Positions 1 to 64,000 of a DNA stretch of 64,000 nucleotides are shown one piece after another (positions within the stretch are counted from its first letter, which is position 1; the number at the start of each line of letters is the position of its first letter). Source of the stretch: Gracilariopsis chorda (lineage: Eukaryota > Rhodophyta > Florideophyceae > Gracilariales > Gracilariaceae); NCBI GenBank assembly GCA_003194525.1, contig NBIV01000094.1:124001-188000 (forward strand), written 5' to 3'. The notes under the pieces were generated by a model, which did not search any database, was not told the origin of the DNA, and worked only from the letters and a program-made list of their open reading frames with translations. A program made the position numbers and the translations under genes.

Positions 1-594
1 GTTTAATGCAAACAGGAGACTTCCCAACAACAGGTATTAAGCACACTGAAGTTCCTCTCCACAGTGAACCCGCGCCGCGAGCGTGAGACTGTGACTTGCG
101 CACACTACTTCCTTACCACAAAGATTCTGTGCCGTAACTCTGCCGTTGAGAGAGAGCTGCCAGCAATTGTACCGGATTCAGCTGAAGCAGTCTGAAATCA
201 CATTGAATCTGGACACCTCACGATGTTCCTTGCAGAGTTTAAAAACTTGCTCCCACGGCACCGTGTAGCTGCAATGCAGCTTGCCATTGAAAAGAATGGT
301 ATTATGGGTAACTACGATATGTGCGCGAGATGGCTGCGGGAGCTAACTGAGCGAGCACCAGACCGAGCGAAAGCAGAACTCGAAACCAAACTTTCAGCTT
401 GTGTGCTCAATGTGGAAACAAACAAACATAAGCCGCCGACTAACCGTATCTGCTACGCCTGATTGCAGATAGTTACATCTCCCTATGGAAAATGCTCAGT
501 CTGCCAAGCTGTGTTCCACACTGTATCCGGTGATTTGTTGCACGGGCAGTTATGTGATGTATGCTACGTGGGTATAGTCCACCGTAAGGTATAA
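1..594 (+). pseudogene. C-terminal remnant of coatomer subunit alpha (COPI alpha)
   Basis: Coatomer alpha coats COPI vesicles at the Golgi. The frame starting at base 1 reads through to the TAA at 592-594 with internal stops near base 4, at 193-195 (TGA) and at 460-462 (TGA). The best part (223-594) has a helical stretch with CARWLRELTERAPD and KLSAC, then ICYA, then two CxxC pairs in KCSVCQAVF and QLCDVC. This order matches the end of plant-type alpha-COP, where an LSAC-like helix is followed by an ICxxS segment and a CPYC...CxVCD zinc-ribbon-like tail. The family protein is about 1,200 residues, so only the last roughly 190 codons are present, with a probable frameshift near base 40. The identification rests on remembered family features and is not certain. 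It is a broken copy or the cut end of one that starts outside the window. Confidence 0.5.
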
Positions 595-1193
595 GACAAG
601 ACACGGATTCTTCAATTCGAAGACATAATAGCTATCTCCGATATTACTTCGAATGGTTGTTTGGATACAGAACGCACCCAGTCTACCACCGTTGACATTA
701 TTGTCATCGCTGCGCTCTCCTTCATGGCAGCCATGCCGGTTACCCACAGCTTCCGATGCGTCTTTCAAAGCATGCAATCCGCAAGACGTACTCTACTCAC
801 AGGTCCAAGCTCACTGCCATAAATGCATCCAATAGGGCATATGAGGACTTTCATCCGTCAGAAGACTTAACTGCCTCTCGAGCATTTGCAAGTCCACCTC
901 GTCTATCAAAACTCCGCCGTTCACATGGGTTGCAAAATTTGTGACAGAACTGCATACAGCTTAGGAAATGTGCCTGAGGTCAAACGACCACGTTCGTGCC
1001 GTAGTGGTTAAGTTCTTGGAAGCAGCAAATTCTAAGATGGAGGCAGCTCAAAACATGTTGCAACTTTGGCCTGATACTTCGATCCCCCTTAACTTTGTGC
1101 AACCGCTGTTAACTCCAAACCCTACAAAGAAGCAAGAAAGCTCCAGAGCTGCAAATATGTACTTAAGAACTACATAACAATAAACTGCCGATT
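595..1193. other. 600 bp without a recognisable gene
   Basis: Only short overlapping frames occur. The longest plus-strand one (968-1177, 69 codons, with a KxEAAQNMLQLWPDTSIP segment) resembles nothing I can name. It is probably transposon debris between the coatomer fragment and the hAT element. Confidence 0.3.
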
Positions 1194-2032
1194 CTATTGT
1201 TCCAGAATGGCTTCCATCTCGACCATGTCAGGGAGTGGCAGAGATTCATCGTTGACTTCCTGCCAATCTAGTTCTAATTCTAATTCCTCACTGTGGCATA
1301 GTTCTACACCAGCGTGGCTGAGAACTCGTTCCATTACTTCATTTTCTTCTGAAGTCGCAGGGGCTTCGATGAGCTCATGGTCTATGTTGGCACGCCCTTT
1401 TGTACCTCTACACGGAGAACGCCTCGAGTTGAAGATGGCGCTGTTAAATGCGCAAAAAACCATCTTCTTCACCTTTCTTGGGTGAAGACGGTGTCGTATG
1501 GACGTTCGAATGCGTTTCTGAGCACTGAAACGTCGCTCAACGGAGGAAAAAACGGACTCAGGCAAAGAATACGCAATGAAAACGCGCGCAATATATACGC
1601 TTTCTTCTGTATCCAGTACATGGCTGGCATGTTTCCATATGCGAGCAAAATACGACGTCGACTGTCATCGTCTAGTTCCATGTTCCATTCCATTCTCGTA
1701 AACGTAAACTCTTCGAAAAAATGCTGCGTAGCACCATCCACTCCACCAGCGCTGGGCAGCTTCCAGGATGGTGGAAATGCATCTGACAGTACAAAAGTTT
1801 GCATATGGTTTAGGATATGCACATTATAATTCGACATGTCTTCACGAGCGCTAAGAATGTCCATTGCGTATGCAACATAATGCCGTGGTGTTAACAGCGA
1901 AATCCGTCGCCCTGTGCCATACAAGCGGTCCTCAAAGACCTGCGACAATTTTCCCTTTGTCTCCGGTGTGAAGAAAGGTGTGGTTGGCAGTTCATCCAGC
2001 TCTCGTCGGAGATGAAGGGTGACTGGCAGCAC
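1194..2032 (-). pseudogene. hAT transposase, C-terminal part with dimerisation region
   Basis: Two overlapping minus frames (2032-1469 and 1565-1194) form the C-terminal half. The first shares its frame with the DUF659 segment. The second contains ERRFSAQKRIRTSIRHRL followed by HPRKVKKMVFCAFN, the hallmark of the hAT C-terminal dimerisation domain (AxRNFSxxxxIHxxxRNRLxxxxxxxLxFxxxN). The last 40 residues are acidic, as is common at hAT C-termini. A frameshift around 1500-1560 divides the two parts. Without it this would be an ordinary hAT C-terminus. Confidence 0.75.
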
Positions 2033-2461
2033 ATCTCAAATGAAACTTTCTTCGTTCTCGAACATTCTCAAGTACTGCCGTACAAGTCTCAGCGCGTGAT
2101 ATGTATCTAGACACTTATCATGAAGCGTTTCGTACCCAACCGAACTCGCGAAAAACATTCTTCTCTCATTGGTGCGAGCCCCAAATAGATTTGTTGCAAA
2201 TTCCTGGCAACCAACGAGTCTGAGATAGATATTGTGGCCGCGTAATAAAGATTATAGCATACATTCTGAGCTGGCGAACCTCGTAGTTGCCATCTTGACT
2301 GGCAGTATTGCAGTTCGTGGCGGAAGCACTCGAAAATAAGCATCAAGAGCCTTGGTTGTTGATTGGTACCCATTGTTTCGGAACGTTGCGTTATACTCTT
2401 ATTTCAGTTCCTTAAACCTAAAATAAAGCTTTGGACGGTTTTGGAGATTCGTAACCAGCGT

Positions 2462-2944
2462 TTATATCACATCTAAAAATTCTTTACTCCACTGCAAACT
2501 CCCGATATCCTGCATTAGCAAGTTTGCTAAATGGATTTGATCATGGCAACTGATCATCCAATTGGAACGAGTTGCAAGCATTCGTTTTGCAACTTCGCAT
2601 GCGATGGTGTTATCGCCCGTCACACCGCATATATTTTTCATGTCTCCAAATTCCTTCATGGTGTCCGCCACAATATGCACATAGAATGAAGCATCGGAAA
2701 GTTCCAAATCCGTGTATATGGACCTTGTCAAACGATTGACTCCGGTGATCGACAGCAGAACATTGACGACACTTGCTTGCTGTTCGTCTTTCCATACATC
2801 GAAAATTAAAGTGCCAAAGCTGTGTTGCAAGCCCGTAGTAATTGAACCCTTAACGTGGGTTAAAAACTGCTGATAGTATGCATCTAGATTTTTGGAACCC
2901 ATTCGACTAGCGCTTGGAATGTTACCCCCATGAAGAGGATTCAA
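2462..2944 (-). pseudogene. hAT transposase, DUF659 catalytic segment
   Basis: The 160-codon frame contains TLIFDVWKDEQQASVVN, a variant of the DUF659 GxxLxxDGWTD motif with the first catalytic Asp; GVTGDNTIACEVAKRM, matching the second Asp motif (VVTDNASN in the family); and CHDQIHLANLLMQDIG, matching the conserved cysteine-histidine helix (CxxHxLNLxxxDI). The motif order and spacing support DUF659/hAT strongly. It ends at a TAA at 2462-2464; the following transposase sequence (2033-2461) is scrambled among frames. Confidence 0.75.
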
Positions 2945-2949
2945 GAGCT

Positions 2950-3414
2950 TCAGAAGAAGGTAGAGCTCGTTCTTACCTTCTTGTCTGCTGAGGGTGAAGG
3001 TGACATGTGGTTAACAATAAGTGAGGTTAAAAGTTCTCGTATTCTTGAATGCTTCTCATAGGAGTCAAAACTGTCGGTGCTAACTTCACGTACCTCTCTT
3101 TTTTTCAATTTCCGTACCTTCTTTTCACGATTGTGAACGGTGCTGTTGGTACTTCTTCGACATGGGTTGTTAGTGGTTTCCGGAACTCCATAAACCAAAG
3201 CAGAGCTTCGTAACTTACGATAATGATCTGCGTAATGATCATTCTCTGAAAAACGATGCTCCTTGATTGGTTTAGCTGTCTTAATGTAATAAAAAACATG
3301 CTTTACTAGCTGCGTTGCATTCGGTGTCGACGCATAAGGCAGATAAGCACAGGCTTTGCAGGATATCTGCATCCGAACATCAGAACCGGAAGAGTCTGAA
3401 ACGAAATCTTGCAC
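2950..3414 (-). pseudogene. hAT transposase, N-terminal BED-type zinc finger part
   Basis: This 154-codon frame begins with an acidic-serine segment and then has a CKAC pair followed about 18 residues later by a histidine in QLVKHV, the spacing expected of a degenerate BED zinc finger, which binds transposon ends in hAT proteins. It continues into a basic stretch (KKVRKLKKREV). It lies just upstream, in transcription direction, of the DUF659 segment. A possible N-terminal extension lies in another frame up to 3572. A frameshift or stop near 2947 separates it from the next segment. Confidence 0.5.
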
Positions 3415-4476
3415 GAAACATTACGTGATCCACCAACTTTTCTTTCGTCCTCTACGTCTTTTGAAGCTTGGAGAAGACGTTTTCGATCAAGGTACGTTTG
3501 CGCCTGAGGAAATTTTGCGCACAAACAAAACGGTAACGTATGGTTTTTTGGTGTCAAGAGTGGAAAGAGCAAAACAGGAACCGTGTGAGAGAGAGCAATT
3601 GAGAAAAAGAGATTGTAAAGAGAACTGGCGGCTTGAGTTGCATAAAAGTTTTTGCAGAAGCAAAATCTGGCGCTTTAATCTACACCTGTTGCGGACTCGA
3701 GCCACATACATATTTTATAATTAGCTTCAGTTGAATTTTACGCGCCCCTTTGTTGGCCGTTGTGTCAGTAGCAGGTGTGATTTATGCACCTGTTTACCAA
3801 CCAAAAACCTTCGTCGATGGATTCAAGTTTGAACGTCGGTAAGTTGACTTTGGTCTACTTACTGACCAGAAACATTGTATGAAGACTATGTCTTCTGAAT
3901 ATTCGTCGGGGCAGTGGCTCAAAGTGGAATACGCTTCACAACGACTGACTCTTTTCAAAGGTTGTACCACAAAGGTTCAAAGGTTGTACCACAACCTTTG
4001 AAAAAAGTCACAGTGGCTGAGCTTGTAACGATGTCACAGCAGAGACTCAAAAATATCTTGCACGACCCTATAATTTTTGAAAACGAAGAAACACGGCGGT
4101 GGACACGCCTTCGTGCACATGGAATGCGGCACACGATTATCTTCGTCAAACGGCAGTCCCGACCTTGTTAGGCACTGACAGAATCTCAGATGCTATCGTC
4201 CGCCGATTATTGACTATTGGGTGATCACCTGAGAAGGTAGGAAAGCCATTTTTTTGGAGCATACCTTCAGTCTAAGTGTATCACGCGTATCACGAGAGTT
4301 GGTGTTCAGCCAATACTATGGAATCAGGCAAAGTAAGTTCTAAGTCCGTGGTGACCCTGAAGCGGAATGCTCTCAATCAGGGTTGGAATCTAACTTTTTG
4401 GTACCTCTAAAAGTTTCCCGTTTACGAAAATTTGTCATAGAAGACGAGAAATCGGACAATTATCCCCCGGAGTTCG
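3415..4476. other. About 1 kb without a recognisable gene
   Basis: Frames on both strands are short (up to 122 codons at 3356-3724 plus, which overlaps and mirrors the hAT remnant). A frame at 3914-4171 plus (85 codons) is not recognisable. The only clear structure is the inverted repeat at 3952-4004. Confidence 0.3.
3952..4004. repeat. Perfect 14-bp inverted repeat with an embedded direct repeat
   Basis: The 14-mer TTTTCAAAGGTTGT at 3952-3965 is the exact reverse complement of 3991-4004. Inside it, CAAAGGTTGTACCACAA occurs twice (3956-3972 and 3978-3994, period 22). The second copy with the right arm makes a 10-bp stem with a 3-base loop (3978-4000). It may be a small foldback element or a slipped duplication. 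Confidence 0.85.
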
Positions 4477-4592
4477 TTATCGAATACATCATGGTGAGAT
4501 GTATGATCCATTGGGGGTGATTTATTATCGAATGCATCATGGGTGACGAATATGATCCATCGGGGGTGATTTATTATCGAATTAATTGGTAT
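4477..4592. repeat. Short tandem repeat, unit 48-49 bp, about 2.3 copies
   Basis: Units begin at TTATCGAAT at 4477, 4525 and 4574. Each contains CATCATGG, TATGATCCAT and GGGGGTGATTTA, with a few substitutions and one single-base length difference. No function is apparent. Confidence 0.85.
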
Positions 4593-7210
4593 GGATACCC
4601 TTTGGAAAAGGAAACGAGTGCACCCATCCCACACCAAGCTAGGTCAAAAGTCCTTCAATATCAACGAAGAGCTCGAACAACGATAGCGAAAATGATGGAT
4701 AAACCCCAAATAGAGTAGAACCGTACACGGTACCCAAAGGGTATCGCATGACAGCGAAGTGAAGAAGTTCGAAGAAGAGAAGAAGAAGAAACTTCTCGTC
4801 CGAGATACAACGAAGTTGATGAAATGATGTAATTATAGGATTACTGGATTAAATTGTATACCATTCTAACTGTTTAACTAAGAAATTTAATGATTTTAAG
4901 AACATTATGAAGCGAAAACTGAAGGAGAAGCTTGAAGAAAGAAATAAGAAGCACAAAAGATTGGTTTAATCCAGAAGCCATTGCAATATCTATCGCTTAT
5001 ATGTTAATATCAGAATACTAAATCCAAGGTATCCCCAAGATAGTCCCGCACCACATACACTGGTTGACTGAGAATAGTTTGGCATGGCGAAAGCCAGGAG
5101 CTGTTTAACACCTATCATGTCTGGAGATACTTGGATCTTGAGTTTTTTTATATTCGCGTGGAACGCAATGACCTGAAAGTCCCTTTCAACTGGAGGCAGT
5201 AAGCCTACCTGAGATTTCAGCCCATGCATCAACGTCACGAAGCCCTAACCCTCGGGAGCGAAAGCAATAGATTGGATGGACGCCTCAGTGTTTATTGGAT
5301 CAACTTAGTCTATAGACAGTGCATATTGACGGCCCCTAAAATCGTTGGGCTCGTCATTCATCAGCCAATCATCGAATTCGACCGAAGCCTAGTAATCATC
5401 ATGACCCACAAATCCTTTTGAATGACCCGCTGATATGGTCCGCAGAATACTGAGGTGCTCTACTGCCTGAAAACGGTACAACGTTGCACCCACAATTGGT
5501 CGTAATAAGCATAATCTCCAACAGTTGGATACCAGTGGCTCAGAAACGTATCACAAAGATTTTTCGGGCACTAATAGCGGATGTCCCACGGAACGGTATC
5601 TCAGTTGATCTGTTCGATCACATCCACAATGTAGAACACTTCACTCATGTTCTATTGGAAGCGTGATGACATTAACAAGCCAAGCTTTTGAGAATGTGTA
5701 AAACCATTGGCAGTGTTAAGCAAAGAAAGTAGTGTTTAGAAGCTTCCCAGAGGAGGACAAACGTTACGCGAGTAGCCCATTCCACGGCGATAACTGACCA
5801 ATAACCGAATTTTAGATCACAAATGATGTGAGAACTAATATAAGTTGAAGAGGGAGGTAGTTCCGTGAAACAATCCTAGAGTAAGTTAACATGACGCTAA
5901 CAAAGTAGTAGAGATGCAAAGAGACCCTGACATTTTGCAGGAAATACCGTTCAGTTTCGATATGAATTTATGGAATGAGATACCAATGGCGTCAACGCGC
6001 TAGCCGCTCAAATCCAGTTTTCTCAGAGAAACTCGCTTGCATTTCGGAACCACGGATGAGCCGAAACTCTGCAGTGATGATTGATGTCTTCCAACGGAGA
6101 ATATTGGACTTGATGGTTAGCTGCATTGCTGTTTCGAAGTGAGCCTTGTCGAAACTTAATAGGTTAAAACCATAGAAAAGTTCGATATAGGTAAGGTACC
6201 TAGATGCGTCGAATTCGCGTGCGATGAGAATCAGGTGCTGACAGATAGTACGCATGAGCCGTTTATATACAAGTCGCATAATTTATTCTTGGGCCCCATA
6301 CAGGTTCTGCCAACGGCAGATATATATCCTAAAAATATTAAGATTTAACGCCATGCGTCCTTGCCAGTCATGTGAGGTGACTATGTCAATTGCACGCCCA
6401 CTAAATAGAACGCCGTCGTGTGCGTAGGACTGAATCAGTGCTACATTGAAACTCTCAGCCGGGTGAAATCCAAGAAGCGCGGGCAGATATCGATAGATTC
6501 TGTAACAGATCTCGTGCTTTCAGGGTTACCCTGCCAAACCACCAGAGTTGGTTAATTATCTGAGAAAAGTGTCACCCTCGGACGTGTACCAGATTGCTTA
6601 CAAGAGCCTGAACCTGAGGCAACTGAGCCGCAGAAAACCGGATCCGTCCGGAAGACGAAGGAGCGATACTCTCAGACTAGGGAGCACCTGTTTTAAGGTT
6701 ATGCAGACTGGAATAGTTGGTTTTCATTGGTGAGGATGAATAATCGGATTCGATGTTGTAGTTTTTGGTTTGCAACGTTATGCTTGGAAGCGGAGAAAGG
6801 TTGAGATCACTCATGAGAAGTTAAATTATTTATATCCTGCGTCACTTGCAGGTTGCTCGTTATAGTTGCAATGTTTTCTTGTTTGAGAAGAGTGCGTTGT
6901 GGAGCAATTCGAGTACGCATATCTTCTATCGAGGTGGATCATGAGTGAATCAGTATCGACGTGGCATCCCATTAGTGCTCAGGACTACCGCATTTGTGCG
7001 TTGTTCGTCTTTCTGAAAGAGCATCGGATGCCATGATATAGCCTCTGTAGTTATTTGCATTGCTCATTCGAAAACCGTTCTGATCCTTTCTTCCCTAACA
7101 TTTTAAGAGTGGCTTTTGGAATATAATAATAGAGTTTGATGAGATATTGGTTTTTTGTAATGGGTCGTGGTCGCCCAAGACGTAACTCGGCGGGGCTCGC
7201 ATTATCTATA
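4593..7210. other. 2.6 kb without a recognisable gene
   Basis: Frames are all under 100 codons and none shows a family motif. The longest is a minus frame at 5992-6279 (95 codons, with LVYKRLMRTICQHLILIA). A purine-rich GAAGAAG tract lies at 4761-4795. The stretch may contain old transposon debris that I cannot identify by eye. Confidence 0.3.
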
Positions 7211-7510
7211 TATGTGAACTCCCACCTTGTCGGAGTGCGCTGGAACACTGGAGGTGCTGAGCAAAACGCTCGCGGAGCCCGTCAAAGCGCCAGGGGAGCC
7301 AGCTAGAGCTCCAAAGATGCTCTTTAAAACCCTTGAGCAACACTGAGAGGAGCTGTGGGTCGTCGGAGAGGAGCGAGAAGGCCACGAAGACGTAAAACTG
7401 ATATTCCACAAACCGATGCAGAGTGGGAGAATGAGAGCGGCGCAAATGTACATGACCCAAGTATTGAAGTCACTGAGTTCTCGCAATTTGTGCCTCTGTA
7501 GGTCCCTCCT

Positions 7511-7942
7511 TTGCCTCCGGAATTTTCTCTTCCACCTATGGCGCCTGGTCGTTCTATGCCACCTGCTCTTCCCCCTCTGCTTGTGCTAATTGCAATTCCT
7601 CCTCCACCTCCGCAACCTTTTCTGCCTTCTCTGGCAGGTTCATGGTCTCAAATTTCGGTAGTTCAGCAACCCGATCTGGGTCATGCGCTTGATGCTTCAG
7701 CGGCTAACGCCCAAAGTTTTGGCACTGCGCAATCAATTTCATTGGAGAACGTCATGAAGAGGTACGCAGCGCGTCCTCAACGAGGTCTGTTTCGGGTGTA
7801 CTACACATCGTATGCATATGCGAGGGCTGCAAAGAGGGATGGGAGTCTGCAAGCAAGTATTCAAGATTCTGAAACACATGCAAATGCAAGTGCTCGCCGC
7901 TGCGGAAGATGTGAGTCCACAGCGCACACTATGCGGTCGTAA
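7511..7942 (+). pseudogene. Proline-rich fragment, candidate N-terminus of the Helitron protein
   Basis: This 143-codon frame starts with a run of proline (PPALPP, PPPPPQPFLP), then an Ala/Gln/Ser region and RRCGRCESTAH. The frame is open upstream to about 7340 apart from one TAG at 7499-7501, and includes an Arg-rich GRRRGARRPRRR stretch. Its position upstream of the Rep domain, on the same strand, suggests the low-complexity leader common in RepHel proteins. Motif support is weak; a separate captured gene is equally possible. Confidence 0.3.
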
Positions 7943-8447
7943 AAGTTGAAGAGCTGGAAGTTGCGCATATTTCACTACAAGTAGTGTGGCTGCGTTTTGA
8001 TGGGGAGGGAAACAGATGTTACGTGTTGCGGAAAAACTCGAGCCAACAGATGGGGCGTGGTGTTTTGCCGAAGAAAAACTAATGCATCACTAGGGACAAT
8101 CTACCAAATCTGAGCTTTTTATTTCAACTCACTGAACATCAATACGTTGTTTGCATCTAAGCTCATGTTTATGGACATGTCGTACGCCCACGTGGGAGGT
8201 TCTCCTTTCGTACGCCTAGAAGAAAACGCTGCTATTATCCTTTCTACCCAGATGCAGAACAGCTCTCGCTACAGCTTTTTGTGGAGCACTGGGTGTCGTG
8301 ATGCACTCTACGGTCCAGTGCGATTCAACGCCTGGACTGAATTCAAACGGATTCAAAGTGTATTCCTCTCTTGAGATAATAACGTTAGCACAGCCTATAT
8401 TGGCGTGATGCGCGCCTACGCACGCCTGTGCACAGACACGCAAGCTG

Positions 8448-8475
8448 ACGCACACCTACGCAATTGGGTGTGCGT
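8448..8475. repeat. 9-bp perfect hairpin
   Basis: ACGCACACC (8448-8456) pairs with GGTGTGCGT (8467-8475) across a 10-base loop, in a stretch (8404-8475) rich in degenerate ACGCAC repeats. Helitron ends carry hairpins, but no CTRR end follows this one, so it is recorded only as a structure. Confidence 0.7.
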
Positions 8476-9308
8476 GCTGATGAGTCTTTAAGTAGCAGTA
8501 TCAACCCAGGAGCCCTATAAGAGGGCTCGCAGAGGCGCCGTAAAGTTAGAGAGACCGGCAGGTGTCTGATAGAACTCGCGCGCCGCCTCCGTTTCCAGTC
8601 CACACTGGGATGCCTAGTCTTCAAGCTGAGGACTTCCGTCGTCCGTTCATGCGCACGTGTGTACAGATCATTAACGTGAGACAAATGGTTCCGAATCTCT
8701 CCGATCTGTCGCACGCACGTCCGGATGTGGTACCAGAAAGGTATCGCTCTCCAGCAATTGAACAGAAACAACAAATGCAAGACTCCTACGCTGTTGACCT
8801 TAGTGAGCAAGTGATTGACGAAGGCGTAGTTGTCAATGAGTACCAGGGTGCATGGAGTGTAGCCATCAATGTTCCTGACGCAGGCAGAGAATCGCTGCCA
8901 GAAGAATCTGGAGAAGGTAAACACTTGAAGATGCGGACAGTCGTGGTAGAGCCTACTGAACTGTTTCGAGTGGAAGCGCAAGTACCGTAGCTCGTGCAGA
9001 GTACAGTGACAGAAGAACATTGTCCCCAGCATCTGGTACTTCCGTAATAAGTACGATAAAAGATGCTTCTGCCCTCTTCATGTGTTGCTGAAAAGGGTAC
9101 AATACCACTGCTGTATTTGTATAGCGTGCACCAGCCTATTGACCGCGCCAAGTTTCTATAAGTAAAAGACGCCGCCAACTCTGCGGGAGTGACAGGGCTC
9201 TTGGACGACGAGTACATGCTAAGGGAACTAACTTGGCACGGGCACTCCAAGAGGTGTCCGTAATCAAACAATGTTCTACTTAACAGCGGGCCGCTGCTAT
9301 AGTCCTCA

Positions 9309-9797
9309 TTGCTTCGCACTTACACGAACATCGAATATATTACGCTTCGCTTCTTAGAGCGAGAACAACAGGCTCGAATCGTTCAAGAGCAGGAGGTACA
9401 AGGAGCCCAAGCACAAGAACAACTATTCAACCAGCCTTATCTGATAGGGCATGTCTACAATCAGTGCACTAAAGCGTTCATCAATGACTTGGAGAAAGAC
9501 TCCAAGCAATTCTTATGGCTAGAGTGTGTCGGGATTGCAGCAAAGCTCAAGTTTCAAGAGCACAACGTACCACATGCTCACATACCAATGTGCCTAGAAG
9601 ATGGAGTTATTGAAGCCATTGAAGTGATAGAAAACAAGACCGGCGCAGAAATGCCAGCACCAGGCGAGGATGGCGAATCAGAGACATTGTACTGCAGATG
9701 CACGGGCATCGTCACACCTCGTACTGCCGTTTTGGAAACGATGAGCGGGGCAGGATTGGTTATGACAATGCAGAACTTGTGCCAGAGACGTATATAG
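9309..9797 (+). pseudogene. Helitron Rep (HUH endonuclease) domain fragment
   Basis: Rep nicks and joins DNA during rolling-circle transposition. The frame contains NQPYLIGHVYNQCTKAFIND, matching the conserved stretch ending in a VxRVFxxKxxxFxxDL pattern before the nuclease core, then KFQEHNVPHAHIPMCLED. The latter equals the family signature EFQKRGLPHAHILLWL and carries the metal-binding HUH pair (residues 89 and 91 of the frame; bases about 9573-9581). The first codon is TTG and the protein-coding signal extends upstream past a TAG, so this is the middle of an older, longer gene. The catalytic tyrosine region downstream is scrambled. Confidence 0.75.
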
Positions 9798-10617
9798 AGT
9801 CCGTAACCAACTGCGTAGTATACTGCCGAAGGACGGAACAAAACTTGCGGATTGTGCCGTAAAATCCAGACGTGCCAGAATATACCATTCCCACACCGAT
9901 TTCGAACGAACAAAAGGTGGTTTTGCAGAGTCATTATTGACAAAGCCAGCATTCAAGCAGCGGAATATAGAAAACATGTTGCTCACATTGGGCAATGGAA
10001 AAGCAGGGCAGCGCTCAGGTGTTGGCCAAAATGAAGTACCCAATGACATTCGCACGTACATGTGTGCTCGTATCATAGGAGCAGTGAACGCTACTTAGAG
10101 AATGTTTGAGCTCGGGCATGTGCACATTAGTCCCTTTGTAGAGAAGCTGGCCATTTATCTCGATGGGGAACGCAATGTGCTGCGGTACCATAATCAAATG
10201 AATCAACCGCTCAACTCCTCTACGCTGGAGTGCTACTTTGCCTGGCCTGATCAGCACGACCATCTTGAATATCTCCTGTAATATGAGAAAACGCGGCGGT
10301 ATAGAAATCTCCCAGTCGGGGTGGTGCGAGGGCAGGGCGGAGACCCATCGCAACTTTCAAGGGACACCGGACGCCCGCTAATGTTTGTTGTTGACCGCGA
10401 AGACGAAGAGCAATGCGTGGCGCGGAGTCGTCAGGTGCGACAAGCGGATACTGAACTGTTTTCTCTGCGTCCCATTCTGATCAACCGACGTTCGCATTCG
10501 TACTTGGACGCTCGTACGTTCGAGGGAGTGGAACATGATACGGTCGAGCAAGTAGCTGTAGCCAGGATGGGTACAATGATGGAAATGGTAGTGGATGTAA
10601 TCGAGAACCAAAGATGA
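9769..10617 (+). pseudogene. Helitron Rep-helicase linker region
   Basis: One frame stays open from about 9769 to 10617 except for a TAG at 10096-10098 and a TAA near 10279. It contains NEVPNDIRTYMCARIIGAVN then RMFEL, matching the Helitron pattern DEIxxYxxARYxSASEAxWRIFxF; the TAG sits exactly where the family has Trp. It then has PFVEKLAIYLDGERNVLRY, matching the VxRLxVHLPxxQxVxF motif, and ARTFEGVEHDTVEQVAVARM, matching DLRTVNGxxHxTFxEAAxAxGL. These three motifs in order are diagnostic of RepHel proteins. Confidence 0.75.
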
Positions 10618-11319
10618 TGTGAATCTCTCCAACATACTCATTGCGTCCACGAAACATCTGGTAGACGAAGACAACGAGTAGGCACGTGAGGTGTTTCCTA
10701 GACAGAAGGTGACACTCTACTCGTGCAGTAAGGTCGTATGGTTCCGTAGGCACCACTCTTCATCCGATATCACCGACAAAACAGTGCCAGAGCTTTCGTA
10801 CAACTATGAACCTACGAGAGTGCCCCACCACGGTCTACCGATCAAGTTGGGAGTTCCATTCATGGTAATGCGGAATGTATTGCATCCGCACTTGGTGAAA
10901 GGAGACATGTTTGTAGTCACGCGAATAGTTAGATTAACGCTAAGGTTAGGCAGGTTTGACAATGACAGAGGCCTTCTGGAGGCCCTCGTGCTGCACTGTA
11001 TTGATTTTCAGTTCATGCTTGCGAGCGTGACCTTGACTCGAAGGCATTTTCCGGTCCGACTGGCTTTGCGGTAACCGTGCAAAACGCGCAAGGCATGAAG
11101 TTGCTGCGGATGACCGTAGATGTACGAAGCAATTTCTTCTGTGCGAGACAGCTCTGCGTGGTAATGTGAGGGGTTCGGAAGAGAGAGGAAGTACTGCTGT
11201 TTCATGAAGCAGAGGCAACTCCTCCTAATGTAACTGTGACTCATCCAATATGCAAGCTTGCAAACCCAGTTTTGCAGAAAGCGATAGACTTTTGCAATAT
11301 CCCTCCTAACGCTCAATGA
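10618..11319 (+). pseudogene. Helitron PIF1-type helicase, C-terminal fragment
   Basis: Fragments in at least two frames give NILIASTKHLVDEDNE (family: AILTPTNxxVDxxN), then LPIKLGVPFMVMRNVLHP (family: LKVGAPxMLLRNLDP), TRRHFPVRL (family: RRRQFPVRLAFAMT), and GFAVTVQNAQGMKLLRMTVD (family: AFAMTINKSQGQTLxxVGVD). The frame changes between FPVRL and the last motif, and a TGA interrupts the next motif (near 11167). The last open stretch ends at the TGA at 11317-11319. The Walker A and B motifs that should precede this are absent: the linker motifs end at about 10617 and motif V/VI-type sequence starts at once, so about 1 kb of coding sequence is deleted. Confidence 0.75.
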
Positions 11320-11677
11320 GCGCACAGAAAGGTGTTCTTTACTGCAATTCTCTTCATATTGCCGCTCTGTCTCTATGTCTTTAGCTACCGTTCACAAAAG
11401 GCTAATTCTGGAAAAAGGTCGAAGTTGGAAACTGTCCTTCCAGACCTCATATCTTGGCCATACTGGCTCCGATTTCAAATCTAATCATCTCATCACATTT
11501 GTCTCAATGAGACAAAGAGTTTGATATGAAAAAGGCGGAACCTTCAAACAGTAGACGCGCGATACCAATAAAAACGTACTGGACGGTGTCATCTTTATTG
11601 CACATGAGCTTCTTTCCATTCCCCGTAGGTCACTGTTCCACACTCTCGAGACCTTGTTCCCTCCTCACATTTCTGCG
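11320..11677. other. Spacer and probable leader of the pogo-like transposase
   Basis: No gene. The last 60 bases before the ATG at 11678 are pyrimidine-rich. A short inverted repeat TTTGTCTC/GAGACAAA lies at 11500-11517. I see no clear terminal inverted repeat for the downstream transposon. Confidence 0.3.
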
Positions 11678-13486
11678 ATGGCTCTGTTCATGCGCAAACA
11701 AGCCAACCGACTTCAAAAAAGTCGAGTCAGAGCGGAGCATCAACGCAGAATGAAACAAAACGCCGTAGTAATGCTCCAAGACAAAAACACTAAACACAAA
11801 ATCCGCGATATCGTCACAGCCACCCATCTCAGCAAAAGCACAGTTTATACCCTCAAACACATTATCGAGAGCAAAGCGTACGACCGATTAAACCAACAGC
11901 TTACTGACAATTCATGTTCACGAAAAGGAGCCCAAACGGTTTTTTTAACTCACGAAAAACAGAGTTTGATTGTTCACAGGTTGGAAGAGGCAGCAGATCG
12001 CGAATTCGCAGTTGATAATGACACATCGAAGTATGTTATGGCTTGCGTAGCGGCTGACCGCAGAACAATATGGAAAAATAATGTCCCATCAGATGATGCT
12101 ATTCGATCTTTTCGCGCCAGGCATAGAGATTTAACGTTCAAAAACCATTATCCGAAGGATAATGCAAAGCTGAAAGGAGAGACATACAAACACATTCAGA
12201 CTTTCTTCGATGTAGTTGGTAAGTTTGGTGAAGAAAATCGTGGTCTCCTTGATGATCCATCTCGGATTTGGAACATGGATGAAACGGCTGTGGATGAAAC
12301 GTGGGGCAAGGCAACCAAAGCCTATGGCTCGAAGTCTTCAAAACAGGGCGGATGCAAGGTCGCCGAAAAGATGCAAGGTGCAGAAAAACACATTACTGCC
12401 GTTCTTGTGTGCTCTGCATCTGGAAAGAAAGCCCCTCCATTCTATATCGTTGCCGAAAAAAAATTAATGCAGCATTGGATGGAACCCCTTCCCGGTATTT
12501 ATAAGAAGAGCGCTGCAGTTTGTAACGAGTTTCAGCGGCCGAACTCGATGCCTGCCGATGCTGTGGTGAAGTGTACAGAAAATGGTTCGATGGATAGTCA
12601 GATTCTAGAAGGTTTCATGAAACACGTTAACAACTTTGTTCGAAGGCATGTTCCAGAGTCGACTTCTTACCTTCTAACGATGGACGGGCACTCGTCGCGA
12701 AAGGGCATTTGCTGGGTTATAGAATGTGAGAAAAACCGATGTATCCCAGTTATCAAGCCGGCAAACACCTCACATATACTCCAACCGTGCGACCTTCGCA
12801 TCAACAAAACATTCAAAGAGTGGCTTCGATACCTGAGAGATCAGTTCGCACGCTCAGTAGTTCCCAAGACTCGTACAACTCGATTCAACCTTGCATGTGC
12901 AGTTTATGCACATCAGAAAATCTCCCCTCCAATCATCAAGTCCTCTTTTGAAGAAACAGGCATGTTTCCGTTCAACTCAAATTTTGCGAAAAGGTACAAA
13001 CGAGAGGATCCGGAAGAGGTTAGTGTGAAGACTGCTTTGGATGAAAACGTCGCGGACAGAACTCGACATGTCCAAAAAAGACGAACAGATGCAGAAGTTT
13101 GCAGCAAAGCTCGTCACATTCTAGCAACGGAAACGAGCGATGTGATGGTATGCCACAAACGTTTCCAACTTCTTCGAAGCGCAGAAACAGCCAGTAGCAT
13201 CATAATGAATACAATAACCCCGATTAAGACCGAGAAAAAGGTATTGGGAGACGTTCATTTGCAACCAAAGTTAGCCATGTTAGACTGTGGAGCGCCGGCG
13301 GAACACAAAACGGTAGCCCAGATGCTTGAAGAACGACGAAAGAAAGAGGCTGATAAACATGAAAAGGAAAAGAAAACTCAGCTTGAAGTGCAGCGCAGGG
13401 CGATTGAACGCGAAAAGAAGGACGCTCAGAAAGTGCAAAGTCAAGCACAAAAGGTTGCACGACAAGCAGAACGTGCCGAAAAGTGA
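11678..13486 (+). CDS. Pogo/Tigger-like DDE transposase (DDE_1 superfamily endonuclease)
   Basis: An uninterrupted frame of 602 codons from the first ATG (11678; the frame is open 8 codons further upstream from a TTG). Residue numbers here count from 11654. A helix-turn-helix lies at about 50-70 (IRDIVTATHLSKSTVYTLKH). The catalytic core has D209 in IWNMDET, D344 in LLTMDGHSS and D380 in ILQPCDLRINKTFKEW. The last two Asp are 35 residues apart, giving DD35D; the usual LDNCxxH and LQPxDxxxxxxFK forms are recognisable. Residues 550-610 form a Lys/Glu/Gln-rich coiled coil, a likely multimerisation tail. The length is usual for the family. This is the only transposase in the window without internal stops, so it may be recent or functional. 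A target-site TA and terminal repeats were not found by eye. Confidence 0.85.
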   Translation: MALFMRKQANRLQKSRVRAEHQRRMKQNAVVMLQDKNTKHKIRDIVTATHLSKSTVYTLKHIIESKAYDRLNQQLTDNSCSRKGAQTVFLTHEKQSLIVHRLEEAADREFAVDNDTSKYVMACVAADRRTIWKNNVPSDDAIRSFRARHRDLTFKNHYPKDNAKLKGETYKHIQTFFDVVGKFGEENRGLLDDPSRIWNMDETAVDETWGKATKAYGSKSSKQGGCKVAEKMQGAEKHITAVLVCSASGKKAPPFYIVAEKKLMQHWMEPLPGIYKKSAAVCNEFQRPNSMPADAVVKCTENGSMDSQILEGFMKHVNNFVRRHVPESTSYLLTMDGHSSRKGICWVIECEKNRCIPVIKPANTSHILQPCDLRINKTFKEWLRYLRDQFARSVVPKTRTTRFNLACAVYAHQKISPPIIKSSFEETGMFPFNSNFAKRYKREDPEEVSVKTALDENVADRTRHVQKRRTDAEVCSKARHILATETSDVMVCHKRFQLLRSAETASSIIMNTITPIKTEKKVLGDVHLQPKLAMLDCGAPAEHKTVAQMLEERRKKEADKHEKEKKTQLEVQRRAIEREKKDAQKVQSQAQKVARQAERAEK

Positions 13487-13492
13487 GCCCTT

Positions 13493-13672
13493 ATGCACTC
13501 TTTAAAAGTATATGAACGTATTATTAAGAGTGGAGTGCGCAGCGTTAGACGGAAGCAGCGGTCGGTTTGGGCTCGAAAGTTGCCGGGTGAGAAAGCGAGC
13601 TTGTTGCAAGCTATGCAGACGGCTGCGGAAGTTGTGGCAGACGTGGTATGTGGTGCTATGGGTGTTGAGTAG
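13493..13672 (+). CDS. 59-codon frame directly after, and in phase with, the pogo-like transposase
   Basis: After the TGA at 13484-13486 the same frame stays open for a further 61 codons to TAG at 13670-13672; the first ATG is at 13493. It is basic at first (RSVRRKQRSVWARKLPGEK), then has a helix-like AMQTAAEVVADVVCGAMG. It is either the original transposase tail cut off by a recent TGA, a readthrough extension, or a chance frame. I cannot assign a function. Confidence 0.3.
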   Translation: MHSLKVYERIIKSGVRSVRRKQRSVWARKLPGEKASLLQAMQTAAEVVADVVCGAMGVE

Positions 13673-14034
13673 ATTCCCTATTTAACCTTGAAACCGTTGT
13701 AGAGTTGATGCGGCAGTCGGGGGCGGTGTTCAGAGGCTAGAGGGGGTCACGAAATGAGTGGAAGGTCGTGAAGTGGTCAGTCTAAGGAACCAAGTACGCC
13801 GGAGCGATTGAACAATATTTAAAAGGCCAAAATGAAATAGTTTCTGAGATATCTTGAGAACATTTGAAAAGTGTACAATTCAAGCATTTTCTGAAAGGTA
13901 CTTGTCGCAAATAGCTATTATTTGTAAAACGCCACTCCTCAACCGCAGCGCAAAGCCCCGCCTATAGCTGAAAGCTGCTTGATTTTTTCAACTCCACAGT
14001 AATGATTTTTTTGTGGTATTACTTGCAAGAGGAG
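13673..14034. other. Spacer before element A
   Basis: No gene recognised. It contains AT-rich and G-rich non-coding sequence and ends at the LTR of element A. The five bases before the LTR are AGGAG. Confidence 0.3.
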
Positions 14035-14303
14035 TGTTAGTGCTGCACAAGAGCGGCGCCGAGAATATTTATTATTGTCTGTCTGTGTCTCTCTGTCTTT
14101 TTGTGTTTTTTATGTTCCTTCTTGTTCATTCTGCAACCGAGGGCAGTGAAGCAAACCTTATATGCTTCTCGGTTGTAACAGATAACTTACACGTGGCAAG
14201 TAGCTGGAGGGTTACTTTCCATGCTACCCAATAAAATACAGAATAGCAATGACATTGCTAGCTTATGTCATTGCTGTCATACACGTGTAGTACACGTATC
14301 ACA
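14035..14303 (-). repeat. 3' LTR of element A
   Basis: It matches 21425-21696 over its whole length, with scattered substitutions and small indels (for example ATATGCTTC against CTTATATTCTTC). Landmarks are GAGCGGCGCCGAGAATATT near the left end and GCAATGACATTGCTA near the right. It is 3' because gag-pol runs on the minus strand. Confidence 0.9.
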
Positions 14304-14347
14304 CGAAACTGTCCCTAGCGCCTGCCACGGGCCCGGCGCTGAAACAG

Positions 14348-14355
14348 TATATATA
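14348..14355 (+). promoter_or_regulatory. TATA box candidate for the antisense ORF of element A
   Basis: TATATATA lies 45 bp inside the inner edge of the 3' LTR and points towards the plus-strand frame that starts at 14610. Element B has a TATA box at nearly the same place (42 bp inside its 3' LTR), which argues for a real antisense promoter. The distance to the ATG is long (about 260 bp). Confidence 0.4.
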
Positions 14356-14609
14356 CAGTACGTTATCAGTCTCAAATAAGTTCTCATGCTCAGGCACCCC
14401 CCAAACCGGTTGTATCTTCTGCTGCGGCTCTTCGAAAGGGCCATAAACTCACACAAACTCATACTTTCGTCTCATATTCTTACTCTTGAGTGAAAACATC
14501 AGATTTGTAGCTGCGGGCGGCCCACTCAACACAGTTTCACAGTTTAGTCTGCAGTTCTTTTGATAAAAATTTTCGAGTAGTCAATCCCAACGCAAGTCAT
14601 GTTGCAAGA

Positions 14610-16598
14610 ATGCAAGTCAGCAATCTTCCCGTTCGTCAGTCTAATTGCAAACGTTACCCGAATCCCAAGTATTTTATTGAGGGGCCTCCTGTTACCTTAC
14701 CACCAGATGTTGTTGATATGATTCATGAAGTGCTTGATAAAGGTTATATATCACATAACTCAGCTCACAGTTCCACACATGCTTCTTTGCCAGAAATAGA
14801 AAATGATGTTAGTTCTTCTTCTTCAAGCTTAAATTATTCTTATATTTATTCAGACCGGAGATCTGAAGTTCATTTGAAGATTCAACGCATGCAAAAAAAA
14901 AATTGTTATTGAGAAGCTTATGGTTGGAGATGGATCCCGAGAAAGGAAACCAGTTCTTCGAGAGGGTGCTTTTTATGCATGTGCATCATCTCGTGTTGGT
15001 ATTGACCAGTTCTGTGAAATAGATGTGAATTCTCTTTCAATCTTCATTGAGCACGGCAAACATTTGTCCCGTCAATTGATTGCTGAGGCGTAGTACGCGC
15101 AGCGTGGTAATCTACAAAAGAAGTTACATATTCATTTGAGCGTCTCACCTTCTTTCGCAAATAGTGCACACCTGTATACAGAAAATATTCTGGAGGCAAT
15201 AAGAAGACCTCCTGGTGGTAGCATTATTATTTGAAAACCTGGTGCTGGTTCAGATGTCCCTGGCCTGAGGCACTTTCATGATCCCCATGGAAACAGGCCA
15301 TTACGACGACAGAACAGCGGAAATTGCCTTACTGCAGCCGCTAAGAACTGTGCGTATCAGATGGCATTATATCGTTCTGGGTAGAGCACGAAAGCCTCAG
15401 AGCTCGCAGGTCGACTAGAGAACGCACTTCTTCAGATTCATTATGCACTGAAAAGTGTTAGCAGTGCTTCAACTGCTATTAAAACCTCATGTCTTGGCCT
15501 CGATCTTTGACGTATACCAAAGTTTATGTACACCTTTGGCTTCTCAGCTGGATTCTCGGTCCTCATTGGTACGTGGTTCGTCTTCGCAATAACTGAAGTG
15601 CAACGCCCTCAGGGAGGGATTCCTGTTACTTGATCGTTTTCCCGGTATTATCGGTTGTGTAGTGTGTATATGAACTACGCCCCACAATGGTGGGTATGGA
15701 CACGTGGGACACGGTTTTCGGTCAATTGGCGGTTGGCCACAGTAGTGGATGTTGCCACGATATGTGGAGTACTTTAGTTGATTTTATTTATTATTTTCAC
15801 ACCCATTTCAGGGAAGCTAGTACTTAGTGCGACGGCGCACTGCCGTCGCACCAGTAAACCTTCCACAAGAAGGGACCCAAACCTGGGGAATTGGCTCTAG
15901 ATGTTACCGCTTGCGCACGTGCTCTACTCCTTCTTGGAGGGAAACGCCGTAAACCACGGGACATCTAACCCCCTTGCACATCTAGAGAGGCCCATTCTTG
16001 GGATTATAATTGTTCCAATAACATTGGTGTTTCGCCCTGTATAGTGAGTCCTGTCCACCGGCATTGCCGTATTTGTTCGTCGCTCTCGCGACTCAGCCTC
16101 GCCCACTCTTCCTTCTTTCCCTTCACTCTCCTCCTTTCCCCCTTTCATGGTAGTACATACCGCTACCCGCGGCCCTCCTGTGTGCACCCGCTCACACTTC
16201 CCCACTTACGTGGAAACATACCTCTACTGAGGATCACACCCCGCTCACGCGGATACCGATTCTTCGCCTTCACCTCCCTGCGCAAGTCGCGACAGGTGTC
16301 CCTGGTCTTGGAAACCCGCTTCGCCGTGACACCTCTGGGAGGGCTCTACCCAACTGGGTTCACCTAGTTAGAGGAAGATCCCGAACATCTTTCGTTGTTT
16401 TTCCCCTTTGGGGCATTGCACCACAATAACTCTGGAATAGACCATGTCATTGTCATTGATTCTTTGAAAGGAATCATAATCGACAGTGCCGAGTCCCGTC
16501 GTATCAAACTATGCATGGCTGCACTGAGACTTTTTGGAGGAGGTGAGCGACGCAATCCTCGCCTCGCGGAAGTACGACAGATGTTGTTCACGCATTAG
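14610..16598 (+). pseudogene. Antisense accessory ORF of element A, possible thiol-protease-like protein
   Basis: On the plus strand, opposite to gag-pol, a long coding remnant runs from 14610 to about 15593 and continues after a solo LTR at 16431-16598. The first part is a clean frame to 14912, then a slip in an A-run (14890-14900) and four stops (TAG, TGA, TAG, TGA) interrupt it. The N-terminal part has a Ser-rich linker. The middle contains NSGNCLTAAAKN, a Cys in a typical nucleophile setting. After the solo LTR come GIDHVIVIDS and GIIIDSAES, giving His and Asp. The order Cys, His, Asp is that of papain-like or transglutaminase-like folds. The ORF ends at TAG 16596-16598, 100 bp from the end of pol. 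No similarity to the antisense proteins of B and C is visible. The protease reading is an inference from three short motifs. Confidence 0.5.
15594..16425 (+). mobile_element. Solo LTR of the element C family inserted in element A
   Basis: An 832-bp block beginning TGAAGTGCAACGCCC and ending GGGCATTGCACCACA is the reverse complement, with substantial divergence, of the LTRs of element C (45840-46635 and 56532-57328). It is flanked on both sides by ATAAC (15589-15593 and 16426-16430), a 5-bp target-site duplication. Solo LTRs arise by recombination between the two LTRs of a full element. It splits the antisense frame of element A between the Cys motif and the His/Asp motifs. Its sense direction is the plus strand. 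Confidence 0.92.
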
Positions 16599-16697
16599 CA
16601 ATCGAAATTAATCATATTCAACATGCAAAATGCTTACATATGCATATGCACTCTTCATGAATCTTCAATAAATCTAATGCTTAATCATAGTTGTTTG

Positions 16698-18395
16698 TTA
16701 ATCTTCCAGTATCAATGGGCGTCGGAAATAGAACTTCAATCTCCTTGCATGAATATGTTGTCTTGTCACTCTACCGTGCATACTTTTCAGTTCATAGCGA
16801 GAGTGATTGGCGCTGGTCACACGGCATGGGCCGAAGTACTTGGATGTAAAGCCCGGCCATTTCTTAGCAAGGTTAAGTGCCTTGCCTTTGCAGATGAGAG
16901 CCTCATCACCAACATTAAATGTGATAATTGGCGTATGTCTAGTCTTCAGTTGAGATTGATCTTCAATCCTCTTGAGTCTTGTCGAAATCAAAGTATCTAT
17001 TATCAATTTCCGATGAGTTCCAGTGGCAGCTAGAAGTAATGGGGTGGTGTCATCATTAGTCATTTGGGGAGGAATTCCGTACAGGAGTTCAAAAGGTGAA
17101 CTGCGTCCTCGAAGTGAATGGCGCGGATATCCGTATAGGACACCGGTAATTGCTTCATCCCAAGTCGTCTGGGACTCTAAAACAGTTTTTCTCATAGCAT
17201 TCTTCAAAGTTCCAGTCATCCTCTCAGCTCTTCCATTTGACATTGGAGCATAAGCCAATACATTTTTCCAGACAATGCCATGCTCACTCGTAAAGTTCGT
17301 TAAAGTGCTTGCGGTAAAGCAAGTCGCATTGTCAGAGATGATAAGATGAGAATACCCAAAGGAATAGATTATTTCCTTCTGCACAAAGTCGATAACGGCT
17401 TGAGCTGTGGCATTTTTTGTAGCCCGAGCAAGGGGCCATCCAGTTAGATGCTCAACTGCGACTAACATGAACCTATTTCCTAAATTTGTGGCTGGGAATG
17501 GCCCGGCAAAGTCAATTGAAAATATGTGAAACAAGCCCGTGAGAGGATACTTCAGTGTCGTCTTGTATGTTGGGACGGATACAGCTATTTGAAATCCGTC
17601 ACAACTGTTCACATAATCAATGATATCACGATGAACGTTAGGCCACCAGTACCTGTCCAAAACAAAATTCTTAGTGCATTGAACATCCCAGTGCCCAATA
17701 TCATCATGAATTGTTTTCAGAATTAACGTTCTTGAAGCAAGTGGTGGGATTACTCGGAGGCCCTTGGAGTTACGTCTCATCAGTCTATCATTCCAAGTAG
17801 CAAACATCTTTGCGTTTTGGCGGATACTTCCTCGACGTTTGGGGTCTTTCTCCAAGATGTGTTTACCGTTAAGGTATCTCAGAGTATCCTCCAAATGATT
17901 CTCCATTCTCAACGACTCCACGTTTTCCATATTGATACAGCTCAGATCATCATACTTTTCTTCGATCTCATCAATCATAATTCGTGATAAATAGTCGGCC
18001 GCTTCGTTCTTCTTCCCCAAGCGGTACTGAATCTTAAAATCGTATTCGGCTAGAAAATCCATCCATCTCGCAAGTCTTCCGTGTATATCGTTCTTCTTAA
18101 ATGCGTACTGCAGCGCTTGATGGTCAGTTATCAACGTAAAAGGAAGGGCTGACAACAAGTACACCCTGAACTTTTTCAGCGCAAATATGACTGCAAGTGC
18201 TTCACGTTCGCATGCTGAATAGTTTCGTTCTGCCGATGTCATAGTCCGACTGGCATACTGTATGTGATGCACCTTCTTATCTTCTTTTCTCTGAGCAAGA
18301 ACAGCACCAAGCGAAACAGAAGAAGCATCTGTTTCCACGACAAATGGCGATTCGAAGTCAGGAAATGCGATGAAAGGTGGCGTAATCAACTTCAC
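16698..18395 (-). pseudogene. Element A RNase H and integrase
   Basis: A 565-codon frame, the C-terminal part of gypsy Pol. RNase H occupies about residues 15-140, with acidic residues in VVETDAS (D23), ITDHQAL (D91) and AADYLSR (D134). Integrase follows: a zinc-binding N-terminus with H230, H235 and C265, but the second Cys of the CxxC pair is Phe (CDGF); a catalytic core with D295 (FSIDFAGPF), D355 (IISDNAT) and E391 (NGRAERM), spacing DD35E; and a GPF-type module (KYFGPCRV) near the end. No chromodomain follows. The frame has no ATG at its start and continues upstream into reverse transcriptase past a TAG near 18440, so this is a piece of one long Pol. Confidence 0.85.
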
Positions 18396-18998
18396 TTTCA
18401 GTTCTTCAAATGCATTCTGTTTATTGGAGGTCCAAATCTATTTCTTCTTTTCTGATGTAGCTTCATGGAGGACTGGCGACGGTTCTGCAAAATTTGATAT
18501 GAAACGACGATAATACCCGGCTAGTCTCAGAAAACGTCTTAACTCAGATGCATTGCATGGCTCAAATGCCTTCTGTATTAGTGTAATCTTCTCTGGATCT
18601 ACTTGAATTCCACTACCATCAACAATGTGGCCGATGAGTCATAATTTGGATTGAGTGAAGCTGTATTTCGTAAACTTAATCTTCAATCCATAAGATTCAA
18701 CTCGATTAAAAACTTGTAAGCAATGATCAATATGTTCTTCGATATTATTCGAGAATATTACAACATCATCCAAATATACCATGGCGAATTCTAGTCCTTT
18801 CAAGACAACATCCATTATTCTCTGAAAAGTAGCAGGGGCATTCATAAGTCCAAATAGCATGACTTCAAATTGGTAGGTACCGTACCTGCCAACGAAATTT
18901 GTCTTCTCTTTGCAATAGTTAGCCATTCTTACTTGCCAGTATGCAGAGAATAGATCTAAAATTGTAAAGATGGTTGATCCTCTCAGGTCATCAAATAT
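18396..18998 (-). pseudogene. Element A reverse transcriptase, core and thumb
   Basis: The frame continues from the gag-pro ORF after a TAG at 18999-19001. It includes FTILDLFSAYWQV with the first catalytic Asp, LMNAPATFQRIM, and AMVYLDDVVIFS with the YxDD box. A TGA at 18639-18641 interrupts the stretch before LIGHIVDGSG, and a TAG lies near 18440. The catalytic residues are intact; only the nonsense codons kill it. It belongs with the RNase H/integrase frame that follows. Confidence 0.85.
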
Positions 18999-20831
18999 CT
19001 ATTCGATCTTCGGTAAAGGCCAACGATCGGCTTTCATCACTGCATTTATGGCTAGATATTCAACACAGAAGCGAGGTCTGCCATCTTTCTTCAGTGCAAT
19101 ACCGACAGGAAAAGACCACTCAGAAGCCGACGGGGTAATTACACCAATGCGCAGTATTTCATTGATCTCTTTTCGTACAACATCATTATATTTCGGAGGC
19201 AGTCTTCGCACCCTACTTTTTATTGGTATTGGATCATTCAGCTCGAACGAGTGTTTAACTGGAACATCAGATGGGCGCAAGTCTCCCAAAGACCAGGCAA
19301 TGATGTTTTTGTTCCTCACTGTTGAATTTAACACTTGCTGTACATGTAGTGGTAAATGTTTCAACTTCGTCGGTATATGAGCAGACTTTTCATCATCTTC
19401 TTCAGAAACAGTCTCCGATGTGGTGTCTTCATCATCTTCATTATGATCTTCTTCATCAGCATCTTCTTCTAGCAAATCCGGAATCCTTTCCTCTTCTTCA
19501 GCATGAAATATATCTGGATCGAAAGGGATCTGATCCCTTATCGAAAGAACATGATCTTCTTCACTCTCGCTCTTGTAGGAGCTTGAGAAAGCAACAATAT
19601 CAAAATCAATTGTGAAGCCTTCACTGTCGGTACCAGAGTCGAGTAGGCTCGGTATTTTGTAATCATAATCCAAGTCTAGGACAGATGTTTTTCCATCGAT
19701 CGTAACCATCAAATTCGGATTGCCAAGGTCTAGACAGGTCTCTAGTTCTTCCAATGTCGGTAATCCTATGATGATATCGAACGGGGGTTCTTCAACAACT
19801 AGGAAGTTCAAATGTGTTCTCGAACTTCCAAAGGTCACTGGTATATTCCGTAATACTCCTTTCACAACAGATGAGTTTCCATCAGCCACCGTTATCTTTC
19901 TAGTGGCAGATTCTGGAGATAACCCACGTCCTTCGACAAATGACAGGGACATAAGATTCCGGACTGCTCTGGAGTCCAGTAACGCTGCAACAAATGTTCC
20001 ATATACCTTCACTGAGACAAATTTTAGTCTTCTAGTGGGTGAATCTGTCTGCTTAGCAGTCATTGCTCGAGATGCAACATTCTTCACGCATAACTTTTTG
20101 ATTTGCTTCTTGGCTTCATCAGCGTCTCCGCGCAAAACTTGTCCAAACTTGAGGCCACATGAGGGATTGGCAAGTTCAATCAACACTTTGTACTTCCCAA
20201 CATGATCCGGTATGGATGGCTTGCGTTTAGTTGAAGCTTTCATCTTTTTCGCTGTTCTTCGAGTGGAAGTTCTCTTTGGAATGGAGGGGAGTCGCATAGG
20301 CTCTTTCTCCCCGACGTTTATAGGAACGCGCTCTATTGGATTCAGCAAAAGCGAGAGATCAGCTTCTGATGCCTTATGTTGCTTCGGCAAGGCCTTGCCA
20401 TCAGGTCCACGTTTGGTAGTATTCACAAGGTCTCCTTCTTGAACTTCAGTGAACACCGCTACCTGATTATTTACAGATGGGCCTGCATTAGAATCAGAGC
20501 AAGATTTAAGATTCCTCTCGGGTTTCGATTCAACATCGGCCTCGGTATTCCGTACTTTCTTCGGCTCCGGAGGTGAAAGTTTTGCCCAACACGTAGCTTT
20601 AGAATGCCCCAGTTTGTCATATATTCTGCAACAAGTGTTTCTGTGTGGGTTGTCGGGGCACGTTGAGGCTCCATGACCGAATTTATTGCAATACGAACAG
20701 GTGCGAATCTTACTCTCTTCTGTTGGCTCGCTCTGTGTTTTCTTTACTAACAGAGAGAGTTGTGAAATCTGCTCAGTCAGATCTTCCACCTTATTTTCCA
20801 AGGACTGAACGGCCTGTTCTGGACGACGCAT
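18999..20831 (-). pseudogene. Element A zinc knuckles, protease and start of reverse transcriptase
   Basis: 610 codons. A coiled coil lies at 5-30. A CCHC zinc knuckle is at C45-C48-H53-C58, and a second at about 67-81 has adjacent cysteines (CCRIYDKLGH) and is probably damaged. The retropepsin site at 286-288 reads DSR where DSG/DTG is expected, so the Gly of the active-site loop is lost; IIGLPTLEEL follows as in the family. An acidic Asp/Glu-rich linker covers about 430-490. The reverse transcriptase begins with EINEILRIGVITPSASEWSF and ends at a TAG after WPLPKIE, exactly before the first catalytic motif. It is in frame with the next Pol segment. Confidence 0.85.
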
Positions 20832-20876
20832 GATCTTCCTTGGTTCATTTCGACGAGATGATGAACCGTGAGCAAA

Positions 20877-21440
20877 TCAATATGAAGACTGGAAGGAGTT
20901 CACACAATTCACATGGTCTTTAACTGTATTCTTCAAAGACTCATATTCATCCGCCCTTCTGACCAGGAAGAACTGAGCAAGATCTATATGTTCCACGACA
21001 GCGTTCCAAAGAAGTCCATACTTGGCTTGTTCGTTTAAACCAGCCTTATCGAAACACTGATCCATATCCTTCAAATACTCAACAAGTTCCAGTGCTCGAG
21101 GTTGACATGCCATTACTTTCCTAATAAGCTCTTGCGGTTCTTCAACAACTGCAAACATTTCCAGTAGCGAACGTTTTACTTCAGAGTAGTCGAAAGCCTC
21201 TATAGACAAAGCTCCATCGATTGCATACGTATCATAATAGAAGTCAAATGGTTCACCACCAAGATATCCGATGATTTCTGACGCTCTCTCTTCCGATGAC
21301 TTTCCCTTCATAATGATATTTTCATAATAGAAAAAGAATTTGACGGCATCACCTTGTGAACTACCGTCGAAGATATATATGCAAGAGCGCGCATTAGAGG
21401 CATCGGCCCTCCTCATGAGTACCATGTTAGCGCTGCACAC
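20877..21440 (-). pseudogene. Element A Gag (capsid-like)
   Basis: 187 codons, first codons overlapping the 5' LTR edge; a second Met (MVLMRR) lies at the LTR boundary. It contains IFDGSSQGDAVKFFFYYENI and ERASEIIGYLGGEPFDFYY, resembling the retrotransposon Gag capsid N-terminal pattern (FxGxxxxAxxFxxxxExxF...). It ends at a stop 46 bp before the ATG of the zinc-knuckle/protease frame, so the two may once have been one polyprotein. No enzyme motif is expected in Gag; the assignment relies on position and weak pattern. Confidence 0.65.
21405..21424 (-). other. Primer-binding site candidate of element A
   Basis: Immediately internal to the 5' LTR the minus strand reads TGGTACTCATGAGG. Starting with TGG it could pair with the CCA end of a tRNA. 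It differs from the site shared by elements B and C. The tRNA is not identified. Confidence 0.4.
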
Positions 21441-21696
21441 GAGCGGCGCCGAGAATATTTATTATTGTCTGTCTGTGTGTCTCTGTCTTTTTGTGTTTTT
21501 TTTGTTCCTTCTTGTTCATTCTGCAACCGAGGGCAGTGAAGCAAACCTACTTATATTCTTCTCGGTTCTAGCAGAAATCTTACATGTGGCAAGTAGCTGG
21601 AGGGTTACTTGCCATGCTACCCAATAAAATACGGAATAGCAATGACATTGCTAACTTATGTCATTGCTATCATACACGTGTGTTACACGTATCACA
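21425..21696 (-). repeat. 5' LTR of element A
   Basis: Partner of 14035-14303. It starts TGTTAG and ends ATCACA on the plus strand. It contains a run of pyrimidines with TTTTTGTGTTTTTTTTG, and GCAATGACATTGC as a small palindrome. Confidence 0.9.
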
Positions 21697-22640
21697 AGAA
21701 GCACGCTTGGGTAGAAAAATATGCCATTACAGTACCAGTGTTTGCCCGTATTTGTAACGGTGTGCTAACAATTTACCCGGTTTTTAAAATTTTCAGGAGC
21801 AGCAGCAAAGCTCAAAACTCATTGCCTGTTGCCGAAACTTCCGCTTCTTCTGCTCTGCACTGGTTGTGCACTCTGCCACGTGGCACATTTCACAGCCAAT
21901 GACTGTTAGCGAAGTGCTACGACTACTGTTTCGGATCTACTTCTCCCATATTGGCTCTGGCGCAGCTCGTGGAGTCATTATTACTGTGCCATGCTAGACA
22001 TGGATCCAAAAATATATACTTGTCAACAACCGTGTAATAATTTTCTGCGGCATTAGATGCAAATTATCGGATGTGGAACGAAAGAAATGCCACTGCAGTA
22101 AGGGCCATTCTATGACTTTCTTTACGCGGAAACAGTGAACGCAAAACCTGAAGCCGTCCAATAAAACGACGGCACGTTGCAAAACGTAAAAGCCTTAGTT
22201 AATTTCGGTCTGTAGCTCAAAAGTTTCGAGGTCATGTGAACGATATTTGAGCTCACTTTCATGCTCTTGTTTAATAAGTAGGCTCCTACAAATCACTTTT
22301 GTAAATATGACAAGATGCATAAAAATTCCATGCACAAAACAAGCTCAAAAACGCCTCAAAAGCATTGCAAACATCACTTTTTGTCCGATAAAGGTCTCTA
22401 ACTTGGAAGTACCCAACTTAATGAAATTCAGAGTCTAAATCTAACCGTTCTAAATGTCATTGAAGAAGCGAAAGAGATTATAACAGCTGCTGCGATAGAT
22501 ATTTACACATCTAAAGCCATATTCAAATGCTCGAAGATTGCAAGAACACAAAATTCTCGATTATCAACAAAGAATCTCCTTAAAACGCACAAACTGGTAC
22601 AGAGTTCAAAACTCATGGCGGAAATACTGAAGCCAGTGCA
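21697..22640. other. Spacer between elements A and B with a dispersed repeat
   Basis: No gene recognised. The stretch 21941-22020 shares GCTCTGGCGCAGCT, ACTGTGCCA and ATGGATCC in the same order with 40131-40190, and the flanking sequence also aligns loosely (about 21790-22020 against 39965-40215). This marks an unidentified dispersed repeat. The five bases before element B are GTGCA. Confidence 0.5.
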
Positions 22641-23248
22641 TGTGGTATTCCACCAACGACCGTAGAGTCTCGGTAGCAGAGGTGGATATCCACGGGTAAC
22701 CACGTAAGCGGACGCCGCCTTGCGGGCCACTGTCCAGTAACACAGGCTCGGGTGCCAAACGGTGATGTCTCATGAGTGCACGAACGGACGAAGAGTCGGA
22801 GGGTTCGGAGATCTCAGTGTCGAGTACAGCACAGGAATACCTGAGAAAACTGCACACAACGCCAAGTAAAAGGGGCGAAACGGGAGTCAGTAATGATAGG
22901 AATATTAGGAGATCCTCTAAACGAGAGTTGTAGCCCAGATACCGTTAGGCACTGATGCTACAGGCACTCCAATGTCATAAACGACTGAGGATTCCTGTAT
23001 TTTACCACTTGGGTAAGAAGTTAGTCGTTGGTTAGCGTCCGCCTTCCTCACCTGGGCTTCAGCCCCTTACTAGGCCTCTAAGGGCAGCGCGATGGCCTCA
23101 CTGTCAAGCCTATACGTGTGCCACCCATTAGACAGTTCTTTTCATAGCTGTCGCTCAGTAGCGTTAACCTCAACGTCAATTGATGAGTTGCATCCCCCAA
23201 CTTAAGCGATAATCGGCACTCCGAATCTATTGCATCCTGAATGCTACA
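22641..23248 (-). repeat. 3' LTR of element B
   Basis: 608 bp, matching 32557-33255 apart from substitutions and a 92-bp insertion in the latter. Its ends, TGTGGTATTCC and GAATGCTACA, form an imperfect inverted repeat. Just inside is a C-run (23251-23257), G-rich on the element's own strand, a possible polypurine tract. Confidence 0.9.
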
Positions 23249-23289
23249 CGTCCCCCCGTTAAGAGTGGAGCGCGCACGACGCAGGAGCG

Positions 23290-23296
23290 TATAAAA
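23290..23296 (+). promoter_or_regulatory. TATA box for the antisense gene of element B
   Basis: TATAAAA lies 42 bp inside the 3' LTR on the plus strand, 107 bp upstream of the ATG at 23403. Between them is a C/T-rich leader, and the ATG context is CACAATGA with A at -3. Together these look like a complete small promoter for the antisense frame, separate from the LTR promoter. Confidence 0.6.
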
Positions 23297-23402
23297 GCGA
23301 CTTCGCCAAGCAGCTCTCTGCACATCATCTCGCTCTTTAACGAACACAAGCAATACCAATCTCACTCTCTCAAGTGTCTTTGCTTTTTCTTGTGTCGACA
23401 CA

Positions 23403-24996
23403 ATGAACAAATATCCACCCTACGTGATTCCGCCGTCATCCTATGACGATCTAGACGCTCCTGCTCAGCCTGCAGCCACTTCACGTCATCATCCGACACC
23501 TTTGTCACAAACTGCGCCATTGCCGCAAAGATCTTCTGGGCCAGCGGTCCCCGCGTATGTTCTGCCTCCTGGCGTACAAGCTCCACAGCCACCGATCCCC
23601 GCAGGTTCTTTCCCTTCGTATTCGGAGTTGGTGGGGCGTGCTCCTTTGCGAAACTTGAACGTGTACGCACGAGCTCCTTGGTTCTTCCCAGCGGCTGTCC
23701 GCATTGAAGAGCTTATCGGGAGCTACGTGGTCGCCGGTCGACCTCCTGACCGTGGCCCATGGTTTTCCCTATACACAACGGATTGGTTGAGCCATTGGGC
23801 CCTGTTTGATTGAGCAATAATTCGTCACCAGGGCAAATCCATGGCGGAGACCCGCAGACAATTCTTGCGACTGGTATATATGCGGATGCGCCGCGTCATT
23901 GGGACGGTTCCCTTGAATGAGGATTGAGGTCTCCATACTTGGTATGCCCGCACCGGCGGAGAACTTTACGCATATGCCGAGAACCTGGCTCATCTGGATA
24001 TCCCCTCAGTTCCGTGCGGAATTCCGCTTCCTTTGCAAACGCGACATCCTCTACTGGGACGTCCCAAGGTGGGAGCAACGTGCGAGGTCGCAACTCGGGT
24101 ACCTTGTACCATACCAAATGTTGGAAATCGACCAAGTGCGGTTCCGTTCGCCCGTTCGGCGCTACACCCCTATCCTGAGGCAATGGCATAAGATCGAGAG
24201 TCTTCGTGGTTGCGCTGTGGAGCTCCTTCCTGCCTTGACCGACGTGGGGTCTGCCCTTACGAACGATCCGTTCTCCGGTTATTGGATAGTCGTCTACACC
24301 AAAGTCATTGCCAAGGTGGCTTTGTATGTCCTGTGGGACGTCTATGACACATACCTCTTGTGGTACATGAGCCTAACTGCTCGGCGATACGCGAGAGAAC
24401 TCGACCTGTCCTTGATACTTGGCTGACGAGCCAACCAGGAGGAATTCCGTTTTCTGATAGACGTAATAGACCAGATTAACTGGAGCCTTGTGCCAACTGA
24501 ACAGGTAGCGCGTGGGTCACATGACGTCGATCACTTTCCGGGGAGGAACGGCCCTGGCGGTGACTTCGTGTGGTATGATCCTTTGACCAGTCAGTACATC
24601 GATGGTGCCCACGCGAAACACCTACGTGAGAATCCGCGAGCGATGCCCCCAACCCAGCCCACTGGCTACGTATTTGAACCTGCTTCGCCCAATCCTGACG
24701 CTCTCTTCGACGAACTGGGGAATCTCGAAGCCGATGCTGAGGCGGACGGGGAAGCCATGGAGGTATCTTCACCATATGCGGGCGATGACGTCGAACCGAG
24801 TGCTGTGGCGATGCAGACCTCTGCTCAAGTGCCTGGTCAACCAATTGGTACGGGCAAAAAGGGCGAGCTCGGCATGTTGAGGCAATTCCTCCTAGACGCT
24901 AGCATTCCGCCTGACCAGATCCCCGGTGGTCGTCAGCAGATTCTGAACCTCTTGCGCCACTGCATGGACGACGGTCCAAACAAGAACACGTGCTGA
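23403..24996 (+). pseudogene. Antisense accessory gene of element B (homologue in element C)
   Basis: A coding region of about 530 codons opposite to gag-pol, in three pieces: 23403-23813, a part read in two frames around 23814-24000, and 23917-24996 broken by one TGA at 24424-24426. It starts with a Pro-rich segment, then PSYSELVG and ARAPWFFPAA, then a Trp/Tyr-rich globular part (RAEFRFL, SQLGYLVPYQ, RGCAVELLPALTDVGS, SGYWIVVYT, DLSLILG), and an acidic C-terminal region (QPTGYVFE, EADAEADGEAMEV) with a final helix GMLRQFLLDASI. All these motifs have counterparts in the same order at 46692-48517 in element C. No known domain is recognised; it is neither an envelope nor a Pol protein. Precedent: some plant gypsy elements carry antisense ORFs in the same place. 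Confidence 0.75.
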
Positions 24997-25187
24997 GAGC
25001 CTTACCTGGATCGTATGACTTCACTTACGACTAGACGTAGTATAGCTTGAGGTAAAACAAATCCTCACCTTGTCACTTCTTCAATTCTATCTTCTTTCTT
25101 CTCCTTTCCTTCTCCATGGTTCCACTTATGTGACTCTTCACTCCTTCTCTCTACTCATGAGAAAATGCTCCGCTCCGTGATTCCCAA

Positions 25188-25754
25188 TTACGAGCTAGTG
25201 CGTCCTAGGACGATTAGACTGACGAGGGTGGCATTGATATTCTCTTCATCCAGTTTCGCGCGCCTACAGTAGGCTAACACCAGAGATAATGAAAGATGAG
25301 CGGTGGGCTCCCAGGTGTTGCTATCCGACGGATATCCGTACCAGCGTACTCTGAACAGCGGACTGTTGTCCTCATCGTCCCATCCGAGAGCCACGATACG
25401 TTTTATAACGTACTTCTCATCAATCTCGGGTTCTCCCGTCTCTGTGAGTTCACCTTCGGCAGTGGCCGTGAGCTTACGAGTGTCCTCGATTTGGTAGCCT
25501 TGCGACGAAAGATTTCGAGTTGCGAGTTGGCGCATGTCAGGGCTCCTAACGACGGACCATTCCTGGCCCATTGTCATGGAGTCACCAGTTTCCTCCGGTT
25601 CTGCAGTTGCCTTCAACTTCTTTTTCGGCTGTTCCAATTCAATTGGCGGTCCCACGACGCTTCGCGTCGCTTGGTGCTCGATACTTGTCCATGGGGGCTC
25701 TTCCTTTTCCGGTGGTACTGTATCCGGCATGTTGGGGGTGTCCCGTTGTTGCAC
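25188..25754 (-). pseudogene. Element B integrase tail with chromodomain
   Basis: 188 codons. Residues about 115-170 form a chromodomain: YVIKRIVALGWDDEDNS, LFRVRWYGYP, NTWEP and a final LVLAYCRR helix, with the aromatic residues that build the methyl-lysine cage (Y, W, W). Chromodomains at the end of integrase direct chromoviruses to marked chromatin. The first 110 residues are low-complexity linker. It lies in a different frame from the preceding integrase segments, so it is separated by frameshift, but it is the natural C-terminus of Pol. Confidence 0.8.
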
Positions 25755-26094
25755 GGCATCCCGTAACGTCGGGTCAGCCGAAAAAACCTTTTTAAGTGGT
25801 CATGCCACTGCTCTGACATCCCTATCATCCTGCGTTGTTACTTCTGCGGAGATGTCCCGACGGTTCCGTGCTTCTGCACTTCCGGAGTCGACGGGCGACA
25901 GTGTGTCCTTTGGCTTGGCGCTCTCGCCTTCATCTCTTTCAGCGAGTGGCCTTTGCTTATTGAGGTCGAGCTCCTGCGTTCAGAATTTGGAATTGCCGTC
26001 TGTTCGGGTGTTCTCGTGCGACTTTTCCGCGATCTTCGCAAGCTTTCGTGAGGAAAGAGCAGCGTGCTGCACCGTAGCGGCACGGATTGCTTCG

Positions 26095-26523
26095 TTAGGG
26101 CCGGAAGTTTGGGCTGGGCCAATAAGATTGCTCGTTTCTGAAAGTCGGACTATCGACCCATCCTTCGAGGCTTGTCAGCCATCTGTTATGCCTTGCGCGC
26201 CGTGTGGCAGGATATTTTGAGGCTAAAGTCTCCCTCTTTGGCTCGTCGGCGAATGGCGGCGGCACCAGTGGCTGTGGCAGCTCCTGTGGCTCGATGCGTT
26301 CACGTGCAGCCTGCTCTCGGTGCAGGTCAGCCTCGGGGCTTGGTGCACGCACCCCCCTATCACGTGAGACTCGTTCTACGTCATCAACTTTCTTGATCAA
26401 TGCAGTGTTTTCGTCAAACTCGACAACTTCATACGACCCTGTTGCGATCGGCGCGAGTTTATGCCGACGCTTACGCTCGTTATTGTCCTTGGAGTTCTCT
26501 CCATCTTTGCGGTCGATCCTCAC
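26095..26523 (-). pseudogene. Element B integrase C-terminal linker
   Basis: Contains RKRRHKLAPIATGSYEVVEF, a variant of the GPY/F module (HKLxPxxxGPYxVxxxxxxT) found after gypsy integrase catalytic domains, followed by a Glu/Pro-rich linker. In element C the equivalent reads HKLSPVADGPFKVVSV. It is out of frame with both the core and the chromodomain part. Confidence 0.7.
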
Positions 26524-26598
26524 GAAGACTTGTCCTCCGAATTGAAGATCCGGTAAAGCCGGTCGTAGGTTCCCATCATAATTGCGCTTTTACCTGGC

Positions 26599-28167
26599 TT
26601 AGGCCTTTCCCATGTCTTCTGCCGCTTGAGCCGCGCGTGCGCGTAGCTCATTCCTCCAGCGTAGTTGAAACTGGGTAGGCGTCTTCTCCTGGTCCCTATC
26701 CTGCCAGTCAATCTCGATCGGCAATGCTGGCGGGCGGTGTGATAGTACCAGCTCAAACGGTGCCAATTTCTTTGTCGAATGTACTTGCGTATTGTACGCA
26801 TAACACAGTGTATCTGTATACAAGTCCGAATATTTGGGATAGTCCGCAATGTAGTGCCGTAGCGCCGCTAAGGCTGTGCGGTGGTACCGCTCCACTTGGC
26901 CGTTACACTGAGGATGGTAGGTCGTGGTAAACACGTTCTTGACGACCAGTATCCTACATACATTTTGTAAGAAGCGTGTAACAAATTGATTACCATTCTC
27001 TGAGAGCAGAACCTCCGGTGGGGCAAAGTAATACACCCAATGGTGGCTAAACGCTCGTGCTATCACGGCTTCAGTAATCCGTTTAAGCGGAACAGTCCTT
27101 ACCAGCTTGGAGAAGCGATCGGTGATTACCAAGTGGTATCGATTTCCTCGCTTAGAGCGAATCAGCTCGCCAAGAGTGTCAATGCTGAAATACTGTAGGG
27201 GCGCTTTCGCCGGGAATAGCTTCAGTGGCTTCTTATTTCTCCACAATTTCACTCTGTTCTTAGCGCAGGTTGCGCATAGCTTAGCTGTTGCGTGACAATC
27301 GATTGCCAAGGTTGGCCAATAGAAGTCCTTCCTGAGGCTCAGGTAGAGTTTCTTTCCTCCTGGATGACCAAATAGCTGTGAATAATGGGCCAGATGCACT
27401 ACCCTGCTCTTGAGCCCGTGAGGTATCACAATCTGATCATGCTTTTCGACATTTCGAATAAGAATAACGCGATCGTTGAGACGAAATGGTAACTCCTCCC
27501 CCCCGCTAAGACGGGAGCGGATGCCCGCACAGAAGGGATCTGTGAAATGTTCATGTAAGAGCTCGTGGAGGAAGACACGCTCCAGTTGTTGGTCAGCAGG
27601 CGTTTCCGTCGTCTGGGCGACAAGAAGGTCGAAGTAGTATTCGTACTCGTCGAATTCCTCCAGCATGTCTGGTACCATTTCCACTTTTTGAGAATCCCTC
27701 ATTAGCGAACATGGGATGTCATCATCGACCGGTAACTGGGTTTCGCACAAAGTTTCCAACCGTGATAGCGCGTCAGCATGCACGTTTGAAGTTCCCTTCT
27801 TGTAAGTGACGGTGAACTCCAACTCGGAAAGGCGCAAGCGCCATTCCATGAGACGTTCCGCAGGGTCGGAAATGGACATAAGCCATCGCAGGCAAGAATG
27901 ATCGGTATTGAACGTGAAATGGACACACTGTAGGTAAGGCCAAAGGGTCATAAGAGCCCATACCACAGCAAGGCACTCCTTTTCTGACACCGAGTAATTC
28001 CTTTCTGCCTGATGCAGGGATCGAGACCAGTATCCGATGGGATATCGTTTCCAGTCCTTATGGGTTTGAAAAAGGGCACAACCTACTTGATAATCGCTAG
28101 CGCCCATGTCGACGGAAAAGGGGAAATCCGGTTTCGGAAAACTGAGCACAGGGGCTGAGGTCAGCAT
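26599..28167 (-). pseudogene. Element B RNase H and integrase core
   Basis: 522 codons. RNase H has VDMGASDYQVG (D20), FNTDHSCLRWL (D89) and HADALSR (D132). The integrase zinc domain has H261, H268 and C298-x2-C301. The core has D330 (FSIDTLG) and E426 (GQVERYH), but the middle residue, expected Asp in LSDNG, is Glu390 (LLSENGNQF). The spacing (59 and 35 residues) is that of a normal DD35E core. The substitution would remove normal catalysis. The core runs into ELVLSHRPPAL before ending. The frame starts with CTG, continuing from a broken reverse transcriptase. Confidence 0.85.
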
Positions 28168-28332
28168 GCACTATAGCGGTTCGAAAGCTTCCGTTTCGGG
28201 GTTTCGGAATTCCTGCAACTGTGAAGGCTGACTTGTTTTCAAAAGGGCATTGAGAGGTCCAGCGATGTGCGAGTAGCGTGGAAAGAATCGTCTCTAAACG
28301 TTACAAAGCCCTAGAAAGGCTCTTAGTTGGGT

Positions 28333-29021
28333 CTATGTCTTTGGAGGTTTCGCCTCACTTATTGCAACCGTTTGCACTTCCTCCATCTCCAAGGTACCTG
28401 GCTTGATCCGGTGTACCAAATACTTGACTTGTTTCGTGAACCATTTGCATTTCTTGGTCTTCAGTGGGTTCTTTGCGTGGTTGAGGCATTTGAGGATCGC
28501 CTCCACGTCGTTGAAGTGTTCTTCATAATCACGGCTGAAGATAATGATGTCATCAAAGTAGACTAAGCAATTCTTCCACTTATACTGGGACAAGATGATG
28601 TCAATAGCTCGCTGGAAGGTGGCAGGGGCATTCGTCAACCCGAAGGGCATTCGTTTGAAGCGATACAGACCCGGGTGGCATACGAAAGCGGTTTTGTCGC
28701 AGCGATTGGCACTTGCCAGTATCCCCAATTTGCGTCTAGCGTAGTAAACCCATTGGCTGTTCCAAGATTATCGATACATTCATCCATTCGTGGAAGCGGG
28801 TAGGTATCCCTGACCGTTACTGCATTCAGTTTCCTAAAGTCAACGCAAAAGCGGAGGGGACCATCGCTCTTTAGCGCGAGCACAACTGGGGACGCCCAAG
28901 CGGATTGAGTGGGCTCAATGATTCCCTTCTCCAACATGGAGGTAACGTGCTCCTGTTCGATTTGTCTAGTACGCGGTCCTGCACGGTAAGGTGGTTGTGC
29001 AATGGGTCTTGTACCCGGCAA
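28333..29021 (-). pseudogene. Element B reverse transcriptase
   Basis: Two overlapping frames. The first (29021-28635) begins PGTRPIAQPPYRAGP, a conserved start in these elements, and has FCVDFRKLNAVTVRDTYPLP and TLDANWGYWQV with the first catalytic Asp. The second (28728-28333) has MPFGLTNAPATFQRAID and CLVYFDDIIIFS with the YxDD box. A frameshift near 28700 joins them. The thumb between 28168 and 28332 is poorly preserved. Confidence 0.85.
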
Positions 29022-29209
29022 AGTGTCGATATGATGATCTGTCGCGGCTATCTAGCCAATACGGCCGTTCAACATGTGTGAAAACTTCAATAGTAGACGG
29101 CTCAAAATCGGTTGATACGTCTCTGGAACGTGTTCCATTTTCACGCCCTCGGGGTCTTTTCGGCTTTCTCTTCGGAACCGTTCTCCTCCTTCAGTGGTTT
29201 CATGCTATT

Positions 29210-29629
29210 TTATTCCTCCATCAGGGTCGGGGGTGGTTGCTGCTCATCCTTTGATGTTAACCCGAGGACGTCAGACGTCATTACGCGCATCGGTAACATC
29301 ATAGAAGGGTGAGGTAACGCAGTCCCAACGACCTGATTCTTGTGCGACCAGCATTCGGTTGAACCGTTATTACGGACCAGAACCTCAAATGGCCTTTTAG
29401 GTTCTACCTGAGCGATGCAGCTCGCAATGAGTACTCCATGAGTGTGATAGAGTGCCGAGTTCGGCTGCACCACAATAAGTCCATGCTTTTCCGTTGTGGC
29501 GGTCACACACGCCTGACATTGAGGGGGATAACAGCCATTTGGGCGACACGAATCTTCGGGGAATTTCTGCCCTGGGAGGCTTAATATTTCTGTGAAAGAG
29601 GCAGTGGTAGAGCGGAAGCGGGCCCTCAC
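29210..29629 (-). pseudogene. Element B protease-to-RT linker
   Basis: 139 codons with KHGLIVVQPNSALYHTHGV and KRPFEVLVRNNGS, the linker pattern between gypsy protease and reverse transcriptase (VxPL...xxxGxxxV...F.V.V.N......KxQxVG). The equivalent in element C is at 53392-53574. It overlaps the protease frame end by a few bases and ends before the RT start. Confidence 0.6.
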
Positions 29630-30213
29630 AAGGGTCGGCTTACAATAGGTACGGTCGTACGGTCTTCCAGCTCAATTTCCCGACTCTTCGGACGAATAGC
29701 CTCGATAAACTTATCACAATAATCACAACCCAGCACCACTGGCGCTGCTAACTTGGAACACACGATGAAAGGTAACATTAAAACATGATTTCCGACTTGT
29801 ACCACAAGCAGTATTGTTCCAAGAGTCCGTATGGGCCTCCTGTTAGGGTCCCGGATATCCGATAATACTGCCTCCTGGATTCGAGCCTGCTGTTCATCAT
29901 TCAATCCCGATATCTTGATGAAGTGCGGGCCTGCACCCGTGTCGAGCACTGCTAAATTGTGTGTCACGAGCAGTTGTGAAGATCGAATGTCGGCATAGAT
30001 CTTATAATTACGGCGAGCCATGATCATGACGAAGTCCATCCTTCTTCCTTGGCACACATATCGTCTCCTAGCGTGTGTCAAACTGCAGTCAAGCTGCACC
30101 TGTTCTCCCACATTCGAAGATCTATCTGGCCTCAGAAGGACCTTCGGCGTAACTTCCCGCGAGTGGAGTAATGTCGGAACCCCGGCCAGCATAATGGGAT
30201 CGATCCCTGCCAA
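29626..30213 (-). pseudogene. Element B aspartic protease (retropepsin)
   Basis: 195 codons. The active-site loop is intact, LAVLDTGAGPHFI, and the flap-to-end motif APVVLGCDYCDKFIEAI corresponds to the PILGxDF motif. The protease cuts the Gag-Pol polyprotein. The N-terminal 90 residues are a linker from Gag. A similar sequence with the same DTGAGPHFI is at 53766-54266 in element C. Confidence 0.85.
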
Positions 30214-32258
30214 CCCCTTGAGGACTCCCTTCCCTAGTTTCCCGATTGAGCGGGCTTTTCGCCCTCCACAGGGGCTGCTGCCCTCAGCAGAGACTGCACT
30301 TGCGGTGCATTCGTGCCTGGGGTAGCAGAGGCGTTTTGACGCATCCCCTCAACGACTACGCGTGCTTTGGCCTTCCAATACGAACTCACGGGTACGCGTT
30401 CTCTCTCTGCCTGGTGTAAGGCTTCATAGTTCAGGATGATCCTGAATAACTCCTTAGAGGAGAGCGTGCACTTGATACCACGTGATGCTTTCCGTAGTAA
30501 TGTAGCAATTGTAGCAAATCAGGCTATCCCTGGTCGGCCTTGCTTGGGCATGAGGAACACGGGTATCAACCCATCCTGGCATCTTAGACGTAAATCTTCC
30601 CGAGGGTGGGACCATTCCCTCCCTTCTATAAGGGTATCGGCGTTGATCCATGGCCAGCCGGTCGCTCTCTTCTGTTGAAGGTAATTCCGTAGTTGGTATG
30701 AAACCAACGGGCTCTCCCTAGTAGTGAAAAGCGTCGTGTGCATCGTGACTCGTTGGTGCAGGGGTCTGCATAGGAGCTTGGGTGTTCTCCGGGGACTCAA
30801 TGTTCATCAAACGACCTCGTTTTGCGGTAAGCTGCTCCGATGTGAGCTTTCGGGTGTGATTCGGCCGCTCGCCGCGGGCTCGGACTGCGTCCCCCTCAGC
30901 TTCTGCGAAACGGACGAGTTCCAGAAATTTAATACGAGTGTGTCTCTCCCGATGACTGGCAACGAGAGACTTGCTCCTCATAGCGTTGGAAATCGCGTAG
31001 TGAAGCAGAAAATACTGCACAGCCTCTGGCCAGCTAGCGACGCCACCATCATCTACAATCAAGGAGCTGCCCATGGCTCGGTATTGTTCAAGAGCAAAAT
31101 CCTTTAGAAAATGTGGTAAAGCCACTAGCGCTTGAGCCTCGTTCATATCCAGGTTGTCGGCTTCCGTGAAGAATCGGCTAAGAAAGTCAAACACAAGTAT
31201 CGGGTCCTTCCCGTTAAAGCTGAGGTCATGGGACCCAATCTTCATTCGGCGAATGGGATCTCTCACCTTTTCAGTCTCACGCCCAGATCTTTTGGGCTTA
31301 CGAATACGTAAACGGTACATTCGATAGTTCATGATCTTCCGATAAAGCAGGTTAATGCAGGGTAGAGGTTTCAATCCTCGATAAGGCCGCCCCTTCTTGA
31401 GGCGCAGTAGTGAGCTACTGGTCTTCCTCTTCGAAAGTCGATATTAGTCTTCGCGAGAACTATCGTCTTCAGAACTGTTGTCCTCCTCAGAGCTCTCCGA
31501 GTCGGAGTCGTCATCATCGGAATCATCCGAATCTTCATCTTCGTCGTTCGAGTCGTCCCTCGCGGATCTCCGCTTTTTCTTGTAGCGCCGCAGTGGCTTC
31601 TTCTTCTGTCCGGAACGGCGGTCTTTGTCCTTTGACGACAGCTCGGGCTGTCTGGCGCTTCTGGCCTTACTCTGATCCACTTCCATCGGCGTGTTCACCA
31701 CGTGTTCCAGACGCTCAAGGCGTGGGTTGACGCGTAAGAGGACCTCCTCAACAGTGACTGGTAATGCTGGTGAGGCCCCGGGGGTGTCTCCTCTTTCCTC
31801 CATTATGCGGTTAACGTCTTCTCGGATAATCCGAACAATCTCAGATAGCTGATGCCATTTAGTAGGTTCTGCATGGCGAGGTGCGTCTCATGTAACGTCT
31901 CCACTGACGATGTCAACCGGTTGAGCCGACGGTCCATTTCCTCCAGACGGAACTTCTGCGTCTCAGATTCCACGCGGGGTTGCTGCAGTTCCAAACGTAA
32001 GGTGCTGTCGTCACCAGCGTGAGACACAGGTGGGGTAGCAGCTTCTCTAGCAACTGGAGTCGGTACATCCGAAGAGGCTCCGGCTCCTCTGGTTGAACGT
32101 GACTTCCTTGCCTGCTGGTATAAACGGTTTTCCGCCTCAGTCGACGTGGCTAAACGGGGTCCTGCGTCCTTTGGCTTACTAGCGCTAGAGCGGTTTCTTT
32201 TCTGCATCCTGGCCGAACACCCTCTGGCGTTCCATAGACCAATAATGAAATAGTTCAA
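30214..32258 (-). pseudogene. Element B Gag region
   Basis: Four pieces. 32258-31803 is a Lys/Arg/Ser-rich start then a coiled coil (RRLNRLTSSVETLHETHL). 31803-31444 overlaps it by TAATG and ends in a strongly acidic Asp/Ser run. 31374-30718 has the capsid-like KDPILVFDFLSRFFTEADNL and WPEAVQYFLLHYA. 30651-30214 (several frames) has CYNCYITTES, where a zinc knuckle is expected but the His and last Cys are missing. Compared with element C, the third piece lacks about 50 residues after SHRERHTR, an internal deletion. Confidence 0.75.
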
Positions 32259-32534
32259 AACGAAACTTCTCTATCGAATACAGTACAATCCAACAAACTC
32301 GATAACGATAATAACTTCTGATCACAGAAGGACGAATACAAACTTCAGGTAGCTAAAAAAAACTGATCTAACAGTGAGGCCTGGTCCGGAGAGTCCTCTG
32401 ACTTCACCAGTTCCGTAGCGACGGTTCCAGGCTTCAGCTGACTTACTTTAACCGTGACAAACGAGCCCCAATCTCGAACGAAAACGTGACTTCACGAAAA
32501 GACACGTGAATCCAGACAAGAGTGTCAGCTGTGG

Positions 32535-32551
32535 TCTAGGTCAGGAGACCA
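32535..32551 (-). other. Primer-binding site of element B
   Basis: The plus-strand sequence TCTAGGTCAGGAGACCA ends in CCA five bases from the 5' LTR. Its complement would be the site for tRNA priming. Element C has the same 17-mer with one difference (56512-56528), so the two share a primer. I could not name the tRNA. Confidence 0.6.
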
Positions 32552-32556
32552 GTTTA

Positions 32557-33255
32557 TGTGGCATTCCACGAACGAATTTAGGGTCTCAGTAGCAGAGTTG
32601 GATATCCACGGGTAACTGTGTGAGCGGGCGCCGCCTTGCGGGCGACTGTCTAGTAAGACAGGCTCGGCTGCCAAACGGTGATATCTCATGAGTGCAAGAA
32701 CGGACGAAGAGTCGGAGGGTTCGGAGATCTCGGTGTCGAGTACAGCACAGGATTAACTAAGAAAACTGCACACAACGCCAAGGAAAAGGGGTGAAACGGG
32801 AGTCAGTAATGACAGGAATATGAGAGGATGCTCTAAACGAGAGTTGTAGGTCAGATACCGTTAGGCACTGAGCTACAGGGGCTCCAATGTCGTAAAAGAC
32901 TTAGGATTCCTGTAGTTTACCACTTGAGTAAGAATTTGGTCGTTGGTTAGCCTCCGATATCCTCACCTGGGCTTCAGCCCTTTACTAGGCCCATAAGGGC
33001 AGCGCAACGACCTCACTGTCAAGCCTATACGTGTAGTTAGCCACTATTTGGCACTAGAATAAAATATCGAATAAATTATTTGGCAATGGGTGCCAGGGTT
33101 GTACAGGTGTACAACTGCACTAGTGTGCCACCCATGGGACAGTTCTGTTCATAGCTGTCGCTCAGTAGCATTAACCTCAACGTCAATTGATGAGTTGCAT
33201 CGCCCAACTTAAGCAATAATCGGCACTGCAAATCCATTGCATCCTGAATGCTACA
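32557..33255 (-). repeat. 5' LTR of element B
   Basis: Partner of 22641-23248. It starts TGTGGCATTCC and ends GAATGCTACA. It is 699 bp long because of a 92-bp insertion at 33034-33125. Confidence 0.9.
33034..33125. repeat. 92-bp insertion in the 5' LTR of element B
   Basis: This block is absent from the other LTR, and a GTG triplet is repeated at its two sides (33031-33033 and 33123-33125). It has ATTTGGCA twice and a palindrome GTTGTACA-GG-TGTACAAC. It may be a miniature transposon or a captured fragment. Confidence 0.6.
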
Positions 33256-34330
33256 GTGAGCAACGCAAACGCCAATGTTGAGCAACAATGGACTCAAAAT
33301 CTTCGTCCAACTACGGTCAGAATTTTCCAACGAGAAACGGTAGTGATCATATTGGATGTGTGAGAGGAGACATACCGGATAAAAGCAATGACATTGCCTC
33401 AGTTGATTTGCCAAGTACTCTGTCCCATGGCCAGATTGTTACTCTGAATGACAAAACAAGACATTATTTGAAGCAGGAGAGTAATGCCACCTCTTTCATG
33501 TTTTGGCAGATCTGCAGATGACTGCAGCAATAAAACTTCTAATGCAAAGCATGTCAAGAGAAAAACTGGATAAACAACATCATAATAAGTGATGTATTTC
33601 GACTGCACTACAATTTAACGACGAGCAGTTTCCTCCACAAGCCAATGCAGTCTTGTGCGGTGAAGTTACGTTGGATGAGATAATAATGATCAATTGGGCC
33701 TTTCATTCTAACTGACGCGACGGTGGGGCACTGAAACGTACGTTTGGTGAATAAAAGAGCCTTTAATGAACATGTATGTTGCGATTTGAAACATTTGGAA
33801 AAGGTGATCTAGATGCATTTGCGAGCTTCGCTCATGGTAAGTGCTAAATTATGTATGATTACTGTTTTCTACAGTTCAACCCCGTTCTTCAACCGCTAGA
33901 CACGCGTGATTTAAGTACTGATGTCCAAAGAGAAGACGGTGTAGGAGATTCTATATCTCATTATGGTTTTGGTGGACAACCCAGGAGGTTTTCAATGCTT
34001 GAAACAAAAAGTGAGCCATCAGCCCTGGTCTCGCAGCACCACATCGCAACGTTTATTAACGTTTGACTGCTTCACCCAAGGTCTCAGAAATATTCTATGT
34101 GGTCTGGAGAATGGGAGTACCCAGTAAATGTGGCAGTGCTGTAGTGAATTCTGTCCGGGATATGACGTATGGAAAGGACAAAGCTGAGCCAAGCGGCAAA
34201 GCTCGCTTACCAGCAGATACATCTTCACAATTATTAACTTTTGGATGGACGAATACGGATACTTATGACGATGATTATCCTCTAATTTTTCATTTGCGTA
34301 GAAGCAGCACAGAGAAATTCACTCAAATCT
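33256..34330. other. 1.1 kb without a recognisable gene
   Basis: Plus-strand frames at 33288-33521 and 33851-34066 (77 and 71 codons) have coding-like composition but no motif that I can place, and stops separate them. Confidence 0.3.
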
Positions 34331-34893
34331 TCACAGGTTTAGATTCAGTTCGCCATGCAATCCTAATCGATGTAAATACGGCACATTGCGCCAGTCGAAC
34401 GGGAGATGCGGGATGAAGTTGAAGTGCAGCAGCAGCGTCTCAAGTTTGGGCAGCTGCAAGACGACGTCTGGGAAAGCGGTGAGCTTATTGTGTGAAAGGA
34501 TAAGAAAACGCAACTGGATGCAATGCCGGAGCTGTTTAGAGACGGCTCGTAAGCGATATAGGAGAGGTCTAGAAAGAAAAGAAGACGTAGCTCGAATATG
34601 TTGGATATGTTGCTGATGGACGTGTTACGGTAGAGTACTCGTAGATGGGAGAAGTTGGCATGGGGGAGAGATGCTGGTTGGATTTGGGTGCGAATATGAG
34701 GATGTGCTTGTAGAGCGCGTTGCGAGGAAAGAGTGCGAACCCAAGCGTCGCGTACGCAACAAAGGCGTGCTATCCGAAGACGAAGGAGACGAGAATGATA
34801 AAGGTTTGGTAAGGCTTCACAAAAGCATACTGCGTCGGAGAGAGAGAGTGCCTGGAGAATTGTGTAGCGCACGTGGAGGAGGAAGGCAAGCAA
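34331..34893 (-). pseudogene. Leucine-rich-repeat protein, C-terminal fragment
   Basis: The last 60 codons (34513-34331) contain LRFLILSHNKLTAFPDVVLQ then LPKLETLLLHFN, two canonical LRR units (LxxLxLxxNxLxxFPxxxxxLxxLxxLxLxxN). Upstream in another frame are FSHLRVLYRNTSISNIS and LLFFLDLSYI, also LRR-like, so a frameshift near 34530-34560 or a short intron separates them. A frame at 34770-35021 (minus), Pro/Ser-rich, could be the N-terminal exon. The protein would be an intracellular LRR of unknown partner. It is divergent from the spliced gene at 36259. Confidence 0.6.
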
Positions 34894-36258
34894 TGTGGCG
34901 GGTGGGGAAGCAGAATTAATGAGGACTTTGTTGGGAAGGTTTGGGAAGTTGAAGGGGACGGGGTAGGAAGCGTGGGGGCATTGGGTTGGTTTTTACTGAC
35001 TACGGTCTCGGTGATGTACATTTAATGCTGAGTGATGCGGTGGCCCCGAGCAGTGGAAGAGTGGCAGTGCTGTTCTTCTTCAGAGCGCATGATCCAATGC
35101 GACGGTATGCGTGTGCCGCAGCGCACAGGGGAAAGGATGCGGCATGCACACGCGTTAGTGCAAACGCACCACGTATGTGCGGAATGCTCAGTGCTTTCGA
35201 GTGGGGCCCGATTGAACTGGACAGCGGTCCAGCAACGTGCCGCATGCCATCTCCAAACGAACAATAATGCTCTTTGGGCCATCTTCCTGAAACCTTGGCC
35301 CAAGAGATTTCTTTCTGTGTCCTTCCAGCTGCTCTGCGTTTCCATCCACTCTTCCCAAACCACTCACGTCTCTCCACACTGCGTTTCCAACCGATGGAAC
35401 CACCTTATCACTGCTTGTTATCTGTGTCCTCCCTCAGTTTCTCCACTTGCAAATGCTCTGTCCACTACGTCATCCATCGCCAACTGTACCACCCGACCTT
35501 GCTTCCTACCCCGATCCATCTTCAGGGGGCACGTCAAACCCAGCATTGCCCGGTGTGCTCAGCTTTCCCTCTCATCTGATGGGATGGAGCAACATGCATT
35601 CGGGCATGCATCTTCGACTTTAACACTTCGAAGGCAACATGTATCCTGCCTTCCCGCGCATTATCTGAGTCTTGCCGGCCATCACCGCGAAAATTTGAAA
35701 CGGAATCGCAGCAGAGTCATTCCATTCATGCCATTTCGCACTCGGCCTTCCCCAAAATGCGCTACGTTGTACCTACTCGTCTGTTTTAATCCCTCCGTCA
35801 GAGACAAGCGCCATCGCAGCTTATTTAGCTTACCAAGCTATTCCACACGACAACCACCACCAAAATCGCGGTAACGTTCTCGCGCCGTGTCCTTCCAGGA
35901 AAAGCAAAACGACAGCATTCCGTACCGAAACTTGATATTACCAATTCAGACCCCTCCCTTTGTCTCCGTCTTCAATCCGCGTTAATGTCTTACCGCCGTC
36001 ACCAGCCTGGTAAATGCTGACAGAAATCCAACTGCGTTTTCTTCATCAACGTCATTTGGGCCGCTCAACTTGCGCGTTTCGCTCTTTTCTCTCCCAGCTG
36101 CCTAACAAATGCAACCTTTGTCCTTACTACTTTACCGCTCAACTCACCCGCGTGATACTGCCTAATACTTATCTCGCTCTCGAATCATGTCAAAATATTT
36201 CAGAAATCCTCGCTATTGTCCACGACTGCTTGTGTGACCCCTTTCCTTCGCCCCTTAC
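34894..36258. other. 1.4 kb between the LRR remnant and the spliced gene
   Basis: A 280-codon open frame on the plus strand (35032-35874) has no start support, no motifs and a Ser/Cys/His-rich composition, so I do not call it a gene. The region is pyrimidine-rich towards the right and probably holds the promoter of the 36259 gene. Confidence 0.35.
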
Positions 36259-37383
36259 ATGGCAGCTTCAGTTCGTCTTCCCACTAGAGCCGCCCCCGTG
36301 AACCCACCATCCAAAATAAATCAAACCCCTCCCTCCACCACTGCATCTCGAACCCTTCAACCCCGTTCTGCACGTCGATTCATCCCAGCCCCATCACCCA
36401 ATCTACAACCGCCCATCGTACAATACTTGCGATCCCTTTTGGAAACCGCTACCGTGAAATCCAAGTCCATACCGCCCGTGCCGTTGGATCATCCTCACTT
36501 TGCCCTTGGCATGCAAGTCAAAGACGGCGTTGCCAAGCGCCTAGAATGGAAAGCTCTACTCACTGAAATCGCTCGTGCAGATGCTGTTACTGCGAATACT
36601 AACAGTTCAATTTCGTCAAAATCACGGCAACAATTTTTGTTTGATTTGAGTCCCTCCATTGCTAATTCCGTTTACGATCTCCTTAAAGATGAAAGTTGTG
36701 AAGATGAAGATGCTCGAACTTGTAAGTTTAAAACTTCCCACGTTTGCTTGCTCTTCTATTCTAGGCTTTGTTCGCACCCTGCGTGAGCTTGTCACTTCCT
36801 GTTTCCAGATTTTGAGACAGAACAATAAACGTCTTTCATTTTCTTTCCCTGGACAAACTACACAGATGTAGTAGACGTGTTTGTATGGCCAGATGCTCAA
36901 AATGCCCGCAAAGCTATTATCAATGAGGTTGTATCAACGTTCCGTCGCATGCCAAAATCGGATGTCCAGCAGAGTTATCGATTTCCTGTTGTCACTCTTG
37001 CCACAGGGAAGGCTGCCTTTCTTGAACCCTACCAGGTACGTGGTGATCACGAATAGAACAGTGCGCAACATGTATACGTTGCTCAAGCGCAGTTTCTGGG
37101 GCTCTGGAGGGATGCTGTTGTTGATGATGCCGATGTCCTTGCTATAGTTGGAGAAAACTCCCCCAAAGTTAAAGCCTCTCTGGAAGTTGTGCTAGCAGAT
37201 GGACGTCAGTGGATTTCTACCCCCTTGTTGCTAGTATTATATGCATCTCTTGATTCTGTTATTACAGCGAATCTATCTAGTATTCGCCGCATTTGTGAGA
37301 CTCAGAACATCAAGTTTTGTGTGGAAGGTCGAGCGCTTGCGTTTCTCGCTCAGGCAGCTTGTGCACCTGAACCCAATGAGTGA
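36259..37383 (+). CDS. Three-exon gene, unknown function (307 aa model)
   Basis: Exons 36259-36721, 36866-37035 and 37093-37383 join in phase. Intron 1 (144 bp) is GTAAGT...ACACAG and intron 2 (57 bp) is GTACGT...GCGCAG. The product starts MAASVRLPTRAAPVNPPSK, has a basic, Pro/Ser-rich N-terminus of about 55 residues, then a helical region (PPIVQYLRSLLETA, KRLEWKALLTEIARAD), an acidic KDESCEDEDART, and an alpha/beta-like second half (VVDVFVWPDAQNARKAIINE, FPVVTLATGKAAFLEP, ISTPLLLVLYASLDSVI). It ends at TGA 37381-37383; the same frame stays open for another 80 codons or so, so a further exon is possible. I do not recognise the family. Consensus splice sites in phase make it the best candidate host gene here. 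Confidence 0.6.
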
Positions 37384-38451
37384 CTCCGAAACGCAGATGT
37401 ATTGCTTACCAGTCCCTGGTCTTGGTTTGGATTTCATGACTGTGCGCATATTACCATACATTCAAGGCCTGCTTCCCCATTTTCTATTCAGGTAGCGCAT
37501 GAGAGGCATCAATGCATTGGTACTAACATGCGTAGTATGCACCCCCAAGACCAGAGACGAGAAAATTCGGTTGCGTTTTTGGGAGGCTGTGGACCATGAT
37601 TTTCCAAATCGGCGTTCCTACAATTCGAGAGAAAGTGGATCACGCGACGCACATCTCCGAAGCATTCATGTATCATTTAAGGATCTGAGAGGGTTTGCCG
37701 TCGACCATCGAAGGCGTTCGATGTGCAGTAAGGCTCTCCTATGAGCTTTCCAGAAAGGAACGGAGTAACTTTGGAGTCAGTGAAAGTGAAGTCCTCTCGA
37801 CTATCAATAAGAGCTTGTACAACTATGTCACTAACAACGCCAAACAGATCTCGATTTTCCAAGCTTGCATATTACCACCACTGGTACAGAACCTGCTCAT
37901 CAGCATGCTGATTATAGCTAGATGGCATTTCGCGCTGTAGTCGCAGCTCCTCTGGTAACGGTAGACGTGTGTGTCGGAATTAGGCGGCGTATAATTTGAC
38001 CTGCAGTGGTCGAAAGATGGCGAGACCGATGATGCACATGGTGTATGCAGAGGTCGGTAAGTACTTCGCGTTCGAAACTTAAGACGGTGCTCTCGAAAAA
38101 CTTCTAGCCTCAGTGATGAAATCTGGGCGATGCGTAGAAGGCAGGGGGCCAATGGTGTAGTAAACGCCGTATTTGGCAGTATTCACATCCTTCGAGAGTG
38201 CAAAACGCGAGTAGCTGCGGTCCATATTGGGATTGAAGAAACCGTTCCTTCGCAAGATGTTGGTCATTCTGTGGTGATGTGTTCACCAGACAGAGCAAGG
38301 GCTGATATTATGAAGATGATGGCGAACAGAATCGACTAGCAGATCCATATTTCCCCGCCATACAACTACACAACCAAATGCCTTTTTCAGTACCTCAATG
38401 TGAAAACACTATACTCCACCACACACCACCTAGGATTCTGTTCGCAACACT
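37384..38451. other. 1.1 kb downstream of the spliced gene
   Basis: Short frames only. The frame continuing past the TGA at 37381-37383 has LRNADVLLTSPWSWFGFHDC and may be a last exon or 3' untranslated sequence. Nothing else is recognised. Confidence 0.3.
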
Positions 38452-39330
38452 TTAAAATAAGGCTAAGTATGGTCTTCTTCGTACAAAGCCATGTCTTTGA
38501 AGATGATCCGCAAGTTCATTTCTCAAATCGGAAACTTCTCTACCACGGTTTCTTTCACGCGTGTTATCTCGCTCATTGTGCAACCCATCTTGAGAATGCA
38601 CAACAGTACTGCCATAAACCTGATTTTCTTCATGCGCAGCAATGAATTCGTACGTATTATCGTCAGAAGTATCAATGAGAAAGTTGTGTAACTTACAGGA
38701 GACAAAAATGATGAGAGTAGTGTGGTGCAAAGAATAACGTACAGCAGACTAGAAAACCACAAAGTGAAATACTGGAATCCCGAACGCTTGTTCTACGCAC
38801 ACCCGAGTAGCAGAATGATAAGAATTATATGTATCTTCTCTTTGTGTTAAATGTCGAACGGGATAGGGCGTCAAAACTCGGGATTTTTTACTATACGCAT
38901 CGTCAGCAATGATGGCTGCCCAAGAAGGTACTTCATCTCCGTGTAATAAGTCGCATAGTTTCGTGTTACTAAAGGCTGTGGCGTCATGCTTCACACCAGA
39001 ATGACGTGCAGACAAAAACGAAAACTTATTGTCCGCTTGTACGGTTGCCCGCACGCAAAGAGCCATGAATGTCTTTCGATTGTAGTACTTCATGAGATCT
39101 GGAGCTTCTCTTAGAGAAGACCACCTAATTTCATTGGCTATTCCGTCCAATGCCGATATAAGAACATGACATCGACTGTTTTGGAAGCTTCGAAACATAT
39201 TTTCCTGGTTCATAAACTCTTCCTCTGTGCGCGGAAATCTGATCTGCGGGAGTGTTTGATCAAGAATGATTAAAGTTTCCGTGAATGCATGCTAAACTGT
39301 TGGGGTGCCAACCCCGTATGGCCACGATAT
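38452..39330 (-). pseudogene. PIF/Harbinger transposase (HARBI1-like, DDE_Tnp_4)
   Basis: A minus-strand remnant. Near 39300 a helix-turn-helix-like GVGTPTV is followed by a TAG and then LPQIRFPRTEEEF. The main frame (39213-38749, 154 codons) has the first catalytic Asp in LISALDGIANE, YYNRKTFMALCVRATVQADN (family: YYNRKxxxSxNVQxVxDxxx), HSGVKHDATAFSNTKL, the second Asp in IIADDAYSKKSRVLTPY, and Glu in TRVCVEQAFG, so all three DDE residues are present. After a frameshift near 38740, FVSCKLHNFLID matches the conserved (A/S)CxxLHN motif. The remainder (38700-38452) is Glu/Arg-rich. No terminal repeats were found by eye. Confidence 0.8.
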
Positions 39331-39964
39331 ATTTAAGTAACGTGCTCCTACCAGAATTAGAAATGTAAGAAATAACATAACAGATGGAATAAGAGAAGTT
39401 GCAACTCTAGAAAAAATTTTCTGCTTTCGTTGTAGGAAAACTTGCACAGTCGAGAGAAGAAGGCTGTATTAAGATTTTGTAACACCGTACATTCTCGTAA
39501 CAAAAATGTCAGAAAGGGACTCTATATGCGCCTGTGTTTTAAGCGTAGTTCGGAGGTGCACGAAACAAAGTGCACGATTGTCTTATACCATCAATATATG
39601 CGCATATTGCACTGCAAATGATATGCATGACACATCTGGCTAAAAAGACGCCTTCGTTTGCTTCTTTTACTCGATTCGACAGTTATATCATGAAGAAGTT
39701 GACAGAACTGGATGGTGCGGGACAAAAGAGTAATTTCCGCCATGTTGTTGCGAATTCGTATGCATACTCTTCGCGATGGGGTGTATTTGTCCTTTAGACT
39801 TTTGATCTTTTCATTTGTTTTTCGTAGTGTACGAAACTGCACCAAAATTGAAAATGTTTTAATTCAGAGTAAGCCGTTCACAGATTAAGAAAGTCATAGA
39901 ACGGTTTAAAGTTCGCACGCAGAGAATTGCAGTCCTGTGCTGGCGATTGGCGTCTTTTCTTTAT

Positions 39965-40215
39965 TGTAGAGCAGCAAGAGCAACAGCACCAGCAGAGCCA
40001 AAAGCAGATTGAGTGCTGCTATAATTGCTGCTATCGCTTCTGGCCATTAGCTGCGCACCGTGACACGTATCAAAATGCAGAGCCTATCCCTGCTCCCTAA
40101 GTGTTACTACTACCATTTCAAATCCATCCCTCTCATTTTTGCTCTGGCGCAGCTTCCATAGCCTCCATGACTGTGCCAAGCCAAAGATGGATCCGAAGGC
40201 ATGTAATTGACTAGC
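39965..40215. repeat. Dispersed repeat, second copy
   Basis: The segment shares GCTCTGGCGCAGCT, GACTGTGCCA and ATGGATCC in order with 21941-22010, and has a preceding AGCAGCA-rich part in both. The family is unknown. Confidence 0.5.
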
Positions 40216-40599
40216 AGAAATAAGGACTGCACATGCAACGAATGAAAATTTCTTAAACTTTTAGTGGAAACCACGGGTGGAAGTGTTCAGAGCGTTCTGG
40301 TGCTTAAAATCAAAATTGGAAGTCTTAAAACCGCGCTAAGGATCAGCACTGTTGAGGCTAACGGCCTTGCACGAGGCTGAAGTGACGCACGCAACACGCT
40401 GCATGCGAAAGGCAGCGTATTATGTGCTATGTAAAAGAAAATGACAGCCGCCGGAAGAGACCTCGCACAGGATAAGCAGATGTTACAACAGAGAGTCGAT
40501 TTTTTAGCAGCATGGTAGCATCGCTCGGGTTCCGAAACTCGGGCGCGGCCTACTTGAGCCAAACAACTGATAGCCCGCCTGCTCTCGCACCTTTACGCC

Positions 40600-41000
40600 C
40601 TGTTTTACGCTCCACACGGACTGAAAGAACCCATCGCGCTCCACGTCCGTTGTGCTCCTGGTTTCGTGCGCCTTAGTTGGCTTGTGGTTACGACTTCTCG
40701 CGCCTTCCTCTGCTCGTTTTCTTTGACGTTTTGCGCCTTCTTCGGCTTGTGCCACTGGTTTTCTGTGCCTTCCTCGGCTAGGGTCTCCGGCTTCTAGTCC
40801 ATCCTTGGGTCGGGCCTACGGCTTTGTGTGCCTTTTATTGGGTTGTGCATCTGGCTTTGTGGGTTCTTTGTAGCTTGTATCTTCTGCTCTGCGTGCCCTC
40901 TTTGTCTGGTCCATCCGGCGTTGCATGCAATCTTCGCCTAAACATATGGAGTTAGTGCATTCTGGTCGGCTTTTGCTATAAATACTCACGCTTACATTGT
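40600..41000. repeat. Degenerate minisatellite-like region
   Basis: Variants of GCGCCTTCCTCGGCTTGTG recur at irregular 35-50 bp steps (for example TGCGCCTTAGTTGGCTTGTG, CGCGCCTTCCTCTGCTCG, TGCGCCTTCTTCGGCTTGTG, TGTGCCTTCCTCGGCTAG). On the minus strand this encodes repeated AEEGAKRQ/AEEGARSR. It is probably a non-coding tandem repeat. Confidence 0.6.
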
Positions 41001-42018
41001 TTGCAGTGCGTGGCGCCTTACGCTCACGCAATCATCTGTCCTCAATCTAATGTGCGATTTGACTTTTAAATGGCTGTCTACGTTCTACAGGCTGCCAGGT
41101 GGTGCCTCTTCTAAGTTTGGGGTGGAGAAGAAGTTCTCGCCACCTGCACAGAAAACATAGTGTGAGTAAGCTCCGGGTGTTACGACTGCACCTGCAAATG
41201 AGCCTCAGTTGCTTGCAGTGATGAGCAACTGAGCTCAAAAGCGTAGTGAAAGTTGGAGAACCGGAAGGAAACTGACTAGGGCATTGAAACCACTGATTGT
41301 GCGACCATCACTACGGATATCTGGCTCTGCTGGGGATTATTTTGGACGTGCTTTCAGAACGGGTGTGTTTTCGTTTGGGAAACACTATCAAGAAGACAAA
41401 AAGACACGGAGAGATCGCTGCTAGAGTCCCGCAAGGAGCTAGACGGAGTAAAGTGGTAAACACGGACTATTTCGCTAATATTTTTCTTTGGATCCCTCCG
41501 TAAGAACTAAAGCAATGCGTTTGGTTAATGAAAGAGTTAATTAACCGCAGAAAACCATCAACCGCCAGAAAAGAGTAATCCGAAGCAACAGGTCTTACCC
41601 TTAGGGGACCGGAAAGAGTATCTTCTGCCAGGGCACCTGACATCTAACAAGAAGAAGAAGAGTTATTCCACCGGTAGAGCAGCGGCGTAGATATGTCTAA
41701 TTCTTGACCTCTTTCTCTACTTAATACCAAGCAATCATCTATCATGCAATCGTTTCCATGAAATATGACGTTTTTACTTTCACTTCTAGTAACCTACCCA
41801 ATTTCACCATCCTTGGAGAAAATTAAGGTACTTTTTTCAGCACACAGCTCACCGCGCTACGTCCACTATCGTATTGCAGCTTCAAAGAGCGCAAAGGAAG
41901 AAAAAGAGGGGATGTCATGAATTGGAATACTTTTCCTTTTTCTGCTAAGCAAGCTAATCATTGCGGAATTCTTTCCCAATAACCGAGGTCGAATTCCCCA
42001 GTTCTTTCACGTAGCGTC

Positions 42019-43388
42019 TTGTCGGGGTCAGCCAAAGGGCTTACTGGTAGTCGTCTAAAGCTAAAAGGCCCTAACCAGTACATTCCTTGGCGCTGTCACC
42101 TCCTGCCATATCTCCGCTGGGAGGGCAATTTTCTAAAGATCTTGGATCCCAGCCCGGAAGGGTTCACTCCTAACAACGGCGAAATGAGACCTTGGTTCTA
42201 GAAGTCTATGTAGGCAAAAAGTACCATTGCAATTTGCGTTTGTGACTCTGCCCTAGCTCTTTTCCGCACATATGTAGACGATGAAGGCAAAATGGCGTAG
42301 TATTCTGGGACAAGCTGCAGCGTGTTTACACAACACCACATGCACAAGCAGTTCAGTACATTTGACAATGCTTGAACACCCAAGTGTACAAAGCTCGCAA
42401 GGAACAGAACGAACAGGTCTCCAAGCTTCTATGAATTGTTGGAGAGATGACTACGTTTTATGAGGAACGCTCTGAATAGAAAAAGGTATCAGAGCTTATA
42501 CGTAATTTTCCACGGTTTTCCCTGCTCTCACTATGACGTTGAACCTTACCGATGCCAGTTTTGGCTCCATCGTGAACGCTGTCGAAACAGAAGTCGCCCA
42601 CAGAAAGAACCCTAACAGTCCACAGCAATCATCCAACTCCTCATCTTACAGGCAATCAAGAGCAGACATGGCGCAAAAAAAGGAGTTAAATGGCGCAGCA
42701 GGAGAAATGAACATTCGTTCCACAAGAATCGCAACAACAGCAACTTTTACTACTGTAGCCATCGCGGCTCCTTCGCTCGCGATTGTTACAAGCAAACACG
42801 TGAAGAAGGTAACAACAAAATCCGAACCTCTCGCCACGCCAACAACACACATCAACGAAAATACACGCAATGTTACTCTCAAGTCAATCACGATAGACGA
42901 CGTCAGTCGAACTGGAACTCATGCTTTGCACCAAAGAGGCGAAATGGAAAAAGCAACTCTAATTCCCAATCTTATTTAATGCAAAGACGTGATGACCCTC
43001 CACCTTCACTTGGATTCAACTGCAACATCGTCAAATTTAGAAGAAACACTGCATTAGTGTCGCAAGACAAAGCTGACTTGGCGTACATAGACTCTGGCTC
43101 TTTGCAACCCTTTTTCAGTATCGTAAATCCTTCATTCGGTATGAGAGAATGAATGCTAAAATAGTACAAGCCACTTTCGGGACAGGCTGCGCCATCAGCA
43201 AAGAATACGTATGGATACCTCTTAGCAATAATATTGTCGTTGAACACCACCACTTACTTGTAATTGAGTCCAATATCATATCTGTTGGTATTCTCAACGT
43301 GGAGTTTCCAGTCGTCTTCATGTTTACATTGCGTCCCTACAATGGATGTTTCAGTATGAACCCTACGAATAAATCAAGTGCTATATGA
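42019..43388 (+). pseudogene. Copia-1: Gag and protease remnant
   Basis: The plus-strand start (42019-42201) has LKGPNQYIPWRCHLLPYLRW, the copia Gag pattern (LxGxNYxxWxxxMxxxL). Fragments in shifting frames follow. A degenerate zinc knuckle NFYYCSHRGSFARDCYKQ lies at about 42745-42800, with the first Cys replaced by Phe and the His by Ser. The protease site ADLAYIDSGSLQPFF (about 43076-43120) retains the DSG triad, and downstream IPLSNNIVVEH, LLVIESNIISVGIL fits the copia protease tail. Order and orientation match the integrase at 44302 and the RT at 57349. All parts are broken by stops and frameshifts. Confidence 0.7.
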
Positions 43389-44301
43389 GAGAACGAAGCC
43401 AAGTACGATCATTTTATCGTGCAGCTCACGAACAGTGACGATGACAAGATGGCTTTAGTAGTGGCTGCCAGGAACAATCAACACGGAATTGCCTTGGAAT
43501 GACACTGCAGAACCGGTCACCTTAATTCTAAGAAATTTTGAGACTTATCAACGGCATTGAAATCCGTGCCGTACTCCAAACGCTCCATTCCTTACTCCTT
43601 GAGATGGTGTCAGGAACAGAGGTGCAATGGTTGAAAAATGGTGGAAGTCGATGGTCATGATCCGAGTTGAAGTTCAGAGCATCCATCCGAGTTTATATAG
43701 AGGGTCTAACGTAGTTTTATCAGCGCCTCTAGTCCATGATAAATCGTCAAAGATTGACGGCATTATGTCTGGCCTTGTTGTTAGCCTCCATATATGGGTG
43801 GTTTAACGGGTTCAATTCCAGATCTGGCCGTCTGATAAACTGGTGAATTTCTCAGCTAATGACTTATTATATGTCTGGGAAAAGATCAGCAACAGACAGA
43901 GTCTTCATGATCCGGCATGAACCCAGGATGCTCACTATGATTTGGCACGGATCTTCCTGGAACCGCTTATGTCCGTTTGATTATTGCTGTACCACGTGAG
44001 TTGTTCGTCAACGTTGTAAGTAGAAAGAGATGCGTAGTTTGAAGCGACCGTTTTCCACATGATCAGTCGAGGATTTTCGGAATTAAGCGTGTTGCCATGT
44101 CATATTGACAGAATTTCAAAGAAGATGTCAAGTTGGCTTTAAGGCCACGTAGATGTGTCAAATAGGTAACTGATCTCTTTAAGAGATCGAGTAAAATAAC
44201 GAAGAGAAAAGTAGACACGTTAGAACTGGGGCTGGAGCCAACTTTACTCAGAAATAGGTAAAATAGTAACTAAATCTAAGACATAGGTTCCATTCCCTAC
44301 T
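43389..44301. other. Copia-1 protease-to-integrase interval
   Basis: Where the GAG-pre-integrase domain should lie, no motif is recognised; the frames are closed. It is probably decayed coding sequence. Confidence 0.35.
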
Positions 44302-45794
44302 GTGAAGCCAAAACAGAGTCTTTTAGTTTCCATATTTCAGTCAATCACCACTTCAAATTCAATGGAACCTACCCACATGGACATCTCCGGCAAGTTTTTT
44401 CCTTCACTCTCCTGCGCAATGTATGCACTTTCCGTGTTTGACGACCGAATTTCCAAGTTCTATGTGTACCTTTTCATGGGCAGATGACAGGAAACTATAC
44501 TCAAGCACCTTGGATGGTACAAACGAAGATGTGAATTGAAACTTAGCCACTTCTTTGGCTTGAAATATGGTAGCCAGGCCGGGCCGGCTTCGGTATAACG
44601 AATTTGGTGTCAAGTACAGCGGGATAGTCTCTATGGATAACGTTTAGTGGGGGCGCGGTGAAGTCTTAGCCTGAACGGTGAAAGTTGGGTAGCCGAATGG
44701 TGGTGGCAGCACCAAACACCTAGGGGCACGAGATAGGCAGGCGGACTAACTGTAAGCAATTGATAATGTTGGTAGTATGGCACACAGGGGCTAGTAGAGC
44801 CTGAACAGCCTTCGTTTAACCAGTCGATTGACTGTAAAAACGAAGTGGTATCACACTTAGCCAAGAGGTGCTTATCTTTACCAATCTTGCTGATGGAGCG
44901 CTGCACCCACCTTAGAGGTTAGTGAGCCCCAACCTCAGGTGCACTTTGCTACGTGGAATATGCTGCAGCCAGCCCTAGTGGCATGGCTCCATGCTACAGT
45001 AGCAGAGTGTCAATACCTATCTAAAACAACTAAATAAATAAATTATTATTGTACTTAGTTAGCTACTCTAACCCACGTGGCATACTACCCAGTTGGTACA
45101 GCACGCGTTGCCTCACTCGCGTGGTCAGATCTCACTATACTACACCGGCAAACACAAGAGCAAAAAGTTGAAAGTGTTCTGCTTTTAGAATGCCATCCAA
45201 TTGGATTCCTCTCCAGCTTAGGCCTCTGGAAGCAGTACTGCGGCTTGGAAGATTTTTGAAGAACACTGCAAAAGAGCTCCTATGCTTCTCTTTGCAAGAA
45301 AAGTGACGATAACCTTTTGACCTGGGGCCATGAATCATTTCAACTGGTTAAAAATTCGCGTTCCTTTCTCTTGCATTCCAAGAGGTATTCATATAGTCAA
45401 ACGGGACCTTTCAAAACATCCATTCTTCAAAAACTCCCATCTTTGGCCAGCCTGGGTATGCAATTGTGTACCGCCCAAAATACTGCCAGCAAGAAATTCA
45501 TCCCTCGTTCCATCTTCCCTCAATTCGTGTAAATGCAAAGCTACAAGAATCTTTTCCGCGTATACGTACCGGAGAAGAATTCAATTATTGCGTGTTGCAG
45601 TTTGGATTTCAAGACTATCAACTCCTCTCTTTTACCAGATATTTCAGCACTTGTCGGAGGTATACCAAAGCAACAGGAAATGGACGAAGCAAATCCACGT
45701 AGAAGGAAACGTGGAAACTCTAAAGCTGGAGGAGATTCTGCTTAAGGCATTCAAAACTGTCACGCACAACTTTCCGGAACGTGTGGGTCTCTAA
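44302..45794 (+). pseudogene. Copia-1 integrase remnant
   Basis: The catalytic core begins with EPTHMDISGKFFPSLSCA and YALSVFDDRISKFYVYLFM (44360-44480), matching copia integrase around the first Asp (HxDIxGPF...YxLxxxDDxSxFxxVYxL). 44490-45080 is scrambled or holds an insertion. The end of the core may be LEAVLRLGRFLKNTAKELL (about 45210-45270). Near the end, FRVYVPEKNSIIACCSLDF and SLLPDISALVGGIP (45550-45660) match the GYxxxSKxYRVYxPxxxxIIxSRDVxF block. Element C is inserted 45 bp further on. Confidence 0.65.
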
Positions 45795-45839
45795 GAAAAC
45801 TATAAATAATCCCTCTGTTCCGAGAATCGTCAAGGGAGC

Positions 45840-46635
45840 TGTAATGCAATGCCCGGAAGCCGGAATGCACCGAAAGACGTTCGGGATCTTTCGTCGTTAG
45901 ACGTGAGCCCAGTTTGGTAGAACCTTCCTAGGAGTGCCACGACTATGCCGGGTTGTAAGGACGAGGCCACCCGTCGCGACTTGCGCAGGGAGGATGGGGC
46001 AAGAATCGAGTATCCGAAGTAGCGGTGTATGGGGGTGGTCGTCCTCTAGAGAGGTGAGGTTTCTATGTCAGTGGCACGCGCGAACACGAGCCGTGGGTAG
46101 CGGGAAAGCCACCCTGTAAAGGGAAAAATAAGGGGGAGCTGAGTCACGAGTGTCGTGACGAAGACTAATGGCAGTGCAGGTAAATAAACCTTATACAAGG
46201 CGAAAACCAAGAAAGCTGGAATAACAATCCTAATAATCGGGTCCTTTGGATGGGCAGGGGGGTTAGGCTTCCCGTATGCAACGGTGCTTCCCTCCAAAGA
46301 GGAGTAGAGAACACGCGAAGGGAGTGAGGTCTAGAGGCAACTCTCCAGGTTGGGGTCCCTTGTTGGGGAAGGTTTACTGGTGCCACGGCAACCCGCCGGC
46401 GCACTAAGTACTAACCCTCCCAGAAATGGGTGTAAAAATAATAAATAGAAGTAACTAAATTACTGCACTTTGGTGGTTCATGCCCACTACTGTGGCCAAC
46501 CGCCAATTGACTCTTCCGTGTCCCACGTGTCAAATCAACTATTAGTGGTCGTAGTTCATGCAATGACTGCATTACTGAAACAGTCGGGAAATAAACCAAG
46601 TACCAAGAATCCCTCTCTGAGGGCATTGCGCTTCA
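45840..46635 (-). repeat. 3' LTR of element C
   Basis: It starts TGTAATGCAATGCCC and ends GGGCATTGCGCTTCA. It matches 56532-57328 with few differences. A minus-strand frame of 83 codons inside (46046-46297) with two hydrophobic segments is present in both LTRs; it is probably chance. Confidence 0.95.
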
Positions 46636-46637
46636 TA

Positions 46638-46648
46638 TCCTCCTCTTT
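46638..46648 (-). other. Polypurine tract of element C
   Basis: The plus strand reads TCCTCCTCTTT two bases inside the 3' LTR, so the element strand has AAAGAGGAGGA, the usual primer site for plus-strand DNA synthesis in LTR elements. Confidence 0.65.
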
Positions 46649-46691
46649 AGTCGGGAAAGCAACCGCCAATGGGGGTGAATCCCAGCGGAAA

Positions 46692-48517
46692 ATGGGTGAT
46701 AAAAGCCCAAACCTCTTCGAGTCACCGGGTCAAGTCTCTGACTCAGAGAAACAACCTCCTGCAAAAGCAGCGAACCAGCCTTCAACAAGTGCCCGCTCCT
46801 TCTCTTCCTGCTCAACTCAGTTAGATCACGGCCTTTCGAAGGGGAATATGAACAACAACAACAACCAGCCTCCAAGACCGACTCCAGTCAGGAGCTTCAC
46901 AAACGGTTTCCGGTGGATACCCTTGCCACAAGGGAGGCGAACTCCAGCACAGCCGGCCAACAATGGCGCAGTTTCCGAGCATGGGTTCCAACTTCCACCA
47001 GCGTTGGCTCCTTCCAGACTGATCCTGGAGGCGACTTGGCCTTCTTATAACGCTCTCGTAGGGTTAGATCCGATGAATCGGGGTCACGCCTCTCGGCTCC
47101 GGCTTGCGTCGTGGTTCCATCCCATCGCTGCCCTCAACGAGGATTTAATTATGGCCTGCGCGGAAGGTTCCGGTACTTAGCCCGAGGATCTACCCAGCCT
47201 CGTCACCTCTTTGTGGGACTGGCGGCATCAAATCACCATCCCGGTGCACCATATCCGAAAAAACCCTGGAGAATCCGCGATTGCGGCTCATACAGTGCTG
47301 GTGCGGATTGCATATGAACGGCAGAGCCGGGCGCCTTTCGAATTCCCGACGCCTACTGGCTTTGGCTTCGACGTCAGCCTATTCCGCACGTGCGGTGAAA
47401 TCGGTTACGGCGAACGCCTAGCCAGCCTCGAAACCCTTGCGTGGAGGAACGTTCCCGTTGCGTGGCAAGAAGCCCTGTGTTGGGAACTACCGATACTTTG
47501 GGCTGAATTCCGGTACCTTTCCCGGCAGTCCCGGTCCAACTTCCTCCAAAACTTCTTCCGTTATGAACGGCGCTGGCGATCCCGACTCGGATACTTTGTC
47601 CCGTATCAAAACGTGGAGATTGAGCGGATTGCTCCGCCTCACCGACACGGTCAGTATGTCGCACTCCCCGAGTGGTGGAGGTTTCTTGAAGCCTGCCGGG
47701 GTTGCTACGTTAAACTCTCGCCAGCACTCACGTACCACGGCTCCTTTTTGATTCAGGATGCCCGCTCGGGGCTTTGGTGGGTAGTCGTAACATAGTGGGC
47801 TGCCCGCACTGCGGCGTATATCCTCGCTGAGGTTTGTGACCAGTATCGACTGTGGTTCATCCAACCACGTGTGCGGGCCGCTATTCGCAATCTGGACCTC
47901 AGCGTCCCCCTTGGGGGTGTTGCCAATAATGACGAAGTACTCCAATTACTTGGTTTAATCGACATTATTGACTGGCGCGAGGTCCCGCTAGAACAGAGCA
48001 GTCGGCTTGAAGGCGGCGGTGATGGTACCGGTGGTCCGGGTCTCGGTAGAAACACCGCTCTTGCGGGAGATTATATCTACTTCGATCCCTGGGAGTTCCG
48101 GGAGATTTTCTCCGAGGAGGCGAGTGAACTCCGCGACGCACCGCGGCACGTTCCGGACGACCACCCGATTGGGTACGTCGATTTCGATGATTACTACCGC
48201 CCGTATAGCGGGGATGACCCGATGGTAGATAAAAAACCCGAAGAGCCGGGGAAATGGAACTAGACGTTGCTGACATGGTCGTAGACGAAACCCCCGAGGG
48301 GGTGCCTCTAGTTCTCACTCCTCCAACAGAGAGCGCCGGGCCTTCACTCTCCAGCGGGGGTACAGTCAATGAAAGCGATATCATTGCTTGCTTCCTCCGC
48401 GGAGCGGGTCTAAGCGCTGCCGATGTTTCAGTTGACTTCACCGCGATGGCGGATGCCTTGGCTTACCGCATTGCGGGTGGTCACTCCCCGGACGATGGGG
48501 ATGGGTCGAACCTCTAA
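46692..48517 (+). pseudogene. Antisense accessory gene of element C (homologue in element B)
   Basis: About 608 codons opposite to gag-pol. Frame one runs from the ATG at 46692 (open upstream into the LTR to 46470) through TAG at 47178-47180 and TAG at 47793-47795, both in frame, to TAG at 48261-48263. The C-terminal part lies in another frame (48254-48517). An Asn/Gln/Pro-rich start is followed by motifs shared in order with B: WPSYNALVG (B: FPSYSELVG), SWFHPIAA, AEFRYL, SRLGYFVPYQ (B: SQLGYLVPYQ), RGCYVKLSPALTYHGS (B: RGCAVELLPALTDVGS), SGLWWVVVT, YRLWF, LDLSVPLG, DYIYFDPWE (B: DFVWYDPLT), HPIGYVDF (B: QPTGYVFE). No TATA box is visible inside the LTR edge; a TAATAAATAGA stretch in the LTR (about 46440) is the only candidate. 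Confidence 0.8.
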
Positions 48518-48598
48518 TCCAGTATCCTGGTCTCTTTAACTGGCTTAGCCAGTAAGGTAGCTTAGCATCACACAGGAGCGCGAGGCTCCTGAGTAAAC

Positions 48599-48980
48599 TT
48601 ACCCCTTTAGAACGGCCTTTTCTCTTTCATTCCCGTCCTTGACGGAGTCCATACAAAATGGGGTGTACTCCTTCTTTCCTACCTTCCCCGGCTTCGCAGC
48701 GTTTTTATCCCACTTGGGTGTCGCACAGCGTACCTGGACTTGCGGTACCCGCGCTGCGGTGATATTGGACCACCTTCCAACGAGGGAGGAGTTCGATGGG
48801 TTCCATGGTGTCCCAGCTTTGGTCATATCCGTATCAACGGACGCGGTATCTCAGAATGCCTTCCTGATTCCAGGTGTGCCCGACGACTCGGTCAATCGCA
48901 AACTCTTGTTTGTATTCCTGCCGGCCTTGCCGTGTTTTGGTGACCTCGCTTGTCGGGGGTTGCCTGATGGACGGGATATT
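48599..48980 (-). pseudogene. Element C chromodomain
   Basis: In the frame that ends at 48834 and continues after it: FAIDRVVGHTWNQEGILRYR, then a TGA at 48834-48836, then YGYDQSWDTMEP, LLPRWKVVQYH. This is a chromodomain in which the stop replaces the conserved Trp of VRWYGY (present in element B). It ends Pol. About 1 kb of low-complexity linker (see next entry) separates it from integrase. Confidence 0.75.
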
Positions 48981-49949
48981 TCCCCTCAGGGGTGCGTCAG
49001 GATGCAACTTGCCGGCTTCGCCCGGAGGATGCGGCGCAGAGTGCGGAATAATATCCCTCAAGAGGGTGTCTTCGTGGAACGGTTGCCGCATACCGCGGTA
49101 GTCGGTTCGTACGGCTAGTTTTCGGGGGTCCTTCGTCCCATTTTGACGGTAGTCCGGTCGAGCCGCGAGCTTGCAGGCATCTTGCCGCCTTGGCGGAGTT
49201 GTGGAGGTCACTCCCTGGTGGCGCTCTCCGCGTTGCGCGGTGATTGGTGCGGGGCGCACAATCTCCGTGCGTTAACGTGACTCCCACGGCATGTGGCTCT
49301 GAACTGCCTCCTTGTGTTGTGCCTCCCTTGGCTTGGGCCTTACACTGACCGGCTGAGCCGTGCACTGCTGCGTTGGCACCCGGTATCCGGGAGTTACTTC
49401 CGGTGCTCCAGTGTGGTGCCTCAAACTCCTTGATGGTGCGTGGACAGCTGGCACCGTGAACACCCTGTTCGGGGACTTTGCCTTTAATTGAGGTGTGATG
49501 TCTTCCTCAAGAGGTGCATCATCCGGGACAACCGGTTTAACCCTGAAGATGACGCTGGATGTTTTCGAGACGCTCGGTATATTACCGCGATAGCACAGAG
49601 ACTTTGGCACTTGTATCTCCGAAATTCGGACAAAATTCTCGTTATGAACGGTTCTCAAGTCCGGGGCTGTATAGATAGGGACTTGATTTGCAAGAGGTGC
49701 ATTCCTGCCTTCCTCCCTCAAAAGGGTTTTTTCACTTTCCAGCGTTGCTGATTTTCCAAAGCGTGCGTTGCCTGCTACCAGCGGTGTGAACGGTGCTGAG
49801 GAATCTGTTTTGGCGGGAAATTCCGTCGACGATGGTTCTGCGACTACACCCTGGTAAGGGGTCTGCGAAACGATATCGCTATCCTGATTCAGGGAATTGC
49901 CCTGGTTCAGGGGTACGGACTGCGATGTCGGTCCACTCTCCCGTATCAT
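48981..49949 (-). pseudogene. Element C linker between integrase and chromodomain
   Basis: A 225-codon frame (49949-49272) and its continuation, rich in Ser, Pro, Thr and Arg and without domain motifs, lies between the integrase end (49977) and the chromodomain. The plus-strand frame at 48639-49118 is its shadow. Element B has a similar but shorter linker. Confidence 0.55.
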
Positions 49950-49976
49950 ACGGTGTAACTGCGTTGTTCCAGAACC

Positions 49977-50753
49977 CTATGTGGGGGATTGCGAGGCTTC
50001 ATCTACCTTCCTTGTTTCACGGCTCAAATCGCATTGCAACGGTAATGAATTTCCAGCGCGGCGATAGGTCCCCTCCCCCTCTTTAGACGGAGAACGGGGA
50101 GTAGTAGTAAGATATCCCGTATGGCAGGTGTACGTGCGCGCCGAAGGGGCGGTAGTGCTAGGAGTAGAGAAAGGTTCGTTTGGACCTGAACGATCCGGCT
50201 GAGCCGGGGGTTCCGACAAATTCGGTAAATCTGAGAGTCCCCGAGTAGGGTGTGGTAAAGTAGTCGGTCTATTTAGTCCCGGGGTTTCTGGCGTTGCTGT
50301 GTCCGTAGAGACGGGTTTCCCTGGTTCCAGGACGACCTCAGACGAGGGAGGACGGGCAGGTACAACACGATTGCGGGAAATCCGCTCGTGTGTCTTGCCC
50401 ATTTTCACTACGATAGTGTCGGAGTTAACGGATACCACTTTAAACGGTCCATCCGCCACAGGCGAAAGCTTGTGACGCTTTTCCCGCTCCGGGTTATAAT
50501 ATTCCTTACGTTTAAAGACGTAGGTCTTAGACCGTATGCGGGGAGCATTATCTCGTAAACCAGCGTCGAAATCCTGCTTGTACGCGGCTTGCGGGTGTTC
50601 CATAGACTTCTGCGCTGTAGGGACCAGTTTAATAAGCCATTGCTTCCATTCCTGGCGGTAGCGACCCACAGATTGGAAATTTTCCAAGGTGGCTTGGGTT
50701 TCTAACGCCACAGGCGGGGGTGAACGAGATAGAACCAGTTCGAACGTTGACAC
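49977..50753 (-). pseudogene. Element C integrase C-terminal module
   Basis: 258 codons. STFELVLSRSPPPVAL ends the catalytic domain; EKRHKLSPVADGPFKVVSV is the GPY/F-type module; a Pro/Ser/Thr-rich tail follows. A stop or frameshift at about 50760-50780 separates it from the core. Confidence 0.8.
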
Positions 50754-50780
50754 TCCGGTAGTCCGGTGAACTTGTGTATT

Positions 50781-51546
50781 TTATGCAAATGTTAAAACAT
50801 CTGCATACCAGTCCCAAGGTTTGGGGTGACCAGGAACGTAGGAACGGGGACAGGCCAACAAAGTCCAGTTGAACCGTTCGACTTGCCCATTACGCTGGGG
50901 ATGGAGGGTAGTCGTGAACAAGTTACTCACGTCCAGGATGCAACAAACATCCTGGAAGAATTTGGACGCGAACTGCCGTCCGTTATCGGAGAGCACCTCC
51001 ACAGGAGGACCGTAGACGGAAATCCAGTGCGTTACCAGAGCCTGGGCTACCGTGAAAGCAGTTATACTCTAAAGAGCGGCAGTCTGAATAAGCTTTGAAA
51101 AGCGATCGGTGATCACAAGTAAGAACTTTTTGCCTCTTTGTAGTGAGGAGAGGTCCGATAATATCGATTGCAATAAACTCGAGTGGCGCCCTAGCAGGGA
51201 ATAACCTCATTTTCTTCGCGTTCCTGCGGGGCTTCATGCGGTTCTTCGAGCATTCGGTACAAAACCGCACAGTTGCGTAGCGATCAACCGCAATGGCAGG
51301 CCAGTAAAACGCCCTTCGCAGGGTGAGGTAGAGCTTCCCCCCACCTATGTGTTCACCCAGCTTGGCATAGTGTGAGAGATGTAACACCTGCGACTGCAGG
51401 GAATGAGGTACCAAAATCTGTGGGCGAGCTTCAACCAACCGAACGAGGTATCCTTTATCGTTCAACTCGAACGAGAAGTCTTCGCGACCGTTTAAACGGG
51501 CACGAATCCTCATACAAAAGGGGTCACCGAATTGTTCTCGGATCAC
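50781..51546 (-). pseudogene. Element C integrase zinc domain and catalytic core
   Basis: The first frame (51546-50983) has the HHCC zinc domain (LSHYAKLGEHIGG... FCTECSKN) and the first Asp in EFIAIDIIGPL. A frameshift near 51120 breaks the middle. The second frame (51002-50781) has the second Asp in VLSDNGRQFASKFFQ and Glu in PQRNGQVERFN. All catalytic residues are present; only the frame is broken. Confidence 0.85.
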
Positions 51547-51717
51547 TTCCTCCGGTGAAACCGGTACAAACCTTCCCGGTAAGGGGTTCTATGGGGTCTT
51601 GCGGGATGCGAGTGAGTGGTCAAAGTCAACATCTTCATCCCAGTCTTCTGGCCATTCCTCGAACTTCTACTCCGGGTCATCCGGTTCTTCAGCCGTGAAG
51701 CATGGAATGTCGTCATC

Positions 51718-52518
51718 CTACGTTGGGAGTGCTACCACATTTGTGGGTAAACGCGACGAAGCGTCGGCCTGGGTATTGAGCGCCCCCTTTTTATATATGA
51801 CTTGGAAGTCATATTCCGCAAGGCGGAGTCTCCAGCGCATAAGGCGGCCCAAGGGATCGGATATGTTCATTAACCACCGCAACGAGAAATGATCCCTGTA
51901 TACAGTAAACTGAACTCTCATAAGATAGGGGCGTAGGGTGGAAAGCGCCCACAAGACGGCGAGACACTCATTCTCCGACGCCGGGTAAATCCGCTGGTGG
52001 ATATTGAGCGAGCGTGACCAATAACCAATTGGCCTTCGGTCCCCCTCTGCGGTAGTTTGGGAAAGAGCACAACCAACTTGGTAGTCGCTCGATTCTGTGT
52101 CCACCGAGTACGGGAGTCCCAGTTGTGGTAAAGATAAGATACGTGCTGACGTGACAGCCTCCTTTAAGGAGTTAAACGTTTCCGATTGCTCGGGCGTGAA
52201 TTGTCCCAATGGTGTGGGATTTCCTTTGCGTAACAACACGATCAACGGTGCCGCGATATCCGAAAAGTTCGGGATAAACCGTCGGTGGACGTTGACCAGC
52301 CCTAAAACGGAGCGGAGTTCCCTTTGATTGCGGGGTTCCTTACCCTCAACGAGGGACTTGACTCGAGCCTTGTCGATCATGAACCGTCCCAGACGGATTA
52401 TATGTCCGAGATACTTGACAGTATCTGTACAGAACTGGCACTTCCTCAACATGAGGGTAATTCCCGCATCGCGGAGCACGGTCAGAACGTCCCTGATATG
52501 GGTGAGATGGTCGTCCAA
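51718..52518 (-). pseudogene. Element C RT thumb and RNase H
   Basis: 266 codons. The RT end is recognisable from CQFCTDTVKYLGHIIRLGRF and LGLVNVHRRFIPNFSDIAAP. RNase H follows with SVDTESSDYQVGCAL, ENECLAVLWAL, VYRDHFSLRWL and TQADASSRL, so the acidic residues are kept. The frame is continuous with the YLDD box just upstream. Confidence 0.85.
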
Positions 52519-52947
52519 ATTATTGGAGAAGATGATAATATCATCCAGGTAGACCAGGCAGCTCTGTCACTTGAAGAGGTTCAATAGAATGTCTATTGCA
52601 CGCTGAGAGGTGGCGGGAGCGTTGGTCAAACCAAACGGCATCCGCTTGAAGCGGTACAATCCTGCGTGGCAGGTGAAAGGGGTTTTATCGCGATACTCCT
52701 GTCTAACAGAGACCTGCCAATAACCCCTATTGGCGTCCAAAGCCGTGAACACGGTAGCGTCTCCAATGGAGTGGATGCATTCTCCCATACGAAGGATGGG
52801 ATGTGTGTCCTTAAGAGTTACGGAATTGAGCAGGCGATCGTCGACACAGAACCTCCAGGTTCCGTTGGCCTTCAAACCCAGTACAACTGGGGATTCCCAG
52901 GGTGATTGAGTGGGCTCTATCACATCTGCGCGGAGCATTTTGTCCAC
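52519..52947 (-). pseudogene. Element C reverse transcriptase, palm
   Basis: KMLRADVIEPTQSPWESPVV begins the domain; RFCVDDRLLNSVTLKDTHP; TALDANRGYWQV with the first Asp; MPFGLTNAPATSQRAID. A TGA at 52567-52569 stands where element B has Trp (YKWKNCLVYFDD); after it the frame resumes with QSCLVYLDDIIIFSNN, the intact YxDD box. A single nonsense codon therefore separates two otherwise intact parts. Confidence 0.9.
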
Positions 52948-53070
52948 TTGGGCATGGTCCTCTTCCTGAGCGTTCGGTCCTGCCCTGTAAGGGGGTTGTG
53001 CTATTGGACGTGCACCCGGTAAAAAATCTATCCGGTGTTCCGTAGCATTAATCTCACCAAGCGAGCCATC

Positions 53071-53574
53071 CTACATTGTGGTAAATTCCCGTAGCATTGC
53101 ACGGAGTTTGTCGCGGTATGACTCCGGCATATGGCCGAGGTCTATAGCTTCGAGTGCTTTTATGGGGTCCACTCGGTCAAAAAGCGCAGTAACATGGTCC
53201 TGTGATACAGGTGTGGCCGTCGGTTCCGAGTTATTTGGGTTGTTCGACGCTAAAAAAACGGTTTCCTCTCCCTCCTTTGACGATAGTTCGTCAGTGGTGG
53301 GGGTGGATTCCTCAGAAGAGGCGGCAATTCCGAGAACATCGGCGTTCGTCATCTTCGTCGGGAGCATCCCAAGGGGATGTGGAGTGACGCTTCAAACTAA
53401 TTGGTTCTTTACCAGATACTGGGGGCGTTTGCCAAGATTGGCAACGAGTATCCAGAAAGGATCATCTGGGGTAACGTGAACAATTCCGTTCGCCAGCACG
53501 AGCTGGTATTTCTCGTATAACGAGGAAAGAGGTTGAATAACCCGAAGACCGTGTTGACGGCAATTGACTTGCAC
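53071..53574 (-). pseudogene. Element C protease-to-RT linker
   Basis: Frames 53574-53392 and 53367-53071 carry HGLRVIQPLSSLYEKYQLVL and PFWILVANLGKRPQYLVKNQ, then a Ser/Glu-rich linker and LGHMPESYRDKLRAMLREF, which leads to the RT start. The frame ends with TAG at 53071-53073. Confidence 0.65.
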
Positions 53575-53616
53575 CCAGACTTGGGATTCAGGCGGTGTAG
53601 AAACTGAGGCGGCTAA

Positions 53617-54266
53617 TCAAAGTTTGATGGACTCCCGAGACGCGGGCAGTGGTTCCTGCGCAGCAGGTAGTGGGACTTGCTTCTGCGAAGCACGCTTCAG
53701 CGGGCGACGGAGGATCGGGACTGACGATCCGTCGGCGGGTTCCAGAAGCCTAAAGCGGGGCCTGATTACGTCGACAAATCTGTCGCAGTAATCAAATCCC
53801 AATATGACTGGAGCGGCCTATGACCGACAAAAAATAAGTCGAGCTTCACCACGGAGATGCCCACCCGCACGACTAAGTCGACGGTACCCATCGTTTTTAA
53901 CGGATTGTTGTTCGCATCTGTGACGTCGGGAACCGTTTCGGAACGGATACGAGACCGCACCTGCGGGGGCAGCAATGATTCCACGATGAAGTGGGGGCCG
54001 GCACCTGTGTCCAGGACGGTTAGAAATCTCACCATAAAATGGGTGTCAAGGCCAAGGTCCGCGTTAACCTTGTAGTTGCGCTTGGACATGACCAAGACTG
54101 TATCCGGGATCCGGGGTTTTTTACTCCGTATCCACGGGCGACGCAGCACAGAAAGGTGTGCAGAGTCCGCGTCTGCAGTGTCTTTCCTTGAAAGGATTTT
54201 CACCGGGGAGCGAGGCGGCGATTCCTCGGGCGTCAACAGTCTCATCTCTGAGGAAGCCTCTCCCAA
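53617..54266 (-). pseudogene. Element C aspartic protease
   Basis: The frame 54266-53766 has the active-site loop LTVLDTGAGPHFI and the strand DLVVRVG. A frameshift near 53815 moves the end to the frame 53802-53617, with GFDYCDRFVDVIRPRF (family: xLGxDF). Element B has the same motifs in one frame. Confidence 0.85.
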
Positions 54267-54283
54267 AGGGGAGACTCCCTCAA

Positions 54284-54730
54284 TTAGTTTTCATGGGAGG
54301 TTCCCGCCGTAGGCGGTAGTCCAGGATCCTCGACCACGAGTGCTTCGTTCCTGGGGCCGAGGTTTTTATCCGCATAAGCGGTGGTTGCGTCGGACGTTTG
54401 CGCGACTTCCCGTATCGGGTTAATTGAAGCTAGCCGCGCATGCGGGATATGTGGCAAGGCATGCGAGATGTCCGTTTTAGCATGGAGGTAGGAAGCCATC
54501 GGAACGGAACGTTTCTCCTCTAGAGTGAGGGCCTCGTAATTTGCCACCACCTTGGCCATATCCTTCAGTGAGAAAAGACACTGAGGGGATGTATGGCCAT
54601 GGGTGTAGCAAAGGTGGCAAATTAGAGTCAGCGCGGCGACGCGCCGGTTTATATCCCGAGCATCAGAGAAGCGTACCGCCGGGCGGGTGTCGTTCAGTCC
54701 AGGCCGTTGATAACGGGATTGCCCGTTCAT
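54284..54730 (-). pseudogene. Element C Gag zinc-knuckle part
   Basis: 148 codons with an intact CCHC zinc knuckle, CHLCYTHGHTSPQC. The ATG (54728-54730) overlaps the TGA of the preceding Gag frame (54727-54729) in an ATGA arrangement. The zinc knuckle binds the element RNA. Confidence 0.8.
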
Positions 54731-56424
54731 AAACGGGACTTCCCCACGTACAATACGGGGTTGTCTTGCGCCGTTTCGAACGTGTCCTCCGTCTTTGACG
54801 GTAAGTCCGTGGTTGGTATAGACACATCATCTCCCTGTGCAAGATGAACTGTGTTGTATCCCTGTTGGTGGGTTCTACCTGCAAAAAGCGAGGGCGATGA
54901 GGAGTCACTCACCAGCACCAACGCCTTGGCGGGCCTAGACAGAGGATTCGGAGTTCTTGCACGTAGTGCTTCCCCTTCCACTCGAGCGTGCTGAACAAGC
55001 TCGAGGTAGGGGATTCTCCGCTTGTCCTTGCGTTAACGAATGCCAAGACTCCGGATTGCGAGGTCAAGGCCATCGATGAACATGGTACAGCGTTCCCCTG
55101 CCGGGTATACATTCCCACAACGGTGGAAGGCTTTGTTGCGGCGCTCCGAATAATCGGTTTCAATCTCGCCTGAGCGTTGACGAGTATCTCGCAAAGCGAG
55201 GATGGCCATCTGAATGGCGGTATTGGTGGCATAGGAGCGCAATAAATATTGCACCGCCTCCGGCCAGCAGGTTACTCCTCCCTCTGAGGCACGAGATGAT
55301 CCTCTGACAGAGGTGTACTGGTCCTCTGCCACTACCCGTAAGACATACCGTAATTCCAAATAGGCTTGTCCCTCGTTCATTCTGAGGAGATCGGCCTCCG
55401 CTACAAAGCGGCAAAGGAAGCCCAACACGATGATTGGGTCTTCTCCAGTAAAATACTGCTTACGCAGTGAGATTTGCATACGTTTTATGCACTCTTTCAC
55501 CTTCCCCGTGCCACGGGGTGTACGTCCTAAAGAGGAATCTTGGAGCCGGTAGTACCTGTAGGACAATAGTTTCCGATACCACGGGTTCGTCGGTTTTAAT
55601 TGCCTGAGGCCAGGGTGTCTTCTCCCCTTGCTGCGGGTCCGAATTCCACCTTGGGTGGCGGATGACCACTTAGAGCGGGAAAAATGGCCTCGTTTCTCGT
55701 CCTCTGAATCGGATTCCGAGGAACTAGAACCATCTGACCCGTTTCGGGATGAATTCGATGATGTCGTAGAATCAGAATCCGAATGATCTCGTTTGTGCTT
55801 TCGCTTATAGCAAGGCTTCTTTCTTCCAGCATGCTGGTGGTGATGTGACGCAGCTGGTGCCGGATCATCCGGGGACGCTTTATCCATGAGGATAAACTGC
55901 TTTAACGTCTCTAGACGGGCATAAACTCGATCAAATCGATAGTCAACTCCTCCTATGAAGGTGGCGGGTTGCCCCAAACTCTCTAACATAGAGTTGACAT
56001 CGGAACGTAAGATACGGAGATCCTCTGCGACCACCTTTATAGGGCTGTCCATCACCACCTCATGGAGGGTTTGTAATTCCCCGACAAGCGTGTCCTGGGC
56101 GGTCCACAAAACGTGAACCTGAGATTCCAGGGAATTCCCCTGGGGGGTGTTAACGCCCGTCAGACGGGGTTCAGGTGCGGCGGTGGCCACGGCCGCAGCC
56201 GGATGAGCACCATCCACAGCATTCGATAACGGGGTCGACGTAGAGTTCCGGGGTTCCCGGGGTGGGTTTGGAGTCCTAGACGATGCACCCCCAGCATGGC
56301 GGGATTTAGCTCTAGTCGGGATCCGAGACACGAACCGAACTTCGGGGTTATCTCCACCATTGTGGGAGCGACTGCGCGTAGTCGGAGGCTCTGCAGAGGA
56401 GGGCTTCCTCGACATGAAGGCCAA
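54727..56424 (-). pseudogene. Element C Gag
   Basis: A 463-codon frame (56424-55033) and, after one in-frame TAA at 55033-55035, 101 more codons to TGA at 54727-54729. Parts: a basic, Arg/Ser-rich start (1-60); coiled-coil region (100-180); Lys/Arg then Ser/Asp acidic low complexity (195-250); capsid-like domain from about 285 with KQYFTGEDPIIVLGFLCRF, AEADLLRMNEGQAYLELRY and WPEAVQYLLRSYA. Element B Gag matches these segments in order (GKDPILVFDFLSRF, WPEAVQYFLLHYA). The TAA removes the last 100 residues and the zinc knuckle. Confidence 0.85.
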
Positions 56425-56511
56425 CCGTTACGACGGGAAAACAACGGAACTTCGGGAAAACAAACAAAAGAAACAAAACCTCGAAAGAGGGAACCAAACA
56501 CCAAAACCGAT

Positions 56512-56528
56512 TCTAGGTCGGGAGACCA
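56512..56528 (-). other. Primer-binding site of element C
   Basis: TCTAGGTCGGGAGACCA on the plus strand ends three bases from the 5' LTR and matches 32535-32551 of element B at 16 of 17 positions. The shared site near both LTRs supports its role in tRNA priming. Confidence 0.65.
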
Positions 56529-56531
56529 CTT

Positions 56532-57328
56532 TGTAGTGCAATGCCCGGAAGCGGGAGTGCACCGAAAGACGTTCGGGATCCTTCCTCGTTACAGATGAGC
56601 CCAGTTGGGTAGAGCCCTCCCAAGAGTGGCACGACTATGTCGGGTTGTAAGGCCAAGGCCACCTGTCGCGACTTGCGCAGGGAGGTTGAAGCAAGAATCG
56701 GGTATCCGCAGGAGCGGTGTATGGGGGGTGGTCGTCCTCTAGAGAGGTGAGGCTTCCACGTTAGTGGCACGCGCGAAAACGAGCCGTGGGTAGCGGGAAA
56801 GCCACCCTGTAAAGGGAAAAATAAGGGGGAGCTGAGTCACGAGTGTCGTGACGAAGACTAATGGCAGTGCAGGTAAATAAACCTTATACAAGGCGAAAAC
56901 CAAGAAAGCTGGAATAACAATCCTAATACTCCGGTCCTTTGGATGGGCAGGGGGGTTAGGCTTCCCGTATGCAACGGTGCTTCCCTCCAAAGAGGAGTAG
57001 AGAACACGCGAAGGCGTTGAGGTCTATATCCAATTCCCCAGGGTGAGGTCCCTTGTTAAGGAAGGTTTACTGGTGCGACTGTAACCCCCCCGCGCACTAA
57101 GTACTAACCCTCCCAGAAATGGGTGTAAAAATAATAAATAGAAGTAACTAAATTACTCCACTTTGGTGGTTCATGCCCACTACTGTGGCCAACCGCCAAT
57201 TGACTCTTCCGTGTCCAACGTATCAAATCCACTATTAGTGGTCGTAGTTCATGCAATGAATGCATTACCGAAACATTCGGGAAATCAACCAAGTGCCAAG
57301 AATCCTTCTCTGAGGGCATTGCACTTCA
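56532..57328 (-). repeat. 5' LTR of element C
   Basis: It starts TGTAGTGCAATGCCC and ends GGGCATTGCACTTCA. Partner of 45840-46635. GGAGC follows as the target duplication. Confidence 0.95.
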
Positions 57329-57348
57329 GGAGCTTGTAAAAATCCTGA

Positions 57349-57700
57349 TTGGTGCGAAGCAATGATCGAAAAATGAGCACCCAAATCCGTCAGAAGACTT
57401 GGGATTTGGTTAGGCGCAAGTCAGTGAGAAAACTGCTTCTGTATTCTTGGATATTTAGAAAGAAGATTCTTGTCGAGGATCTTCACTGGTGTGTAGAAGA
57501 CCTATTACTTCAGGACCCGCGGGTGATCCAGAGTACTCAGCTTAGTGTACGTCCCTACCGTCTGCTATTTCAGGGATACCGAGCATCCCGCAGTAATCTG
57601 CACGTAGGCGGTACATATAAGCGTTTTTTCATGGAATTGGCATCCCCGGAGTAATCGCATGAGAATCCAAAGGGTTGTCGTGTGACAGTAGTTCTTTTTT
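57349..57700 (+). pseudogene. Copia-1 reverse transcriptase start, right of element C
   Basis: Directly after the right target duplication the plus strand continues as copia Pol in changing frames: IRQKTWDLVRRKSVRKLLLY, WIFRKKILVED, then SVRPYRLLF and SNLHVGGTYK, which fits the copia RT pattern around SxRxLLAIA...xVxxxDVxxAFLxG. It is the continuation of the integrase at 44302-45794. The rest of RT and RNase H of copia-1 is not found; 57970 onwards belongs to copia-2 on the other strand. Confidence 0.55.
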
Positions 57701-57968
57701 GGGGTATTCTTGTTCTTCTTCTTCGACAAAGTGACGCGTAGCAGCTAGTATGAATCTACTTTTACAAACCTTCCAGCAAAGCCAAAGTCCTCTATTCGGC
57801 CTGGAGCTACGTCGCATTTCTCAATTGTAGTACAAATATTCGTGTAAAGTAGTTTGAACAGTACAATCTCTAAATTTGCGTTATTCGGTGCTCTGCGGTA
57901 CCTCAAAGCATGCAAATGCATTATATTTGTCACGCTTATGTCTACTTGGCCACAGTAGCATCTTCTCT
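57701..57968. other. Junction between copia-1 and copia-2
   Basis: No motif recognised. A C/T-rich tract GTTCTTCTTCTTCG lies at 57710-57723. The plus-to-minus change of coding strand occurs here. Confidence 0.3.
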
Positions 57969-58631
57969 CTAGTGAAAAGCATCTTTGCCTTCCCTGATCT
58001 GCTTTGCTAGCCCGTTGATTTGAATTGATAGCTTGCTTGTATCTATCAATCTAAGCAGAGCAGTGCCGGGTTTTGGAATCTCAAGCCTGGTAAACGAATC
58101 TGCAACGTTGTCCTCGGATCCTGTCCAGCCTATGCTGTTTAGCTCTCTACATCTCAACGACCCCTGTAGCGCTGAAATATGGATTGCGAGGCGTTTGTCG
58201 CTCATAAACGTGTGTTTGGCGACACTGTTGAAAACTGTACGGACATTTATGTACGCAGAGATGGGTATCATCATCTGTAGCATCACCTCAAGCATGTGCT
58301 TTGCGATGTAGGCTTGATCATAGCCGTGAACTAGAGCAAGAAGCTCTGCCGCCATGAAACCTTTGGTCCCTCTCCCAGATTTCTTGCTTTCGTACGACAG
58401 AATAATTTTGTTGCCATTTTGGTCTCCGATTGTGACGAGAAATACGAGCTGGGATGCAAGCCCCTCTGAATTCCCGAATGATACGTCTATGAAGAGAAAA
58501 GTTTTCAATGAGCTCTGCTCTATGTTGATAAAACGAATACACTGTGAGGCAGTTGAGGTAGTATAGCATATTAACTCCTTCATTTTTTCCATTGCAGTTA
58601 GGCAGCATTCGTTGATTCTTCGAGTGAGCAT
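57969..58631 (-). pseudogene. Copia-2 RNase H
   Basis: 220 codons with TFLFIDVSFGNSEGLASQLV (family: GxxDADxAG...SxTGY), SYESKKSGRGTKGFMAAELL (family: SKKQxxVxxSSxEAEY), and LNSIGWTGSEDNVADSFT (family: xxVxTxxNxADxxTK). The first acidic motif and the final NxADxxT motif are intact. The frame has no internal stop, so it is the best kept part of copia-2. It lies just downstream of the RT remnant. Confidence 0.75.
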
Positions 58632-58799
58632 CTGTGTCCCCCTGCAGAGTTCAGATCGCGTAGTTTTCGCTTTTTACTGCAGTTTCGCGAGTTTTGTCAT
58701 AGCGTCCTTCTCGTTTAGTGGCTCACATAATGTGTCGCCCTTCTTCTTTTTGCAGCATTTGGAAAGATTCACCCTCTTCGTGTTCAAAGCGGTACCTGT

Positions 58800-59316
58800 T
58801 AAGTAGACAGCTTCCACTTGGCTTCAGGACCTTCCACGGCTTGGTTCGAAACTGGTGAGCACTTGCGTTCTCTCGATACAGGAATTATTTGTTTCCGATT
58901 CCGAACGAGTCATTGTTCTATAGTATCACTACATCTGGTAACCAAGAACTGGTAGATGTAGGGTACAATACGTATTTATCGGTCGTAGTGTATCTCATAT
59001 GAAGTTACGGTTTGTGTTGCTCGCTTTATGTGTGGAACCAATGTAGCCCGGGTTCAGGTAGTTGGAAAAAATTTTTTAGTGCCCACAATATCTGGTCGTC
59101 CGGTAGTTGCATCTCTGACGGTTGTTTCAGGAATATATTCATTCCTAAGCTGCTTTCCACTCTATAACTAAGCCTGAGGGATGTCTCTAGAGTATATTAC
59201 TTCGTCGGTCCGCGTTGCGGCCACTGTAAACCCAATCCTTCGTCCGGGCTTGGAGACGGTTGGAGACTTCGTCAGGATACACCTGGCGTTCTCGTCTTGA
59301 TATTTCTGTGCCATCA
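58800..59316 (-). pseudogene. Copia-2 reverse transcriptase, main part
   Basis: It begins at the insertion edge with LMAQKYQDENA, CILTKSPTVSKPGRRIGFTV and VIYSRDIPQA (family: TxSPTVSRxxxRIxxSxAA...xxSRDVTQAY), then in another frame QLPDDQILWALK, LPEPGLHWFHT and YPTSTSSWLPDVVIL. The YxDD box is damaged: a stop and NNDSFGIGN stand where xVDDxxxxG is expected. Confidence 0.75.
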
Positions 59317-59330
59317 GTTGGTCGTGAATG

Positions 59331-60310
59331 CGGTAAAATGTTCTGGTACTGCTTAAACACATGTTTAGATTGTTCCACCAGCTCCTATCTATAGCATTCT
59401 TAGCTTCGCTGGAGCAGCAGTGCTACTTTATTTCAGTGACCCTGGCGCCAGGATACGGAGTTTTATTGGTTATTGTGCTGTTTCAGAGGCTGTTAGGAGC
59501 CAGAAGAGTAACGTAGACGCACACGCACACATAAGTAATAAGAAAGTAATAATGCGTTTTTGCGTTTTTTAAATGCTATAAGATGCTATAAATAGGCACT
59601 TTGACGCCCGGAATTTGGTTTAAACTCAACTCATCATCACATTTACACAAAAACAAAACATCCACCTTTAAACCTTTTCCATTCTTTCTATCAGCTATTC
59701 AACTACCATTTACTTATAGTCAGTCGTTTGCCACTAGATGAATAATTGGGGTTAGAAACTGCTTTTGCTATGAATGCTTGACGCGCTTCAAGCGTTGAAG
59801 GGTGATATGTAGTGTAAAAGATGTGCTTCCGTCGTCTGTGAGCCCCACAGGAGTCTGCTCGGAAAGTGGTGTTGGTTGAAAGATCTGTTGATTTTCACGC
59901 GGAAGTGCTGGACAGAAAGCTGTTTGAATGCGACTCGCTGTGCAACCTTTGCTGCAAAAGACCAGATTGGATATAGAGTAAAATCATATCTCGCTGTTAG
60001 TAGCTCTCCTTTAAAAGCACTTTAGGAATTGTACGCTTCTGTTTCTGGTTAGTGCAGAAGTGGGTAGGATGCCAAAATCGGTTCCCATCCGGTGTATCTG
60101 ACCGGAAGCCTAGACTCTGATTCCTAATGACCATTGTCATAAATCTTTGGTCACGCGCCGTTTCATGAATTTTTGAAGAAATTTCTGGGATTGGGACTTT
60201 TGCTCTCCCGTTTGTTTTCATAATTTTCATATTTTTTGGCAGGTTGAGTCCTTTTGGTCCCTGCATTACCATTTGTTCTTGCTTTCCGTTTTTGATTTTC
60301 ATTGTCAGTC
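59331..60310 (+). repeat. First tandem unit of the insertion
   Basis: It aligns with 60318-61265 along its length: GGTAAAATGTTCTGG against GGTAGAATGTTCCAG at the start, CTTCGCTGG, GTTAGTAGCTCTCCTTT, and GGTTGAGTCCTTT near the end. Its TATA box TATAAATA is at 59587-59594. Confidence 0.75.
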
Positions 60311-60317
60311 GCGAATT

Positions 60318-61265
60318 TGGTAGAATGTTCCAGCACTGCTAGAACTCACGTTTAGAGTGCTCCAGCAGTGTCTGGAGCATTCTAAGCTTCGCTGGCCCAG
60401 CATTACCATTGTATTTTGTTGGTGCAGGCGCCAGTTTCTAAATTAATATTGGTTAGTGTGCAGCTCCAGAGGCTTTTGGAAGCCAATGGAGTAACTTAGA
60501 CGCATAAATGAGTGAGTAGAAAGTAGTAATGCGTTTCTGTGTTGTTTTGCATGCTTTTTAACTCTATAAAAGGGCGAGTTGAGTCCCAGACTTTGGTCTG
60601 GACTCAACTCAAGAAGGACCACATCAAAAAATCCTCACCCCCACAACTTTCTCAACTTTTAATATCAACCATCAACTCTCAACCGCACTTAGCGAGGCGT
60701 TTGCTGCTTTGTAAATACTTGGGGTGGGGCATTACCGTCGCTGAGACCGTTTGAAGCGCCCTTGGTGTAAACGGGAGACCGGTAGTGTGTACCAAAGGCG
60801 CTTCTGTCGTCTGTGAGCCCCCACCGGAGCTTTGCTCGGATAACGGTGACGGGGGAAATACCTGGTGGTTTCTGGACGGAGGTGCTAGACGGGAAGCTGT
60901 CTGCAAGCGACGTGCCGTGCAACCTCTCCTGCAAAGGACCGGATTGGGTATGGAGTGAAATCATACCCCGCTGTTAGTAGCTCTCCTTTGGAAGCCCTGT
61001 AAGGATTATATGCACCCGCTTCTGGTTGGTGCAGAAGTGAGTAGGCTGCAGAAATCACCTCAAATCCGGATTGACTTACTGGGAGCCGGGAGTCTCACTC
61101 CTAGAGATCCTTGAAATAATTCTTGGGTTTTGCGGCGTTTTAAGAAGTATCAAGAAGTTTGTATTTGGATTGAGCCTTGTGCTCTCCTTTTTTATTTGTT
61201 GTTATCGTTCCAGGTTGAGTCCTTTCGGTGTCTGCATTGGTTGTTCGTTTGATCATTTGTTCGTG
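60318..61265 (+). repeat. Second tandem unit of the insertion
   Basis: Partner of 59331-60310. It keeps a better promoter: TATAAAA at 60565-60571 followed by a hairpin at the presumed start of the transcript. Confidence 0.75.
60565..60608 (+). promoter_or_regulatory. TATA box followed by a perfect-arm hairpin
   Basis: TATAAAA (60565-60571) is followed by GTTGAGTC-C-CAGAC-TTTG-GTCTG-GACTCAAC (60578-60608): 13 paired bases with one bulged C and a 4-base loop. The hairpin would lie near the 5' end of the RNA. In the first unit it has decayed. Confidence 0.6.
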
Positions 61266-61289
61266 TCGTTTCGTTTTGTTGGGGCTTCG

Positions 61290-61470
61290 AGCTACGAGGA
61301 ACCTTTTTAGGCTAATTTGTCATTCATTTTGGCCCCTTGCGTCACCGTCTCGTGATGGCGCCCACATTCACCTTTCCGAACTTTCAGCTACGAGGAAATC
61401 CTTTTTAGCATACTTCATTGCTTGGTTTGGCCACCTGATTCACCGTTTTGTGATGGTGCCCACACCATCA
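61290..61470 (+). repeat. Two copies of a 96-98 bp repeat at the right end of the insertion
   Basis: GCTACGAGGA occurs at 61291 and 61387; each copy continues through CACCGTxTxGTGATGGYGCCCACA. The last copy ends at TGATGGTG-CCCA-CACCATCA, a perfect 8-bp hairpin that includes the flanking CCATCA. Confidence 0.75.
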
Positions 61471-61660
61471 ACCGTGATTTGTTAATGACACCTGTATCAG
61501 TAGGCTTCAGCACGTCTACACAACGAGTGCCGTGGATTCGTTCTCCATCTGGCACTTCTGATCGGTGGACTTTCATGAAAACATTGAGGTCTTGACGTCC
61601 TTTGAGTTCCTTCCTTCTTCCTTCGACGAAACGTCCCGGATCGGCGTCGGTTGTGGACAC
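61471..61660 (-). pseudogene. Copia-2 reverse transcriptase, N-terminal part
   Basis: RFVEGRRKELKGRQDLNVF, RSEVPDGERIHGTRCVDVLK and PTDTGVINKSRL match the start of copia RT (xExxxLxxxxTFxxVxxxxVPxGxxIxxSRxVxxxK). The insertion begins directly after SRLM. The continuation is at 59316. Confidence 0.75.
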
Positions 61661-61669
61661 AAATCCATT

Positions 61670-62050
61670 TTAATTTTTTTCTACGTAAGTGGTGGTAGGC
61701 ATCTTACTCGAATCAGAGTCTCTAGGCAGTGGTTCTTCTCGTTTCATGTTGGTAACGGGCTTCATGACGTGACTGAGAAAGATTTTTCGTTCGTGCGGGA
61801 GTTGCACGCATACAGTCTCCCCTTCCTTGCTAACGCAGGGATGGGGTCCTTCCCAGGTCTTGCTAAACTCTCGGTAGACGAGGACTGTTGATCCAAATGG
61901 TAGACTGTCAATCTCTTCTTTTTTATTCCCGTAGGGTCCACGGTATTTATTGGTGAAGGCTACCTTCCAGCGCGCTTGTTCCTTCTCCACGATCTTCAGG
62001 GCGTTGCCGATTGCTTTTGAGCGGGCTAGTGCGTTCGGAGATGGAGCCAC
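61670..62050 (-). pseudogene. Copia-2 integrase C-terminal part
   Basis: 126 codons: AIGNALKIVEKEQARWKVAF, SLPFGSTVLVYREFSKTWEG and KIFLSHVMKPV. It reads like the end of a retroelement integrase, with a GSxVLVYRE strand as in SH3-like tails. It follows the core at 62340-62941 by a frame break. Confidence 0.65.
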
Positions 62051-62339
62051 GCGAGCGGGTCGTTGTTATCAGGTACCGACTTCATTGCCAAGATGGCCTA
62101 GTAGCATGGCGTCAGACTATCTTGTCAGATCCGAATTAGACATTACTTGTACGTTCAGTACTAACGGTCAGGTAGCTTAGCAAAGACACTGACCAAGGGG
62201 CGCGTACCTTAGCGCAGCTGCGTACTTAAGCGCCCAAATAAAGGCACGACTCTGATGGAAGAGCAGATCATCAGAGATTATTGTGCCGTCCTCTTTTGTT
62301 GCGCTCCGCTACGCTGTGAGTTGTTACAGTCGTGGTGTC

Positions 62340-62941
62340 ATTCCGAAGACGCACAGCATTGGGCAGAGACCCTCCGGGCCGACTGTGCTGTTTAGACAAA
62401 ATACAGCCCTTTGAAACAGATGTTTGTTGTCTTCCCTAGGAAGATCGGCCTTCAATTTCTCAAATACCGTACGTAGAGGTCCGTGATAACGTTCCACATG
62501 TTACATTTTGGATGGCCTCTCGATGGGGGCGTCGTCCATATCAATTGCAGAAGACATGGCGGCTCCTCGGAACTCCTTGGACACGAGGTTAGATCCCTGG
62601 TACACGCGAAGGATGTTCGGTGGTCCTGGGTATACGTTGCTTCAACAGCGCATAAAAGCTTTTCATACCGTAGTGGAGCTCACCTTTCTGGTGAACGTCA
62701 CGGTTGAAAAGTGCGCGCCTTCATATACGACGTGCAGTAGCGGTTTTCCTTGTATATACATGATATCGAGCGGGACAGTATGGTGGAAAAGAAGTCGCTC
62801 GTGTCCGATTGTTAGGTTGAATCGTCTTGGCTTTCGGGCGTGTTTTACACACGTCTTGGATTCCTTGACAATAGCGTCAAGTGCCGTCTTCACTTCGGTG
62901 AAATAGTGCTCTGGTCTGGCCTTCCGTAGAAAGTTGTTCAA
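62340..62941 (-). pseudogene. Copia-2 integrase core
   Basis: The frame 62941-62663 contains the zinc-binding remnant SKTCVKHARKPRRF (second Cys altered to His) and the first catalytic Asp in VPLDIMYIQGKPLLHVV. After a frameshift, NLVSKEFRGAAMSS lies where the second Asp motif ends (the Asp codon itself is lost near a stop), and HVERYHGPL carries the Glu, followed by LPREDNKHLFQRAVFCLNS. An SKEF...HVERYH pairing is typical of copia-like integrases. Confidence 0.7.
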
Positions 62942-63412
62942 GGCTTTGACACTCGGATGTCCAAAAGAGCGATGTAGCTTGAACAGTCCTTGCCTCGTGT
63001 AGAGGGCTTCGTCAGGGTCCCAGATGAGTACGAGGAAGTCGTTAATGAGCTTCAGAGGTTGGCTTCACCCATGAACAGCAAATAGTTCCGCTGTATGCTC
63101 ATATCGATTCCAGGAAGCCAGATATATCATCGGCTGAGCAGTGTTGAAACGTTCTCAGGCACCATATGGAAAGGTATATCGAAAACAAATCCGAGGTCTG
63201 GGAAGGGTATCGAAAGTTTGGTGATGCCTACCACGTTGAATTGTTTCCCATTCAGCCCATTAATCCTGCTGGTGAAGGGTTTGACGTCGAACGGTACCTT
63301 ATTCTCTGTGCAATAAGCGTGGTACTGTCTCAGACTGATGAGACTTCTTCTGTTTGTCCTGTCTCGATGATGATACCCTTGAATGATTGGGGCTCTTCGC
63401 CTTCATTGCGAT
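62942..63412 (-). pseudogene. Copia-2 protease and GAG-pre-integrase domain
   Basis: Protease: FKGIIIETGQTEEVSS at about 63330-63390 fits a retropepsin loop with Glu for the catalytic Asp, followed by FDVKPFTSRINGLNGKQFNV and PFPDLGFVFDIPFHMVPE-type sequence in other frames. Next to integrase, LYTRQGLFKLHRSFGHPSVK is the GAG-pre-integrase motif (LxHxRxGHxS). Several frameshifts. Confidence 0.6.
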
Positions 63413-64000
63413 TTACTGGTTCCGTATCGCGTGCGACGCACCCCTTTTCCAGAAAGAAAACAAAAGGGTGAAAAAAAGAAGCATTAGAGCACGATTTTCC
63501 AGTGCCGAGTTCATTTCTGCTTTGTCGAGGGCTATGTGTGCGTGGTCATCATGCTCCGCTACGTCTTCATCATACTGAGATCCTTCATCGCTGCTGCTGT
63601 CATCCGCGAGGAAGAAATCTGCAAGTGGCTCCGCTGACACAAAGGCCTTTTCCTTCTTGAGTTTTTCAGGTGGGGAGCGAACTTCATGGAAACTGTGCTT
63701 GTCACGAGCGAGATGGTTCTCACCACAAACCCAGCATCCTCGTATCTTTGCAGACCCTTTCTTTCTACCAAGCCCATACGGTCGTCTGTGATGCCTGTTG
63801 GTTGCGGCCTGCCCAGGAATATCTTCTATTCAATCCATACAGTGGGTTGGAGGACATCTCTAAGCTTTCTCCTGCCGAGCCTGGTGCACTAGAGAGTAGT
63901 GCTGCGATGCACTGAATGGCAATCTCGGAGGAATCGGGCGGTTTTACCTTCAGGGTGCGCGCCAGGTATGGTATATCTGCTGCGGCTACTATCTGATCCT
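63413..64000 (-). pseudogene. Copia-2 Gag C-terminal part, partial at the window edge
   Basis: From the right edge: DIPYLARTLKVKPPDSSEIA, then GCWVCGENHLARDKHSFHEV (zinc knuckle with CxxCxxxH; the last Cys is His), then an acidic segment LADFFLADDSSSDEGSQYDE. Frame changes near 63760. The gene continues beyond base 64000. Confidence 0.6.

What the first reader, a model, noticed from the sequence alone, without database searches (positions are those of the whole stretch)
23403..24996. Conserved antisense gene in gypsy chromovirus B, with an end-to-end homologue in element C
Elements B and C both carry, between chromodomain and 3' LTR and on the strand opposite to gag-pol, a coding region of 530-600 codons. 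The two products share about ten short motifs in the same order (for example SxLGYxVPYQ, RGCxVxLxPALTxxGS, SGxWxVVxT, PxGYVxx) while the elements themselves have clearly diverged. Conservation of protein motifs in an antisense frame implies selection for a protein, not a chance open frame. I recognise no known domain. Antisense ORFs are known in some plant gypsy lineages (for example Grande-type elements), but this protein is not one I know.
Basis: partly seen in the sequence, partly recalled or inferred. Interest (0 to 1): 0.92.

Follow-up and report, generated by a model that had tools for sequence, protein, structure and literature searches.

The report
Antisense gene in seaweed jumping genes
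Many copies of one lineage of red-seaweed jumping genes carry an extra protein gene written backwards on the opposite DNA strand; evolution has kept the protein, yet one thriving branch has cut it out, which makes its role testable.

Summary
B (23403-24996) and C (46692-48517) carry relics of one protein gene on the strand opposite gag-pol, between chromodomain and 3' LTR. Both window copies are broken, but the same genome (probably Gracilariopsis chorda or a near relative) holds at least 228 loci, 161 with an open frame of 500 codons or more. The protein (about 520-670 aa) has a Pro/Ser-rich head, an arginine-rich core of about 370 aa, an acidic linker and usually a short tail; no convincing match in Pfam, PHROGs or PDB. 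dN/dS is about 0.2 in the two most diverged measurable pairs, higher and up to 1.3 between recent copies. Its divergence tracks that of pol. Homologues occur in Agarophyton chilense and in unnamed contigs. Antisense ORFs at this place are known in plants (Grande, Retand), so the kind is known; the protein family and the red-algal chromovirus setting are not in the papers I searched. New here: a subfamily lost nearly the whole gene by one deletion, yet 40 of 40 scored loci share that junction and one still has a 1875-codon frame. The gene is selected but not needed in cis. Best reading: an accessory protein that can act in trans; role unproven.

The parts
23403..24996 (+). antisense gene (aORF) of element B, decayed
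   Evidence: ATG, TGA; homologue P0001 aligns over 1-547 in two frames with stops.
23290..23297 (+). TATAAAAG, candidate core promoter of the B aORF, 113 bp before the ATG
   Evidence: sequence match only, no transcript data.
23249..23264 (-). polypurine tract of element B (reads as a C run on +), between 3' LTR and aORF; ends approximate
22633..23248 (-). 3' LTR of element B
   Evidence: direct repeat with 32549-33255, 89% and 93% identical in two pieces.
32549..33255 (-). 5' LTR of element B
25188..25799 (-). 3' end of B pol with chromodomain, convergent with the aORF
   Evidence: PF00385, E 1.7e-8.
26599..28170 (-). B pol: RNase H and integrase
   Evidence: PF17917, PF17921, PF00665.
46692..48517 (+). 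aORF of element C, decayed
   Evidence: L017 protein aligns over 1-594 in two frames, 2 stops in one.
45840..46635 (-). 3' LTR of element C
   Evidence: 92.5% identical to 56532-57328.
56532..57328 (-). 5' LTR of element C
5681..6468 (-). third, degraded aORF fragment in the window
   Evidence: tblastn pieces; E 6e-19 for the L017 query.

Best explanation
It is a protein-coding accessory gene of one lineage of red-algal chromoviruses, placed head-on to gag-pol. SHOWN: position, orientation, open frames, purifying selection, joint divergence with pol, secondary loss in one subfamily. INFERRED: it is read from its own antisense mRNA, starting near the polypurine tract/3' LTR edge, and the product (arginine-rich core, acidic linker, no clear membrane segment) acts in trans on the element's RNA, chromatin or silencing, as proposed for plant antisense ORFs (PMC7264820, PMC11963269) and described for HTLV-1 HBZ. 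Trans action would let aORF-deleted relatives spread by using the protein of full elements.
For: At least 228 loci, 161 with a frame of 500 codons or more and no stop in the core. Opposite strand to pol in 28 of 28 fetched aORF loci (these were chosen for having an aORF). Of 120 chromodomain hits compared with the capped aORF lists, 22 have a listed aORF within 3 kb, and all 22 are convergent. dN/dS 0.172 and 0.228 in the two pairs with dS above 0.3; in three pairs the aORF frame gives 0.215-0.317 and the other frames 0.335-2.26. aORF and pol distances correlate: Spearman 0.68 over 14 dereplicated loci, 0 of 2000 permutations. All 16 aORF-set loci in an integrase tree of 37 lie on one side of a split with support 100. 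TATA-like site between PPT and ATG in 4 of 12 representatives, where shuffles never exceeded 3 in 1000. The aORF-less locus C546 nests inside the aORF clade (support 91), lost nearly the whole gene in one deletion relative to L029, and 40 of 40 scored hits, itself included, span that junction.
Against: No transcript or protein data. A TATA-like site is missing in 8 of 12 representatives, including three with room for one (L010, L013, L031); the motif was chosen after looking at the sequences. Of four pairs with dS 0.06-0.09, dN/dS is 0.32, 0.50, 0.69 and 0.72, and in two close pairs pol is much more constrained than the aORF (0.19 against 0.72, 0.28 against 0.86). The aORF-less subfamily can equally mean that the protein is simply dispensable.
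Confidence: 0.55

Rival explanations
1. Chance open frame, or a shadow of a conserved sense-strand gene.
For: Sense-strand ORFs of roughly 150-240 aa overlap the aORF in some families.
Against: In 3 of 3 pairs tested, substitutions pile up at third positions of the aORF frame; other frames give dN/dS of 0.335-2.26. The lowest of these, frame -2, shares its third positions with the aORF frame.
Confidence: 0.02
2. The antisense RNA, not the protein, is what matters (self-limiting silencing or dsRNA).
For: Convergent layout could give RNA overlap; discussed for plant elements in PMC7264820.
Against: Amino-acid-level conservation and codon-position pattern.
Confidence: 0.07
3. The protein has a cis-limited or conditional benefit and is simply dispensable; the aORF-less subfamily needs no help.
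For: 40 of 40 scored hits share the aORF-less junction at 95-100% identity over 421 bp (capped at 40).
Against: The subfamily lives beside close aORF-bearing relatives (91-93% DNA identity), and long-term selection on the gene is seen elsewhere.
Confidence: 0.25
4. Structural particle protein or envelope-like protein.
For: Position between pol and 3' LTR is where env-like genes lie (PMC7264820).
Against: Antisense, not sense. The highest 19-residue hydropathy is below 1.6 in 23 of 26; the other three are 1.86-2.15. A separate sense ORF lies in the gag position (window 55033-56427; no Pfam hit, called gag by position and my reading); no profile similarity to it or to pol.
Confidence: 0.06
5. 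A host gene captured by the element.
For: Origin unknown; capture is known for other elements (PMC7264820).
Against: No named non-element homologue in 25 proteins found; the family is diverse (P0022 is 26-33% identical to nine others). The context of the 25 proteins could not be read.
Confidence: 0.05

Closest known systems
aORF-3R of plant LTR retrotransposons (Grande gene23, RIRE2, Retand ORF4, PvRetro13) and fungal Boty
   Same: Antisense ORF between pol and 3' LTR, kept in many copies; Grande gene23 has its own upstream promoter and a nuclear product (PMC7264820, parts 1 and 2 of 3 read).
   Different: Retand is a non-chromovirus lineage (PMC11963269, abstract); that Grande and RIRE2 are too is recalled. 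Here the carrier is a red-algal chromovirus. No PF04195 match in Pfam scans of 12 and 21 members or in the genome.
HTLV-1 HBZ and related retroviral antisense genes
   Same: Gene on the antisense strand near the 3' LTR.
   Different: About 520-670 aa with no bZIP (recalled as HBZ's domain) or other confident Pfam domain; no direct sequence comparison made.
ENV-like sense aORFs of plant elements (Athila, Bagy2)
   Same: Lie between pol and 3' LTR.
   Different: Those are on the sense strand and some have membrane segments (PMC7264820); neither is seen here.

Membership tests
[quoted passage not shown]
aORF-3R class | Antisense to gag-pol | tested here: met
   28 of 28 fetched aORF loci; all 22 chromodomain/aORF neighbours convergent.
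aORF-3R class | Kept in many copies, conserved like other element proteins | tested here: met
   exception: an aORF-deleted subfamily. What share of all copies carries it was not measured.
aORF-3R class | Antisense transcription from an own promoter (shown for Grande) | tested here: inconclusive
   TATA-like sites in 4 of 12 representatives; no RNA data.
Retand ORF4 (TRP28) family | Transposase_28 domain PF04195 | tested here: not met
Grande GENE23 | Sequence homology to gene23 | not tested
   gene23 sequence was not at hand; only Pfam was tested.
Chromovirus (carrier element) | Integrase followed by a C-terminal chromodomain | tested here: met
   (rve and Chromo in L009 pol; Chromo in B and L016).
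ENV-like protein | Sense orientation and transmembrane segment | tested here: not met
HBZ | bZIP domain | tested here: not met
   No such Pfam hit.

The most novel reading that the evidence does not exclude
Red-algal chromoviruses are ambisense elements whose antisense-encoded protein is a trans-acting public good: full elements make it from a promoter beside the polypurine tract, and deletion derivatives that keep gag-pol spread as cheaters that use it.
Probability: 0.3. Interest if true: 0.78.

Novelty: new variant of a known kind. Interest (0 to 1): 0.62.

Why it matters
The role of antisense genes in LTR retrotransposons is called unknown in PMC7264820 and PMC11963269. Here is a large family outside plants and fungi, in chromoviruses, with selection on the protein plus a natural deletion series in one small genome. 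That lets the question 'needed in cis, supplied in trans, or dispensable?' be tested with population and RNA data.

Tried and rejected
Domain searches (Pfam on pieces, on 12 and on 21 members; PHROGs on 7; PDB by two profiles) gave only weak hits: best Pfam E 0.029 (E3_binding, 5 of 21 members), best PDB E 0.21. Similarity of the aORF to the sense gag-position ORF or to pol: none. phages (136-aa piece only), viral contigs and genome contigs: no relative. PF04195 in the genome: none.

Whether the aORF outlasts pol (a sign of domestication) stays open. The six then fetched leave out the four of the twelve that already had a listed 609-codon aORF, so they lean towards broken aORFs. In the six, the aORF is intact in 2 and the compared pol stretch in 1. 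Adding the four from the lists, the aORF frame is open in 6 of 10; long pol frames (1884-1885 codons) are seen in 3 of 10. The lengths compared differ, so no conclusion is drawn.

A first automatic PPT pick was wrong for several loci and was redone, where L025 is still mis-picked; the call's count of 5 of 12 is therefore 4 of 12. The top-30 chromodomain sample proved to be mostly another chromovirus lineage, 1 of 30 with an aORF.

Rows dropped: three pieces of one locus (C988) were not entered; the hits were not merged. L024, L026, L035 and the window copies were left out of dN/dS because they are broken; 4 of 20 dN/dS pairs were saturated. Trees kept only loci with enough aligned integrase columns (37, 26).

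Full report
WHAT IS IN THE WINDOW. The window lies in a 91.3-Mb genome of 1081 contigs. One protein of the named record Gracilariopsis chorda is 96% identical to copy L009 of this genome over 45% of its length, and six homologues are from Agarophyton chilense, so the source is most likely G. chorda or a close gracilarioid red alga (inference). Elements B (LTRs 22633-23248 and 32549-33255) and C (45840-46635 and 56532-57328) run on the minus strand. On the plus strand of each, from just inside the 3' LTR towards the chromodomain, lies the reported reading frame. Both window copies are decayed: homologues align in two frames with stops.

IT IS A LARGE FAMILY OF GENES. Protein searches of the genome with three queries gave 146, 113 and 120 matches, each a capped list. 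Merging (230 rows entered) gives 228 distinct loci; 161 have an open frame of 500 codons or more with no stop in the matched core. In 28 of 28 fetched aORF loci pol matches lie on the opposite strand (in one search, with open frames only, 27 of 28 had a pol match). Twelve long copies align with 32-95% identity to the first and 68 invariant columns.

SELECTION ACTS ON THE PROTEIN. Twenty pairs were compared. Ten pairs with dS below 0.05 give dN/dS of 0.52-1.27, as expected if copies decay neutrally after insertion. Four pairs with dS 0.06-0.09 give 0.32, 0.50, 0.69 and 0.72. Two pairs with dS above 0.3 give 0.228 (dS 0.32) and 0.172 (dS 1.9, near saturation). Four pairs were saturated. Three pairs were read in all six frames: the aORF frame gives 0.228, 0.317 and 0.215, the other frames 0.335-2.26; the lowest of these, frame -2, shares its third positions with the aORF frame. 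For pol, ten pairs give 0.157-0.99, sometimes lower and sometimes higher than the aORF of the same pair. aORF and pol distances correlate over 29 loci (Spearman 0.63) and over 14 dereplicated loci (0.68); with a second pol anchor 0.60 (25 loci) and 0.63 (12 loci); 0 of 2000 permutations reached the value in each case.

WHERE IT OCCURS. Twenty-five distinct homologous proteins were found: seven named (six A. chilense, one G. chorda) and 18 from unnamed contigs; P0022 is 26-33% identical to nine others. No relative in viral contigs or in prokaryote genomes; a 136-aa piece had no match in phages. Within the genome, the 30 top-scoring chromodomain loci belong mostly to a second chromovirus lineage, and 1 of 30 had an aORF within the 1.5-kb flanks. 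An integrase tree of 37 loci puts all 16 aORF-set loci on one side of a split with support 100.

ANATOMY OF THE PROTEIN. In 26 sequences: a head of variable length, Pro/Ser/Gln-rich in the copies of this genome; a core of about 370 residues (297-389) with 34-47 arginines and 0-12 lysines; a linker of net charge -2 to -22; a C-terminal stretch, absent in two. Three pol stretches have 47-65 Arg and 19-37 Lys. Eleven columns are invariant over 26 diverse members. No clear membrane segment: hydropathy maxima are below 1.6 in 23 of 26. No convincing Pfam, PHROG or PDB match and no profile similarity to the gag-position ORF of C or to L009 pol.

START REGION. Twelve representatives were examined. 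The polypurine tract (a C run on the aORF strand; degraded in C) sits at the LTR edge 45-213 bp before the ATG that I chose. Between it and the ATG a TATA-like site occurs at -107 to -134 in 4 of 12 (B, L009, L014, L030). One search counts five, but the fifth (L025) rests on a wrongly picked C run; shuffles gave a mean of 0.37 and a maximum of 3 in 1000. The pattern was chosen after looking at the sequences. Five representatives have the ATG within about 60 bp of the PPT and no site (L016, L017, L018, C, and L025 by my reading); three with room have none (L010, L013, L031). The start codons are my choice from alignment, not proven.

LOSS OF THE GENE. L072 has an open pol stretch (in a 1885-codon frame) but only the two ends of the aORF; that deletion is private (1 of 40 scored hits spans it). 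Locus C546 has a 1875-codon open frame ending in the chromodomain, with reverse transcriptase (PF00078, E 3.4e-37) and integrase in the pieces read; its gag end was not read. No aORF match follows it (L074). L074 aligns to aORF-bearing L029 at 91% and 93% on the two sides of a gap that removes L029 1477-3258, that is, all but about the first dozen codons of the aORF at 1442-3223. All 40 scored hits, C546 included, span this junction at 95-100% identity (capped at 40, 1789 candidates). Whether the other 39 keep their pol open was not tested; three seen have frames of 298, 1102 and 1385 codons. C546 integrase nests with C and L017 (support 91) and is 94% identical to L017 over 150 aa. The gene was therefore lost secondarily, and the deleted form multiplied. 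A test of whether the aORF outlasts pol was inconclusive (see Tried and rejected).

INTERPRETATION. Shown: an antisense, selected, protein-coding gene that belongs to one chromovirus lineage and can be lost. Inferred: it is expressed from an antisense promoter, and its product is a trans-acting accessory factor, plausibly nuclear. This fits selection in the lineage, loss in one branch, and survival of the loser beside donors. Plain dispensability remains the main rival.

LITERATURE. PMC7264820 (parts 1 and 2 of 3 read) reviews antisense aORFs in plants and fungal Boty: function unknown, own promoter and nuclear product for Grande gene23. PMC11963269 (abstract and passages) describes TRP28 antisense ORFs in Retand. 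In the main text of PMC6317226, a search for 'antisense', 'aORF', 'additional ORF', 'extra ORF' and 'opposite orientation' found no occurrence. Full-text searches pairing antisense ORFs with oomycetes, red algae, algae, Rhodophyta, plant elements or chromoviruses, and G. chorda or red algae with LTR elements, chromoviruses or transposable elements, listed no title or abstract reporting this gene; apart from the three papers named I saw listings only, some searches returned more papers than were listed, and the library lacks most subscription journals.

Noticed in passing
window 5681-6468 (-): A third, heavily degraded aORF fragment in two frames.
   Followed up: partly
window 14035-21700: Element A: a gypsy-type element with a 276-bp terminal direct repeat (92.8%) and an RNase H/integrase ORF; no aORF match, and no chromodomain in the ORFs scanned. 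It carries an inverted stretch related to the C LTR at 15593-16426.
   Followed up: partly
L037-L064 (chromodomain loci): A second chromovirus lineage in the same genome, with better-scoring chromodomains; 1 of the 30 loci L037-L066 had an aORF in the flank.
   Followed up: partly
L074, L078, L079 / G000:C546: aORF-deleted subfamily: 40 of 40 scored hits share one junction; C546 itself keeps a 1875-codon frame.
   Followed up: yes
aORF core of L009, L016, L017: The core is strikingly lysine-poor in these copies (0-3 Lys against 41-46 Arg) compared with pol stretches of L009 and L016.
   Followed up: no
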